From positions 1-46,595 of IMG/VR virus record IMGVR_UViG_3300006030_000036: a DNA stretch of 46,595 nucleotides. The stretch is one strand, 5' to 3'. Every line of letters begins with the position of its first letter. The first letter of the stretch is position 1. Position numbers and translations under genes: made by a program. The DNA is from a virus. Positions 1 through 46,595 of this stretch are shown piece after piece. The notes under the pieces were generated by a model that worked only from the letters and a program-made list of their open reading frames with translations, was not told the origin of the DNA and made no database searches.

Positions 1-3000
1 GGTTCGATTACTATCGGGGGTTCACTCTCTCCAATTATTGTCGCGAACAGCGCGAACGCGGATCAGTTCACCAATAGCCGTGTGCAGTTTGTCGCATCTG
101 GTGGTACCACTGTCGCATTTGATGCGGGCAATAATCGCGTCACGTTCTCGTCGGTTGATACAACGAATGCGGATAACATCACCAGTGGCACCCTCGCAAA
201 TACGCGGTTGTCTGGAAACTATGCGATCAGCATTACCGGTACCGCGAACAACGCATCATACTTCAATGGTCAGGCCGCGGCGTTCTATCAGAACGCGACG
301 AACATCAACACCGGCACGCTCTCAAACAATCAACTCTACGGCACCTACGGAATCACCATCACCGGAAGTGCAAACGATACCGCATTCTTCAACGGTGCGA
401 ATGCGGCATATTATACCAATGCGTCGAACATGAGCAGTGGTACGCTTCCTGCGGGTCGTCTCGCGGGCGCGTACACGAATGTCAACGCGATTGGCACACT
501 GACGAGTCTCACCATTGCGACCGACACGTTGATCGGTTCACTCCCGGCGATCAACGTGACGCAATCGTGGACAACCGACAACACGTTCTCTGCGTTGGTG
601 GTGAATATCACCGATAGCACCGCCAACGATAATTCGACACTGATCGATCTGCAACTGAATAGCAGTTCACGGTTCTCCGTCAATAAGTTGGGCAATATCA
701 GTGCGAATACATTTGCCTTAGGAGCGAATGTTACAGGGAACACCTCGGCGGTACGTGTCGGAAACAGCAGCGTCAATACGGTGCTCACGTCGTCGCAGTT
801 AGCGATTGGCAGTGCAACCGTCAATGCCACGGTATATACCGGTACCGCAAACAACGCGACGTATGCATTCGGTAAGAGTGAAGGCAACCTCAACGTCAAT
901 AGTGCCCTGAGTGCAAATAACAGCACCTATGCGTTTGGGAAGAGCGAAGCCGATCTGAACGTCAATAGTGCCGTTATTGCGAACAACGCGACCTATGCGT
1001 TTAGCAAGAGCGAAGCGAACTTGAACGTGAACAGTGCGCTCTCCGCGAACAACAGCACCTATGCGTTTGGTAAGAGTGAAGCGGATCTGAATGTCAACAG
1101 CGCATTAACCGCAAACAACAGCACGTATGCGTATGGAAAAACAGAAGGTGCGCTCAACGTTAACAATGCGTCATATGCGTTCGGGAAGAGCGAAGCAAAC
1201 CTCAACGTCAACAACGCAGTTTTCCTGACTGGTAATCTCGCACAGACAAACTCAAGCGTCTTGTCAGTGGGAGCAAACGTTGTCGTCAACGCGTCTGCAA
1301 TTCTTGTCGGCAACAGCAGCGTCAACGTTGTGACGAACTCATCGCAGATCAGTATCGGCTCCGGTACGTTGACGGCCACCAATTATTCTGGCACCGCAAA
1401 CAACGCGACGTATGCGTTTGGGAAGACTGAAGGCAACCTCAACGTCAACAGCGCCTTGAGTGCAAATAACAGCACCTATGCGTTTGGCAAGAGTGAGGCG
1501 AATCTCAACGTCAATAGTGCTGTCAGTGCCAACAACAGCACCTACGCGTATGGCAAGAGTGAGGGCAACCTCAACGTCAACTCTGCTATCAACGCGAATA
1601 ACAGCACCTACGCATTTGGAAAGAGTGAAGCACAACTCAATGTCAATAGTGCTGTCAGTGCGAACAACAGCACCTACGCGTATGGCAAGAGTGAAGCGCA
1701 ACTCGATGTCAATAGTGCGGTCAGCGCAAACAATGCAACGTACGCATACGGCAAGACAGAGGGCAATCTCAACGTCAATAGTGCCGTCTTCCTGCAAGGC
1801 AACGCGATACAAACAAATTCGACGGTTCTAACTGTCGGTTCAAATGTTGCACTGACAACAAGTGCGTTAGTGATCGGGAACACCAGTGTCAACGCCAGTG
1901 TTAACTCCACAGTGTTCTCGGGAACCGCGAACAATAGCACCTATGCGTTTGGGAAGAGTGAATCTGACCTCCATGTGAACACCGCATTGACGGCCAATAA
2001 TGCAACATACGCTTATGGAAAAACTGAAGGTGCGCTGAACGTCAACAGTGCCGTTAGCGCCAATAATAGCACATACGCGTTTGGCAAGAGTGAAGGCGAT
2101 CTCAACGTCAATAGTGCGCTGGTTGCGAACAACAGCACCTATGCCTATGGTAAGACGGAAGGCAACCTTAACGTCAACAACGCGACGACCGCAGGCACCG
2201 CAAACAACGCGACGTATGCATTTGGTAAGAGTGAAGCGAATCTGAATGTCAATAGCGCGGTAGTTGCGAATAATGCGACCTACGCGTATGGCAAGACGGA
2301 AGGGAACCTGAACGTCAATAGTGCTGTCAGTGCGAACAACAGCACCTATGCCTACGGAAAGACGGAAGGCAACCTGAACGTCAATAGCGCAGTATACTTG
2401 ACTGCGAAACTTCCGCTTTCGAACACAGCACTACACACCGTTGGAAATGTGACGTCTGTCACCACAGGGCAAGATTGGGTTCACTATGCGTGGTCGTCTG
2501 GTCTTGTCTACGGCGGTGGTATTGTTGATAACGGTAACGGCAGCGTCACTCTCGCAAATGCGGAAGTGATGCTGCGTTCTGCAGATACCGATCACGCAAA
2601 CCTTGCGGTCTATTTTGTTCCCGGCGCCACACTGACGCTCACAAATAACGACGTCAATTATGTGCATGCGGATTACAACGGCGGGTCGCCCATCTTTACA
2701 ACCTCCACCGCGCCAGATGATATCAACGGGCACACACAAACAATGCTGTATGTGCTCTCACGACGGGATAGTGAGATTGTCGGTATTGATGCAACTAGCC
2801 AAAATGTGGATGTCGGCACTAAGGTTGATGACTTATTGGTGCTGAGTGACGGATACAAATATGGCCCGTTCACGCATGCCACAGGCGGCAGCCGTATTGG
2901 CAACGGAACAGCGACATACATCACATTGACCGAGGGTAAGTTCTATTACGGTCTGACGCCTGTCGCACACCCATCCTTCGATACGTCGATTGCGGGCACT

Positions 3001-6000
3001 AACAGCAACAACGTCTTCCGCTACTACTATAATCGAAGCGCGTGGACATATACAGCGGACAGTAAAACCATCAGCAATACGCAGTATGATAACGCCGGTA
3101 CGCTGACGGCATTGTCGAATAACCGGTATCGCACTGACTATGTGTATTTGGTGCCGGATGGTATTCTTGGCAATTCCTATCTCGTTGTCGTATACGGTAA
3201 TACACAATTCCAGACTTCTGCGGAAGCGGCGGTCGCGCCCGTGCCGTCGTCGCTGCCGTCTGAAATCGATGGATTAGCGATTCTTGTCGGACAAGTCATT
3301 GCGCAACAAGGCAGCAACACGATTACCGTTGCGTCGTTCCGGACAGACTTTGCCGTCTCTCCGGTCACGAACCACAACGCATTAGCCGGATTGCAGGGTG
3401 GTACGACAGGTCAATACTACCACCTTACGTCGATGGCCGCGACGTCGCTGAATGCGATTAGCGACACGCTGCCGACAAACGGTGCGCTGCTCATCGGTAA
3501 CTCATCCGCATTCAATCTCTCAACACTCACTGCTGGTGAGAATATTGCGATCACCAACGGAAACGGCACCATTAGCATTGCGGCCACCGTGGGTGTTGTC
3601 GCGATGGGAATCGGAAACGCATCAGACAATTTGATCTTCTCGAATACGCAAGTCAACTTCGCGGCGTCTGGCGGCACCACGGTTGACATCAATGCGGCCT
3701 CGCGCACGGTGACGTATTCGTCTGTAGACACCACGAATGCGACGAATATCAGTAGTGGCACGCTCGCCAATACACGGTTGTCTGGTACGTACGGTATCGA
3801 CATTTCCGGTACCGCAAACAACAGCACGTATGCGTACGGCAAGACAGAAGGCAATCTCAACGTCAACAGCGCACTGGTCGCGAACAATGCGACGTATGCG
3901 TTTGGCAAGAGTGAAGCGAATCTAAATGTCAATAGTGCGTCGCAAGCATCGAACGCGACGAACCTCAATAGCCAGCCGGGTTCCTACTACACGAACGCCA
4001 GCAACATTACGACAGGCACACTTCCGGAAGCACAACTTTCCGCGAATGTATTGCTGACGACCAGCACGACGGGTATCAATGCGTCTGCGATCTCAACGGG
4101 CACCGTACCTGCGGCTCGATTGGCCTCCGCAAACACCACCGTCAATGGTGTCGTCGATACCACGACGCAGAGCTTTGCGGGTAGTAAAACGTTCACCGGC
4201 GTGCTCACCGCAAATGCGGGATCGAAGCTGGTCATTCAGAATGGCGTCGATGGTACATCTACACGCGGTATCTTCTTCTGGACAGAAACCGACCCCAATT
4301 GGGGTATGTATCTCAGTCAAGCTGGTGCCTCGAAGTCATTAGCGAACGGAGTCGCTGCGAGTAGTATCGATAGTCGCTCCGGATGGCACGTGCGCAGTCG
4401 TTCAGGAAGTTTGAATTCCGAAGGCTTCTTGTGGGAAAATCAAGGCGAAGTCGCGCTGATGAGCTTGACAGGAGATACGGGCGATCTGTATCTCAAAGGC
4501 AATGCGTATGTGGGGAACTCCACCTCACAAGTCGTCATTCATAGCGGCAGCACGACTGGCATCAATGCATCGGCCTTGTCTACGGGTACCGTACCGGATG
4601 CGCGGCTTTCGGGCACCTACACCAACATCACCGCAAACAATGCGACGTATGCATTTGGCAAGACCGAAGGCAACCTCAACGTCAATAATGCAACAACCGC
4701 AGGTACCGCGAATAACGCGACCTACGCATTCGGGAAGAGTGAAGGCAACCTGAACGTCAATAGTGCTGTCAGTGCGAACAACAGCACGTACGCGTATGGG
4801 AAGAGTGAAGGCAACCTGAATGTCAATTCCGCTGTCACGGCGAACAATAGCACGTACGCGTTCGGAAAGAGTGAAGGCGATCTCAACGTCAACTCTGCCA
4901 CATCGGCGGGTACTGCGAACAACAGCACCTACGCATTTGGGAAGAGTGAAGGCAACCTGAACGTCAACAGCGCCGTTTTCGTGTCAGGGAACACCGTCAC
5001 GACAAACAGCACGGTGCTGGCTGTTGGTGCGAACGTCATTGCAAACACCTCTGCGCTCTTGATCGGGAACAGTAGTGTCAACGTCGTCACCAACTCATCG
5101 CAGATCAGTATTGGTGCGGGCACCCTCACCGCGACGGCGTATTCTGGCACCGCGAACAATGCGACGTATGCGTTTGGAAAAACCGAAGGCAACCTGAATG
5201 TCAACTCCGCGGTCACAGCGAATAATGCGACCTACGCGTACGGGAAGACGGAAGGGAACCTGAACGTCAACAACGCGACGACCGCAGGTACCGCAAACAA
5301 TGCGACATATGCGTTCGGAAAAACCGAAGGCGACCTCAACGTCAACAACGCAACATACGCGTATGGCAAAACGGAAGGCAACCTGAACGTTAATAGTGCG
5401 GTATTCCTCTCTGGAAATACCGTCACGACGAACAGTACCGTACTGGCTGTCGGCGCAAATGTCGTGGCAAATACATCGGCACTGTTGGTGGGCAACAGCA
5501 GCGTCAACGTTGTGACGAACTCATCGCAGATCAGTATCGGTAGCGGTACATTGACCGCAACCGCCTATTCGGGTACCGCAAACAATGCGACGTATGCGTT
5601 TGGAAAAACCGAAGGCAACCTGAACGTCAACAACGCGACGACCGCAGGTACCGCAAACAATGCGACATATGCATTCGGAAAAACCGAAGGCGATCTCAAT
5701 GTCAACTCCGCAATCAATGCAAACAACACGACGTATGCATTCGGAAAACTTGAAGGGGCCCTAAACGTTAACAGTGCGTCGTATCTCGGTGCGAAAACAG
5801 AAGGCAACCTGAACGTCAACTCAGCGGTGTTCCTGTCATCGAATACGGTGCAGACAAACACCACCGTTCTATCGGTGGGCAGTAACGTTGCTGTCAATAC
5901 GTCGTCATATTTTGTTGGCAACTCAACACAGAATAGCATTCACACATCGGTATCGCTGATCACAGGCAACAGCACCGTGAACACGGTCGTCAATACGACG

Positions 6001-6162
6001 ACGATGGCCGTTGGTGCGAATGTGTATCTCAACGCGACGGCACACTTCGTCGGAAATAGCAGTGTGAATACTGTCATCACCGCAGGAAGCATAACTATAA
6101 GCGGAACACCCGTCACTGCGGTTTCGCTTGATCCCATTGTTGCAGCAATTGCATTAGGATAA
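1..6162 (+). CDS. Giant repetitive tail fibre / adhesin-like virion protein, 5' end missing
   Basis: The reading frame is open from base 1, so the gene starts before the window; the GTG at 82 is only an internal codon. At least 2053 residues are visible. It contains about 34 copies of a 22-residue unit of the form NNSTYAFGKSEGNLNVNSAV, in blocks separated by a shaft module of the type VGANVxxNTSALxVGNSSVN. A non-repeat domain lies at about nt 2400-3480 and ends in HNALAGLQGG followed by YYHLT, a motif I know from phage fibres. A second unique segment lies at about nt 4200-4500. The composition is Asn/Ser/Thr/Ala-rich with almost no cysteine, as expected for a long trimeric beta fibre shaft. 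It heads a run of fibre genes on the same strand. Its role in host binding is inferred from composition and context; no receptor can be named. Confidence 0.8.
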   Translation, partial: GSITIGGSLSPIIVANSANADQFTNSRVQFVASGGTTVAFDAGNNRVTFSSVDTTNADNITSGTLANTRLSGNYAISITGTANNASYFNGQAAAFYQNATNINTGTLSNNQLYGTYGITITGSANDTAFFNGANAAYYTNASNMSSGTLPAGRLAGAYTNVNAIGTLTSLTIATDTLIGSLPAINVTQSWTTDNTFSALVVNITDSTANDNSTLIDLQLNSSSRFSVNKLGNISANTFALGANVTGNTSAVRVGNSSVNTVLTSSQLAIGSATVNATVYTGTANNATYAFGKSEGNLNVNSALSANNSTYAFGKSEADLNVNSAVIANNATYAFSKSEANLNVNSALSANNSTYAFGKSEADLNVNSALTANNSTYAYGKTEGALNVNNASYAFGKSEANLNVNNAVFLTGNLAQTNSSVLSVGANVVVNASAILVGNSSVNVVTNSSQISIGSGTLTATNYSGTANNATYAFGKTEGNLNVNSALSANNSTYAFGKSEANLNVNSAVSANNSTYAYGKSEGNLNVNSAINANNSTYAFGKSEAQLNVNSAVSANNSTYAYGKSEAQLDVNSAVSANNATYAYGKTEGNLNVNSAVFLQGNAIQTNSTVLTVGSNVALTTSALVIGNTSVNASVNSTVFSGTANNSTYAFGKSESDLHVNTALTANNATYAYGKTEGALNVNSAVSANNSTYAFGKSEGDLNVNSALVANNSTYAYGKTEGNLNVNNATTAGTANNATYAFGKSEANLNVNSAVVANNATYAYGKTEGNLNVNSAVSANNSTYAYGKTEGNLNVNSAVYLTAKLPLSNTALHTVGNVTSVTTGQDWVHYAWSSGLVYGGGIVDNGNGSVTLANAEVMLRSADTDHANLAVYFVPGATLTLTNNDVNYVHADYNGGSPIFTTSTAPDDINGHTQTMLYVLSRRDSEIVGIDATSQNVDVGTKVDDLLVLSDGYKYGPFTHATGGSRIGNGTATYITLTEGKFYYGLTPVAHPSFDTSIAGTNSNNVFRYYYNRSAWTYTADSKTISNTQYDNAGTLTALSNNRYRTDYVYLVPDGILGNSYLVVVYGNTQFQTSAEAAVAPVPSSLPSEIDGLAILVGQVIAQQGSNTITVASFRTDFAVSPVTNHNALAGLQGGTTGQYYHLTSMAATSLNAISDTLPTNGALLIGNSSAFNLSTLTAGENIAITNGNGTISIAATVGVVAMGIGNASDNLIFSNTQVNFAASGGTTVDINAASRTVTYSSVDTTNATNISSGTLANTRLSGTYGIDISGTANNSTYAYGKTEGNLNVNSALVANNATYAFGKSEANLNVNSASQASNATNLNSQPGSYYTNASNITTGTLPEAQLSANVLLTTSTTGINASAISTGTVPAARLASANTTVNGVVDTTTQSFAGSKTFTGVLTANAGSKLVIQNGVDGTSTRGIFFWTETDPNWGMYLSQAGASKSLANGVAASSIDSRSGWHVRSRSGSLNSEGFLWENQGEVALMSLTGDTGDLYLKGNAYVGNSTSQVVIHSGSTTGINASALSTGTVPDARLSGTYTNITANNATYAFGKTEGNLNVNNATTAGTANNATYAFGKSEGNLNVNSAVSANNSTYAYGKSEGNLNVNSAVTANNSTYAFGKSEGDLNVNSATSAGTANNSTYAFGKSEGNLNVNSAVFVSGNTVTTNSTVLAVGANVIANTSALLIGNSSVNVVTNSSQISIGAGTLTATAYSGTANNATYAFGKTEGNLNVNSAVTANNATYAYGKTEGNLNVNNATTAGTANNATYAFGKTEGDLNVNNATYAYGKTEGNLNVNSAVFLSGNTVTTNSTVLAVGANVVANTSALLVGNSSVNVVTNSSQISIGSGTLTATAYSGTANNATYAFGKTEGNLNVNNATTAGTANNATYAFGKTEGDLNVNSAINANNTTYAFGKLEGALNVNSASYLGAKTEGNLNVNSAVFLSSNTVQTNTTVLSVGSNVAVNTSSYFVGNSTQNSIHTSVSLITGNSTVNTVVNTTTMAVGANVYLNATAHFVGNSSVNTVITAGSITISGTPVTAVSLDPIVAAIALG
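820..5860 (+). repeat. Degenerate 66-bp (22-aa) tandem repeats within the giant fibre gene
   Basis: The unit encodes ANNSTYAFGKSEGNLNVNSA plus two variable residues. I count about 34 copies in seven clusters (starting near 838, 1390, 1923, 3814, 4633, 5149 and 5578). Some copies are shortened or carry a three-residue AGT insertion. Positions vary mainly F/Y, S/T in KSE/KTE, and the residue pair before LNVN. Copies differ by synonymous as well as non-synonymous changes, so most are not very recent duplicates. Confidence 0.85.
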
Positions 6163-6171
6163 GACACACGT

Positions 6172-6504
6172 ATGGCAAGCACATTTTCGCGAAAACTTTC
6201 ACGTAGCATCGGCACCACCCTCACCGCTGTCGGCAGTTATACGGTGGGCGCTTCCACTCAAACCACAGTCATCGGGTTGTCGGTCGCGAACATCAGCGCC
6301 GCGACGGTGGAAGTCGATATTAGCCTGAATGACGGCACCAATGACACCTACCTCATCAAAGGTGCGCCGGTGTTGCCGGGCGCGTCGTTGGTAGTAAGTG
6401 GTGGTGACCAGAAAATTGTGCTGGTGACGAACGATAGTGTCAAAGTCAAATCGAACACCGCAAGTAGTGTCGATGCGGTGATGAGCATTCTCGAACTGAC
6501 GTAG
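6172..6504 (+). CDS. Small virion structural protein (unknown exact role)
   Basis: 110 residues starting MASTFSRKLSRSIG, with no cysteine and a beta-rich, Val/Ser/Thr-rich sequence. It ends in a regular run (VKVKSNTASSVDAVMSILEL). The gene starts 9 bases after the giant fibre gene. It resembles in size and feel the small 'MATF-KLLSG' type virion proteins of marine T4-like phages, such as the one at 15653-16015, but the two are not obviously homologous. The function is not recognised; a fibre-attachment or baseplate role is a guess from position. Confidence 0.65.
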   Translation: MASTFSRKLSRSIGTTLTAVGSYTVGASTQTTVIGLSVANISAATVEVDISLNDGTNDTYLIKGAPVLPGASLVVSGGDQKIVLVTNDSVKVKSNTASSVDAVMSILELT

Positions 6505-6527
6505 TTCATCGCGGTCTGTAGAGCGTT

Positions 6528-8003
6528 ATGCCACTGACAAAAATTGAAGGCCCATCCGTCGGAAACGTCACTGCAAACAATGTGACGGTGAGTAGTAACA
6601 CCGTTAATGCCGCCACGTTCTATGCGGGCGCCAATGTGTATATGAACACGTCTGCGGTGTTCGTCGGGAATAGTACTGTCAACTTCACCATTACCTCAAG
6701 CAGTGTCGCCTCCGCGAATACGGTGGTGGCGAATGGCTATTCGGTGACCATGGTCGCTGGAGAATCACTGGCGGCGCTGGATGCGGTGTACATTGAGCCG
6801 ACCCTAACCAGTGGTACCGCCGGTCGTGTCTATAAGATGGATGCGGATGTCTTGGTGAAAAGTTCGCAAGCGTTCTTTGCGGGGTTTGCGTTAGCATCGG
6901 CGAGTGCTGCGGCGAATGTCGCAGTGCAGATCAGTGGCGTGGTATCGGGATTTGTTGGATTGACCACGGGTGCCGTGTATTATGCCGGTAGCACGGCGGG
7001 GGCGATCACCGCCACGAAACCGCTCCATCCGCTACCAGTCGGGATTGCGATTTCCACGACACAACTGCTCATCAATACTGGCGTCAAACGCGAACAGGAA
7101 CAACGTGGTGCGGTGTACGGGTATGTGTTGGGCGGGTCTACTGGTGCTGCTGTCGCAACAACTGACCGTACAACGTTTGCTACGGGGGCCACCGCAGCTT
7201 ATACGACGGGTAATCTAACACAAGCACGTAATCTTTTGGCGGGATGCTCCGATGCTTCCGTGTACGGCTATGCGTTGGGTGGAATTTCCTCGACCTACAC
7301 GACAACAACAGATCGCGTGACATTTAGTAGTGGTGTCACCGCCGCATGGACAGCCGCCAACATCTCACTGGCCCGCAACTATATGCAAGGTCTTTCCGAT
7401 GGTGCGGTATATGGATACGTCTTGGGCGGGTGGTCGGGTGTAACCGTTGTGACGACAGATCGCATCACCTTTAGTTCGAGTTCGACCGCAGCCTATACCG
7501 CAGGTAATCTCTCATCCGCTCGTAGTGATGCTACGGATATCTCCGATGGTTCTGTATATGGATATGTTGTTGGAGGATATACTACTGCAATATGGGCGGG
7601 TTCGGATCGCGTCACCTTTAGTACGGGTGTTAGTGCCGCATATACTGCGGCTAATCTATCACAAGGACGCGGTGACAGTGGTGGTCTTTCTGATGGTGCT
7701 GTTTATGGATATGTGTTAGGGGGAAACACCGGCGTGCCAGTCGTCACCGCCGACCGCATTACGTTCAGTACCAGTGTCACCGCAGCCTTTACCGCCGCCA
7801 ACATCTCACAAGCACGTTTTTCGTCTGGGTCTTCGTTCTCCGATGGGGCTACATACGGGTATGTATTAGGGGGAAACACGGGTGCCGGCGTGACCACCGC
7901 AGACCGCACGACTTTCAGCACGGGAGCTACCGCTGCCTATACCGCGGCAAATCTCTCACAGGCACGTTTTGGATCCACAGGTATCTCTGACGGGGCCGTC
8001 TAA
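6528..8003 (+). CDS. Fibre protein with six Kelch-like repeats (propeller paralogue A1)
   Basis: 491 residues in three parts. The N-terminus (about 1-75) starts MPLTKIEGPSVGNV and contains the shaft module VxMNTSAVFVGNSTVN. A middle domain (about 75-185) has AGESLAALDAVYIEP, GRVYKMDADVLVKSSQAFFAG and PLHPLPVGIAISTTQLLIN and is nearly identical in the three paralogues at 8007, 11206 and 12649. The C-terminal part has six units of about 47-50 residues, each with SDG-xVYGYVLGG, a DRxTF segment and NLSQAR. The YGYxLGG and AR positions match the Kelch blade pattern, so a six-bladed beta-propeller is inferred. The last residues, SDGAV, are the beginning of a further blade. No Shine-Dalgarno site is evident. 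The probable role is a receptor- or glycan-binding tip. Confidence 0.75.
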   Translation: MPLTKIEGPSVGNVTANNVTVSSNTVNAATFYAGANVYMNTSAVFVGNSTVNFTITSSSVASANTVVANGYSVTMVAGESLAALDAVYIEPTLTSGTAGRVYKMDADVLVKSSQAFFAGFALASASAAANVAVQISGVVSGFVGLTTGAVYYAGSTAGAITATKPLHPLPVGIAISTTQLLINTGVKREQEQRGAVYGYVLGGSTGAAVATTDRTTFATGATAAYTTGNLTQARNLLAGCSDASVYGYALGGISSTYTTTTDRVTFSSGVTAAWTAANISLARNYMQGLSDGAVYGYVLGGWSGVTVVTTDRITFSSSSTAAYTAGNLSSARSDATDISDGSVYGYVVGGYTTAIWAGSDRVTFSTGVSAAYTAANLSQGRGDSGGLSDGAVYGYVLGGNTGVPVVTADRITFSTSVTAAFTAANISQARFSSGSSFSDGATYGYVLGGNTGAGVTTADRTTFSTGATAAYTAANLSQARFGSTGISDGAV

Positions 8004-8006
8004 CCT

Positions 8007-9530
8007 ATGCCCCTCCAACGGTTAGAGGGCCCCTCCCTCGGAAACGTCACCGCAAACACCCTCACAACTACCGCATCGGTGAATGCGGCGACGTTCTACG
8101 CGGGCGCAAACGTTTCGCTGAATACCTCAGCCGTCTTTGTTGGCAACAGCACCGTCAATACCGTCATTACCAGTAGTAGCATTACAGGGGCCGTCTCGGG
8201 TGTGGTGGCGTCCCCGACCGGATTTGCGACGACGTTGGTAGCGGGTGAATCACTCGCGGCGCTCGATGCGGTCTATGTGGAACCCACCTTGACAGGCGGC
8301 ACCGCTGGTCGCGTCTATAAGATGGATGCGGATGTGCTCATCAAGAGTTCCCAAGCCTTTTTTGCAGGGTTTGCCTTGGCGAGTGCGAGTGCCGCGGCCA
8401 ACGTCAACGTACAACAATCGGGTGTGGTGTCGGGGTTTACGGGATTGACGACGGGCGCAATGTATTATGCGGGCAGCACCGCAGGAGCAATCACGGCGAC
8501 CAAGCCCTTGCATCCATTACCAGTCGGCATTGCGATTTCGACCACACAACTCCTGATCAATACCGGTCGCAAACGAGAAGATGAGCAGTCGGAGAATGTG
8601 TCGGCGGTGTATGGGTATCAACTGGGTGGATATACGGGTGCCTATCTCGCAACAGCCGACCGTATTACTTTTAGCACAGGTGCGTATGCCGCCTCCACGG
8701 TGAATAATCTTTCTGAGGCGCGGTTTTCGTTAAGTGGTCCATCGGATGCTTCCGTGTATGGCTATACCAATGGGGGGTACAACTCATCGGTCGTCGTAGC
8801 GACGTGTGACCGCACCACCTTTGCAACAAGTGTCACGACGGCCTATGCAGTGGGGGCCCTCACCGCCGCCAGATATAATCATTATTCGCTGAGTGATGGA
8901 GCGGTCTATGGCTACGTGCTCGGTGGATATAACTCTGCCTTTACCGTCTTATCATCCGTCGAACGTCGCACATTCAGCACAGGTATTTCCGCTGCAATTA
9001 GTGCCACCCTCTCAACTGCTCGTACCGGGCGCTTGGCACAAGGATTATCGGATGGTGCGACCTATGGTTATACGATGGGCGGTTCTACATCGGGCGGTGT
9101 GGCGGGTGGTGTGAGCACGTCGGATCGCATCACCTTTAGCACAGCAACAATTGCCGCATCGACGATCAGTAATTTATCAGTAGCCCGATCAGATATTGCC
9201 ACGGTTTCTGATGGGGCTACTTACGGCTATACGTGCGGTGGGTATAACACATCAATAGTTCCTGTAACAACAGGGGATCGTACAACCTTTAGCACTGGTG
9301 CAACTGCGGCCTTAACCAGTGCAAACTTGTCATCGGCACGGGCGTTGTTGGCAGGGGTCTCCGATGGAAATGTGTATGGGTATATCAGTGGAGGCGACAC
9401 GGGTGGTGGAAATCATGTCACAACCACAGATCGGATTACGTTTAGTACTTCCGTGTTGGCGGCCGCTACGGCCAGTAATTTACCAGCAGCAAGAGGCATT
9501 TCCAATACCCTCTCCGACGGTGCCGTCTAA
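8007..9530 (+). CDS. Fibre protein with six Kelch-like repeats (propeller paralogue A2)
   Basis: 507 residues with the same architecture as the preceding gene. The N-terminus MPLQRLEGPSLGNV groups it with that gene rather than with the pair at 11206 and 12649. The middle domain (AGESLAALDAVYVEP, KPLHPLPVGIAISTTQ) is conserved. I count six YGYxxGG units (YGYQLGG, YGYTNGG, YGYVLGG, YGYTMGG, YGYTCGG, YGYISGG), and the protein ends in SDGAV. The gene begins 3 bases after the stop of its neighbour, without an obvious ribosome site, which suggests translational coupling. Blades are more divergent than the N-terminal and middle domains, as expected if the tip is under diversifying pressure. Substrate or receptor unknown. 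Confidence 0.75.
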   Translation: MPLQRLEGPSLGNVTANTLTTTASVNAATFYAGANVSLNTSAVFVGNSTVNTVITSSSITGAVSGVVASPTGFATTLVAGESLAALDAVYVEPTLTGGTAGRVYKMDADVLIKSSQAFFAGFALASASAAANVNVQQSGVVSGFTGLTTGAMYYAGSTAGAITATKPLHPLPVGIAISTTQLLINTGRKREDEQSENVSAVYGYQLGGYTGAYLATADRITFSTGAYAASTVNNLSEARFSLSGPSDASVYGYTNGGYNSSVVVATCDRTTFATSVTTAYAVGALTAARYNHYSLSDGAVYGYVLGGYNSAFTVLSSVERRTFSTGISAAISATLSTARTGRLAQGLSDGATYGYTMGGSTSGGVAGGVSTSDRITFSTATIAASTISNLSVARSDIATVSDGATYGYTCGGYNTSIVPVTTGDRTTFSTGATAALTSANLSSARALLAGVSDGNVYGYISGGDTGGGNHVTTTDRITFSTSVLAAATASNLPAARGISNTLSDGAV

Positions 9531-9538
9531 CATCACAC

Positions 9539-9545
9539 CTAAATA
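9539..9545 (+). promoter_or_regulatory. Late promoter -10 element CTAAATA
   Basis: CTAAATA in the gap between the propeller gene and the 118-residue gene at 9562. It is followed after 16 bases by the ATG, with AGAGG (9551-9555) as ribosome site, so the leader would be about 11 bases long. Matches the T4-type late promoter TATAAATA at six of the last seven positions. Confidence 0.65.
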
Positions 9546-9561
9546 CTCCTAGAGGTTTTCT

Positions 9562-9918
9562 ATGTCTCAATGGATCGAATATTCACTTGTCGTGCTCAAC
9601 GGTAGTGGTCTGCAACCCTATGAAACACTCGTTCCACTCGGGGTCAATTTTGATGGAGGCTACTATGTGGAAAATGGTCGCTATCGCGGTCGGTTGAGCG
9701 GCACACAAGAACAGATCGACAATGCCCTGCGGTCGCTGGTCATGTTTGGCGTGCAGCCCCTCACCGAATCGGATATACTGGGCATCGTGGAACGTGTCGT
9801 GCCGACCAACTCGCTGGTGCGGAGTGCGACCCCCGATGCCCCCGAACAATATCTCGGCCCCGCATCCTTGACCGACACATTAGAGATTACCCGACCTCTT
9901 TCTGCCACCCCGTTCTAA
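9562..9918 (+). CDS. Hypothetical protein, 118 residues
   Basis: Starts MSQWIEYSLVVLNGSG with an AGAGG site upstream and its own CTAAATA element. The first half is mixed beta (YETLVPLGVNFDGGYYVENG). A stretch with GTQEQIDNALRSLVMFG looks helical, followed by TESDILGIVERVVP. There is no signal peptide or membrane segment. It sits between two fibre genes and directly before the glycosyltransferase-like gene; a baseplate or fibre-associated role is possible. I do not recognise the family. Confidence 0.65.
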   Translation: MSQWIEYSLVVLNGSGLQPYETLVPLGVNFDGGYYVENGRYRGRLSGTQEQIDNALRSLVMFGVQPLTESDILGIVERVVPTNSLVRSATPDAPEQYLGPASLTDTLEITRPLSATPF

Positions 9919-9938
9919 CTTTAATGATGGAGTAGACA

Positions 9939-11198
9939 ATGGAACACACGATGACTGAAGCGTTAGCGACGATTGAACGTAATGTGCGTCAGCAGGAACT
10001 GTTAGAAGATTTTGACGCAATTCAGATGGCACGCACCCCCGAAGTGCTGAAACGCTTCGTGGTCGGTGCGCAAGCGATGGATCATCCCGCCCAAGGCTGG
10101 GCGCAATGCGTCTTGGAATTGCAAATCAAGTATGATGATATTCGACGCGCCAAGATCAACTCGGAACTCATTCAGATCGAAATCGACGAACTCGAAAAAG
10201 AAAACACACCCAAGTCATTGCTCAATGCAAAACTCAAGCATATCGATCTGGAAGCACAAGATCGAGCAATGCTCGGCGCGATTCGTGAGTTCCAGTCGCT
10301 CTATGCGATCTACAAAAACTACGGCAAACGCTACTCTCGCGATGAACTGGATGCGTCACAGGTCGAATATTGGCAGAACCGCTTGACGCGCCAAGCCTTG
10401 CAGGAGCAGCAGTCACGTCAGTTGGGAATCGGCCCCGGCAATCTGGAAGCGTTGCGAGAGATCGACTTGTCACCACTGGCGCTGCCGTCACCCACAGAAG
10501 CGTTGAAACTGCCTGCCTCGCGCATTGACGACATCATCAAGACGGAAGATCGGTTCCTCGCACAACCTGCGGCGGATGATGTGGCAGCCGTGCAGCGACG
10601 CTACTTGGAAACCGGCAAACAGCGTATGCTCATCGTGACGCTGACGGCGAGTGAAACGCAGCCGGAGACGGTGCCGGCACTGGAGCGCCCGTATAGCATT
10701 CCTGCGACCGTCGAACGTCGGCGTCATTGCATTCACGGGATGACCATCGACCGTGGGTATACCGAAGCGGTGTTGCAAGCGATTCGCGAGGGCGCCACGC
10801 ATCTGATGTGCATCGAAGACGATACGTTCCCGCCGCTGGATGCGATTGAACGCTTATTGGCGCACGACACGGATATCGTGTGTGGCTGGTATCCGAAGCG
10901 TCAGCCGGGGCCGCGTGTCGGCGTGCCCATCGTGCTAGAGAACGGGAAGCGCAAGACGCTGGATAATCCCGATGCGACGAATGGGTTGGTGGAACTCTAC
11001 ACGGTGCCGATGGGCTGCACGTTGATCAAGACCGACGTGTTCAAGCATATTGAGATGCCGTGGTTTGTCACCACAGGGCAACTCACACAGGATAGTTTCT
11101 TTAGTCAAAAGGCACGCGATGCGGGGTATACGCTATGGTGCGATACGTCGATTCGCTGCGAACACCGCGACCGAGAGACAGGGGTCGTGTACGTCTAA
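9939..11198 (+). CDS. Glycosyltransferase-like protein (GT-A fold) with helical N-terminal extension
   Basis: 419 residues. Residues 1 to about 225 are helical and charged (ELIQIEIDELEKEN, KLKHIDLEAQDRAMLGAI) and probably form coiled coil. Residues about 230-419 look like a nucleotide-sugar glycosyltransferase: LIVTLTASET, a helix GYTEAVLQAIREGATH, then CIEDDTFPP (IEDD at 292-295) in the place of the metal-binding DxD, followed by DIVCGWYPKR, VPMGCTLIKTDVF and a C-terminal SFFSQKARDAGYTLWCDTSIRCEH. The chosen ATG has GGAG at about 9929. It is embedded among fibre genes, so it could decorate fibre Ser/Thr/Asn residues or be a virion-associated enzyme; both are inference. It is unusual that the helical part is as long as the catalytic part. 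Confidence 0.65.
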   Translation: MEHTMTEALATIERNVRQQELLEDFDAIQMARTPEVLKRFVVGAQAMDHPAQGWAQCVLELQIKYDDIRRAKINSELIQIEIDELEKENTPKSLLNAKLKHIDLEAQDRAMLGAIREFQSLYAIYKNYGKRYSRDELDASQVEYWQNRLTRQALQEQQSRQLGIGPGNLEALREIDLSPLALPSPTEALKLPASRIDDIIKTEDRFLAQPAADDVAAVQRRYLETGKQRMLIVTLTASETQPETVPALERPYSIPATVERRRHCIHGMTIDRGYTEAVLQAIREGATHLMCIEDDTFPPLDAIERLLAHDTDIVCGWYPKRQPGPRVGVPIVLENGKRKTLDNPDATNGLVELYTVPMGCTLIKTDVFKHIEMPWFVTTGQLTQDSFFSQKARDAGYTLWCDTSIRCEHRDRETGVVYV

Positions 11199-11205
11199 CT
11201 AACCG

Positions 11206-12633
11206 ATGGCGATCACCAAACTCGAAAACGACGCACTCTCGAACACGGTCACGGCCAACGTCGTGTCGATGTCGTTTGGCAACAGTAGCGTCAATACCGT
11301 TGTCACGTCGAGTGGGATTACGCTATCGAATACGGTGACGACCCAAGCGTTTGCGGTACCGCTGGTCGCAGGCGAAACACTTGCGGCGTTAGATGCGGTG
11401 TATGTGGAACCCGCGCTGACAAGTGGTACCGCAGGGCGTGTCTATAAGATGGATGCGGATGTGCTGGTCAAGAGCACCCAAGCGTTCTTCGCGGGGGTTG
11501 CATTGGCAGGGGCGTCCGCAGGTGCGAACGTCAACATTCAAACGAGTGGTATTGTCTCGGGGTTCGTGGGGTTAACGGCAGGGGCGATGTACTATGCGGG
11601 AAGTACCGCAGGGGCGATTACCGCCACCAAACCCTTACATCCACTGCCGGTCGGAATCGCAGTCTCGACCACGCAGTTGTATATCAACATTGGCAACAAG
11701 CGAGAAGATGAGCAGTCAGAGAATGTGTCGGCGGTGTATGGGTATGCGTTAGGTGGATATTCGGGTGCGTATGCTGCTACGGGAGATCGTATTACCTTTA
11801 GCACGGGTGCGACGGCTGCCAGTACTGTCAGTAATCTAACATATACAAGTTATTATCCGGCCGCCGTTTCTGACACCTCTGTGTACGGTTATATTGCTGG
11901 TGGCGCGACAAACTCTGGTGTATATGTTACGACCGCGAACCGTATTACTTTTGCTACCAGCGTGACGGTGGCCAGCACCGTTAGTAACCTATCGCAAGGT
12001 CGTCAAGCACTAGTGGGTATTTCTGATGGGGCCGTGTATGGCTATACAATGGGGGGAAGTAGTGGCTGGCACGTTGTAACTGCTGAACGTATTACATTTA
12101 CTTCTGGTGTCACCGCCGCGAGTACGGTGAGTAATTTATCACAAGCACGAAGTAATTTATCCGGCTTATCGGATGGTTCGGTATACGGATATGCTATGGG
12201 TGGTTACAGTGGCTCTCCCGGTTATGTGGCCCCAGCCGATCGCACAACGTTTAGCACCGGTGCTACCGCTGCCAGTACCGTAAGTAATTTATCTCAAGCC
12301 CGTGCCAATTTAACAGGCGTATCCGATAACGCTACGTACGGATATACACTCGGTGGTGAAACAGGGGCATCGGTCGCTACCGCAGACCGCACCACATTTA
12401 GCACAAGTGCTACGGCCGCCTATACGGCCGCGAATCTATCACTCGCACGATATGTGATGTCTGGAGTTTCAGATGGTAACGTGTATGGGTATGCATTAGG
12501 TGGAACTTCTGGTACGATTGTTACTACTGCTGACCGCATCACTTTTAGTACAGGCGCGACGGCTGCATATACCGCCGCCAATTTATCACAAGCACGCTAC
12601 GGTGCTGGATGCGTCTCCGACGGTGCCGTCTAA
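11206..12633 (+). CDS. Fibre protein with six Kelch-like repeats (propeller paralogue B1)
   Basis: 475 residues. The N-terminus MAITKLENDALSNTVTANVV differs from the A pair and is shorter. It keeps VGNSSVN-like linker residues and the common middle domain (AGETLAALDAVYVEP, GRVYKMDADVLVKSTQAFFAG, PLHPLPVGIAVSTTQ). Six blades are counted by YGYxxGG (YGYALGG, YGYIAGG, YGYTMGG, YGYAMGG, YGYTLGG, YGYALGG), and the protein ends in SDGAV. It follows the glycosyltransferase-like gene by 7 bases with no Shine-Dalgarno site of its own. Probably a receptor-binding propeller. Confidence 0.75.
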   Translation: MAITKLENDALSNTVTANVVSMSFGNSSVNTVVTSSGITLSNTVTTQAFAVPLVAGETLAALDAVYVEPALTSGTAGRVYKMDADVLVKSTQAFFAGVALAGASAGANVNIQTSGIVSGFVGLTAGAMYYAGSTAGAITATKPLHPLPVGIAVSTTQLYINIGNKREDEQSENVSAVYGYALGGYSGAYAATGDRITFSTGATAASTVSNLTYTSYYPAAVSDTSVYGYIAGGATNSGVYVTTANRITFATSVTVASTVSNLSQGRQALVGISDGAVYGYTMGGSSGWHVVTAERITFTSGVTAASTVSNLSQARSNLSGLSDGSVYGYAMGGYSGSPGYVAPADRTTFSTGATAASTVSNLSQARANLTGVSDNATYGYTLGGETGASVATADRTTFSTSATAAYTAANLSLARYVMSGVSDGNVYGYALGGTSGTIVTTADRITFSTGATAAYTAANLSQARYGAGCVSDGAV

Positions 12634-12636
12634 CTC

Positions 12637-12643
12637 CTAAATA
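12637..12643 (+). promoter_or_regulatory. Late promoter CTAAATA, leaderless spacing
   Basis: CTAAATA lies 5 bases before the ATG at 12649. If transcription begins where it does at T4 late promoters (motif ending at -6), the first base of the transcript is the A of the start codon. Confidence 0.65.
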
Positions 12644-12648
12644 TTCGT

Positions 12649-14094
12649 ATGGCATTCACTAAGATCGAGAACGACGCCCTCGCAAACACCGTCACCGCCA
12701 ACGTCACGTCGCTCTTTACCGGTAACAGCACCGTCAACACCACCATCACCGCAGGGTCGATCACCACCTCCAATACGATTATCGCAACAGGCTATGTGGT
12801 ATCGTTCACCGCAGGAGAAACCCTAGCCGCACGGGATGCGGTGTACATCGAGCCCGCATTGACCAGCGGTACTGCGGGACGTGTCTATAAGATGGATGCG
12901 GATGTCTTGGTGAAGAGTACCCAAGCGTTCTTTGCGGGGTTTGCGCTCGCGAGTGCGTCAGCGGCTGCGAGTGTGAATGTGCAGATTAGCGGCATCGTCT
13001 CGGGGTTCTCGGGCTTGACAGTGGGGGCGTTGTATTATGCGGGGAGCACCGCAGGCGCAGTGACCGCGACGAAACCGTTACATCCGTTGCCGGTAGGCAT
13101 TGCGGTGTCTGCAACACAGATCTTGATCAACCCCGGCATCAAACGCGAACAGGAACAGTCAGAGAACGCATCAGCAATATATGGTTATGTGATGGGTGGA
13201 ACGACGGGCGCAGTCGTGGCTACCACAGACCGCACTACTTTCAGCACCGGTGCGACAGCGGCCAGTACCGTGAGCAATCTTTCGGTCGCAAAAGCTACCC
13301 CATATGCTATTAGCGACACCACGGTGTATGGATACGCCGCGGGTGGCACGACGGGTGCGTATGTTGCTACCACAGATCGTATTACCTTTGCGACCAGTGT
13401 GACCGCGGCGTATGCGACCGCAAATTTACCGGCCGCGGTTGGTGATGGCCATCTCAATGGGTTGTCTGATGGGGCGATTTACGGATACCGATTGGGCGGG
13501 TATTCTTCTACGTATAACTCCACGGCGGATCGTCTCACCTTTACCACGGGAATATTTGCGGCCAGTACCGTGAGTAACTTATCAACCGCTCGCTATGGTA
13601 CATCCACCGTCAGTGATGCAGGCACGTATGGTTATAATCTCGGTGGTAACACGGGTGCGGATGTCACCACAGCGGATCGTGTGACGTTTAGTACCAGTGC
13701 GACGGCCGCGTACACTGCCGCAAATCTCTCTCAAGATCGACGCTATGCCGCAGGTGTGAGTGACGGGGGCATTACCTACGGATATATTCTTGGTGGTCGG
13801 CGGCAGTCATCCAGTAGTGAAGTGACGACCGGTGATCGTCTCACATTCAGCACGGGTGCCACTGCGGCGAGTACGGTATCCAATCTCGTGACAACACGAG
13901 CGATTATGCCTGCGGTGAGTGATGGTACGGTATATGGTTACATCGCAGGTGGTAGCACGAATTTTGCAATCAGCAGCCCTACAACCTCCGCAGAGCGCAT
14001 CACTTTTAGTACCAGTGCGACGGCTGCATATACGACGGCTAACTTATCACAAGCCCGATATGGTCTTAGTGGTCTCTCTGACGGCGCTGTCTAA
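12649..14094 (+). CDS. Fibre protein with six Kelch-like repeats (propeller paralogue B2)
   Basis: 481 residues, paired with the preceding propeller gene by its start MAFTKIENDALANTVTANVT. It has the common middle domain with AGETLAARDAVYIEP and PLHPLPVGIAVSATQ. Six units follow (YGYVMGG, YGYAAGG, YGYRLGG, YGYNLGG, YGYILGG, YGYIAGG), and it ends in SDGAV. The fifth blade carries an extra basic/serine loop (RRQSSSSE) absent from the others. There is no Shine-Dalgarno site; the ATG lies 5 bases after a late promoter motif. Confidence 0.75.
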   Translation: MAFTKIENDALANTVTANVTSLFTGNSTVNTTITAGSITTSNTIIATGYVVSFTAGETLAARDAVYIEPALTSGTAGRVYKMDADVLVKSTQAFFAGFALASASAAASVNVQISGIVSGFSGLTVGALYYAGSTAGAVTATKPLHPLPVGIAVSATQILINPGIKREQEQSENASAIYGYVMGGTTGAVVATTDRTTFSTGATAASTVSNLSVAKATPYAISDTTVYGYAAGGTTGAYVATTDRITFATSVTAAYATANLPAAVGDGHLNGLSDGAIYGYRLGGYSSTYNSTADRLTFTTGIFAASTVSNLSTARYGTSTVSDAGTYGYNLGGNTGADVTTADRVTFSTSATAAYTAANLSQDRRYAAGVSDGGITYGYILGGRRQSSSSEVTTGDRLTFSTGATAASTVSNLVTTRAIMPAVSDGTVYGYIAGGSTNFAISSPTTSAERITFSTSATAAYTTANLSQARYGLSGLSDGAV

Positions 14095-14100
14095 CCCCAC

Positions 14101-14107
14101 CTAAATA
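14101..14107 (+). promoter_or_regulatory. Late promoter CTAAATA, leaderless spacing
   Basis: CTAAATA with 6 bases before the ATG at 14114 and no ribosome site between. Confidence 0.65.
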
Positions 14108-14113
14108 CATCAT

Positions 14114-15040
14114 ATGGGCTACCTCGGACGACAACCTTCTATCGGGCGCTTCGCACACCTTGACGACATCACGTCATCGTTCAATAGTGCGTGCACCACG
14201 TTCTCGCTGACACAATCGTCGGTGCCACTTGTTCCCGGTGCCGCCTCGAACCTCATCGTCAGTTTGGGTGGTGTGTTGCAGGAACCCGAAGTCGCCTACA
14301 CCGTGAGCGGATCGACCATCGTGTTCTCCGCCGCCCCCGCGAATACCCAACCGTTCTTTGGCATTCTGTTGGGGGATGTGCTCGACGTGGGGCAGGTGTC
14401 GCAGGGTGCGGTGATCAATGCGTCGTCATTCAGTGTGGGCGCGAATGTCGTTATCAATACCTCTGCGGTATTTGTAGGCAATAGTACTGCGAATGTCATT
14501 CAAACAAGTAGTGCTGTCACCGTTGGGGCGAATGTGGTTGCGAATACGTCAACAGTATTTCTTGGAAATTCTACGGCGAATCTTGTTCTCACCAGCACCA
14601 GTCTTACGATTGCCAATTCAACCGCGAATCTGGTTCTTACTCCGACTGACATTTATTCCGTGGCGTGGACAGATTACACCGCATCATCCACCATCACGGG
14701 ATGGTCGTCATTTACAGCAAATCGTAAAATTATTAAATATAAAAAAATTGGCAAATTAGTATTTGTGCAATGGCATTTGGAAGGTACCAGTAATGCCACG
14801 TCAGTATCCTTTACTCTTCCGTATACGTGTGTAAATAATACCGGAACCGGGTATCCATCCGCCTATGGTACATGGTTTGGATATGATAATGGTGCATATC
14901 TTTCAACAATTCAAAGCACCTATATTTCAGCAGGTTCGTCTTTAGTCGAACATCGCACATCTCCCGGCACAGCGGCAGGTTGGACGGCAAGCGGCACTAA
15001 AATATCCAGCGGCACATTATTCTATGAGTCTACGACATAA
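14114..15040 (+). CDS. Tail fibre protein with conserved N-terminal domain and AT-rich C-terminal knob
   Basis: 308 residues. Residues 1-95 (MGYLGRQPSIGRFAHLDDIT ... LGGVLQEPEVAYTVSGSTI ... FFGILLGD) match a domain I know at the start of many marine phage fibre proteins. Three shaft modules follow (VGANVVINTSAVFVGNSTAN and two shorter copies). The C-terminal 130 residues, from about WTDYTASSTITGW, are aromatic and beta-rich (KIGKLVFVQWHLEG), typical of a trimeric knob. The DNA coding this knob is far more AT-rich than the first half, suggesting the tip was acquired from another genome. Confidence 0.75.
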   Translation: MGYLGRQPSIGRFAHLDDITSSFNSACTTFSLTQSSVPLVPGAASNLIVSLGGVLQEPEVAYTVSGSTIVFSAAPANTQPFFGILLGDVLDVGQVSQGAVINASSFSVGANVVINTSAVFVGNSTANVIQTSSAVTVGANVVANTSTVFLGNSTANLVLTSTSLTIANSTANLVLTPTDIYSVAWTDYTASSTITGWSSFTANRKIIKYKKIGKLVFVQWHLEGTSNATSVSFTLPYTCVNNTGTGYPSAYGTWFGYDNGAYLSTIQSTYISAGSSLVEHRTSPGTAAGWTASGTKISSGTLFYESTT

Positions 15041-15043
15041 CCT

Positions 15044-15050
15044 CTAAATA
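15044..15050 (+). promoter_or_regulatory. Late promoter CTAAATA, leaderless spacing
   Basis: CTAAATA with 5 bases before the ATG at 15056. Confidence 0.65.
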
Positions 15051-15055
15051 CTCAT

Positions 15056-15619
15056 ATGGCATACCTCGGTCGCCCACTCGCTACGGATAAAACCACCCGC
15101 ACGAAGAAGATCGACTCGCTCGCCGCGTCGTTCAATAGTGCCTGCACGGTGTTCAATCTGACCTCCAGTGGGGCGGCCGTCTATCCTGCGACCTCGAAAA
15201 ATCTGCTCATTAGCATCAACGGTGTCATTCAGGAACCCGATGTCGCGTTCACTGTGAATGCGGCAACGATTACCTTTACCTCGGCACCTTCGACGGGCGC
15301 GACGTTCTTTGGCGTGCTCAACGGCGAACCGAATGATTTATTGCTGACACCCTCCGTCACCACGTTGACGATTGGGTCGAACGTGAGTGCGAATGCGACC
15401 ACGGTGTTTGTGGGAAATAGCACGGCGAACGCCGTGCACACCTCAGCAGGATTTACTGTGGGTGCGAACGTGACGATGAATGCCTCCACCCTGTTTGTAG
15501 GCAATAGTTCTGTCAATACCGCGATTACCGCCGGTGCGATTACGTTGAGTGGTGTGGCAATTGGTGGCGGTGACGGTGACCAGATTGTGTTAGCCACGCA
15601 AATCTTCGGAGGTCGGTAA
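15056..15619 (+). CDS. Short fibre protein, paralogue of the preceding N-terminal domain
   Basis: 187 residues starting MAYLGRPLATDKTTRTKKID. It shares the fold signature of the preceding gene (SFNSACTVFNLTSSG, INGVIQEPDVAFTVNAATI, FFGVLNGEPND), then has two shaft modules (IGSNVSANATTVFVGNSTAN and VGANVTMNASTLFVGNSSVN). It stops without any C-terminal knob, ending in VLATQIFGGR. It may be a connector or a fibre whose tip is supplied by another protein. It is translated from an apparently leaderless start. Confidence 0.7.
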   Translation: MAYLGRPLATDKTTRTKKIDSLAASFNSACTVFNLTSSGAAVYPATSKNLLISINGVIQEPDVAFTVNAATITFTSAPSTGATFFGVLNGEPNDLLLTPSVTTLTIGSNVSANATTVFVGNSTANAVHTSAGFTVGANVTMNASTLFVGNSSVNTAITAGAITLSGVAIGGGDGDQIVLATQIFGGR

Positions 15620-15629
15620 GATGCACGCA

Positions 15630-15636
15630 CTAAATA
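15630..15636 (+). promoter_or_regulatory. Late promoter CTAAATA
   Basis: CTAAATA 16 bases before the ATG at 15653, with TGAGG (15641-15645) as ribosome site in the short leader. Confidence 0.6.
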
Positions 15637-15652
15637 TGTGTGAGGTTCGGTA

Positions 15653-16015
15653 ATGGCCACATTCTCAAAAGTTCTTCTCTCGGGCAGTTCACAGGGTAAA
15701 GGCATCAAGGTCGCGGCAACTTCCAGTACCGGCACGACGATTCACGCTACGGGCACGTCATCCAGTATTATTGATGAGGTGTGGCTGTGGTGTGTGAACT
15801 CCTCAACGACCGCAGTGAAACTCACGGTGCAATATGGCGGGACGACCTCACCCGATAATGATATTGAAGTGACGGTGCCGGGTGAATCTGGATTAATGCT
15901 CGTCGCGCCGGGGTTGCCGGTGACGGGTACGGGTGCTGCGGCCACGACCATTTATGCCTTTGCGGGCACGACGAATGTGCTGGTGATATATGGCTATGTT
16001 AATCGTATTACCTAA
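15653..16015 (+). CDS. Small virion structural protein (MATFSKVLLSG type)
   Basis: 120 residues: MATFSKVLLSGSSQGKGIKV, then IDEVWLWCVNSSTTAVKLTV, GGTTSPDNDIEVTVP and a terminal VLVIYGYVNRIT. I recognise this as a small protein type common next to fibre genes in marine T4-like phages, but its exact position in the virion is not known to me. The predicted structure is a compact beta sandwich. A TGAGG site and a late promoter precede it. Confidence 0.65.
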   Translation: MATFSKVLLSGSSQGKGIKVAATSSTGTTIHATGTSSSIIDEVWLWCVNSSTTAVKLTVQYGGTTSPDNDIEVTVPGESGLMLVAPGLPVTGTGAAATTIYAFAGTTNVLVIYGYVNRIT

Positions 16016-16027
16016 ACGAGACGAGCG

Positions 16028-16615
16028 ATGAGTTTACGATTAGGTACGGGCAGTGGCCCGTTGGGTAGTGCAGGGATGGTGAGTTTATGGAACTCACCGA
16101 GCTTGCTTGTTGCCTCTGTTCAACGTGGATCTACATCGATCACTGGGGCAAACTACTCCGCAACCTCTACCATTAGCAGTGTAAACACAAACTATAGTGT
16201 CGTAAGCTGCCGAGGGAATGGAAATGGCGGAGTTGCGAATCGGTCATTAATTCCATATATCCAGTTAACGAATGCAACGACGTTAACGGCAACTCGCCCA
16301 TATCAGGATGGAAGTAACTCCTCAACTATTTATTGGGAAGTCATCGAATTCTACCCGGGAGTTGTGCGAAACATCCAATCGTTTAGTTTGAGTTTTACTG
16401 GAGGCCCTACACCGACCGCAACGCTTACGACGTTTAATACAAGTAAAAGTTTATTGTTTTATCGTGGCGTAGATCAGCCGGGTGGGTATGGTGGCGATCT
16501 AGCATCTTATACGGCCTATCCAGTTACAAACGTAGATAGTAGTACGCAAGTTTCTGGTAGTATCGGTGCCTGGGGTGACGGCCGTATTTTTGCTACATTA
16601 GTAGAGCTTTATTAA
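16028..16615 (+). CDS. Virion/fibre-associated beta protein, function unknown
   Basis: 195 residues. The start MSLRLGTGSGPLGSAGMVSL is Gly/Ser-rich, then VASVQRGSTSITGANYSATS, IYWEVIEFYPGVVRNIQSFS and a C-terminal WGDGRIFATLVELY. VQRG followed by an alternating beta pattern and WEVIEF recur in phage structural proteins of unknown role. The start follows the previous stop by 12 bases. The base composition of its middle is more AT-rich than the flanking genes. Confidence 0.6.
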   Translation: MSLRLGTGSGPLGSAGMVSLWNSPSLLVASVQRGSTSITGANYSATSTISSVNTNYSVVSCRGNGNGGVANRSLIPYIQLTNATTLTATRPYQDGSNSSTIYWEVIEFYPGVVRNIQSFSLSFTGGPTPTATLTTFNTSKSLLFYRGVDQPGGYGGDLASYTAYPVTNVDSSTQVSGSIGAWGDGRIFATLVELY

Positions 16616-16626
16616 AGGTGCATACA

Positions 16627-17070
16627 ATGAATCGACAATTACAAATTCGCAACGGGCAAGCAGAAACCGAATGGTCGGGAGCAAACGGATTTCCTATACC
16701 ACCATCGGATGAATGGATCTTTGTGGATGTCACCGACCGCCCCGACGCCACCGTCGGCATGCGCTACGACGCCGCGACCGACACGTTTTCACCCGCACCT
16801 GTCGTTCCACGCACCATCGTGAGCAAAGCACAGGTGGTCGGTGTGCTGACGGCACAGGAGTGGTCGGAAATGAATAAGTATCATCCGACCGCAGACGCCC
16901 CCTATAATGATGCAGAAGTATTCTGGGCGATTACGCAGTTCAATCTCGCGGATCGCATTAATCTCGCAGACCCGCGTATCACGCAGATTTTTACGATGCT
17001 GGTGGGAAAGAACTTGTTGAGTGAGGCACGAGCCGCGGAGATCACCGCGGCACTTCTCGCATTGGCCTAA
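16627..17070 (+). CDS. Hypothetical protein, possible fibre assembly or attachment factor
   Basis: 147 residues from ATG 16627. An in-frame GTG at 16618 is part of the AAAGGTG ribosome site and is rejected as start. The N-terminus (MNRQLQIRNGQ, PPSDEWIFVDVTDRP, GMRYDAATDTFSP) resembles the small proteins that follow phage fibre genes. The C-terminal half is helical (AQVVGVLTAQEWSEMNKY, EVFWAITQFNLADRINLADP, ARAAEITAALLAL), a pattern also seen after phage fibre genes. Assembly-chaperone function is inference only. Confidence 0.6.
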   Translation: MNRQLQIRNGQAETEWSGANGFPIPPSDEWIFVDVTDRPDATVGMRYDAATDTFSPAPVVPRTIVSKAQVVGVLTAQEWSEMNKYHPTADAPYNDAEVFWAITQFNLADRINLADPRITQIFTMLVGKNLLSEARAAEITAALLALA

Positions 17071-17163
17071 CTACTCGTTGGTAAGCATTTCCACGAAGTA
17101 TTCTACATCCAACTCATCGGACATCCCAAACAGCCATTCGTCGGGGGTGTCCCGTGCAGTCTT
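17071..17163 (-). pseudogene. Possible antisense coding remnant (30 codons, no start)
   Basis: The 105-base gap between two fibre genes contains, on the minus strand, 30 open codons ending in TAG at 17073-17071. They read as a protein-like acidic peptide (RDTPDEWLFGMSDELD, then VEYFVEMLTNE). There is a stop immediately upstream (17166-17164), no usable long start and no promoter. It looks like the C-terminal scrap of a deleted gene of opposite orientation. A short ATG-started peptide of 17 residues is contained in it. Chance cannot be excluded. Confidence 0.3.
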
Positions 17164-17170
17164 CTAAATA
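17164..17170 (+). promoter_or_regulatory. Late promoter CTAAATA, leaderless spacing
   Basis: CTAAATA with 5 bases before the ATG at 17176. Confidence 0.65.
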
Positions 17171-17175
17171 TCGGT

Positions 17176-18888
17176 ATGGCCACTATCGATCCACTGACAC
17201 TTGCAAATACGTTCGAAGATCTTGTCACAACCGTCAATGCGGTAGCGACGGAACTCAACACGAATGTATTGAAAATTGGTGACATCTCCGGTAATTTGGT
17301 CGTCGAGCAGATCACGACGAATACGCTGACGGTTCTCGCGACGACGAGTCTGCGTGGAAACACCTCTGCAAACGCCAATCTAACTGTCAACGCCACGATC
17401 AATACCGTCGCGCTGGTCGTCAGCGGAAACGCATCAATTGCCACATTGAATGTGAGCACAAACACAAGTACCGGTAATCTGACGGTCAGTGGCACACTCA
17501 CTCTCAATGGCGCCGCGATCAATACGACGGCTGTTCCCGAAGGCACCAATCAATACTATACCGATACTCGCGCACGTGCCGCGGTAAGCAATGGCGCGGG
17601 TATTGGCTATAGTAACAGCACCGGCGTCATCACGAATCTTGGTGTCACCGCACTTGCTGGGCAACTACCAATCTCCGTCAATGCATCATCGGGAAGCGTT
17701 GCGGTTTCGATCTCGGACACTCCGTCATTCACAACCGTGACGACAGGCAACGTCGTGGCCAATACTACAGCACTGGCCGTCGGCGCGAATGTGGTCAGTA
17801 ACACGTCAGCGATTGTCATAGGGAACAGTAGCGTCAATACGACGATTACGTCTTCCGCGATTACGACGGGCCTCGTGGTGCCCGTAGATCGAACCATTAC
17901 TGCTAATGGTAGCACTGGCACTTCTGGACAGGTGCTCACGTCAAATGGAACGACTGCGTATTGGAGTACCGTCTCGGGTGGAAGTAGCGCAGGTGGAAAT
18001 GGTGCGGTGCAATATTGGAACACCAGCACCAACGCGATTGATGCATCAGCGAACCTGTCGTTTACCGGCAGTGTACTCACACTTGGAAACTCCTCTGTCA
18101 ATACCAGTCTGAATAGTTCCGCGCTGCTCGTCAGTAGCGTATCGCTGGGCGCAAACGTCTCGTTGAATGTGTCCGCGTACTTTGTTGGCAACAGTTCCGT
18201 CAACACCGCGATTACCGCAGGCAGTATCGGGTTGAATGGCGCTGTCGTCAACTCTACCGTGTTTACGGGTACATCGTATTCGGCGAATAACACCACGTAT
18301 CTCAATGGTCAAGCCGCTTCCTACTATACGAACGCGACGAACATTACTACGGGCACATTGGCCAACGCGCAGTTGTCGGGTGCGTATACCGGCATCACCG
18401 GTCTTGGTACTCTCAGTACACTTACCGTATCGGGCAACACCACAATAGGCGCGAACCTGATCGTTGCGAACAGCACAGGTGTCTATGTGGGAAATGCTGC
18501 GGTGAACGGTTCCGTCACCAGCGCACTCCTGAGTGTGCGACGCAGCGGGTCGTCAATGGAGTTCGGCGCGGCCAACGATGGGTTTCAGTCCGTTATTGGC
18601 AGTGAAACCACTGGCGCGCCTTTCATCGCATTCAACTGCGAAGCCGGTACCAACAGCGATACCTATCGCACACGCGGCACACGTGCTGGTGCGGTACTGC
18701 GTGCGGATGCAGGCAACGTCATCATCGGATATGTGGGCACTGCAAATACAGACAATCAATCATTACTTGAATTGCTTCGCGTCAGCGGGAGTGCCGGCTC
18801 TGTCAGCGCCAACGGTATCGTGCGATGTGACACGACTTCCGGAAGACTCGTCGTGCCGGTAGGTGCGAATAAGTACGCGACAACATAA
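17176..18888 (+). CDS. Tail fibre protein
   Basis: 570 residues. The N-terminus is MATIDPLTLANTFEDLVTTV, a helix-rich start resembling that of the fibre at 22932 (both have a TFxxxVxxxN pattern). It contains YYTDTRARAAVSNGAGIGY, a motif frequent in phage fibres, several VGANV/VGNSSVN shaft modules, LNGQAASYYTNATNITTGTL (also present in the giant fibre) and a terminal domain ending SGRLVVPVGANKYATT. That ending is nearly shared with the gene at 22932, which closes the same block. It precedes the HxD cassette by 2 bases. Probably a fibre shaft or its distal part. Confidence 0.7.
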   Translation: MATIDPLTLANTFEDLVTTVNAVATELNTNVLKIGDISGNLVVEQITTNTLTVLATTSLRGNTSANANLTVNATINTVALVVSGNASIATLNVSTNTSTGNLTVSGTLTLNGAAINTTAVPEGTNQYYTDTRARAAVSNGAGIGYSNSTGVITNLGVTALAGQLPISVNASSGSVAVSISDTPSFTTVTTGNVVANTTALAVGANVVSNTSAIVIGNSSVNTTITSSAITTGLVVPVDRTITANGSTGTSGQVLTSNGTTAYWSTVSGGSSAGGNGAVQYWNTSTNAIDASANLSFTGSVLTLGNSSVNTSLNSSALLVSSVSLGANVSLNVSAYFVGNSSVNTAITAGSIGLNGAVVNSTVFTGTSYSANNTTYLNGQAASYYTNATNITTGTLANAQLSGAYTGITGLGTLSTLTVSGNTTIGANLIVANSTGVYVGNAAVNGSVTSALLSVRRSGSSMEFGAANDGFQSVIGSETTGAPFIAFNCEAGTNSDTYRTRGTRAGAVLRADAGNVIIGYVGTANTDNQSLLELLRVSGSAGSVSANGIVRCDTTSGRLVVPVGANKYATT

Positions 18889-18890
18889 TC

Positions 18891-19607
18891 ATGGCTAAGA
18901 CCGCAGGCAGTGTGTGGGTATCCGGAAACACGTTTCATTATATTGACGCTTCGGGCGTTGAATGGTATGCGATTGGGAGCAATACAGGTCTTGTCTCGAA
19001 TGCGGTCGCCGGTTCCATCTGGGTCGAAAACAGTAATCTCGCGTACATCGACGAGAACCAATACAAGCGCACACTGAATGTCGCGACGATTGCGAGCCGC
19101 GCTAATTCTGTCGCGGGGTCGCTATGGGTGTCGAACACCTCGGGCACCAGCGCGAATACCGGTAATGTGCAACTTCGCATCATCGGCACCAATAATTACG
19201 AGTATGCAGTGCATGATGATGTGTCGCATACCGATGTGCCGCATAGCGACATTACGCACACCGATAGCGTAACTCATTACGATTCACATAGTGATACTGC
19301 CGGCTATAGTGATCACAATGATTATTATTCATCTCATACAGACTATTCCGACTCGTATCATGATGACTCGCACACCGATACATATTATCACAACGATGCG
19401 CCGGAGTATCATGAAGATTATGGCGACTCTCATACCGATAATCACGCCGATCATGGCGATTATTTCAACGATGGGCACGTCGATTCGCATACGGATTCTG
19501 TGCATAGCGATTCACATAGCGATAGTGCCACACACAACGATGTGGCACATGCGGATGTGACGCACAGTGACGTTGCGCATAACGATCAGCCCGTCTACGT
19601 AGGATAA
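18891..19607 (+). CDS. His-X-Asp repeat protein 1 (putative modified or metal-binding virion protein)
   Basis: 238 residues. Residues 1-107 are three beta repeats, each beginning AGSxWV (AGSVWVSGN, AGSIWVENS, AGSLWVSNT). Residues 108-238 are an extraordinary tail with 23 HxD triplets (HTD, HSD, HND, HAD and so on), often spaced five residues apart, and every His in the tail is the first residue of a triplet. Asp, Ser, Thr and Tyr fill the rest. It ends AHNDQPVYVG. The next gene is a paralogue, and a radical SAM enzyme with the same triplets at its own C-terminus follows. HxD clusters could bind Fe, Zn or Ni, or be substrates for modification as in His-Xaa-Ser repeat systems. The gene starts 2 bases after a fibre stop without a Shine-Dalgarno site. 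Not recognised as a named family. Confidence 0.75.
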   Translation: MAKTAGSVWVSGNTFHYIDASGVEWYAIGSNTGLVSNAVAGSIWVENSNLAYIDENQYKRTLNVATIASRANSVAGSLWVSNTSGTSANTGNVQLRIIGTNNYEYAVHDDVSHTDVPHSDITHTDSVTHYDSHSDTAGYSDHNDYYSSHTDYSDSYHDDSHTDTYYHNDAPEYHEDYGDSHTDNHADHGDYFNDGHVDSHTDSVHSDSHSDSATHNDVAHADVTHSDVAHNDQPVYVG

Positions 19608-19611
19608 GATT

Positions 19612-20271
19612 ATGGCAAAAACAGCAGGTAGCATTTGGGTCGCCGGAAACACCGTACATTACATCGATGCATCTGGTGTCGAGTGGTACGCGATTGGCAG
19701 CAATACCGGTTTAGCATCTGGTGCTATTGTGGGTTCGTTGTGGGTGGAAGGCACCAATCTTCGCTATGTTGATGCCAGTGGGTTTGCCCGCACACTCAAC
19801 GTCACATCGATTGCGAACCGCACAGGCGCTATTGCGGGTTCTATTTGGGTGTCGAATAGCGGAGGCACGAGTGCCTCCACTGGAAACGTACAACTGCGGA
19901 TTATCGGGAACAATAACTATGAGTATGCGGTGCATGATGATATTGCACACACTGACTCACATAGTGATAGTGTAAGTCATGGCGACGCGGCCGGCTATAG
20001 TGATCACGACGATTATTATTCATCTCATACAGACTATTCCGACTCGTATCATGATGACGTACATACCGATACGTATTTTCACAACGATGCGCCAGAGTGG
20101 CATACAGATTATGGTGACACTCATACCGACAATCATGCGGATCATGCCGATTATTTCAGCGATGGGCACGTCGATGTGCATACGGATTCTGTGCATAGCG
20201 ATAGTTCCTCTCATGACGACACACACAGTGACGTCGCACATAACGATCAACCCGTCTACGTAGGTTCATAG
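19612..20271 (+). CDS. His-X-Asp repeat protein 2 (paralogue)
   Basis: 219 residues, aligned without gaps to the preceding gene over the first 107 residues (MAKTAGSIWVAGNTVHYIDA, three AGSxWV repeats). Its tail (108-219) has 19 HxD triplets. A 48-base stretch (20011-20058) is identical to 19320-19367 of the neighbour, so the tails were duplicated or converted recently. Loss of several HxD units relative to gene 1 suggests repeat-number change. The ending AHNDQPVYVGS is conserved and might be a recognition or assembly element. Probably the same role as gene 1. Confidence 0.75.
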   Translation: MAKTAGSIWVAGNTVHYIDASGVEWYAIGSNTGLASGAIVGSLWVEGTNLRYVDASGFARTLNVTSIANRTGAIAGSIWVSNSGGTSASTGNVQLRIIGNNNYEYAVHDDIAHTDSHSDSVSHGDAAGYSDHDDYYSSHTDYSDSYHDDVHTDTYFHNDAPEWHTDYGDTHTDNHADHADYFSDGHVDVHTDSVHSDSSSHDDTHSDVAHNDQPVYVGS

Positions 20272-20287
20272 GAGAAAGTAGTTTATT

Positions 20288-21631
20288 ATGAGTATTGAAG
20301 TTAGACCTGTAGGTGTTACGTGCAACATACAATGCAAGTATTGTTACGAAACGGAAATGCGCAATGTGCAAAAATCTCACAAGTATGACCGTAAGGCCGT
20401 GCTTGCAGCCATCGACAAGCTCAAGCCGGACGAATACTTCTCCTTGTTTGGGGGCGAAGCTCTCATTCTTTCTCTCAAAGATCTAGACGAACTGTTACAG
20501 ATCGCGCACACACGTTTTGGCCATTCGGGTGTGCAAACGAATGCGTCGCTCATTACCGAAAAACACATCGAACTCTTCATCAAATATAACACGCATGTGG
20601 GCATCTCAATGGATGGCCCCGATGAACTGAACGATAGTCGATGGGCAGGCACTTTAGAGGCGACACGAAAACAGACACAACGTACCATGTGGGCATTGAA
20701 AGAACTCTGCGGCCGCGCGGTCACCACTCCGCATTTACTCCCCAGTTTGATCGTGACGCTGCATGCCGGCAACTGCCGAGCGGATCGCTTTCCTCGATTT
20801 CTTGAATGGTTGCACGAACTAGACACAATGGGTGTGCGTCATGTCAATATGCATTTGATGGAGATGGATCATAAAGCGCACGAACTGTATCTTCCTAGTG
20901 AGGAGATTGCAGATCGGCTGATTGAGATCTGGAATATCCTGCCTTCATTCAAACAGTTGCGCATCTCCAAGTTTGACGAGATCCTGAAACTCCAGCGCGG
21001 GAACGGAGATTCAGTCGTATGTCATTGGAAACCTTGCGACCCGTGGAATACCAGTGCAGTAAATGGTATTGAGAATGATGGTTCGCCGTCGCATTGTTCA
21101 CGCACCAATAAGGATGGTCAAAACTGGTTGCCGGCCGAAGGATGCGGCACGAAAAACGGTGCTTCAACGTTTATCGGTCATCCCGGTGCTCGACATTTTG
21201 AACGACAACTTGCGTTGTATGTCACGCCGCAGGAATACGGTGGATGTCAGGGATGTGAATATTGGCTCATGTGTTACGGGCAATGCCCCGGTGAAGGCGC
21301 GAATCACGATTGGCGCATGCGCTCCACGTACTGCGGCACCTTCAAGCGTCTATTTGCGGAAGGCGCACGACGACTTCGCGCCGCGGGTGAAGTGCCGTTT
21401 TCCGAGCACCCCAAGCGCACAGAAATTGAAGCGCAGATGTACGCCGCATGGTCGCAAGAAGAAACGCCATATTTGAGTAAGTACACGCAGCCGTCATCGA
21501 GCACCACACCCGCGACGAAGCACGGTGACCAGCACGGCGATCATACGGATACACAGCCCCATACGCACGATGACGTTCCCCACGGTGATTATTCTGATCA
21601 TGGAGATCATACAGATGTCAACAAGAGATAA
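20288..21631 (+). CDS. Radical SAM/SPASM enzyme with HxD-repeat C-terminus
   Basis: 447 residues. The radical SAM cluster motif CNIQCKYC is at 12-19 (CxxxCxxC binding a 4Fe-4S cluster and S-adenosylmethionine), followed by LFGGEALIL in the GGE position and VGISMDGPDELND. The C-terminal half has SPASM-type cysteines: CHWKPC, then C320, C323, C329 and C333 (GCQGCEYWLMCYGQCPGEG), and C349. Such enzymes (anSME, RiPP maturases) modify peptides or proteins. Residues 412-447 are an added tail with seven HxD triplets (HGD, HTD, HDD), like its two upstream neighbours. The ATG has AGGAGA (20271-20276). Its 3' end overlaps the next gene by 17 bases. Inference: it modifies the HxD proteins; alternatives are another virion or host protein. 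Confidence 0.85.
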   Translation: MSIEVRPVGVTCNIQCKYCYETEMRNVQKSHKYDRKAVLAAIDKLKPDEYFSLFGGEALILSLKDLDELLQIAHTRFGHSGVQTNASLITEKHIELFIKYNTHVGISMDGPDELNDSRWAGTLEATRKQTQRTMWALKELCGRAVTTPHLLPSLIVTLHAGNCRADRFPRFLEWLHELDTMGVRHVNMHLMEMDHKAHELYLPSEEIADRLIEIWNILPSFKQLRISKFDEILKLQRGNGDSVVCHWKPCDPWNTSAVNGIENDGSPSHCSRTNKDGQNWLPAEGCGTKNGASTFIGHPGARHFERQLALYVTPQEYGGCQGCEYWLMCYGQCPGEGANHDWRMRSTYCGTFKRLFAEGARRLRAAGEVPFSEHPKRTEIEAQMYAAWSQEETPYLSKYTQPSSSTTPATKHGDQHGDHTDTQPHTHDDVPHGDYSDHGDHTDVNKR

Positions 21632-22919
21632 TGTTCCGGTACTCCCGGATTGGACACGATGGTCATGGCGCAGTGCTGATGAACGCGAGTGGTGGCAACC
21701 ATTGTTCACGCGTGCGAGTAATGCGTATCAAGATGTCGAACGATTGGCTGTTGTGCACGGTCTGCGACCCGCCGCGTTTCAGAATGTTCCTTCCGATGGT
21801 CTTATTGAGGCCACCCGCTGGGCTGCGCGGCATAACATTCTATGCGTACCACAAACTACCGTAGGTGTTGCCTCTTCGTATAGCAGCACCTCTCAACCCA
21901 TTCGCGATGGAAAATTCGTCTATCGGGTTTTGTATTTGAACCCGCAATACTATGACCGGGCGTTTCCACAAACCGATGCGCAGTATGGCGAACTCTTAGG
22001 CTATCCCGCCTGCTGCCGAGACGCGTATGATGCCACATGGGGCGCGGGTCGTGTCGATAGCACGTGGGAACAAACACGCGAGGGTGCGCATCCGAATAGC
22101 GACCCCTACGCGAGCACCCTATTGCGCTGGATGGGCCTGCGTTTGGTGTCGCATATGCCGTGTTCCTATACGTGCGACGCGTCGCAACGCATCGGTCACG
22201 CGATGTTTGATTTGGGTTGCGCACATGGATACCGTGAGGAGATGCACACCATTCGTGAAGTCTTGTCATGGCCGCTAAAGTGGTCACGACTATTTGGTAT
22301 TGCGGAGATCGTCACACCTGCGTTGAAGATCTCAACACGCAGCGACTGGACGCCGCAGAAACAGCAGTTCTTTCGTACGGGGCACTATGAGCGTGTTCGA
22401 AAGACGCTATGGAAGGATAATCAATTTTCGTCTGCAGAAGGCATGCGTACGACTCACGAAGATATGATCCCTGCGTTAGCGACGCAATTACCGGAGCAGG
22501 CACGTGTGTTGGATCTCGGATGCGGAAATGGGCATCTGCTGCGACGACTAACTATATATAGACCAGATATTCGTATTGCGGGAGTGGATACGAACGCTGA
22601 CGCGATTCATCGTGCCCAACATCCGATTTCTCCGACAGCACGGTTTACTGCGGCTCGTATTCAAGACGGCACATGGCGCGACTGGAACCCTACAGCGGTG
22701 CTGTTTAATCCTGCACGTCTGACGGAAATGTCTCCGTCAGACGCAAGTAATGTTGCGGCGTGGATTCGAGAAATACCATATCAGTTTCCATATTGCTATA
22801 GTGATTGGCAAGCAAAAATCGACGTGCGCACCTTGTGTGAACAATATCATGTGGGCACACCCGCGCCCCTGATTCGTACACCGAACGTGGAAATGGGAGT
22901 CATGACAACTTTTACCTAA
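21615..22919 (+). CDS. Double-cysteine (DUF483-like) domain fused to a class I SAM methyltransferase
   Basis: 434 residues from ATG 21615; the frame is open further upstream but that part overlaps the radical SAM HxD tail and reads as noise. Residues about 100-210 contain LLGYPACCRDAY (GYPACC 129-134) and HMPCSYTCDAS (PCSYTC 182-187), a GYPxCC/PCxxxC pattern I associate with DUF483-type proteins. Residues about 255-434 are a methyltransferase: VLDLGCGNGH (motif I, 298-307), IAGVDTNADAI (acidic residue binding SAM ribose), then TAVLFNPARL in the motif IV region. The 17-base overlap with the radical SAM gene implies coupled expression and a shared pathway. The four cysteines could bind a metal. 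The methyl acceptor is unknown; HxD proteins are the obvious candidate. Confidence 0.7.
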   Translation: MSTRDNVPVLPDWTRWSWRSADEREWWQPLFTRASNAYQDVERLAVVHGLRPAAFQNVPSDGLIEATRWAARHNILCVPQTTVGVASSYSSTSQPIRDGKFVYRVLYLNPQYYDRAFPQTDAQYGELLGYPACCRDAYDATWGAGRVDSTWEQTREGAHPNSDPYASTLLRWMGLRLVSHMPCSYTCDASQRIGHAMFDLGCAHGYREEMHTIREVLSWPLKWSRLFGIAEIVTPALKISTRSDWTPQKQQFFRTGHYERVRKTLWKDNQFSSAEGMRTTHEDMIPALATQLPEQARVLDLGCGNGHLLRRLTIYRPDIRIAGVDTNADAIHRAQHPISPTARFTAARIQDGTWRDWNPTAVLFNPARLTEMSPSDASNVAAWIREIPYQFPYCYSDWQAKIDVRTLCEQYHVGTPAPLIRTPNVEMGVMTTFT

Positions 22920-22922
22920 ATA
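22916..22922 (+). promoter_or_regulatory. Late promoter CTAAATA
   Basis: CTAAATA overlapping the stop codon of the methyltransferase gene, 9 bases before the ATG at 22932; the transcript would have a leader of about four bases. Confidence 0.6.
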
Positions 22923-22931
22923 TAGACATCT

Positions 22932-24287
22932 ATGCCACTGATTACACCGATACAAACTACCGATACGTTCCGCACATGGGTCACCCGTACCAATACGGTT
23001 ATTGATCTTTTGAATAGCAATACCGTCGTTGTGGGCGGCAATGCTATCGGTGCCTTCACGATTGGTAATTCTTCCCATACAAATACGAGTCTGTCGCTTA
23101 ATGGCGGAAAAACGCTCGCGAACTTGAGTGGTCTTTTTCTTGCGGGAAACTCGACATTTGGCGCCAACGTCTCTGTCAATAGTTCCGCGCTGGTCGTCAG
23201 TGTGTCCGCGAATACGACACTATTCCAGTCGCCCGGTGGAACCGTCGTTAACGCCAGCCCGCTATCGGTGAATGCTGCCGCCACATTTAATGGTGCGGTC
23301 ACATTTACCGCATCTGGGCCACTGACAATCGGTAATGTTGCATCATTTGCAAGCAACGTTTCCGTTGCGAACAATCTGGTGGCATCGAACACCGCCTACA
23401 TGCGGTCAATTCTGTTCAGCGAAAGTGGAGCAGTTATTGCGGCTACCGTGTCGTCAGCACAATACGACAATTACAATCCCAGTGGATTGCACGATGCGCA
23501 AGTCGTGCACATGAATCCGGATACGCAGAATATTATTCTGACGGGTATTGTCGCTCCCACAAACCTGTCTATCGGTGCTAAAGTACTATACCTTCAGAAC
23601 CTATCCGGTTCCTATAAGATTACGCTCAAGAGTGAAGACCCGTCATCGAGCGCCCTGAACCGATTCAAGACTGTCTCCAACCAAGATGTTGACGTGCCAC
23701 CCGGTGGTTCAATTCCGCTATTGTACACCACAGCCACAGGTCGTTGGCGGTTATTGGCGGCACCTGCAGGCACCAGCACGACATTATCTGTGTCTGGCGC
23801 CGCCACATTCAGTGATACCGTCAATGTGACGGGTGTGGCGTCATTTACCAGTAACGTCGCGGTTGATAGCAACGTCTTGTTTGTCGATACCGTCAACAAC
23901 CGTGTCGGCGTGAATATCAGTTCACCCACATCTCCGTTACACGTCGTAGGCAATTCGCTATTCGGTAATGTGACGATAGGTGGAACCGCAAGTATTACCG
24001 GGGCGGCCACGTTCAGCAATACCGCATCCGTGACCGGCGCGGTGAATGCATTGAGCACTTTCGGTGTGACAGGCGCAGTCAATGCGCTGAGTACCTTGGG
24101 CGTGACAGGCGCAGTCAATGCGCTGAGTACATTCGGGGTCACAGGCGCCACCACACTCAATAGCACACTCGCCGTATTGGGGGCCGCGGATTTGCGAGCG
24201 AATGTCAGTGTCAATGCGATTGCACGTTTCGATAGCACCGGAGGCCGCCTCGTGCTGCCTGTCGGTACCAATAAATGGGCTTCGTAA
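22932..24287 (+). CDS. Tail fibre protein (possible fibritin-position protein before gp13)
   Basis: 451 residues. The start is MPLITPIQTTDTFRTWVTRT, then shaft-like beta repeats, and a central domain at about 165-280 (YDNYNPSGLHDAQVVHMN, GSYKITLKSEDPSSSALNRF, PPGGSIPLLYTTATGRWRLL) typical of phage fibre heads. A tandem array of VTGAVNALSTFG follows, and the end GGRLVLPVGTNKWAS is nearly shared with the fibre at 17176. It directly precedes neck gene 13, the position that fibritin (wac) has in T4, but there is no coiled coil resembling fibritin, so I call it only a fibre. Confidence 0.65.
   Translation: MPLITPIQTTDTFRTWVTRTNTVIDLLNSNTVVVGGNAIGAFTIGNSSHTNTSLSLNGGKTLANLSGLFLAGNSTFGANVSVNSSALVVSVSANTTLFQSPGGTVVNASPLSVNAAATFNGAVTFTASGPLTIGNVASFASNVSVANNLVASNTAYMRSILFSESGAVIAATVSSAQYDNYNPSGLHDAQVVHMNPDTQNIILTGIVAPTNLSIGAKVLYLQNLSGSYKITLKSEDPSSSALNRFKTVSNQDVDVPPGGSIPLLYTTATGRWRLLAAPAGTSTTLSVSGAATFSDTVNVTGVASFTSNVAVDSNVLFVDTVNNRVGVNISSPTSPLHVVGNSLFGNVTIGGTASITGAATFSNTASVTGAVNALSTFGVTGAVNALSTLGVTGAVNALSTFGVTGATTLNSTLAVLGAADLRANVSVNAIARFDSTGGRLVLPVGTNKWAS
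24030..24137 (+). repeat. 36-bp tandem repeats (three copies) in the fibre gene
   Basis: Three head-to-tail copies encode VTGAVNALSTFG with one F-to-L change, followed by a diverged fourth unit. The second and third DNA copies are nearly identical, so the array is recent or maintained by recombination. Confidence 0.8.
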
Positions 24288-24293
24288 CCTTTT

Positions 24294-25307
24294 ATGGCCA
24301 TTCCAACTACACGTAACGATTTCAAATCGTATTGCCTTCGCGCTCTTGGCGATGGTGTACTTCAGATCAACGTCTCTGATGCGCAAGTGGAAGATCGCAT
24401 CGATGAGTCGCTATACGTCTATCAGCAGTATCACATGGATGCGGTGGTCAAGACGTATATGCGCCATGAGGTAACGGGCAGCACACTACTGTTTACCGGA
24501 GCGACCACGGGAACCTTTACCAATAGTGAAATGATTGTCGGTCAAACGTCAAACGTGCAAGGCATCGTCACGCGTACCGTCAATTCAACTTCCATTATTT
24601 TCTTTACGGTCGCCTCATCCAATACCGGCGCTGCGACCACAGATAGTTACAGTGATACCGCTCGCAAGACGTTTGTGGCGGGAGAAGTTGTTCTGGGCAA
24701 GCAATCGGGCGCGACTGGTACTGTGGCAGCCAACGGTGTGACGTTTGGCGACATGGACAACAAATGGTTTCCCGTTGTCGATTCGGTGATTGGCATTACA
24801 AAGGTATTTCCCCCGTTCGATTCGCGCATCTCTGCGGATATTCTGTTCGACCCGCAGTCGCAGTTCAATATCTCGCTGTTGTCGAACTTCACCTCCAATT
24901 CAATCATCCCGTATCACATTGGTCGTTCGTATCAGCAGTTGCTGAACGACACATTCCGTGGTCGGCCATCGGTGCGCTTCTCACGACACATGAATCGTCT
25001 CTACGTCGATGTGAACTGGTATGCAACATTCGCGCCCGGTCAGCACATTGTGCTTGAAGGGTATCGCACCATCGACCCCGCAGCGTATACCGATGTATGG
25101 AGTGATCGGTGGTTGCAGCGGTATGCCACATCCTTGATCAAGCGTCAATGGGGGTTGAATCTTTCCAAGTACACGGGCATCGCATTACCCGGCGGAGTGA
25201 ATCTTGACGGTCGTGCGATTCTGTCAGAAGCGCAACAGGAAATTCGCGATTTGGAAGAACAAGTGCGCACAGAGTTTCAGGAACCGCCGCAGTTTATTGT
25301 TGGCTAA
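24294..25307 (+). CDS. gp13: Neck protein gp13 (head completion)
   Basis: 337 residues. The start MAIPTTRNDFKSYCLRALGD, then VEDRIDESLYVYQQYHMDAV, matches the helical N-terminus of T4-like gp13, which with gp14 closes the portal and joins head to tail. Residues about 58-150 are an inserted beta-rich segment (TGSTLLFTGATTGTF, GVTFGD) not expected in T4 gp13; the conserved body resumes at NKWFPVVDSVIGITKVFPPF. The C-terminal helix (AQQEIRDLEEQVRTEF) is preserved. The gene is followed 6 bases later by gp14, as in T4. No Shine-Dalgarno site is seen. Confidence 0.82.
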   Translation: MAIPTTRNDFKSYCLRALGDGVLQINVSDAQVEDRIDESLYVYQQYHMDAVVKTYMRHEVTGSTLLFTGATTGTFTNSEMIVGQTSNVQGIVTRTVNSTSIIFFTVASSNTGAATTDSYSDTARKTFVAGEVVLGKQSGATGTVAANGVTFGDMDNKWFPVVDSVIGITKVFPPFDSRISADILFDPQSQFNISLLSNFTSNSIIPYHIGRSYQQLLNDTFRGRPSVRFSRHMNRLYVDVNWYATFAPGQHIVLEGYRTIDPAAYTDVWSDRWLQRYATSLIKRQWGLNLSKYTGIALPGGVNLDGRAILSEAQQEIRDLEEQVRTEFQEPPQFIVG

Positions 25308-25313
25308 ACCGTC

Positions 25314-26186
25314 ATGATCAATCCCTATTTTAATCAGACGACATTTGCTACAGAGCAAAATTTGGTCGCCGATCTGATTGATGAATCCATTCAGATCTAC
25401 GGCCACAACGTCTACTACTTGCCGCGTTCTGAAGGCAACATCGATGCGTTTCTGGGCGAAGATCCACTAGCGAACTTTCAAGATGCGATTGAAGTCGAGA
25501 TGTACGTCAAGTCGTACGAAGCATTTACGGGTCAATCTGAGTTCATCAGCAAATTCGGGTTACACATCGAAGATCAGATCACACTCGTTGTGTCGCAGCG
25601 ACGGTTTGCAAATACGGTGACGGCAGGTGATGCAACGATTGTGCGACCTCGCGAAAATGATCTTATCTATATTCAGATGACGCCGACAAATCGGTATTTG
25701 TTTGAAATCCGATTTGTGGAAAACAAAGAAGAACTGTTCCAGTTAGGTAAACTTTACACCTATGAGCTTCGGTGTGAGATGATGAACTTCACGAACGAAG
25801 TCGTCAACACTGGCAATACTGATGTCGATGCTGTCGCCTCACGTGATGCATACACGATTGCGCTCGTCATGAACGCGGGCGGAAATGGTACCTTCACGAT
25901 TGGTGAAACTGCCTATCAAGGTGCGAACCTTGCATCCGCGACAGCGACGGGCGAAGTCTATCAATGGACAGCGAATACGCGCACGCTCTTGGTGCAGCAG
26001 ATCACGGGCACCTTCGCGAATGTCACCACGGTACGTGGTGCGAACAGTAACGCGGCATGGGTCGTCAGCAATACCACACCGAATACGGCACCGACGATTC
26101 ACGATCCGATCAGCGACAACGAGTTCTTGCAAGGCAATCCCTTGGGTGTCGTTGTCACTCGCGGCACACACATGTTAGACGATTAG
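25314..26186 (+). CDS. gp14: Neck protein gp14
   Basis: 290 residues: MINPYFNQTTFATEQNLVAD, LIDESIQIYGHNVYYLPR, FGLHIEDQITLVVSQRRF and RPRENDLIYIQMTPTNRYLF are characteristic of T4-like gp14, the partner of gp13 in the head-tail connector. Residues about 180-270 carry an Asn/Thr/Ala-rich beta insertion (GNGTFTIGETAYQG, WTANTRTLLVQQITGTF) of the sort also seen in gp13 and the sheath. Position between gp13 and gp15 supports the call. Confidence 0.85.
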   Translation: MINPYFNQTTFATEQNLVADLIDESIQIYGHNVYYLPRSEGNIDAFLGEDPLANFQDAIEVEMYVKSYEAFTGQSEFISKFGLHIEDQITLVVSQRRFANTVTAGDATIVRPRENDLIYIQMTPTNRYLFEIRFVENKEELFQLGKLYTYELRCEMMNFTNEVVNTGNTDVDAVASRDAYTIALVMNAGGNGTFTIGETAYQGANLASATATGEVYQWTANTRTLLVQQITGTFANVTTVRGANSNAAWVVSNTTPNTAPTIHDPISDNEFLQGNPLGVVVTRGTHMLDD

Positions 26187-26189
26187 CAT

Positions 26190-26990
26190 ATGCACACGCA
26201 TTTCAAGCATCTTCTTCTCCGTCGCTATCTGTTAGCGTTTGGGTCACTGTTTGACAGCATCACGATTACCCGTGAGAATGAAAGCGGCGCCGAGACGTTT
26301 CGTGAACAGGTGCCGTTAGAATACGGCCCCAAAGAGCGATGGTTGACGCGACTCACGCAAGATCCAGAATTTCTGCGTGGTGTGGCACAAGTCGTGCCGC
26401 GCATTTCGTATGAGTTGTCGAATATCGCATACGATCCGTCGCGGAAGATGAACACGCTCAATAATCTCAAGTTCAACAGCAATGAAGAACATAAGTTAGC
26501 AAAATTGTATGTCGGGGTGCCGTATACGCTAACGATGACGCTTTCCGTCTTGACAAAACTGCAACAGGATGGTATGCAGATTGTTGAACAGATTCTTCCA
26601 TTCTTCACTCCCGATTATACGATTGCTGTTCGACCGTTAGCGAACTATCCGGATCTTGTTGATGTGGTGCCGATTACGCTGCAAAGCGTGTCACATTCGG
26701 ATAATTATGAAGGCGATTTTGTCACGCGCCGCGTCATTATCTGGACACTGGAATTTTCGATGAAGGTGTTCTTTTATGGCCCAGTCAAGGATAGTAAGCG
26801 TATCGAAGAAGTCATCGTCAATCTGTATAACTCTCCGTATGAAGATCTGTCAGCACCGAATGCGAACACGCTGCCAAAGGTGACGATCACGGTGCAAGCG
26901 GATCCCGCGAATCAGACGATCAACAGTACGTCAACAACGATTACGTCGAATACGACGATTACGGAAGACTTCACATACGAACCTGATTAG
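26190..26990 (+). CDS. gp15: Tail sheath stabiliser gp15 (tail terminator)
   Basis: 266 residues, close to T4 gp15 (272). MHTHFKHLLLRRYLLAFGSL, LFDSITITREN, VPLEYGPKERWLTRL and a hydrophobic core with GVPYTLTMTLSVLTKLQQDG fit the family. gp15 caps the tail tube and sheath and docks to the neck. The C-terminus is a Thr/Asn-rich tail (TSTTITSNTTITEDF). The ATG begins 3 bases after the gp14 stop with no clear ribosome site, suggesting coupled translation. Confidence 0.85.
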   Translation: MHTHFKHLLLRRYLLAFGSLFDSITITRENESGAETFREQVPLEYGPKERWLTRLTQDPEFLRGVAQVVPRISYELSNIAYDPSRKMNTLNNLKFNSNEEHKLAKLYVGVPYTLTMTLSVLTKLQQDGMQIVEQILPFFTPDYTIAVRPLANYPDLVDVVPITLQSVSHSDNYEGDFVTRRVIIWTLEFSMKVFFYGPVKDSKRIEEVIVNLYNSPYEDLSAPNANTLPKVTITVQADPANQTINSTSTTITSNTTITEDFTYEPD

Positions 26991-26992
26991 GT

Positions 26993-27442
26993 ATGACGAA
27001 ACAATTAGATGAAATATTTGATGTCGAACCCACGTTAGTGGCCAATGCATCGACGGCGCTCGCGACTACGACATCGACTGAACTTGTGGTGGCAGAACCC
27101 GTCGAGGCCCCTCCGAATGGTGCGTTAGAAAAAGATTTTCAATATGCCCGCACCACGATCACCGATAGCATCAATGATGTCAAGGAAGCGGCAAAAAGCG
27201 CCATTTTGTTAGCGCAGAGTGGGGACAGCCCGCGAGCGTATGAAGTCGTCGCCACGATGCTCACCGCTATTGTCAATGCGAACAAAGAACTAGTGCATTT
27301 GCATAAAGCACGAAAAGACGCCTCTACAGAAGTCAAAACGGATCAAAACGAAAGCAACGTCACAATCGAAAAAGCTGTGTTTGTCGGACGCGCTGCTGAT
27401 TTGTTACGAGAGCTTCGTTCTATCCAAAAAGACACTAAGTAA
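26993..27442 (+). CDS. gp16: Small terminase subunit gp16
   Basis: 149 residues. A low-complexity Thr/Ala/Val N-terminus is followed by the helical core that is characteristic of T4-like gp16: DFQYARTTITDSINDVKEAA, GDSPRAYEVVATMLTAIVNA, NKELVHLHKARKD. gp16 forms a ring that recognises DNA and regulates the gp17 motor during packaging. It is directly followed by gp17, as in all T4-like genomes known to me. The gene starts 2 bases after the gp15 stop. Confidence 0.85.
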   Translation: MTKQLDEIFDVEPTLVANASTALATTTSTELVVAEPVEAPPNGALEKDFQYARTTITDSINDVKEAAKSAILLAQSGDSPRAYEVVATMLTAIVNANKELVHLHKARKDASTEVKTDQNESNVTIEKAVFVGRAADLLRELRSIQKDTK

Positions 27443-27452
27443 GTGAACGCAT

Positions 27453-29114
27453 ATGCCTAAGAGTACCCGCTCTGAAAAGGGGTATAACGGGAACCCCAAC
27501 CTGCCGCTTCCCAACGAACAAGTCTCGCTTACACAAGCAGAACTTGAAGAGTATGTGAAATGCGCGAACGACCCGTTCTACTTCATCAATAACTACGTTA
27601 AGATCGTGCACGTCGATCATGGTATCGTGCCGTTCAAGATGTGGCCGTTCCAAGAGAGCATCATCGACGTCTTCGAAAACAACCGATTCGTTATCTGCAA
27701 GATGGCGCGTCAGTCGGGAAAATCGACCGTCGTGGTGTGTGGATATTTTCTCTGGTTCATTACCTTTCATCCGGATGTAAGTGTTGGCATTCTTGCGAAT
27801 AAAGAAAACACTGCGATTGAGCTGTTGCGCCGATTGAAGCAGTCGTATGAGTATCTGCCCAACTTCCTAAAGCAAGGCATTCTCAAGTGGGATCAGAAGC
27901 TCATCATGCTCGCGAACAACTCCCGCGTACGTGCGGAAAGCACCAGTGCCAGCGCCATCCGCGGCGACACGTTCAACATTCTGTTCCTCGATGAGTTTGC
28001 GCACGTGCCTGAAAACATTGCGGGTGAGTTCATGACCTCCGTGTTTCCGGCAATCTCGTCTGGTAAGACGACGAAGTTGTTCGTCATTAGCACACCAAAC
28101 GGATACAATCTGTTTTACAAGATTTGGAATGATTCGGAAGAAAAACGTAATACCTATAAGACGATTGGGTTTACGTGGCGTGATGTGCCCGGTCGCGACG
28201 AGCAATGGGCCGAGGAAATGCGCAAGAATCTTGGTGAGCAGGCATTCCAGCAAGAGTTTGAATGCTCGTTCCAAGGATCCGCAAACACGCTGATTCCGGG
28301 CTATAAACTCTCACAGATGACGTATATGACGCCTGTGGAAGATCGAGGCGATCTCAAGATCTACGTCAAACCCATTCGCGCTGACGAACGGGATCCCGCG
28401 CATGTCTATGTCATGACTGTCGATACGTCGCAAGGGCACGAACAAGACTATGCGGCCATTAGCGTCTTCGATATTTCAGTCGCGCCGTTTCGTCAAGTCG
28501 CGATGTTTCGACGAAACAATTTGGCACCGCAGTTGTTAGCACCCCTAGTCAAACAAATCGGCCAATACTATTGCAATGCGTTCGTGCTCGTGGAAATCAA
28601 TGACGTGGGGTTGACGGTCGCGGATTCGCTGCACACAGAATTAGAGTATGAGAACATGATCTATGTGCGCTCACATCCCAAAAAAGGGCAAATGCTTGGA
28701 GGGGGGTTCAATCCCAAAGCGCGTATGGGATTGCGCATGACGCAAGCGACGAAACGTATTGGGTGTGCGCAACTTCGTGCGATGATTGAACGGGATCAAT
28801 TGCTGATTACGGATTACCAAACACTTCGAGAACTCACGACATTTGTCGCGAAAGGCGGCACCTATCAAGCGGAAGAAGGCGCACATGACGACTGTGTGAT
28901 GACGCTGGTGATTCTCGGATGGTTGACGGCACAAAGTGGATTTGAAAATTATGTGGGTCTGTCGATGCGTCGCATGCTCATGAACCAAGCGGAACCCGTT
29001 ACGCTGGAGGAACCGTTTATAGGGTTTTTTGATGTACAACCAGAAGTCACATGGGAAGATGCAACATCGTCACGATATGCGGTGGTGGAGGATACGGATT
29101 TCTGGAAAACGTAA
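27453..29114 (+). CDS. gp17: Large terminase subunit gp17 (packaging ATPase and nuclease)
   Basis: 553 residues. Walker A-type motif MARQSGKST lies near 84-92, Walker B ILFLDEFAH at 176-184 with catalytic Glu181, coupling motif STPNGYN at 211-217. The RNase H-like nuclease domain has its first acidic residue at D322 (MTVDTSQGHEQDYAAI) and a later GAHDDCVMTL with D479/D480. It pumps DNA into the prohead through the gp20 portal and cuts concatemers. The N-terminal PFYFINNYVKI is also typical of the family. Length is a little shorter than T4 gp17 (610). Confidence 0.95.
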   Translation: MPKSTRSEKGYNGNPNLPLPNEQVSLTQAELEEYVKCANDPFYFINNYVKIVHVDHGIVPFKMWPFQESIIDVFENNRFVICKMARQSGKSTVVVCGYFLWFITFHPDVSVGILANKENTAIELLRRLKQSYEYLPNFLKQGILKWDQKLIMLANNSRVRAESTSASAIRGDTFNILFLDEFAHVPENIAGEFMTSVFPAISSGKTTKLFVISTPNGYNLFYKIWNDSEEKRNTYKTIGFTWRDVPGRDEQWAEEMRKNLGEQAFQQEFECSFQGSANTLIPGYKLSQMTYMTPVEDRGDLKIYVKPIRADERDPAHVYVMTVDTSQGHEQDYAAISVFDISVAPFRQVAMFRRNNLAPQLLAPLVKQIGQYYCNAFVLVEINDVGLTVADSLHTELEYENMIYVRSHPKKGQMLGGGFNPKARMGLRMTQATKRIGCAQLRAMIERDQLLITDYQTLRELTTFVAKGGTYQAEEGAHDDCVMTLVILGWLTAQSGFENYVGLSMRRMLMNQAEPVTLEEPFIGFFDVQPEVTWEDATSSRYAVVEDTDFWKT

Positions 29115-29118
29115 ATCC

Positions 29119-29125
29119 CTAAATA
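29119..29125 (+). promoter_or_regulatory. Late promoter CTAAATA for the sheath gene, long leader
   Basis: CTAAATA 62 bases before the sheath ATG. The predicted leader (from about 29131) contains a small 4-bp GCCG/CGGC stem at 29134-29149 and the strong ribosome site AGGAGA at 29175-29180. Confidence 0.65.
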
Positions 29126-29187
29126 ACCATGTCGCCGCATAACAACGGCTTATTTCAGTCACTTACTCCATATTAGGAGAATGTTCT

Positions 29188-31284
29188 ATGGCATTTCAAG
29201 TTTCGCCGGGCGTCAACATTTCAGAAATTGATCTGACCGCTGGCGTTCAAGCAGTTTCTCTTTCCGCAGGTGGTTTTGCTGGCCCGTTTCAGTGGGGCCC
29301 AGGCCTCGATGTTATCAATGTTAGTTCGGAAGAAGACTTGGTGCGTAAGTTTGGCAAACCAGATACAAACGTCTACGAATACTGGTTCACTGCGCAGTCG
29401 TTTCTGTCGTATTCCAACCAGTTAAAAGTGGTGCGTGCGCTGAGTGCGCGAGCACTGAATGCAACTGCCGCATTCAAGACGCTGACAGGTACTGTTGCGA
29501 ATTCTAGTGCGACTGCATTGACAGGCACCGGGACACTCTTTCAGACAGAACTGAAAGTTGGTCAGAAGATCGTATTGGCCGGTAGCGTGGAAGCTACTGT
29601 CAACTCTATTGCCAGCAACACCTCGCTGACGGTGACGTCGGCGCTGTCGAATGCTGTGTCAAGTGCAACAGTCGCCGCGTATGGCGTGCTGGTGCAGAAT
29701 GATGCGGATCACGACAACAACTACGCGTCAGGTGCTTCCGGATATGGCCTTGCATCCGCAAAATGGCCGGGCGATCTTGGCAACTCACTCAAAGTGAGTC
29801 TGTGCCCCAGTGCTGGCGCATTTAGCAACAGTGGCCTTACGGGCACACTTTCGCTGACTGCGGATAGCACCAGCGTGTCTGGCTCAGGCACATTGTTTTC
29901 CGGCGAACTGCTTGCTGGTGATTACATTGTGGCGAACGGAAAGTCATATCAAGTGTCATCCGTCGCGAGCAACACGGCATTGACGCTCGCAGAAGCTGCA
30001 GACGATACGGGTTCATTCACGACAGGTAACTGGTCGCGCAAGTGGGAATATAACTCACTGTTTGATGCGGCGCCGGGTACAAGTGATTGGGCTACGGCTC
30101 GCAGCGGATCGACAGATGAACTGCACGCGGTTGTCGTCGACCAAGACGGTCTGTTTACAGGCGTTCCCGGTACCGTGCTTGAGCGTTTTGCGTTCCTGTC
30201 AAAGGCATCGGATGCAAAGACGCTCAATGGCGATTCCAACTACTACGCAAACGTGCTCAACCGTCAGTCTGCATACGTATGGTGGATGGGTCACGTGGGC
30301 ACCACAACCAACTGGGGTTCACCCTCAACGGGTCTGACGTTCGGTGCTGCGGTATTGCCATACACGAAGTCGCTTGATGGCGGCAACGACGCGAACGAAG
30401 TGATCAGTGCGGGTGAAGTGCAGACTGCGTACGATCTGTTCGCAGATGCGGATCAGTACGACATCTCGTTACTCGCAGCGGGCCCCGCGTCAATGGCTAC
30501 CGCTGGATACCTCATCAGCAACATTGCAGAAGTTCGCAAGGATTGCGTGGTGTTCGTTTCACCGCTCAAGGCTAGCGTGGTCGACAACGCAGACAACGAA
30601 GTGGATGACGTGATTGGAGATCGTAACGATCTGCCTTCAAGCAGCTACGCGGTGATGGATAGCGGGTGGAAGTACACCTACGACAAGTATAACGACGTTT
30701 ATCGGTGGGTGCCGCTCAACGGCGACATGGCCGGTTTGGCAGCACGCACGGATACGACCAACGATCCGTGGTTCTCACCCGCAGGGTTCACGCGTGGCAA
30801 TATCAAGAACGTCGTGAAGTTGGCGTGGAATCCGAAGCAAGCCGACCGCGACGACATCTACAAGGTGGGAGTCAATCCTGTCGTGAGCTTCCCCGGACAG
30901 GGCGTCGTGCTTTACGGCGATAAGACGTTGCTGAGCCGTCCGAGTGCGTTTGACCGTATCAATGTGCGCCGTCTCTTCATTGCATTGGAAAAGACGATTG
31001 CACGCTATGCCAAGAGCCAACTCTTTGAGTTCAACGACGAGTACACGCGTTCCGCATTCCGGAATGTGGTGGAGCCGTATCTGCGGGATGTGAAAGCACG
31101 CCGCGGCGTTACTGACTTCTTAGTCGTGTGCGATACCACAAACAACACACCAGCAGTGGTGGATGCAAATCAGTTTGTGGGTGACATCTATGTGAAGCCT
31201 TCACGTTCAATCAACTTCATTCAGTTGAATTTCGTGGCGGTTCGTTCAGGCGTTTCGTTCCAAGAAGTCGTGGGGGCGGTGTAA
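29188..31284 (+). CDS. gp18: Tail sheath protein gp18
   Basis: 698 residues, about the length of T4 gp18 (659). The N-terminus FQVSPGVNISEIDLTAGVQA and WGPGLDVINVSSEEDLVRKF are family hallmarks. The C-terminal contractile core includes GVNPVVSFPGQGVVLYGDKT, RINVRRLFIALEKTIARYAK and DIYVKPSRSINFIQLNFVAV. Two similar beta segments are inserted near the front, at about 99-165 and 217-275, both with GTGTLF/GSGTLF, a GQ/GD turn and SxASNTxLT. They probably form surface domains on the sheath. Strong ribosome site AGGAGA at 29175-29180 and an own late promoter fit its high copy number. Confidence 0.95.
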   Translation: MAFQVSPGVNISEIDLTAGVQAVSLSAGGFAGPFQWGPGLDVINVSSEEDLVRKFGKPDTNVYEYWFTAQSFLSYSNQLKVVRALSARALNATAAFKTLTGTVANSSATALTGTGTLFQTELKVGQKIVLAGSVEATVNSIASNTSLTVTSALSNAVSSATVAAYGVLVQNDADHDNNYASGASGYGLASAKWPGDLGNSLKVSLCPSAGAFSNSGLTGTLSLTADSTSVSGSGTLFSGELLAGDYIVANGKSYQVSSVASNTALTLAEAADDTGSFTTGNWSRKWEYNSLFDAAPGTSDWATARSGSTDELHAVVVDQDGLFTGVPGTVLERFAFLSKASDAKTLNGDSNYYANVLNRQSAYVWWMGHVGTTTNWGSPSTGLTFGAAVLPYTKSLDGGNDANEVISAGEVQTAYDLFADADQYDISLLAAGPASMATAGYLISNIAEVRKDCVVFVSPLKASVVDNADNEVDDVIGDRNDLPSSSYAVMDSGWKYTYDKYNDVYRWVPLNGDMAGLAARTDTTNDPWFSPAGFTRGNIKNVVKLAWNPKQADRDDIYKVGVNPVVSFPGQGVVLYGDKTLLSRPSAFDRINVRRLFIALEKTIARYAKSQLFEFNDEYTRSAFRNVVEPYLRDVKARRGVTDFLVVCDTTNNTPAVVDANQFVGDIYVKPSRSINFIQLNFVAVRSGVSFQEVVGAV

Positions 31285-31325
31285 GTACTTACACCGCATT
31301 CCACAGCCAAGGAGTATAACAAGTT

Positions 31326-31916
31326 ATGGCATTCAATCTCGATCAGTTTCGCAATACGCTCATCAACGGCGGTGCCCGTCCCTCGCTCTTTGAGATGGAA
31401 CTTCGTTGGCCTGCAAGCGTTTCGACTGGCCGTCTCGCGGAACAGCTATCGCGATTCATGGTCAGCGTGTCGGAAATTCCAGCTTCGACCATTGGAACGG
31501 TTCCCGTTTCGTATTTTGGTCGGAAGCTGAACTATCTCGGCGACCGCACGTTTGCGACGCTGAGTGTGACGGTGATGAACGATGAGAATTTTGCGATTCG
31601 TAAGGCACTCGAAGAGTGGATGGATCGTATGTCAGGGCATCGTTCCGCCACGTCGCAGTATCGTGGCGGCATTCAGTCAGGTAACTTTGTGAGCGATCTG
31701 TCGCTGACGCAGTTCGGTCGTGAAGGCAACCGTCTTCGTACCTACAACTTCATTGGTGCGTTTCCTAACAATCTGGGCACGATTAGTCTGGATTGGAGCA
31801 CGAATGATTCCATTGAAACGTATACGTGCGAGTTCACCTATCAGTGGTGGGAAGTGTCGGGTCAGATTCCAACACGCGATAACCCGACTCTGACGGTCGA
31901 CGTTACCGTCGGATAA
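31326..31916 (+). CDS. gp19: Tail tube protein gp19
   Basis: 196 residues (T4 gp19 is 163). MAFNLDQFRNTLINGGARPS, LFEMELRWPASV, MVSVSEIPASTIGTVPVSYF and GRKLNYLGDRTFATLSVTVM are hallmarks of the family. gp19 polymerises as hexamer rings inside the sheath and is the DNA conduit. The ribosome site AAGGAG lies at 31310-31315. The gene is followed by a strong C(TTCG)G hairpin. Confidence 0.95.
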   Translation: MAFNLDQFRNTLINGGARPSLFEMELRWPASVSTGRLAEQLSRFMVSVSEIPASTIGTVPVSYFGRKLNYLGDRTFATLSVTVMNDENFAIRKALEEWMDRMSGHRSATSQYRGGIQSGNFVSDLSLTQFGREGNRLRTYNFIGAFPNNLGTISLDWSTNDSIETYTCEFTYQWWEVSGQIPTRDNPTLTVDVTVG

Positions 31917-31931
31917 GTAGAGATAATATTC

Positions 31932-31957
31932 GAGAGGTACCCTTCGGGGTACCTCTC
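31932..31957 (+). terminator. C(TTCG)G hairpin between tube and portal genes
   Basis: An 11-bp perfect stem GAGAGGTACCC/GGGTACCTCTC closed by a TTCG loop. There is no T tract after it, so it is more likely an mRNA stabiliser or processing barrier than a full intrinsic terminator. CUUCGG hairpins are known in T4 intercistronic regions. The portal ribosome site AAGGTG (31960-31965) begins 2 bases after it. Confidence 0.75.
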
Positions 31958-31970
31958 AGAAGGTGATTAC

Positions 31971-33653
31971 ATGCCACGTTTATTTGGCTTTGAATTTGAT
32001 TTCAATCGTAAGTCGTCGGCCCCAACTGCATCATTAGTCGCCCCAACCTCGAATACCGTTAGCTTTGTTCCACCGGATAATCAAGATGGCGCGCTCAATG
32101 TGCAATTTGGCACTGCTGGTGGCTACTTTGGATACTATCTCGATCTTGATGGCACGGTTGTTGATGACTTTCAACTCATCAACCGCTATCGAGAAATGCA
32201 GATTGTGGCTGAAGTTGATGAAGCTGTCGATCAAATCGTCAATGAACTTGTAGTGCAGGATGCGGATCGCATTCCCGTTTCACTGAATTTGGATTATGTG
32301 GATTTGGGAGAAGAATTCGAAGCCCGTCTACACGCAGAATTTAACAACATTCTCAAGATGTTGAACTTCCACCGCGATGCATACAGCATTGTGCGTCAGT
32401 GGTATGTGGATGGCCGTCTCTATATGCACTGCGTCATCGACGAAAAGAATCCCCAAGACGGTATTCAAGAACTACGCCTTGTCGATCCGCGCACGATTCG
32501 AAAAGTGCGTGAAGTGGCGCGCAAGCGTCATCAGCAAGGACAGTTTGATATCGTAGAAGTTGTACGCGAGTACTTCGTCTACAACCCAATGGGGTTTGTG
32601 GCACCCTCGAACATTTCTGGTTCCACAAATCCCACAGCGGCATTACTGAATTATAACGGCATTCGTATCACTACCGATTCGATAGCGTTTTGCCCGTCAG
32701 GCCTGTACGACGCCAATAAGAAGACCGTGCTCTCATGGTTGCATAAGGCGATCAAGCCGCTCAATCTCCTACGCATGATTGAAGACTCATGCGTGGTGTA
32801 TCGCGTCTCCCGTGCACCAGAACGTCGTGTGTTCTACATTGACGTGGGTAATCTTCCCAAGCAAAAAGCGGAACAATATCTGTACGACATAATGCAGCGG
32901 TATCGTAATAAGCTGGTCTATGATGTGGGCACAGGTGAAATTCGCGACGACCGCAAGTTCATGTCGATGCTGGAAGACTTTTGGTTGCCACGACGCGAAG
33001 GCGGAAAGGGTACCGAAATACAGACGCTACCTGCAGGGCAGAATCTATCGCAGATGGAAGATGTCGATTACTTCCGCAAGAAGTTGTACCGCGCTTTGGG
33101 ATTGCCTCCGACGCGTACGGAATTCGGTCAAGGGTTTCAACTGGGCCGCGCAACAGAAATCACTCGCGACGAATTGCGGTTTAGTAAGTTCGTACACCGT
33201 CTACAAACCCAATTTCAGTACTTGTTTGATCAACTACTTGAAAAACAATTGCGACTGAAAAAGGTCATGACTGAAGCGGAGTGGCACAAAATTAAGGATC
33301 AGATTCGCTACAAGTGGCAGCAAGATATGTATTTCGAAGAACTCAAAGAAAACGAAATCATGACGGCTCGCGTGAATCTCGCCACGTCACTGGAACCTTT
33401 TGTCGGCAAGTACTTCTCACAGCAATACATTCAGCGTGAAGTGTTCAAACTGACGGATGATGATCTATCCTCTATGCAAGCGGATATGGCAGATGAGTCG
33501 TCAGAAGCGTCATCATTTGATCGTGAAGCGGATGCCACATTGCGCGATACCGATAGCAGTTCGGAAACTCGCGACAATACGGTACAGATTAACCCGGCAG
33601 CGAAATCGGATGTTGTACCTCCAGCATCGAAGACGACTGCAAATACTAAATAA
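31971..33653 (+). CDS. gp20: Portal protein gp20
   Basis: 560 residues (T4 gp20 is 524). Hallmarks: INRYREMQIVAEVDEAVDQI, VNELVVQDADRIPVSLNLDY, FHRDAYSIVRQWYVDGRLYM, RVSRAPERRVFYIDVGNLPK, KAEQYLYDIMQRYRNKLVYD and LPPTRTEFGQGFQLGRATEI. It forms the dodecameric channel at one capsid vertex, docks gp17 during packaging and later the neck. The C-terminal 60 residues are Ser/Asp-rich. The last codons overlap the late promoter of the next gene. Confidence 0.95.
   Translation: MPRLFGFEFDFNRKSSAPTASLVAPTSNTVSFVPPDNQDGALNVQFGTAGGYFGYYLDLDGTVVDDFQLINRYREMQIVAEVDEAVDQIVNELVVQDADRIPVSLNLDYVDLGEEFEARLHAEFNNILKMLNFHRDAYSIVRQWYVDGRLYMHCVIDEKNPQDGIQELRLVDPRTIRKVREVARKRHQQGQFDIVEVVREYFVYNPMGFVAPSNISGSTNPTAALLNYNGIRITTDSIAFCPSGLYDANKKTVLSWLHKAIKPLNLLRMIEDSCVVYRVSRAPERRVFYIDVGNLPKQKAEQYLYDIMQRYRNKLVYDVGTGEIRDDRKFMSMLEDFWLPRREGGKGTEIQTLPAGQNLSQMEDVDYFRKKLYRALGLPPTRTEFGQGFQLGRATEITRDELRFSKFVHRLQTQFQYLFDQLLEKQLRLKKVMTEAEWHKIKDQIRYKWQQDMYFEELKENEIMTARVNLATSLEPFVGKYFSQQYIQREVFKLTDDDLSSMQADMADESSEASSFDREADATLRDTDSSSETRDNTVQINPAAKSDVVPPASKTTANTK
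33646..33652 (+). promoter_or_regulatory. Late promoter CTAAATA inside the end of the portal gene
   Basis: CTAAATA formed by the last codons and stop of the portal gene; 9 bases separate it from the ATG at 33662. Confidence 0.55.
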
Positions 33654-33661
33654 TACCAACT

Positions 33662-34348
33662 ATGGCCATCTCATCAGGAACCGCAAACGTTCAAATTCTC
33701 ATCGACACGTCGTCACGACTCGTCGCTCGTTTTTTGTATTACACCAGTAACGGGGCGAACGAGACGGATTCACTAAAGATCAATGTGTCTACTCTTGCGG
33801 CTCGGGCATATTCATTGGTGGTCGCAAACAGCAATGTGTATGTTCAACCCGGTGCCGTTGTTGTGGGTACCACCAGCAATGCGCATGCAATCGTATCGGA
33901 ATGGAACAAAGCCGTCAACACCGCAGTAATCACTGCCCTGACAGGAAACACCGCATTTGCGGATAATGAAGTGCTGACGTTTACGTTTGGCAATACTACA
34001 TTGGGCACCTGTAATTCCAAGAGTTCGAGCGCATTTGTCACGCCAGCAAGAAACTTGGATATCACAAGTGTGTGGTATTCCATCAGTGCGGGTATGACGG
34101 TAGAATTAGGGTTCGGTGGCGCCTATGCGAACTCAACTGCGTATGTTGCTCCGTCAATGCTCTTATCCGGTTCCGGATATTTTGGCAAGAATGCGCTACC
34201 TGCACAACTCGATAATCCCGTGCTCAACCCGACTGGAAATTTTTACATCAGCACATATAACGATGGTACATTAGGTACAGCACTGTCATACACCGTGATC
34301 ACGGAATTCCGCAAGACTGCGGGATTTGTTGCCGTACCCGGATACTAA
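33662..34348 (+). CDS. Virion structural protein of unknown role
   Basis: 228 residues: MAISSGTANVQILIDTSSRL, ARFLYYTSNGANETDSLKIN, then a beta segment (VVVGTTSNAHAIVSEWNKAV, NEVLTFTFGNTTLGT) similar in style to those inserted in gp13, gp14 and gp18. A later part reads ISAGMTVELGFGGAYANST and ends TVITEFRKTAGFVAVPGY. It lies between portal and prohead core genes, where T4 has no equivalent, so it may be a head decoration or a structural protein of this phage type. Not recognised as a named family. Confidence 0.65.
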   Translation: MAISSGTANVQILIDTSSRLVARFLYYTSNGANETDSLKINVSTLAARAYSLVVANSNVYVQPGAVVVGTTSNAHAIVSEWNKAVNTAVITALTGNTAFADNEVLTFTFGNTTLGTCNSKSSSAFVTPARNLDITSVWYSISAGMTVELGFGGAYANSTAYVAPSMLLSGSGYFGKNALPAQLDNPVLNPTGNFYISTYNDGTLGTALSYTVITEFRKTAGFVAVPGY

Positions 34349-34361
34349 TAGAGGAAGCATC

Positions 34362-34670
34362 ATGAATTCACTTTCACAACTCATTCAGAACGTCAAGTCG
34401 GCCTCGTGGTCGAACGCAAATCAAGTGTTTGCAGAGATTATGCAGCAGAAGGTTGCGGATCGTTTGGCATCAGAACGTCAGACGATTTTCAAGGAAGAAG
34501 CCGATGCATCGGCTTCAGCCGATGACATCAAGTATCAAGAATACTTTCGTGGCATGCTGAAGAAGCACGGCTATGACTCGCCTGCGGATATTCCGGATGA
34601 CAAGAAAAACGAATTCTTTAAGTCGGTTGATGCGGGATATCAAGCCAAAGATGAGTCGTGGAAGAAGTAA
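34362..34670 (+). CDS. Prohead core protein (gp67/gp68 position)
   Basis: 102 residues from ATG 34362, which is preceded by AGAGGA at 34350-34355; the open frame upstream (from 34326) overlaps the previous gene and is not used. Sequence is charged and helical: LIQNVKSASWSNANQVFAEI, QKVADRLASERQTIFKEEAD, then DIKYQEYFRGMLKKHGYDSP and DIPDDKKNEFFKSVDAGY. In T4-like genomes short core proteins gp67 and gp68 lie between portal and protease and help shape the prohead. The call rests on position and composition. Confidence 0.7.
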   Translation: MNSLSQLIQNVKSASWSNANQVFAEIMQQKVADRLASERQTIFKEEADASASADDIKYQEYFRGMLKKHGYDSPADIPDDKKNEFFKSVDAGYQAKDESWKK

Positions 34671-34697
34671 CGATTTTCTTTTTCTAGGAAAACACTC

Positions 34698-35375
34698 ATG
34701 AAATTCATTACCGAAGTGTTCGAACGTGTCACCCCGCTGATTGAAGCGGTCGACAACGGTTCGAAAAACTATCAGATTGAAGGCGTTTTTCTTCAGTCAG
34801 AAGTCAAAAATCGCAACGGTCGCATTTATCCCTATGCGGTGCTAGAGCGTGAAGTCGAACGCTATAACCGCGAATACGTGCAGCAGAATCGTGCACTTGG
34901 CGAGTTGGGGCATCCTGATTCTCCACACATCAATCTGGATCGAGTGTCGCACATGATCACCAAGTTGGTGCCAAACGGCACCGATTTCGTTGGGCGTGCG
35001 AAGATCATGGATACCCCATACGGCAAAATCGTCAAGTCGTTCATCGACGAAGGTGTCAAGTTTGGTGTGTCGTCACGCGGTGTCGGGTCATTGCACGATA
35101 ATGACGACGCAGCGGTCGTAGGAGAAGACTTCTATCTCGCTACCGCAGCAGACATCGTTGCAGACCCAAGTGCTCCTGAAGCGTTTGTACACGGTTTACG
35201 TGAACAGCGTGAATGGGTGTGGGATAACGGCGTGCTCTCACCGGCAGCCGTTGAACGGTTAGAGCGGCAGTTGCATGCCGCCTCGGTGAAAACGGTGCCG
35301 CAGCGCAAGCACATTGAAAGTGCGGTGTTCGAATCGTTTATGAAGGCATTACGTCAAGGTACAACTATTTCATAG
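34698..35375 (+). CDS. gp21: Prohead protease gp21
   Basis: 225 residues (T4 gp21 is 212). YQIEGVFLQSEVKNRNGRIY, PYAVLEREVERYN, then GELGHPDSPHINL with the catalytic His at 72, VGRAKIMDTPYGKIVKSFID and KFGVSSRGVGS with the catalytic Ser near 125-126. It cleaves scaffold and capsid proteins at (I/L)xE sites during maturation. The ribosome site is TAGGAA (34685-34690). Directly followed by the scaffold gene. Confidence 0.93.
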   Translation: MKFITEVFERVTPLIEAVDNGSKNYQIEGVFLQSEVKNRNGRIYPYAVLEREVERYNREYVQQNRALGELGHPDSPHINLDRVSHMITKLVPNGTDFVGRAKIMDTPYGKIVKSFIDEGVKFGVSSRGVGSLHDNDDAAVVGEDFYLATAADIVADPSAPEAFVHGLREQREWVWDNGVLSPAAVERLERQLHAASVKTVPQRKHIESAVFESFMKALRQGTTIS

Positions 35376-35387
35376 AACTGCGTTTTA

Positions 35388-35394
35388 CTAAATA
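35388..35394 (+). promoter_or_regulatory. Late promoter CTAAATA for the scaffold gene
   Basis: CTAAATA 49 bases before the ATG at 35444; predicted transcript start about 35400, exactly at the base of a hairpin. Confidence 0.65.
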
Positions 35395-35397
35395 AAA

Positions 35398-35423
35398 TCT
35401 GTGGTTCATTTGAATTCCACAGA
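35398..35423 (+). other. 5'-leader hairpin of the scaffold (gp22) mRNA
   Basis: TCTGTGG (35398-35404) pairs perfectly with CCACAGA (35417-35423); TTC and GAA extend the stem inside after a two-base bulge, leaving a small ATTT loop. The stem sits at the predicted 5' end of the late transcript and could protect it from RNase E or RppH-type decay. It is followed by GAGGAG (35431-35436) as ribosome site. Confidence 0.55.
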
Positions 35424-35443
35424 ACAGTTAGAGGAGATACCCA

Positions 35444-36712
35444 ATGAGCGAGTTAGTCAATCCCGTTTCAGCGGCTCAGTTGCAGCATCGCAATCAAGAG
35501 CCGTCACATCTTGGTGGCGCGTCGTTCGACGATCTGGGCGGCACAACACCTGAGACAGAACCCAATGCTGCTAAGATTGACGCCGCGAAGGGTGTCAAAG
35601 GGCAGGATACATCCATTCCACGTTCAGTGGCCGCAGAGCCTTCACACCTGAAGGGCGTTGTGGAAGACGACGAGAAGGAAGTGGAAGTGGCGTTTGGCGA
35701 CGACGAGGTCAAGGCCGAAGAGGTTGACGATCTCGACAAGGCGCTCGACGAAGCGATGGAAGACGAGCCGGCGAAAGTTGACGTGAAGGTCGACGAAGAA
35801 GCCGACGACGACGAAAAGAAGATCGCTGAAGAGGCCGACGACGAGAAGAAGGCAGACGACGTGCACGAGAGTGCGGATGCGGATGCTGACGACGAGAAGA
35901 AGATGGATGAGGAAGCCGACGACGAGAAGAAGATGGACGAGGAAGACGACGACGAGAAGAAGGTCGAAGAGTCAGTCTCCATTCGCGTCAAGATGCCAAA
36001 AGCAAACATCTTCGAGAGCGCCGGATTCGATGCGTCACAGCAAAAGCGCGTGGCCGCAATCTTCGAGAGCGCCATCAAGGATACCACCAAGCAGGTGAGC
36101 ACGAAGTTGAACGAGCACTACAAGGCTCGCTACTCGCAGAAGCTCGCGGTTGCGGAACAGAAGCTCACGGATCGTCTGAACACCTACCTGTCGGTGGTGG
36201 TCGAGACGTGGATGGAAGAGAATCGCGTGAACGTGCGCAAGAACCTGCGTACAGAACTCGCGGAAAATTTCTTGAATGGTCTTCAGTCACTGTTCAAGGA
36301 AAGCTACATTGACGTGCCGGAAAGCAAGGTTGATGTGGTCGAGACGTTGACTTCGCGTGTTGAAGCTCTGGAAACAAAGCTGAACGAAGAACACACGAAG
36401 AACTTGAAGTTGCGTCGGTTGGCAGAAGCCGCAAACAAGAAGCGTATTGTTGCGGAGTTTGCTCGTAATATGAGTGAAACACAAGCGGCGAAGCTGGCTA
36501 AGCTCGCTGAAAACACTGATTATGTGGATGCGAAAGACTTCCGTGAGAAGTTGGGGATGTTGAAGGAAAGTTACTTCGGTGCAAAGGAAACAAAGATGGA
36601 CCGACTGCCTGAGGAAAATGTGCAGGTGGTTAGTGAGAATACTACCAAGGTGAAGAGCGAAGCGGATGCGGTGGCAGACGCGATCTCTCGTCAGGTGAAG
36701 TCAAACTGGTAA
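35444..36712 (+). CDS. gp22: Prohead core scaffold protein gp22
   Basis: 422 residues (T4 gp22 is 269). The N-terminal 180 residues are extremely acidic, with repeats of DDEKK (EEADDEKKADD, DADADDEKKMDEEADDEKKM). The C-terminal 240 residues are helical and coiled-coil like (AGFDASQQKRVAAIFESAIK, KLNEHYKARYSQKL, VVETWMEENRVNVRKNLRTE, FLNGLQSLFKESYIDVPESK), which is the conserved scaffold core. It fills the prohead, then is cut by gp21. A strong ribosome site, a 5' hairpin and its own late promoter precede it. The acidic insertion accounts for the extra length. Confidence 0.88.
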   Translation: MSELVNPVSAAQLQHRNQEPSHLGGASFDDLGGTTPETEPNAAKIDAAKGVKGQDTSIPRSVAAEPSHLKGVVEDDEKEVEVAFGDDEVKAEEVDDLDKALDEAMEDEPAKVDVKVDEEADDDEKKIAEEADDEKKADDVHESADADADDEKKMDEEADDEKKMDEEDDDEKKVEESVSIRVKMPKANIFESAGFDASQQKRVAAIFESAIKDTTKQVSTKLNEHYKARYSQKLAVAEQKLTDRLNTYLSVVVETWMEENRVNVRKNLRTELAENFLNGLQSLFKESYIDVPESKVDVVETLTSRVEALETKLNEEHTKNLKLRRLAEAANKKRIVAEFARNMSETQAAKLAKLAENTDYVDAKDFREKLGMLKESYFGAKETKMDRLPEENVQVVSENTTKVKSEADAVADAISRQVKSNW

Positions 36713-36725
36713 CAGTTGGATTTTA

Positions 36726-36732
36726 CTAAATA
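36726..36732 (+). promoter_or_regulatory. Late promoter CTAAATA for the major capsid gene
   Basis: CTAAATA 45 bases before the capsid ATG at 36778; predicted transcript start near 36738. Confidence 0.7.
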
Positions 36733-36740
36733 GTTTTCAC

Positions 36741-36758
36741 GCGATGTCATAGACACGC
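36741..36758 (+). other. 5'-leader hairpin of the capsid (gp23) mRNA
   Basis: GCG and TGTC pair with GACA and CGC around an ATA loop, with one bulged A, two or three bases from the predicted transcript start. The ribosome site TAGGAG follows at 36763-36768. It has the same arrangement as the scaffold leader but a different sequence. Confidence 0.5.
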
Positions 36759-36777
36759 TTTTTAGGAGTTAACTACA

Positions 36778-38097
36778 ATGGCCGATTTTCTGTCAGAAGA
36801 CGTTAAGAACAAGTGGTCGAAGGTGATCAATCACCCCGATCTGCCCGAAATCAAGGAGTCGTGGAAGAAGAAGGTCACCACGATGATGCTGGAGAACACC
36901 GCCCGCGAAATGGCGAAGGCTCAGCAGATCAACGAAGATGCTCCCGCGAACCAGTCGGGTGCGTTTCCGAGTGCGACGAACCTTAAGGGTTTTGATCCGA
37001 TCCTGATCTCCCTGATTCGCCGTGCAATGCCGAATCTGATCGCGTACGATCTGTGCGGCGTGCAGCCGATGACGGGCCCGACGGGTCTGATCTTCGCAAT
37101 GAAGTCGAAGTACTCGTCACAGGGTGGCGATGAAGCTCTGTTCTATGAGGCGAACACTGCGTTCGCGTCAGCAGGCCTCGGTAGCCCTGCATCACAGACA
37201 GGCACACTGCCGTCAGGTAACTCGTCGGCGCTGTCGAACAGCACCAACTATACCTACGCCGGTGGTATGTCAACGCTCGTGGGTGAAGGTCTTGGTACCT
37301 CAGGCAACACCGCAATCCCCGAGATGGCATTCTCCATCGACAAGGTGACGGTGACTGCAAAGACCCGTAAGCTGAAGGCAGAATACACCATCGAAATCGC
37401 TCAGGATCTGAAGGCGGTTCATGGTCTGGATGCTGAGACTGAGCTTGCGAACATTCTATCGGCGGAAATCCTCGCGGAAATCAACCGTGAGATCATCCGC
37501 ACGATCTACTTCGGTGCCGTTGCTGGCGCAAACAACAACGTTGCGACCGCGGGCGTGTTCGACCTCGATACGGATTCGGATGGCCGCTGGATGGTTGAGC
37601 GGTTCAAGGGTCTGTTCTTCCAGATCGAGCGCGATGCCAACGCAATCGCAAAGGCCACCCGTCGTGGCAAGGGTAACATCGTGCTCTGCTCGTCAGACGT
37701 CGCGAGTGCCCTCGCTGCTGCGGATTTCCTGAGCTACGACAGTGCGTATGACGCCAAGCTGTCGGTGGACGACACGGGTTCGACCTATGTCGGTACTCTG
37801 CAGGGTCGCTACAAGGTCTACATCGATCCGTACGCACCTGTGAACGATGCTCAGCACTTCGTGGTGGGCTATCGCGGTAACAGCCCGTATGATGCAGGTT
37901 TGTTCTACTGCCCGTACGTGCCGCTGCAGATGCTCCGCGCACAGGATCCGAACAGCTTCCAGCCGAAGATCGGCTTCCAGACCCGCTACGGCGTGGTTGC
38001 GAATCCGTTCAGCAACGCTGACGGCACTTCGGATGGTTCGATTGTGTCACGTTCGAATCAGTACTATCGGCTGGTCAACGTAAGAAATCTAATGTAG
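36778..38097 (+). CDS. gp23: Major capsid protein gp23
   Basis: 439 residues, shorter than T4 gp23 (521). MADFLSEDVKNKWSKVINHP, then TTMMLENTAREMAKAQQIN, GFDPILISLIRRAMPNLIAY, DLCGVQPMTGPTGLIFAMKS, KTRKLKAEYTIEIAQDLKAV, HGLDAETELANILSAEILAE and GNIVLCSSDVASALAAADFL are family hallmarks of the HK97-fold T4 capsid. INE (residues 51-53) before DAPANQSG is a plausible gp21 cleavage point by the (I/L)xE rule. It is expressed from its own late promoter with a hairpin leader and a strong ribosome site. No gp24 vertex paralogue is seen in the window. Confidence 0.97.
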   Translation: MADFLSEDVKNKWSKVINHPDLPEIKESWKKKVTTMMLENTAREMAKAQQINEDAPANQSGAFPSATNLKGFDPILISLIRRAMPNLIAYDLCGVQPMTGPTGLIFAMKSKYSSQGGDEALFYEANTAFASAGLGSPASQTGTLPSGNSSALSNSTNYTYAGGMSTLVGEGLGTSGNTAIPEMAFSIDKVTVTAKTRKLKAEYTIEIAQDLKAVHGLDAETELANILSAEILAEINREIIRTIYFGAVAGANNNVATAGVFDLDTDSDGRWMVERFKGLFFQIERDANAIAKATRRGKGNIVLCSSDVASALAAADFLSYDSAYDAKLSVDDTGSTYVGTLQGRYKVYIDPYAPVNDAQHFVVGYRGNSPYDAGLFYCPYVPLQMLRAQDPNSFQPKIGFQTRYGVVANPFSNADGTSDGSIVSRSNQYYRLVNVRNLM

Positions 38098-38105
38098 TAA
38101 AAAGT

Positions 38106-38124
38106 GTACACTTTGATAGTGTAC
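38106..38124 (+). other. Short hairpin after the capsid gene
   Basis: GTACACT pairs with AGTGTAC around TTGAT, immediately before the main terminator. It could act as a 3' exonuclease barrier for capsid mRNA. Confidence 0.45.
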
Positions 38125-38135
38125 GCGTAACATGG

Positions 38136-38177
38136 CCGCCGTGGAGTTTATTCAGACTCCACGGCGGTTTTCTTTTT
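38136..38177 (+). terminator. Intrinsic terminator of the capsid operon
   Basis: A 12-bp perfect stem CCGCCGTGGAGT (38136-38147) and ACTCCACGGCGG (38156-38167) is followed by TTTTCTTTTT. The right arm is also coding DNA for the C-terminus of the convergent HNH gene, whose stop lies in the loop (38148-38150). Confidence 0.88.
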
Positions 38178-38888
38178 CCTCCATGTTTTCCAATAACATG
38201 CACTACATAATCCTTTAGCTAAATGCGGTCGTTCTGGATGGCAGGTTACGTGAACATCCCGATACACACCTCGTTTTTTTCCAGTCATTCGTTGCCTCAT
38301 CGCCTCTACATGTTCAGGCTTCATCTTCTTTCCACGTTTCGCCTGAGATATTTTTTCCCGAGTTTCTTTCGAATGTGAACGCCCAGCCATCGGATGTCGC
38401 CCATTTGCGGCCCGTTCTTTTGCACGCTGACTAAGAAGTTCTCGCGTTTTTTCTGAACGAGGAGTGTGTTTTGTTCCTTTTGCGTGTGAATTTCCCTTCA
38501 TTCGCTCCGACATCTGCCGTTTCCATTCCGCACTTTTAGGTACTCCCTTATTGACCGCAGACATGCGCACTCTCGTCTCTGCCGCAATAGTTTCGCGTAA
38601 AGACGCATAGAGACGACCTGTTATTCGCACATGTGCGTATGCAGGATTGCGGCTGTCAATCAGTCGTTTGGCGGCAAGTGACATACGCGCTTTTGCTACT
38701 CCAGTAGACATGCGCACCAAACACAAATGACACACAAAATGTTCTTTGGGTGTGAGACAGACAAGATTATTCGCATCGTCGGTGCCTCCCAAAGCTTTTG
38801 GCACAATATGATGCTTCTCGTGGTATCCTTGAAGCACGCGTGTCTTTGCTCGTTCTACAATTTGATGGTAAATGCGTGTGTAATCCAT
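38148..38888 (-). CDS. Free-standing HNH homing endonuclease with NUMOD3 motifs
   Basis: 246 residues on the opposite strand to all other clear genes here. HNH core: YHEKHHIVPKALGGTDDANN followed by CLTPKEHFVCHLCL, with the HH pair and Asn and His of the beta-beta-alpha-metal site. The middle has DNA-binding NUMOD3-like repeats (MSERMKGN, KTRELLSQRAKER, KETREKISQAKRGKK). The C-terminus has a possible zinc pair CHP...CSACYW. Homing endonucleases commonly settle next to conserved phage genes such as the capsid gene. It has its own late promoter and an apparently leaderless start. Its codon use and AT content differ from its neighbours, as expected for a mobile gene. Confidence 0.9.
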   Translation of the reverse strand: MDYTRIYHQIVERAKTRVLQGYHEKHHIVPKALGGTDDANNLVCLTPKEHFVCHLCLVRMSTGVAKARMSLAAKRLIDSRNPAYAHVRITGRLYASLRETIAAETRVRMSAVNKGVPKSAEWKRQMSERMKGNSHAKGTKHTPRSEKTRELLSQRAKERAANGRHPMAGRSHSKETREKISQAKRGKKMKPEHVEAMRQRMTGKKRGVYRDVHVTCHPERPHLAKGLCSACYWKTWRKKKTAVESE

Positions 38889-38893
38889 GCATG

Positions 38894-38900
38894 TATTTAG
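38894..38900 (-). promoter_or_regulatory. Minus-strand late promoter CTAAATA of the HNH gene
   Basis: Reads CTAAATA on the minus strand, 5 bases before the endonuclease ATG (38888-38886). The spacing is the same as at the leaderless plus-strand genes. Confidence 0.65.
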
Positions 38901-38953
38901 ATACCTTTACCTTTCAGTAACACAATCCGTTTATTTTGTTCGCCAACGCACTC

Positions 38954-38960
38954 CTAAATA
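38954..38960 (+). promoter_or_regulatory. Late promoter CTAAATA, leaderless spacing
   Basis: CTAAATA 6 bases before the ATG at 38967; divergent from the endonuclease promoter 54 bases away. Confidence 0.65.
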
Positions 38961-38966
38961 CTTGAT

Positions 38967-39536
38967 ATGGAACTTCCACAAGACTACACGCCGTCACTCT
39001 TTCAGCAGGCCACAAACGGCCTCTACGGCAATCACTTTCGGTTCACGATTGATAGACTGCCAGACTTGTCGTTTTTCATCCAGTCAGTGCAATTGCCTAG
39101 TGTGACGTCAGGTATGGTGTTGCAACACAACCCCTTCTCCACCGTACACCATACGGGCGATCATCTCTCCTACAGCACATTTGAAGTCAAGTATATCATC
39201 GATGCACATTTCAAGAACTACTTCAGTCTGTACTATTGGATGAAGGGATACGGATTTCCGCATTCGTTTGAAGAAGTTGTACAGTTTCGCGCCAAGCAAG
39301 AATCATTAGTAGGAGCAGTACGACCGAAAGCGATCATGCTGGAAAAAACACATGCCACACTACAGGTGCTGACGCCAGATACGAGTGCGATCATTGCCGA
39401 AATTCATTATGATGACATTTTCCCCTTTGAGTTATCGGCCGTCTCATTTGAAACCACCGACAGTGAACCGCCGTTGCTCACGACAACATGCTCTTTTGCA
39501 TGTTCCAATTTCGATATTCGCTTGCATACAGAGTAA
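38967..39536 (+). CDS. gp3: Tail completion and sheath stabiliser protein gp3
   Basis: 189 residues (T4 gp3 is 176). FRFTIDRLPDLSFFIQSVQL, LQHNPFSTVHHTGDHLSYST, FEVKYIIDAHFKNYFSLYYW and MKGYGFPHSFEEV resemble gp3 of marine T4-like phages, a tube-terminating protein related in fold to gp19. It caps the tail tube before gp15 joins. Position just after gp23 and before uvsY agrees with that group. A tail tube paralogue is the alternative reading; the WMKGYGFP region favours gp3. Confidence 0.75.
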   Translation: MELPQDYTPSLFQQATNGLYGNHFRFTIDRLPDLSFFIQSVQLPSVTSGMVLQHNPFSTVHHTGDHLSYSTFEVKYIIDAHFKNYFSLYYWMKGYGFPHSFEEVVQFRAKQESLVGAVRPKAIMLEKTHATLQVLTPDTSAIIAEIHYDDIFPFELSAVSFETTDSEPPLLTTTCSFACSNFDIRLHTE

Positions 39537-39556
39537 ACATGTAGTATCATATCCGC

Positions 39557-39994
39557 ATGACGCTTGATGACTATTTGAATGAATGGCGGAATGATGCGGA
39601 TCTCGACTTATCTGCCCTTGATGAAGCGGCGCGTAATGTGCCGTTGCTGCATGCAAAATGGTGGAAGTATTACTCACACGAACGTCTGCGCTATCGCATG
39701 GTCGATAGTGAATACAAACTACTCTATCGACAGAAGTGGGAATACTTTTTAGGCAAGATGGATGATGTGGAACGTGTCAGACTGGGATGGGATCCTCTGC
39801 CTCTGAAAATCCTCTCACAAAACGTGGATGTCTATATCGAAGGCGATCCGGATATTCAAACCGCGTTAAAAAAGAAAGCACTGCTTGAAGAAATCCTCAA
39901 GTTTCTTGAAGATGTGTTGAAGCAAATCAACCAACGCAACTACCATGTGAAAAACTGCATCGACTTCTTACGTTTCCGTAACGGCGTGCTCTAA
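39557..39994 (+). CDS. uvsY: Recombination mediator UvsY
   Basis: 145 residues (T4 UvsY is 137). MTLDDYLNEWRNDADLDLSA, then AARNVPLLHAKWWKYYSHER, KLLYRQKWEYFLGKMDD and the end QINQRNYHVKNCIDFLRFRN follow the UvsY pattern. UvsY loads the UvsX recombinase on gp32-covered single strands. It is small, basic and helical. It precedes uvsW. No Shine-Dalgarno site or late motif is evident directly before it, so it is probably read with gp3. Confidence 0.8.
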   Translation: MTLDDYLNEWRNDADLDLSALDEAARNVPLLHAKWWKYYSHERLRYRMVDSEYKLLYRQKWEYFLGKMDDVERVRLGWDPLPLKILSQNVDVYIEGDPDIQTALKKKALLEEILKFLEDVLKQINQRNYHVKNCIDFLRFRNGVL

Positions 39995-39998
39995 TCCT

Positions 39999-40005
39999 CT
40001 AAATA
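39999..40005 (+). promoter_or_regulatory. Late promoter CTAAATA, leaderless spacing
   Basis: CTAAATA 5 bases before the uvsW ATG at 40011. uvsW is also a late gene in T4. Confidence 0.65.
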
Positions 40006-40010
40006 GGCAC

Positions 40011-41480
40011 ATGACTCTTGTGCCTATTGACCATGTCTGGATGCGAATCGAATGCGACGATCATGTAGCACGAGAACTGCATGATTACTTCGCATTCGAT
40101 GTGCAGTCAGCAAAGTTCATGCCGCAGTTTCGTAAACGGCATTGGTCGGGAAAAATTCACCTCTTCAAACTTCGCGGGCACCTTATCTATCGAGGATTGC
40201 TGGCCCGTGTCTTAGAGTTTGCCGCACAACGTCAATATCCTGTTACCAATCTGATACCGCCTGCTGTAGTGGATACGTCATCGCTGATACCGCGTCTGGA
40301 ACGCGCAGCACGAAAACTGCCTCACGAACTGCGCTCATATCAACATGACGCGATTGTCGCGATGCTCACACAACAACGTGGAATCGTTCTTTCTCCTACT
40401 GGCAGTGGTAAATCATTGATCATTTACTTGCTCACGTGTTTGTTGCAACAGCGTACCTTGATCGTGGTGCCAACCACAAGTCTGGTGTCGCAGATGGCAT
40501 CAGACTTTGTGTCGTACGGGTTCAATGCAGATTTTATTCAAACCATTCAAGCTGGTCGTGAGAAAGACATTAATGCACCTGTCGTGGTTTCAACATGGCA
40601 GTCAATCTATGAGATGCCTCCAGAATACTTTGAACAGTTTGGAACGATCATTGTCGATGAAGTGCATCTTGCGAAGGCCAAGTCACTGACGGGCTTGCTA
40701 GAAAAGTGCGTCTCAATTGCAAACCGCTTTGGATTTACGGGCACGCTTGACGACACACAAGCGCATCGACTGATTCTTGAAGGTTTGTTTGGTGATGTGG
40801 TGCGCGTCACGACTACCAAACAACTCATGGAACAACAGCATCTGACGCCGCTTCAGGTGAAAATGTGTGTGCTCAAATACCCGAAAGATGAGTGTCGGAA
40901 TCTACGTCGAGCAATCTATCAAGATGAAGTGGAGTTTTTGGTACAGCATCCCGTGCGTCTTCAGATTGTAGCTCAATTGGCGGCATCCACGCGTGGAAAT
41001 GTGCTGGTGCTTTTTAACTATGTGGAAAAACACGGAAAACCGTTGCATGCCGCAATTTGCAACTTAGCATCTCATCGGAATGTGCATTTCATCTCCGGAG
41101 ACATTGCGGCTGATGAGCGAGAACGCATTCGGCAATTGGTGACGGAGGGTCGCGATCATATTATTGTGGCATCATACGGTACTATGTCTACTGGTGTGAA
41201 TATTCCCAATTTGGATGCCTTAGTGTTCGCATCCCCATCGAAGTCTAAGATTCGTGTGTTGCAGTCAATTGGCCGTGGATTACGATTGGCGGAAGGAAAG
41301 ACGCATGCCAAATTGATTGACTTTGTGGATGATCTTCGTGTGGGTGCCTCTGTCAATCATACATTCCGACATGCCGAACAACGTGTACAATATTACACCA
41401 GTGAGCACTTTCCATTTTCCATGCATGAAATGTCGTTGGAAGATTGGTATCGATGCCTGAAAATGCCTACGGATACTTAA
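40011..41480 (+). CDS. uvsW: UvsW helicase (SF2)
   Basis: 489 residues (T4 UvsW is about 500). The N-terminal RKRHWSGKIHLFKL is typical. Helicase motifs: LRSYQHDAI (Q-like), SPTGSGKS at 128-135 (motif I), VDEVH at 215-219 (motif II), GFTGTL (motif III), SYGTMSTGVNIPNLDALVFA and QSIGRGLRLAEGK (motifs V and VI). UvsW unwinds R-loops and branched DNA and shifts replication from origin to recombination-dependent mode. Neighbouring uvsY, gp47 and gp46 belong to the same pathway. Confidence 0.93.
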   Translation: MTLVPIDHVWMRIECDDHVARELHDYFAFDVQSAKFMPQFRKRHWSGKIHLFKLRGHLIYRGLLARVLEFAAQRQYPVTNLIPPAVVDTSSLIPRLERAARKLPHELRSYQHDAIVAMLTQQRGIVLSPTGSGKSLIIYLLTCLLQQRTLIVVPTTSLVSQMASDFVSYGFNADFIQTIQAGREKDINAPVVVSTWQSIYEMPPEYFEQFGTIIVDEVHLAKAKSLTGLLEKCVSIANRFGFTGTLDDTQAHRLILEGLFGDVVRVTTTKQLMEQQHLTPLQVKMCVLKYPKDECRNLRRAIYQDEVEFLVQHPVRLQIVAQLAASTRGNVLVLFNYVEKHGKPLHAAICNLASHRNVHFISGDIAADERERIRQLVTEGRDHIIVASYGTMSTGVNIPNLDALVFASPSKSKIRVLQSIGRGLRLAEGKTHAKLIDFVDDLRVGASVNHTFRHAEQRVQYYTSEHFPFSMHEMSLEDWYRCLKMPTDT

Positions 41481-41492
41481 GTTACTTAAGTT
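41475..41492 (+). repeat. Two tandem ACTTAAGTT palindromic units
   Basis: ACTTAAGTT occurs twice back to back at the uvsW stop codon; each contains the palindrome ACTTAAGT. It may be a protein-binding site or simple repeat; no function is shown. Confidence 0.5.
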
Positions 41493-41520
41493 ATAGATTT
41501 GATAAGATTCTAAGTACTAG

Positions 41521-41547
41521 ATACTATAAGAATATAGTATTTTTTTT
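41521..41547 (+). terminator. Intrinsic terminator after uvsW
   Basis: ATACTATA pairs with TATAGTAT around AGAA and is followed directly by a run of T. The stem is AT-only, but the T tract is long. It lies in the 175-base gap between uvsW and gene 55. Confidence 0.75.
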
Positions 41548-41606
41548 CTCTCTCTTTGCTCACGTTTAGTTTATCATGAATATGTAATGCTGTCAACTCC
41601 CCTTAT

Positions 41607-41635
41607 TTGTGCGGTTGTCATGCATGTAGTATAAT
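41607..41635 (+). promoter_or_regulatory. Possible host-type promoter for gene 55
   Basis: TATAAT at 41630-41635 is a perfect sigma-70 -10 hexamer, 21 bases before the gp55 ATG. The best -35 at 17-base spacing is TTGTGC (41607-41612), only weak. An activator-dependent middle promoter is possible. Gene 55 must be expressed before late promoters can work, so a non-late promoter is expected here. Confidence 0.45.
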
Positions 41636-41655
41636 GTAAAAACTATGGAGGTGAC

Positions 41656-42228
41656 ATGTCGTCTAGTGCCGAACATTACGTCGATAATAAAGCATTTTTA
41701 GCGGCGTTACGTGATTATCGCCGTGCGTGTCGAAAAGCAAAACAGTTGAATCGACGTGTGCCGCCCATTCCAGAATTTGTTGGTGAATGTTTCTTACGCA
41801 TTGCGACACATCTGTCGTATCGACCCAACTTTATCAACTACACGTTTCGTGAAGATATGATCTCGGATGGCGTGGAAAATTGTCTGATGTATATGCACAA
41901 TTTCAATCCACGCAAATCCAAAAATCCTTTTGGATATTTCACCTCTGTGATCTACTATGCGTTTGTGCGGCGCATTCAGCGAGAACGCAAGCACACCTAT
42001 CTCAAGTATCGTTTGATGGAAGACGCGATCATTTCGGGGGATACGCAAACGTCTCCGGATGGTAGTGGCCACTTTCACGTCGATACGGAGATGCTGTCGT
42101 ATGAGAATGTGCAAGAGTTTATTCAACGATTTGATGAGTATCACGACAAACGTCGCGAACGTCGTCGTGAGATGAAACAAAAAACCAGCCGAAAGAAGAC
42201 ACGCAAATCAAAAATGGCGATTGAATAA
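41656..42228 (+). CDS. gp55: Late transcription sigma factor gp55
   Basis: 190 residues (T4 gp55 is 185). YVDNKAFLAALRDYRRAC, then LSYRPNFINYTFREDMISDG, VENCLMYMHNFNPRKSKNPF and GYFTSVIYYAFVRRIQRERK match the gp55 region equivalent to sigma region 2, which recognises TATAAATA-like -10 elements. The C-terminus is highly basic (KRRERRREMKQKTSRKK). A perfect GGAGGT site (41647-41652) precedes the ATG, and a terminator and possible early or middle promoter isolate it from upstream late genes. Its target is presumably the CTAAATA motif repeated through this window. Confidence 0.88.
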   Translation: MSSSAEHYVDNKAFLAALRDYRRACRKAKQLNRRVPPIPEFVGECFLRIATHLSYRPNFINYTFREDMISDGVENCLMYMHNFNPRKSKNPFGYFTSVIYYAFVRRIQRERKHTYLKYRLMEDAIISGDTQTSPDGSGHFHVDTEMLSYENVQEFIQRFDEYHDKRRERRREMKQKTSRKKTRKSKMAIE

Positions 42229-42229
42229 T

Positions 42230-43333
42230 ATGGCAAAGATAGCGGTAATATCTGATAGTCACTTCGGTGTGCGGAACGACAGTGCTGTTGTTCTTGAATG
42301 GCAACACAAATTTTTGAATGATGTCTTTTTTCCGGCACTGGATACTCATCATGTGACGCATGTATTGCATGGCGGCGACTATGGTGATCGTCGCAAGTTT
42401 GTAAACTTCTCCACTGCTCGGTTCATTGAGCAGGCCTATCGCGCACCGCTACGACAGCGAAACATCATTGAGCACGTCATCATTGGCAATCACGATTGCT
42501 TTCTTCGCGATAGCACACACATCAATTCTGTAGAAGAGTTGTATCGTCATGATCCCTCTCTCGTCATTCATAGTGAACCGACAGAGATTAGTATTGCGAA
42601 TACGGATATTTTGTTATTACCGTGGGTCTGCGATAGCAATCGTGCGGCATCGATGAAATATATTGAACACTCTCGCTGTGCCATCGTGTTAGGGCATTTG
42701 GAAATCAGCGGGTTTCAAATGTATCGTGGTATGCCAAATCATGAGGGTCTGTCGCCAAACTTGTTTGATCGTTTCAAACTCGTCATGTCAGGGCACTTTC
42801 ATCATCGTTCGTCGAATGGCCCGATTCACTATCTCGGTGCACCCTATGCGATGGTCTGGAGCGACTATCGCGATCCTCGCGGGTTTCATTTGTTGGATAC
42901 CGACACACACGAATTGACGTTTATTGAGAATCCGTATAGTATGTTTGCGCGATTGGTGTATGACGATGCCGATCAGCCACCTTCGTATATTGAGCAGATA
43001 TTGGCAGACGTCACGACCGCACAGTCACCGTATGCGAATGCGTATGTCAAAGTGATCGTCAAAACCAAAACGCAACCATACTGGTTTGATTTGCTGATGG
43101 ATGCATTGGCAAAAGTCAATGCGCAGGATGTGATTGTGGTCGATGACGTGCAGCAAGCGCACATTGATGACCCGGAGGCAGAACATACAGCATCCGCAGA
43201 CATCGATACGCTCTCCTTGATGACAGAATATGTGTCAGACTTATCCGTCACTTGTGATAAAATGGAGCTTCAGACGTATCTACAAAATACGTATCGTGAG
43301 GCGTTGACACAGAGTCAATCGGTGCGAATCTAA
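42230..43333 (+). CDS. gp47: Recombination nuclease subunit gp47 (Mre11/SbcD-like)
   Basis: 367 residues from ATG 42230, one base after the gp55 stop; an in-frame TTG at 42221 lies inside gp55 and is rejected. Phosphoesterase motifs: DSHFG (D9, H11), HGGDYGDRR (D50), IGNHDC (N87, H88, D89), then GHLEISGFQ and SGHFHHRSS. With gp46 it resects DNA ends and helps degrade host DNA. T4 gp47 is 339 residues. Followed 3 bases later by gene 46. Confidence 0.93.
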   Translation: MAKIAVISDSHFGVRNDSAVVLEWQHKFLNDVFFPALDTHHVTHVLHGGDYGDRRKFVNFSTARFIEQAYRAPLRQRNIIEHVIIGNHDCFLRDSTHINSVEELYRHDPSLVIHSEPTEISIANTDILLLPWVCDSNRAASMKYIEHSRCAIVLGHLEISGFQMYRGMPNHEGLSPNLFDRFKLVMSGHFHHRSSNGPIHYLGAPYAMVWSDYRDPRGFHLLDTDTHELTFIENPYSMFARLVYDDADQPPSYIEQILADVTTAQSPYANAYVKVIVKTKTQPYWFDLLMDALAKVNAQDVIVVDDVQQAHIDDPEAEHTASADIDTLSLMTEYVSDLSVTCDKMELQTYLQNTYREALTQSQSVRI

Positions 43334-43336
43334 TCT

Positions 43337-45037
43337 ATGATTATTTTTGAGCGCGTACGCTATCAAAATTTCCTTGCGACAGGCAATGTGCCTATTGACA
43401 TTGCGCTGAATCAACATGCCACAACGTTGATTATCGGTCGAAATGGTGCAGGGAAATCGACGATGACGGAAGCGGTGTGCTTTGCGTTGTTTGGTCGTGC
43501 CCTACGCAACATCAACAAACCGACACTGATCAATGCAATCAATGGCCGCGATGCACTCGTTGAACTCTGGTTTCGACATAATGAGCATGCGTATTACATC
43601 AAACGTGGTATCAAACCGAATGTGTTTGAAATCTATCGCGATCAAGAATTGATCCCCCCGCCAGCATCACTATCGGATTATCAGACGATGCTGGAAGAGC
43701 ATATTCTTGGCATGCATTACAAGAGCTTCATGCAGATCGTCGTACTTGGAAGCGCATCGTATGTGCCGTTCATGCGCTTGACATCTGCCGCTCGGCGTGA
43801 GATTGTAGAATCATTATTGGATATTGAGATCTTCAGCACCATGAGTGTGCTGACGAAAGATGAACTCGCGAATGTGAAGTCGCAGATCGAGCAATTAACG
43901 CAGCAGCGTACATTGCTTGAAGAACAAAAACGGATGGCAGAAACGTTCACCGCGCACGTGACGGATGAGCAAGAGCATACTGTCGCGCTCATCGACCAGC
44001 AGTTAGCAGAGACGCAGACGACGATGCAGCGTACGCGAGATCGCATTGCAGAATTAGAAACGGCGATTCGCACCTATGATGAAATTCGCACCGCATGTGA
44101 GGAAGCGGAACGAAAAGTCACAGAGTATGCACAAACATTGAAAGCGATGGTGACGAAAGAAAAGAAGCTTCAGAAAGAACATGAGTTCTATGAGGCGCAT
44201 GATACATGCCCGACATGTGCGCAAATGATTACCGAAATATTCAAGCAACAGAAATTTACGACGTTGGAAGAAAAACATGCCAGTTTGACGGTAGCGATGG
44301 CGCAATGTCAAACACTGCATACGCGATACACCAAAAAGATTGATGAGTATCAAACCGCGTTGGCCGACGCACACGCGCTCTCGCAGGAACAGCATACGCT
44401 TCATGCGCAGCAACCGTTATATGAGCAGCGTGTACGACAATTGACAAAAGAACGCGTGAAAGCATTAGAACCCAAACCCGCGATTGGTGTTGATGCCGAA
44501 GATATTCAACGACGATTGCAGGATGTGATTACAACGCATACGGATGCTGCACGACGCAAGAGTGTCTTGGATGTCGCGAATGCGCTGCTCAAGGATAGCG
44601 GTATCAAATCGCGCATCATCAACCACTATTTGCCGATCATCAATAAGCAGATCAACACGTATTTGACGGCCATGGATTTTCCGATTTACTTTACATTGGA
44701 TGCGGAATTTGAAGAGCACATGCAATCACGGCATCGTGACGACTTTACCTACGATTCGTTTAGTGAAGGTGAGAAGAAGCGTATCGATTTGGCGTTATTG
44801 CTGACGTGGCGAGCAATTGCACAACTTAAGAACAATGCCTCATGTAACTTGCTAGTGCTTGATGAGGTGTTCGATAGCTCGTTGGATGGAAATGGCACCG
44901 ATGAGTTTTTGAAGATTATTCAGACGCTTGAAAAGGCCAACGTTTTTGTGATTTCACATAAAGATCAAATGATCGATAAATTTCACCATGTATTGCACTT
45001 TGTGAAGGAACGAGGATTCTCATGTCTGCGGGCGTAA
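43337..45037 (+). CDS. gp46: Recombination nuclease subunit gp46 (Rad50/SbcC-like ATPase)
   Basis: 566 residues (T4 gp46 is 560). Walker A GRNGAGKST at 34-42; coiled coils interrupted by the zinc hook CPTC at 291-294; signature SEGEKKRIDLALLL from 476; Walker B LLVLDEVFD with D509/E510; and a switch His in VISHKD. It opens DNA ends for gp47 and drives recombination-dependent replication. The ATG has no strong ribosome site and follows gp47 closely, suggesting coupled translation. Confidence 0.95.
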   Translation: MIIFERVRYQNFLATGNVPIDIALNQHATTLIIGRNGAGKSTMTEAVCFALFGRALRNINKPTLINAINGRDALVELWFRHNEHAYYIKRGIKPNVFEIYRDQELIPPPASLSDYQTMLEEHILGMHYKSFMQIVVLGSASYVPFMRLTSAARREIVESLLDIEIFSTMSVLTKDELANVKSQIEQLTQQRTLLEEQKRMAETFTAHVTDEQEHTVALIDQQLAETQTTMQRTRDRIAELETAIRTYDEIRTACEEAERKVTEYAQTLKAMVTKEKKLQKEHEFYEAHDTCPTCAQMITEIFKQQKFTTLEEKHASLTVAMAQCQTLHTRYTKKIDEYQTALADAHALSQEQHTLHAQQPLYEQRVRQLTKERVKALEPKPAIGVDAEDIQRRLQDVITTHTDAARRKSVLDVANALLKDSGIKSRIINHYLPIINKQINTYLTAMDFPIYFTLDAEFEEHMQSRHRDDFTYDSFSEGEKKRIDLALLLTWRAIAQLKNNASCNLLVLDEVFDSSLDGNGTDEFLKIIQTLEKANVFVISHKDQMIDKFHHVLHFVKERGFSCLRA

Positions 45038-46595
45038 TGACAAAGCGTGAACCATTTCCGATTGCGCGGATCCATCCATTATTAGATGACTTGACCGTCA
45101 ATCGCACGTTTGACGAAATTCTTGCGATGACGGATGCGGAGTTTGAGGCGTATGTCGTGCACATGCGTCAGTCATTCTTATCATATTGGAATGACGAAAA
45201 CTTGCCGCCGCGACGTGGATGGTCAGAGCAAGAAATCGATGATGAGTTTGTGCAGTTAGCAGGGTTCGATGTGCAGAAGATGTGGAAGCAGGATACGCTG
45301 TCGAATCGACGTGTGATCCACAATACGCATGTCAGTCTTGGCAGTGCCGTGAATGCGTGGCATGCCGGAAACATGTATCGAGTGCGCATCAACTATACAG
45401 AGAAGGATGATGGCCGCAGCATCTATGACTTCTTCGCGAAGCCAGAACTGTTTCAGCGATACCTGCCCTACGCACGCCGACACTTTCTGCGTGATAGCTT
45501 CTACATGTTTGCAGTAACAGTCGTGAGTGGAGATACGCTTCGACATCGCCCAGAAATTCAACCGCGCAATGCATATACGTTCATTGATCAATTTGCTGCA
45601 CATGAGCGGGCGTATGGTGAGCAAGAATTGTTACTGGAGGCGAAACCGTTAGCGCGCCGTGAACAGCAATACACAGGCTACAACGATAAGATGCGCACCA
45701 GTGAACTCATGACGCTGACGTATGCGGAATTGCAACGTGTTGAAGCTGAGCAGTTGTTACCATCAACCGCGTATCGCAATGTGTTAGCAAAGCATCGCAA
45801 CGACGAGTATGAGTTTCATCTGCGCATCTACGAGAAGGGGCAGCGGCTGTTTCCCAATCTGTTTCGCAGCTTCCGTATTTCTATGTGTCAGTATGCGGTC
45901 AATTTTCCTCCGCTGACAGCGAAGTTGTTATACGAAACGTTTTTGCAGCACGTTACTGCGCCTTCTGTGACGATATGGGATCCGTCATCCGGTTGGGCCG
46001 GGCGTCTCATTGGTGCGATGTCGTATAATCGACAACTACCGTCAGGTGCCATGCAGCAACTACGCTACATTGGCACTGATCCGAATCCTGCATTCTATAC
46101 GAAGACCACGAGTATCTACAGCACGATTGCAGAACGCTACAATCACATTCGGTTTGAAAACTCGTTATTCGATGAACCGCATGCACATACCGTGCATCAG
46201 TTGGGGAGTGAGTTGTTTCACACGACTGCGGATTTTCAGAAGTTCAAAGGCACAGGTGATCTGGTTTTTTCTAGCCCTCCATATTTCAATCGAGAAGCGT
46301 ACAGTGAAGACGAGAACCAGAGCTATAAGAAATACACGTCATATGATTTGTGGCGTGATGGGTTCTTGCGACCAACGTTGCAGAATGCATACGACTTCCT
46401 GAATCACAAACGGTATTTGTTGTGGAACATTGCTGACTTAAAAGTGGGAAAGAAGTATCTTCCGCTGGAGCAGGATAGCATTCGTATCGCGCAAGAACTT
46501 GGTTTCGAATACAAAGAAACCGTGCTGATGGCGCTCATGAACATGCCTGGCGCGAATCGCGTCACTGAAGACGGAGAAGCGACAGCGAAGAATTT
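45022..46595 (+). CDS. DNA methyltransferase (N6-adenine or N4-cytosine type), 3' end missing
   Basis: 524 codons are visible and the frame is open at the window end. The start ATG 45022 has GAGG at 45012-45015 and overlaps gp46 by 16 bases; an alternative in-frame ATG at 45037 sits in a TAATG overlap. Residues 1-300 are not recognised (TYAELQRVEAEQLLPSTAYR lies in this part). From 318, IWDPSSGWAGRLIGAM fits the SAM-binding motif I, YIGTDPN gives the acidic ribose-binding strand, and VFSSPPYFNREAYSED (SPPY 418-421) is the catalytic motif IV of amino-methyltransferases. Order I then IV, with no long spacer, suggests the gamma class, but the long N-terminus could hold target recognition. It may protect phage DNA from restriction. 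Confidence 0.8.
   Translation, partial: MSAGVMTKREPFPIARIHPLLDDLTVNRTFDEILAMTDAEFEAYVVHMRQSFLSYWNDENLPPRRGWSEQEIDDEFVQLAGFDVQKMWKQDTLSNRRVIHNTHVSLGSAVNAWHAGNMYRVRINYTEKDDGRSIYDFFAKPELFQRYLPYARRHFLRDSFYMFAVTVVSGDTLRHRPEIQPRNAYTFIDQFAAHERAYGEQELLLEAKPLARREQQYTGYNDKMRTSELMTLTYAELQRVEAEQLLPSTAYRNVLAKHRNDEYEFHLRIYEKGQRLFPNLFRSFRISMCQYAVNFPPLTAKLLYETFLQHVTAPSVTIWDPSSGWAGRLIGAMSYNRQLPSGAMQQLRYIGTDPNPAFYTKTTSIYSTIAERYNHIRFENSLFDEPHAHTVHQLGSELFHTTADFQKFKGTGDLVFSSPPYFNREAYSEDENQSYKKYTSYDLWRDGFLRPTLQNAYDFLNHKRYLLWNIADLKVGKKYLPLEQDSIRIAQELGFEYKETVLMALMNMPGANRVTEDGEATAKN

Follow-up and report, generated by a model that had tools for sequence, protein, structure and literature searches.

A stretch of viral DNA of 46,595 nucleotides (IMG/VR record IMGVR_UViG_3300006030_000036; the whole stretch is termed here the window) carries, in between two fibre-like genes, a pair of tandem paralogues rich in His-x-Asp (HxD) triplets that is followed by a radical SAM/SPASM enzyme, and the question arises what product such a cassette makes. 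The preliminary description took it for a peptide-modification locus, an interpretation that our analysis partly supports. Judged from sequence comparisons, the cassette probably makes a virion protein that is stapled triplet by triplet into three-residue cyclophanes.

Organization of the cassette

The cassette and its neighbours consist of the following features:

17176..18888, + strand: upstream fibre-like protein, directly 5' of HxD1, with the C-terminal conserved motif ..LVVPVGANKYATT
18891..19211, + strand: HxD1 N-terminal domain, three AGSxWV beta-hairpin repeats (AlphaFold2, all beta)
19212..19607, + strand: HxD1 array, 23 HxD and Tyr/Phe-x-Asp/Asn triplets, C-terminal DQPVYVG
19612..19932, + strand: HxD2 N-terminal domain, 73% identity to its HxD1 counterpart
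19933..20271, + strand: HxD2 array, 19 HxD and Tyr/Phe-x-Asp/Asn triplets, C-terminal DQPVYVGS
20288..21472, + strand: radical SAM/SPASM enzyme, catalytic and SPASM domains (CxxxCxxC; CX14GX4C...CX2CX5CX3C...C)
21473..21631, + strand: C-terminal tail of the enzyme, itself carrying 7 HxD
21615..22469, + strand: DUF483-like partner domain, conserved LGYPxCC ... (C/H)SxxC
22470..22919, + strand: class I methyltransferase domain, fused to the DUF483-like partner
22932..24287, + strand: downstream fibre-like gene, related C-terminal end ..LVLPVGTNKWAS

The HxD2 stop is separated from the radical SAM start by a 16-base gap, and the end of the enzyme gene (21631) overlaps the likely start of the next gene (21615) by 17 bases. 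These distances agree with those given in the preliminary description, as do the two flanking fibre-like genes with related ends and the methyltransferase joined to a double-Cys domain, the order within the last gene being the DUF483-like double-Cys domain and then the methyltransferase. Examination of 49 loci of the cassette family showed that in 30 of them the gene directly 5' of the array ends in PVGx(D/N/G)x(W/Y/F); among all open frames longer than 100 aa in these loci, just 42 of 1965 end in this way. In Thermus phages Cumys and phiMa, the array protein is encoded in the tail module. It is likely that the array protein is a virion component, associated with the tail fibre.

The array proteins

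HxD1 (18891-19607) has 238 aa with 23 of its 24 His in HxD, and HxD2 (19612-20271) has 219 aa with 19 of 20; since the single odd His of each protein is placed in the N-domain, every His of both tails belongs to a triplet, and the recount confirms the 23 and 19 triplets reported before. When the tails were shuffled 5000 times, the mean number of HxD was 5.1 for HxD1 (maximum 12) and 4.5 for HxD2 (maximum 10). Chance or low complexity as the origin of the motif was ruled out by these shuffles together with a reversed-motif control. Both arrays also hold Tyr/Phe-x-Asp/Asn triplets, seven in HxD1 and six in HxD2, which had been overlooked.

The HxD1 N-domain was modelled by AlphaFold2 with a mean pLDDT of 88.9. 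In Foldseek searches it matched nothing in the PDB at E 0.001 and a single BFVD entry, A0A451ED92 (342 aa, E 2e-7), which from its equal length appears to be phiMa_29. Against Pfam and PHROGs, the window array proteins gave no more than one match to Atu4866, below threshold, and two others at E 0.3-0.8, and no peptidase was matched among the eight window proteins scanned.

The enzyme and its partner

The radical SAM/SPASM assignment was upheld by a Pfam Radical_SAM match of the window enzyme (E 3.6e-14) and by SPASM-type Cys residues that are invariant across 21 aligned members of the family; the spacing CX14GX4C...CX2CX5CX3C...C in the window enzyme follows the SPASM rule. None of the 25 NCBIfam families listed reached its cut-off with the window enzyme. 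The best curated cyclophane family was AmcB (69.9 bits vs. a cut-off of 425), and the YhhB model gave 45.7 bits vs. 445. The AmcB, YhhB, and GrrM/OscB cyclophane models match all 21 enzyme rows with E up to 1e-5, and the same rows also match the DynA, sulfatase maturase, PapB, and viperin models. The HxD triplets in the tail of the enzyme had escaped earlier notice; among 77 viral relatives, at least two HxD are found within the last 110 aa in 63 proteins and in the rest of the protein in seven.

The partner domain matches DUF483 (PF04467) at E ≤0.01 in 17 of 25 partner proteins (best 1.8e-7), with the scores that are displayed in full falling below the Pfam gathering cut-off (e.g., 24.4 and 24.6 vs. 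25); the window partner protein itself gives E 0.034. By sequence, the DUF483-like proteins matched nothing in the PDB below E 0.09, and in Foldseek searches methyltransferases head the 50 matches listed for the partner. The methyltransferase domain is missing from the relative in Thermus phage Cumys and from several others in the alignment.

Association of arrays with the enzyme

The cassette family is widely spread, a point that had been missed: relatives were found in three Thermus phages (Cumys, phiMa, and phiLo, with Thermus thermophilus HB8 as the recorded host), a haloarchaeal plasmid, some prokaryotic genomes and many uncultured phages. In the association test, DNA was searched by HxD repeats alone and the whole records were then searched with the enzyme profile. 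At an array threshold of 12 HxD, set after inspecting the data, and with nine enzyme-less HxD-rich records counted as "no array" because a longer open frame lies over the array, the enzyme was present in 34 of 40 array records vs. 1 of 75 others (table 34/6/1/74; Fisher p 7e-22), the sequences being not independent because enzyme and array are inherited together. After removal of the 16 records from which profile rows had been taken, the counts were 19/25 vs. 0/74, and when four records whose enzyme is identical to a profile row were also left out, 15/21 vs. 0/74. By eye, seven of the nine HxD-rich frames look like pentapeptide-repeat genes in the wrong frame. The longer-frame rule wrongly set one true array (G101/L075) to "no array." In the reversed-motif control, a true DxH array was found by the same rule in none of 110 new loci, and the enzyme, with the profile as in the HxD test, in none of the 50 records searched.

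Approached from the enzyme, the association is similar. An array is present at 71 of the 79 viral enzyme loci that represent the best of 180 confirmed relatives, a count from which the longer-frame rule hid the true arrays of L179 and L181; at loci of other radical SAM enzymes, 2 of 59 had an array by rule, both spurious by eye. This two-way co-occurrence in viral records strongly supports the proposal of a substrate encoded with its radical SAM maturase beside fibre genes, and the enzyme-substrate pairing is well supported. That HxD proteins should always accompany this radical SAM subfamily held for most array records, the remaining 6 of 40 having no enzyme match; homologues occurring widely without the enzyme gene were not encountered in viral records. 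In prokaryotic genomes, however, about half of the loci have an enzyme of the family and no visible array. Nine of the 21 enzyme loci in these genomes have an array by rule, L250 among these on a probably spurious frame; none was found in L252, L254, L257, L258, L259, and L264 (10 kb on both sides), nor within 8 kb in Halorussus (L439).

The triplet rule

The preliminary description defined the motif as His-X-Asp, and HxD indeed predominates (array His is followed at +2 by Asp in 93% and by Asn in 4%), but the true rule is aromatic-x-Asp/Asn. Asp or Asn stands at +2 from 98% of His, 50% of Phe, 39% of Trp, and 38% of Tyr, vs. 0-14% for other residues; about half of the array Phe/Tyr/Trp are not at position 1. 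Aromatic residues two before Asp/Asn number 268, vs. 45.5 ± 5.7 (maximum 61) in 500 shuffles. Whole arrays may follow other versions of the rule, i.e., FxN/FxQ in L215, FxN in L196, HxN in L230, L235, and L236, and mixed His/Trp/Tyr in L266 and L234. On the enzyme tree, the Asn/Gln-rich type requires seven changes for 10 rows (72 scored) and therefore appears only partly clustered; one of these ten rows, L268, is probably a spurious frame. In seven array pairs, differing sites amounted to 9/311 at position 1, 13/311 at position 3, 53/301 at position 2, and 111/623 in linkers, so that positions 1 and 3 are the conserved ones. Of the nine changes at position 1, five exchange one aromatic residue for another, and of the 13 at position 3, six are D/N swaps; the other 11 of 22 leave the allowed class.

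Proposed mechanism and rival explanations

In the proposed model, the cassette would yield a post-translationally stapled virion protein, in which the three-hairpin N-domain holds the array protein on or beside the tail fibre and the tail, a string of aromatic-x-Asp/Asn triplets, mostly His-x-Asp, serves as the substrate. The radical SAM/SPASM enzyme would take a hydrogen off the beta carbon of the third residue, which would then bond the aromatic ring two residues earlier, giving a strained three-residue cyclophane in each triplet. The DUF483-like protein, a near-constant partner, may be a scaffold, an electron donor or a second tailoring enzyme, with the methyltransferase domain as an optional extra. 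With dozens of rings in each chain, the product could be a stiff spike or adhesive that withstands proteases and heat. An action of the enzyme on the arrays is very likely; that the exact bond joins a ring carbon to C-beta is likely. Counting against the model are the family scores below cut-off, the array aromatics outside position 1, the substitutions that leave the allowed class, and the loci or records in which enzyme or array stands alone. In known triceptides, the enzyme links Trp/Phe/Tyr/His at position i with the C-beta of Asn/Asp/Arg/Ser/Ala at i+2, and YxdB applies this chemistry to Tyr-x-Asp (PMC11002830, which refers to Nguyen 2020 and Sugiyama 2022 as the originals).

The enzyme might modify the triplets by another oxidation, i.e., Asp/Asn beta-hydroxylation or dehydrogenation, epimerisation or a ring-heteroatom bond. 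Such a reaction is conceivable because the best solved relatives of the enzyme are anaerobic sulfatase maturases, with a match of the window enzyme to that model over its full length; moreover, radical SAM/SPASM enzymes catalyse many reactions (PMC11002830), and this one has a DUF483-like companion that in many cases includes a methyltransferase domain. However, an i/i+2 ring bond requires just the triplet seen here, with an aromatic residue at i, any residue in the middle, and Asp/Asn at i+2. If Asp alone were altered, there would be no reason for His, Phe, Tyr, and Trp to replace one another, which makes this alternative rather unlikely.

Passive metal loading was raised in the preliminary description; in this case the arrays, left unmodified, would take up iron, zinc or copper, and the enzyme would have another task. 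His and Asp are metal ligands, and the tip of the T4 long fibre has HxH iron sites. This alternative is nonetheless disfavoured since L215 and L196 have complete arrays with Phe in place of His, together with the same N-domain, C-terminal end and enzyme; HxH accounts for at most about 2% of array His, and in viral records the arrays are tightly linked to the radical SAM enzyme. Metal loading is accordingly improbable. More improbable still is that the module modifies phage DNA, as has been surmised in print for Cumys and phiMa. Related genes do lie near deazapurine DNA-modification genes in cyanobacteria (PMC11437467, section 3.4), but the tight partner of the enzyme is an array protein located in the tail module, the enzyme itself carries the HxD motif, and the models closest to it are mostly peptide maturases.

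The stapled-array model extends to a wider statement, for which the chances seem even: that phages and archaeal proviruses possess covalently stapled polycyclophane fibres, in whose structural protein a virus-encoded radical SAM enzyme turns as many as about 100 triplets (His-x-Asp or Phe-x-Asn) into strained rings. If true, such fibres would constitute a new type of biopolymer and, within the reach of our searches, the first component of a virion owed to radical SAM chemistry. The peptide chemistry of these enzymes, so far directed at small natural products, would then also operate on large structural proteins of viruses and place many cross-links in each chain. It would also explain the three-gene module of cultivable Thermus phages, supply a role for DUF483-like proteins, and allow rigid polymers that withstand heat to be encoded genetically, with a choice of motif (HxD, HxN, and FxN).

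Comparison with known systems

Among the papers listed by searches of mostly open-access journals, none deals with HxD arrays that are accompanied by a radical SAM enzyme. His-Xaa-Ser systems, with the gene set HxsA/B/C/D, are alike in pairing a His-x-polar repeat protein with radical SAM enzymes. The likeness drawn in the preliminary description holds as an analogy, but the window enzyme scores 30 bits with the HxsB equivalog TIGR03978 (cut-off 370), the third residue is here Asp/Asn, the window cassette has one radical SAM gene, and the system is viral. In TvgA/TvgB polycyclopropylglycine a radical SAM enzyme likewise modifies repeat units; this system differs by its TVGG motif, another bond and its bacterial peptide cluster. 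The comparison cites PMC9062424 beside PMC11437467 and PMC11002830.

The "rSAM module" of Thermus phages Cumys and phiMa consists of the same three genes in the same order, and these are true relatives; the array protein has 343 aa with 54 HxD in Cumys and 342 aa with 53 HxD in phiMa. The published account presents a radical SAM enzyme and two proteins of unknown nature, with DNA as the guessed target; the array protein is labelled "unknown function," and section 3.4 and the passages retrieved leave the arrays unmentioned (PMC11437467). Triceptide systems (XncB, OscB, MscB, YxdB, HaaB, and YhhB) have a radical SAM/SPASM enzyme beside an aromatic-x-(Asn/Asp/...) substrate, with His, Tyr, Phe or Trp as the first residue, as in the arrays described here (PMC11002830). 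In contrast to their short precursor peptides, which carry a leader and are cleaved after maturation, the window substrates have 238 and 219 aa and relatives are mostly as large or larger (mostly 150-1400 aa, with roughly 10-100 triplets), except for a few small bacterial ones of 70-110 aa (L253, about 70 aa; L255, about 95 aa). Unlike triceptides, the present systems are largely viral, and they combine a separate enzyme subfamily that has a substrate-like tail with a DUF483-like partner, the bond in them being a predicted one.

Cassette layout and host phage

The window comes from a contractile-tailed phage. Its cassette had been described from the sequence as two HxD (His-x-Asp) paralogues, a radical SAM/SPASM gene within 16 bases and, with a 17-base overlap, a gene joining a double-Cys domain to a methyltransferase. 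This layout proved exact; the last gene, whose double-Cys domain is DUF483-like, is called the partner below. It is true of both array proteins that every tail His lies in a triplet.

Features of the window
18891-19607, array paralogue 1: three-repeat AGSxWV N-domain and tail with 23 HxD
19612-20271, array paralogue 2: three-repeat AGSxWV N-domain and tail with 19 HxD
16 bases past the second array gene, start of the radical SAM/SPASM gene (the enzyme)
overlapping the radical SAM gene by 17 bases, DUF483-like and methyltransferase gene
27453-29111, terminase
29188-31281, tail sheath

The 23 and 19 triplets compare with 5.1 and 4.5 expected from shuffling, and the tail of the enzyme itself holds 7 more. 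On both sides the cassette is flanked by fibre-like genes with related ends (VPVGANKYATT and LVLPVGTNKWAS). An enzyme 100% identical to that of the window is present in IMG/VR records of 94,654 and 38,346 bases. The window starts with a 2026 aa open frame (82-6162) that has no PHROGs match at E 0.001.

Co-occurrence of array and enzyme

IMG/VR was searched for a bare DNA motif, four HxD at period 5, with no protein used, which yielded at least 119 stretches in 115 records; an enzyme profile was then run over the full length of these records, and an array was called where the longest open frame held at least 12 HxD. The preliminary description had asked whether AGSxWV-HxD proteins always co-occur with this radical SAM subfamily: among the matches listed, the enzyme was present in 34 of 40 array records versus 1 of 75 others (Fisher p 7e-22, the records being not fully independent), and six of the 40 had no enzyme match. 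In G101, the sole enzyme-positive record without a called array, a true array is masked by a longer open frame. When the 16 records that had supplied rows to the profile were removed, the counts were 19/25 versus 0/74, and after further removal of four records with an enzyme identical to a row, 15/21 versus 0/74. Three of the six enzyme-less array records come from one phage family whose fourth record has the enzyme; the others are a 10 kb contig ending at the array, one Asp-rich protein and a 206 kb phage record (L060), in which a 2312 aa open frame (2-6937, minus strand) has a long monotonous TAHTD run and 48 HxD in total, and in which the profile found no match. In a reversed-motif control no true array by the same rule occurred among 110 new loci, and the enzyme was absent from the 50 records searched. 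Pentapeptide-repeat-like genes read in the wrong frame give long HxD arrays (L030, L031, L074, L077, L090, L117) and are a trap for motif scans.

Starting from the enzyme, an array was present at 71 of 79 viral loci among the best of the 180 relatives found; two of the eight loci without a called array, L179 and L181, do have arrays, which the rule hid, and the remaining six are short or truncated. In prokaryotic genomes the rule gave an array at 9 of 21 enzyme loci, one of them (L250) probably spurious, and shorter HxD proteins or tails occur at L253, L255, L250 and L269. No array was found at six prokaryotic enzyme loci having 10 kb on both sides, so the enzyme family is wider than the array substrate. 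Of 103 enzyme loci 95 have the partner gene, and at eight prokaryotic loci, the array-less L252, L257 and L264 included, it is fused to the enzyme.

Enzyme and DUF483-like partner were seen with no array at the prokaryotic loci L252, L254, L257, L258, L259, L262, L264 and L268. Two of these (L254, L259) are from Bradyrhizobium, and at L254 a B12-binding radical SAM gene stands directly upstream, in place of the array. Large proteins that adjoin the enzyme and end in a short HxD tail were observed at L250 (8203-12195, SAR324), L269 (5681-9847, Frankia) and L249 (7294-9996, Owenweeksia); they are possible cellular rather than viral substrates. A protein of Ser-Pro repeats at L004 (83-1129), encoded near the cassette, has HCD triplets as well as CND repeats.

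The repeated triplet

Over the 13,194 residues of 71 non-redundant arrays, Asp/Asn stands at +2 of 98% of His, 50% of Phe, 39% of Trp and 38% of Tyr, versus 0-14% of every other residue and a background of 24%. Phe, Tyr or Trp stands two before 268 of the 648 Asp/Asn not explained by His (45.5 +/- 5.7 on shuffling), and Pro is never the middle residue of HxD (0/2140). In seven close array pairs, two of which have near-identical members in common, conservation is four to six times higher at positions 1 and 3 of the triplet than at position 2 or in the linkers, and 11 of 22 changes at positions 1 and 3 are aromatic-to-aromatic or D/N swaps. In some phages the motif is swapped wholesale, with the N-domain and the DQPxxVG-type end retained.

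Arrays with other triplets
L215, FxN/FxQ
L196, FxN
L230, L235 and L236, HxN
L213, HxN/FxN
L266, archaeal MAG, His, Trp and Tyr mixed
L265, Firmicutes MAG, HEN

Asn/Gln-rich arrays, 10 among the 72 rows scored, cluster only partially on the enzyme tree, where they require 7 changes. A DQPVYVG-type C-terminal peptide is frequent in array proteins (window 18891-20271 and relatives); even L215, with its Phe-x-Asn array, retains it.

Relatives in named organisms

Among 50,697 phage records, full-length enzyme relatives were found in three Thermus phages only, two faecal phage records matching over the first 116 residues only, and the array protein and partner matched in Thermus phages alone. Cumys and phiMa have a common order of baseplate and collar-fibre genes (names from the annotation of Cumys only), array protein, radical SAM and DUF483-like gene; all His lie in HxD (54/54 and 53/53), and the enzymes are 38% and 37% identical to that of the window. 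In phiLo (L009) the enzyme pair is present, and two HxD-rich proteins, annotated as hypothetical only, lie several kb away on the opposite strand.

13807-15231, minus strand, phiLo protein with 72 of its 78 His in HxD
15253-16935, minus strand, phiLo protein with 80 of its 85 His in HxD

A passage of one paper guessed DNA as the target of the Thermus module (PMC11437467). Halomicrococcus gelatinilyticus, a haloarchaeon in culture, has a plasmid with a baseplate J gene on which fibre-like, array, radical SAM and partner genes (the last identified by eye, from its motif) follow in that order.

Link to tail fibres

Immediately upstream of the AGSxWV array gene stands a gene with a PVGx(D/N/G)x(W/Y/F)-type end at 30 of 49 loci, or in 25 of 39 distinct ends, with Thermus, archaeal and uncultured examples all represented; for comparison, these loci together contain 1965 open frames >100 aa, upstream genes included, of which 42 end in this way. 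At L247 such an end and the AGSxWV domain are joined in one frame. Elsewhere the array forms the C-terminus of large phage proteins that also contain laminin-G, tail-fibre-assembly-like or collagen regions; three of seven large carriers scanned had no PHROGs match. A host-specificity tail gene lies ~2 kb upstream at L203 and L222, and the directly upstream gene of L214 matches a tail fibre family (E 1.6e-4). The upstream ends, the fusion, the large carriers and the neighbouring tail genes support, short of proof, the array protein as a putative fibre-associated virion protein.

Enzyme, partner and comparison with triceptide systems

An HxD tail is borne by the enzyme itself in 63 of 77 viral relatives and may serve in docking or self-modification. 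In the partner a Cys-Cys ... Cys/His ... Cys set is conserved, which could form a metal or Fe-S cluster site. Triceptide enzymes are described in PMC11002830 as bonding a ring carbon of Trp, Phe, Tyr or His at i to the C-beta of a residue at i+2, which may be Asn, Asp, Arg, Ser or Ala. The array triplet, with any aromatic residue two before Asp/Asn and a free residue between them, follows this triceptide substrate logic and likewise adjoins a radical SAM/SPASM enzyme. All 21 enzyme rows match models of cyclophane-forming enzymes, other peptide maturases, sulfatase maturases and viperin, the window enzyme scoring far under the cut-offs shown; among solved structures anaerobic sulfatase maturase is the closest, followed by ChlB. 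Compared with named enzyme families, the cassette enzymes form a separate one.
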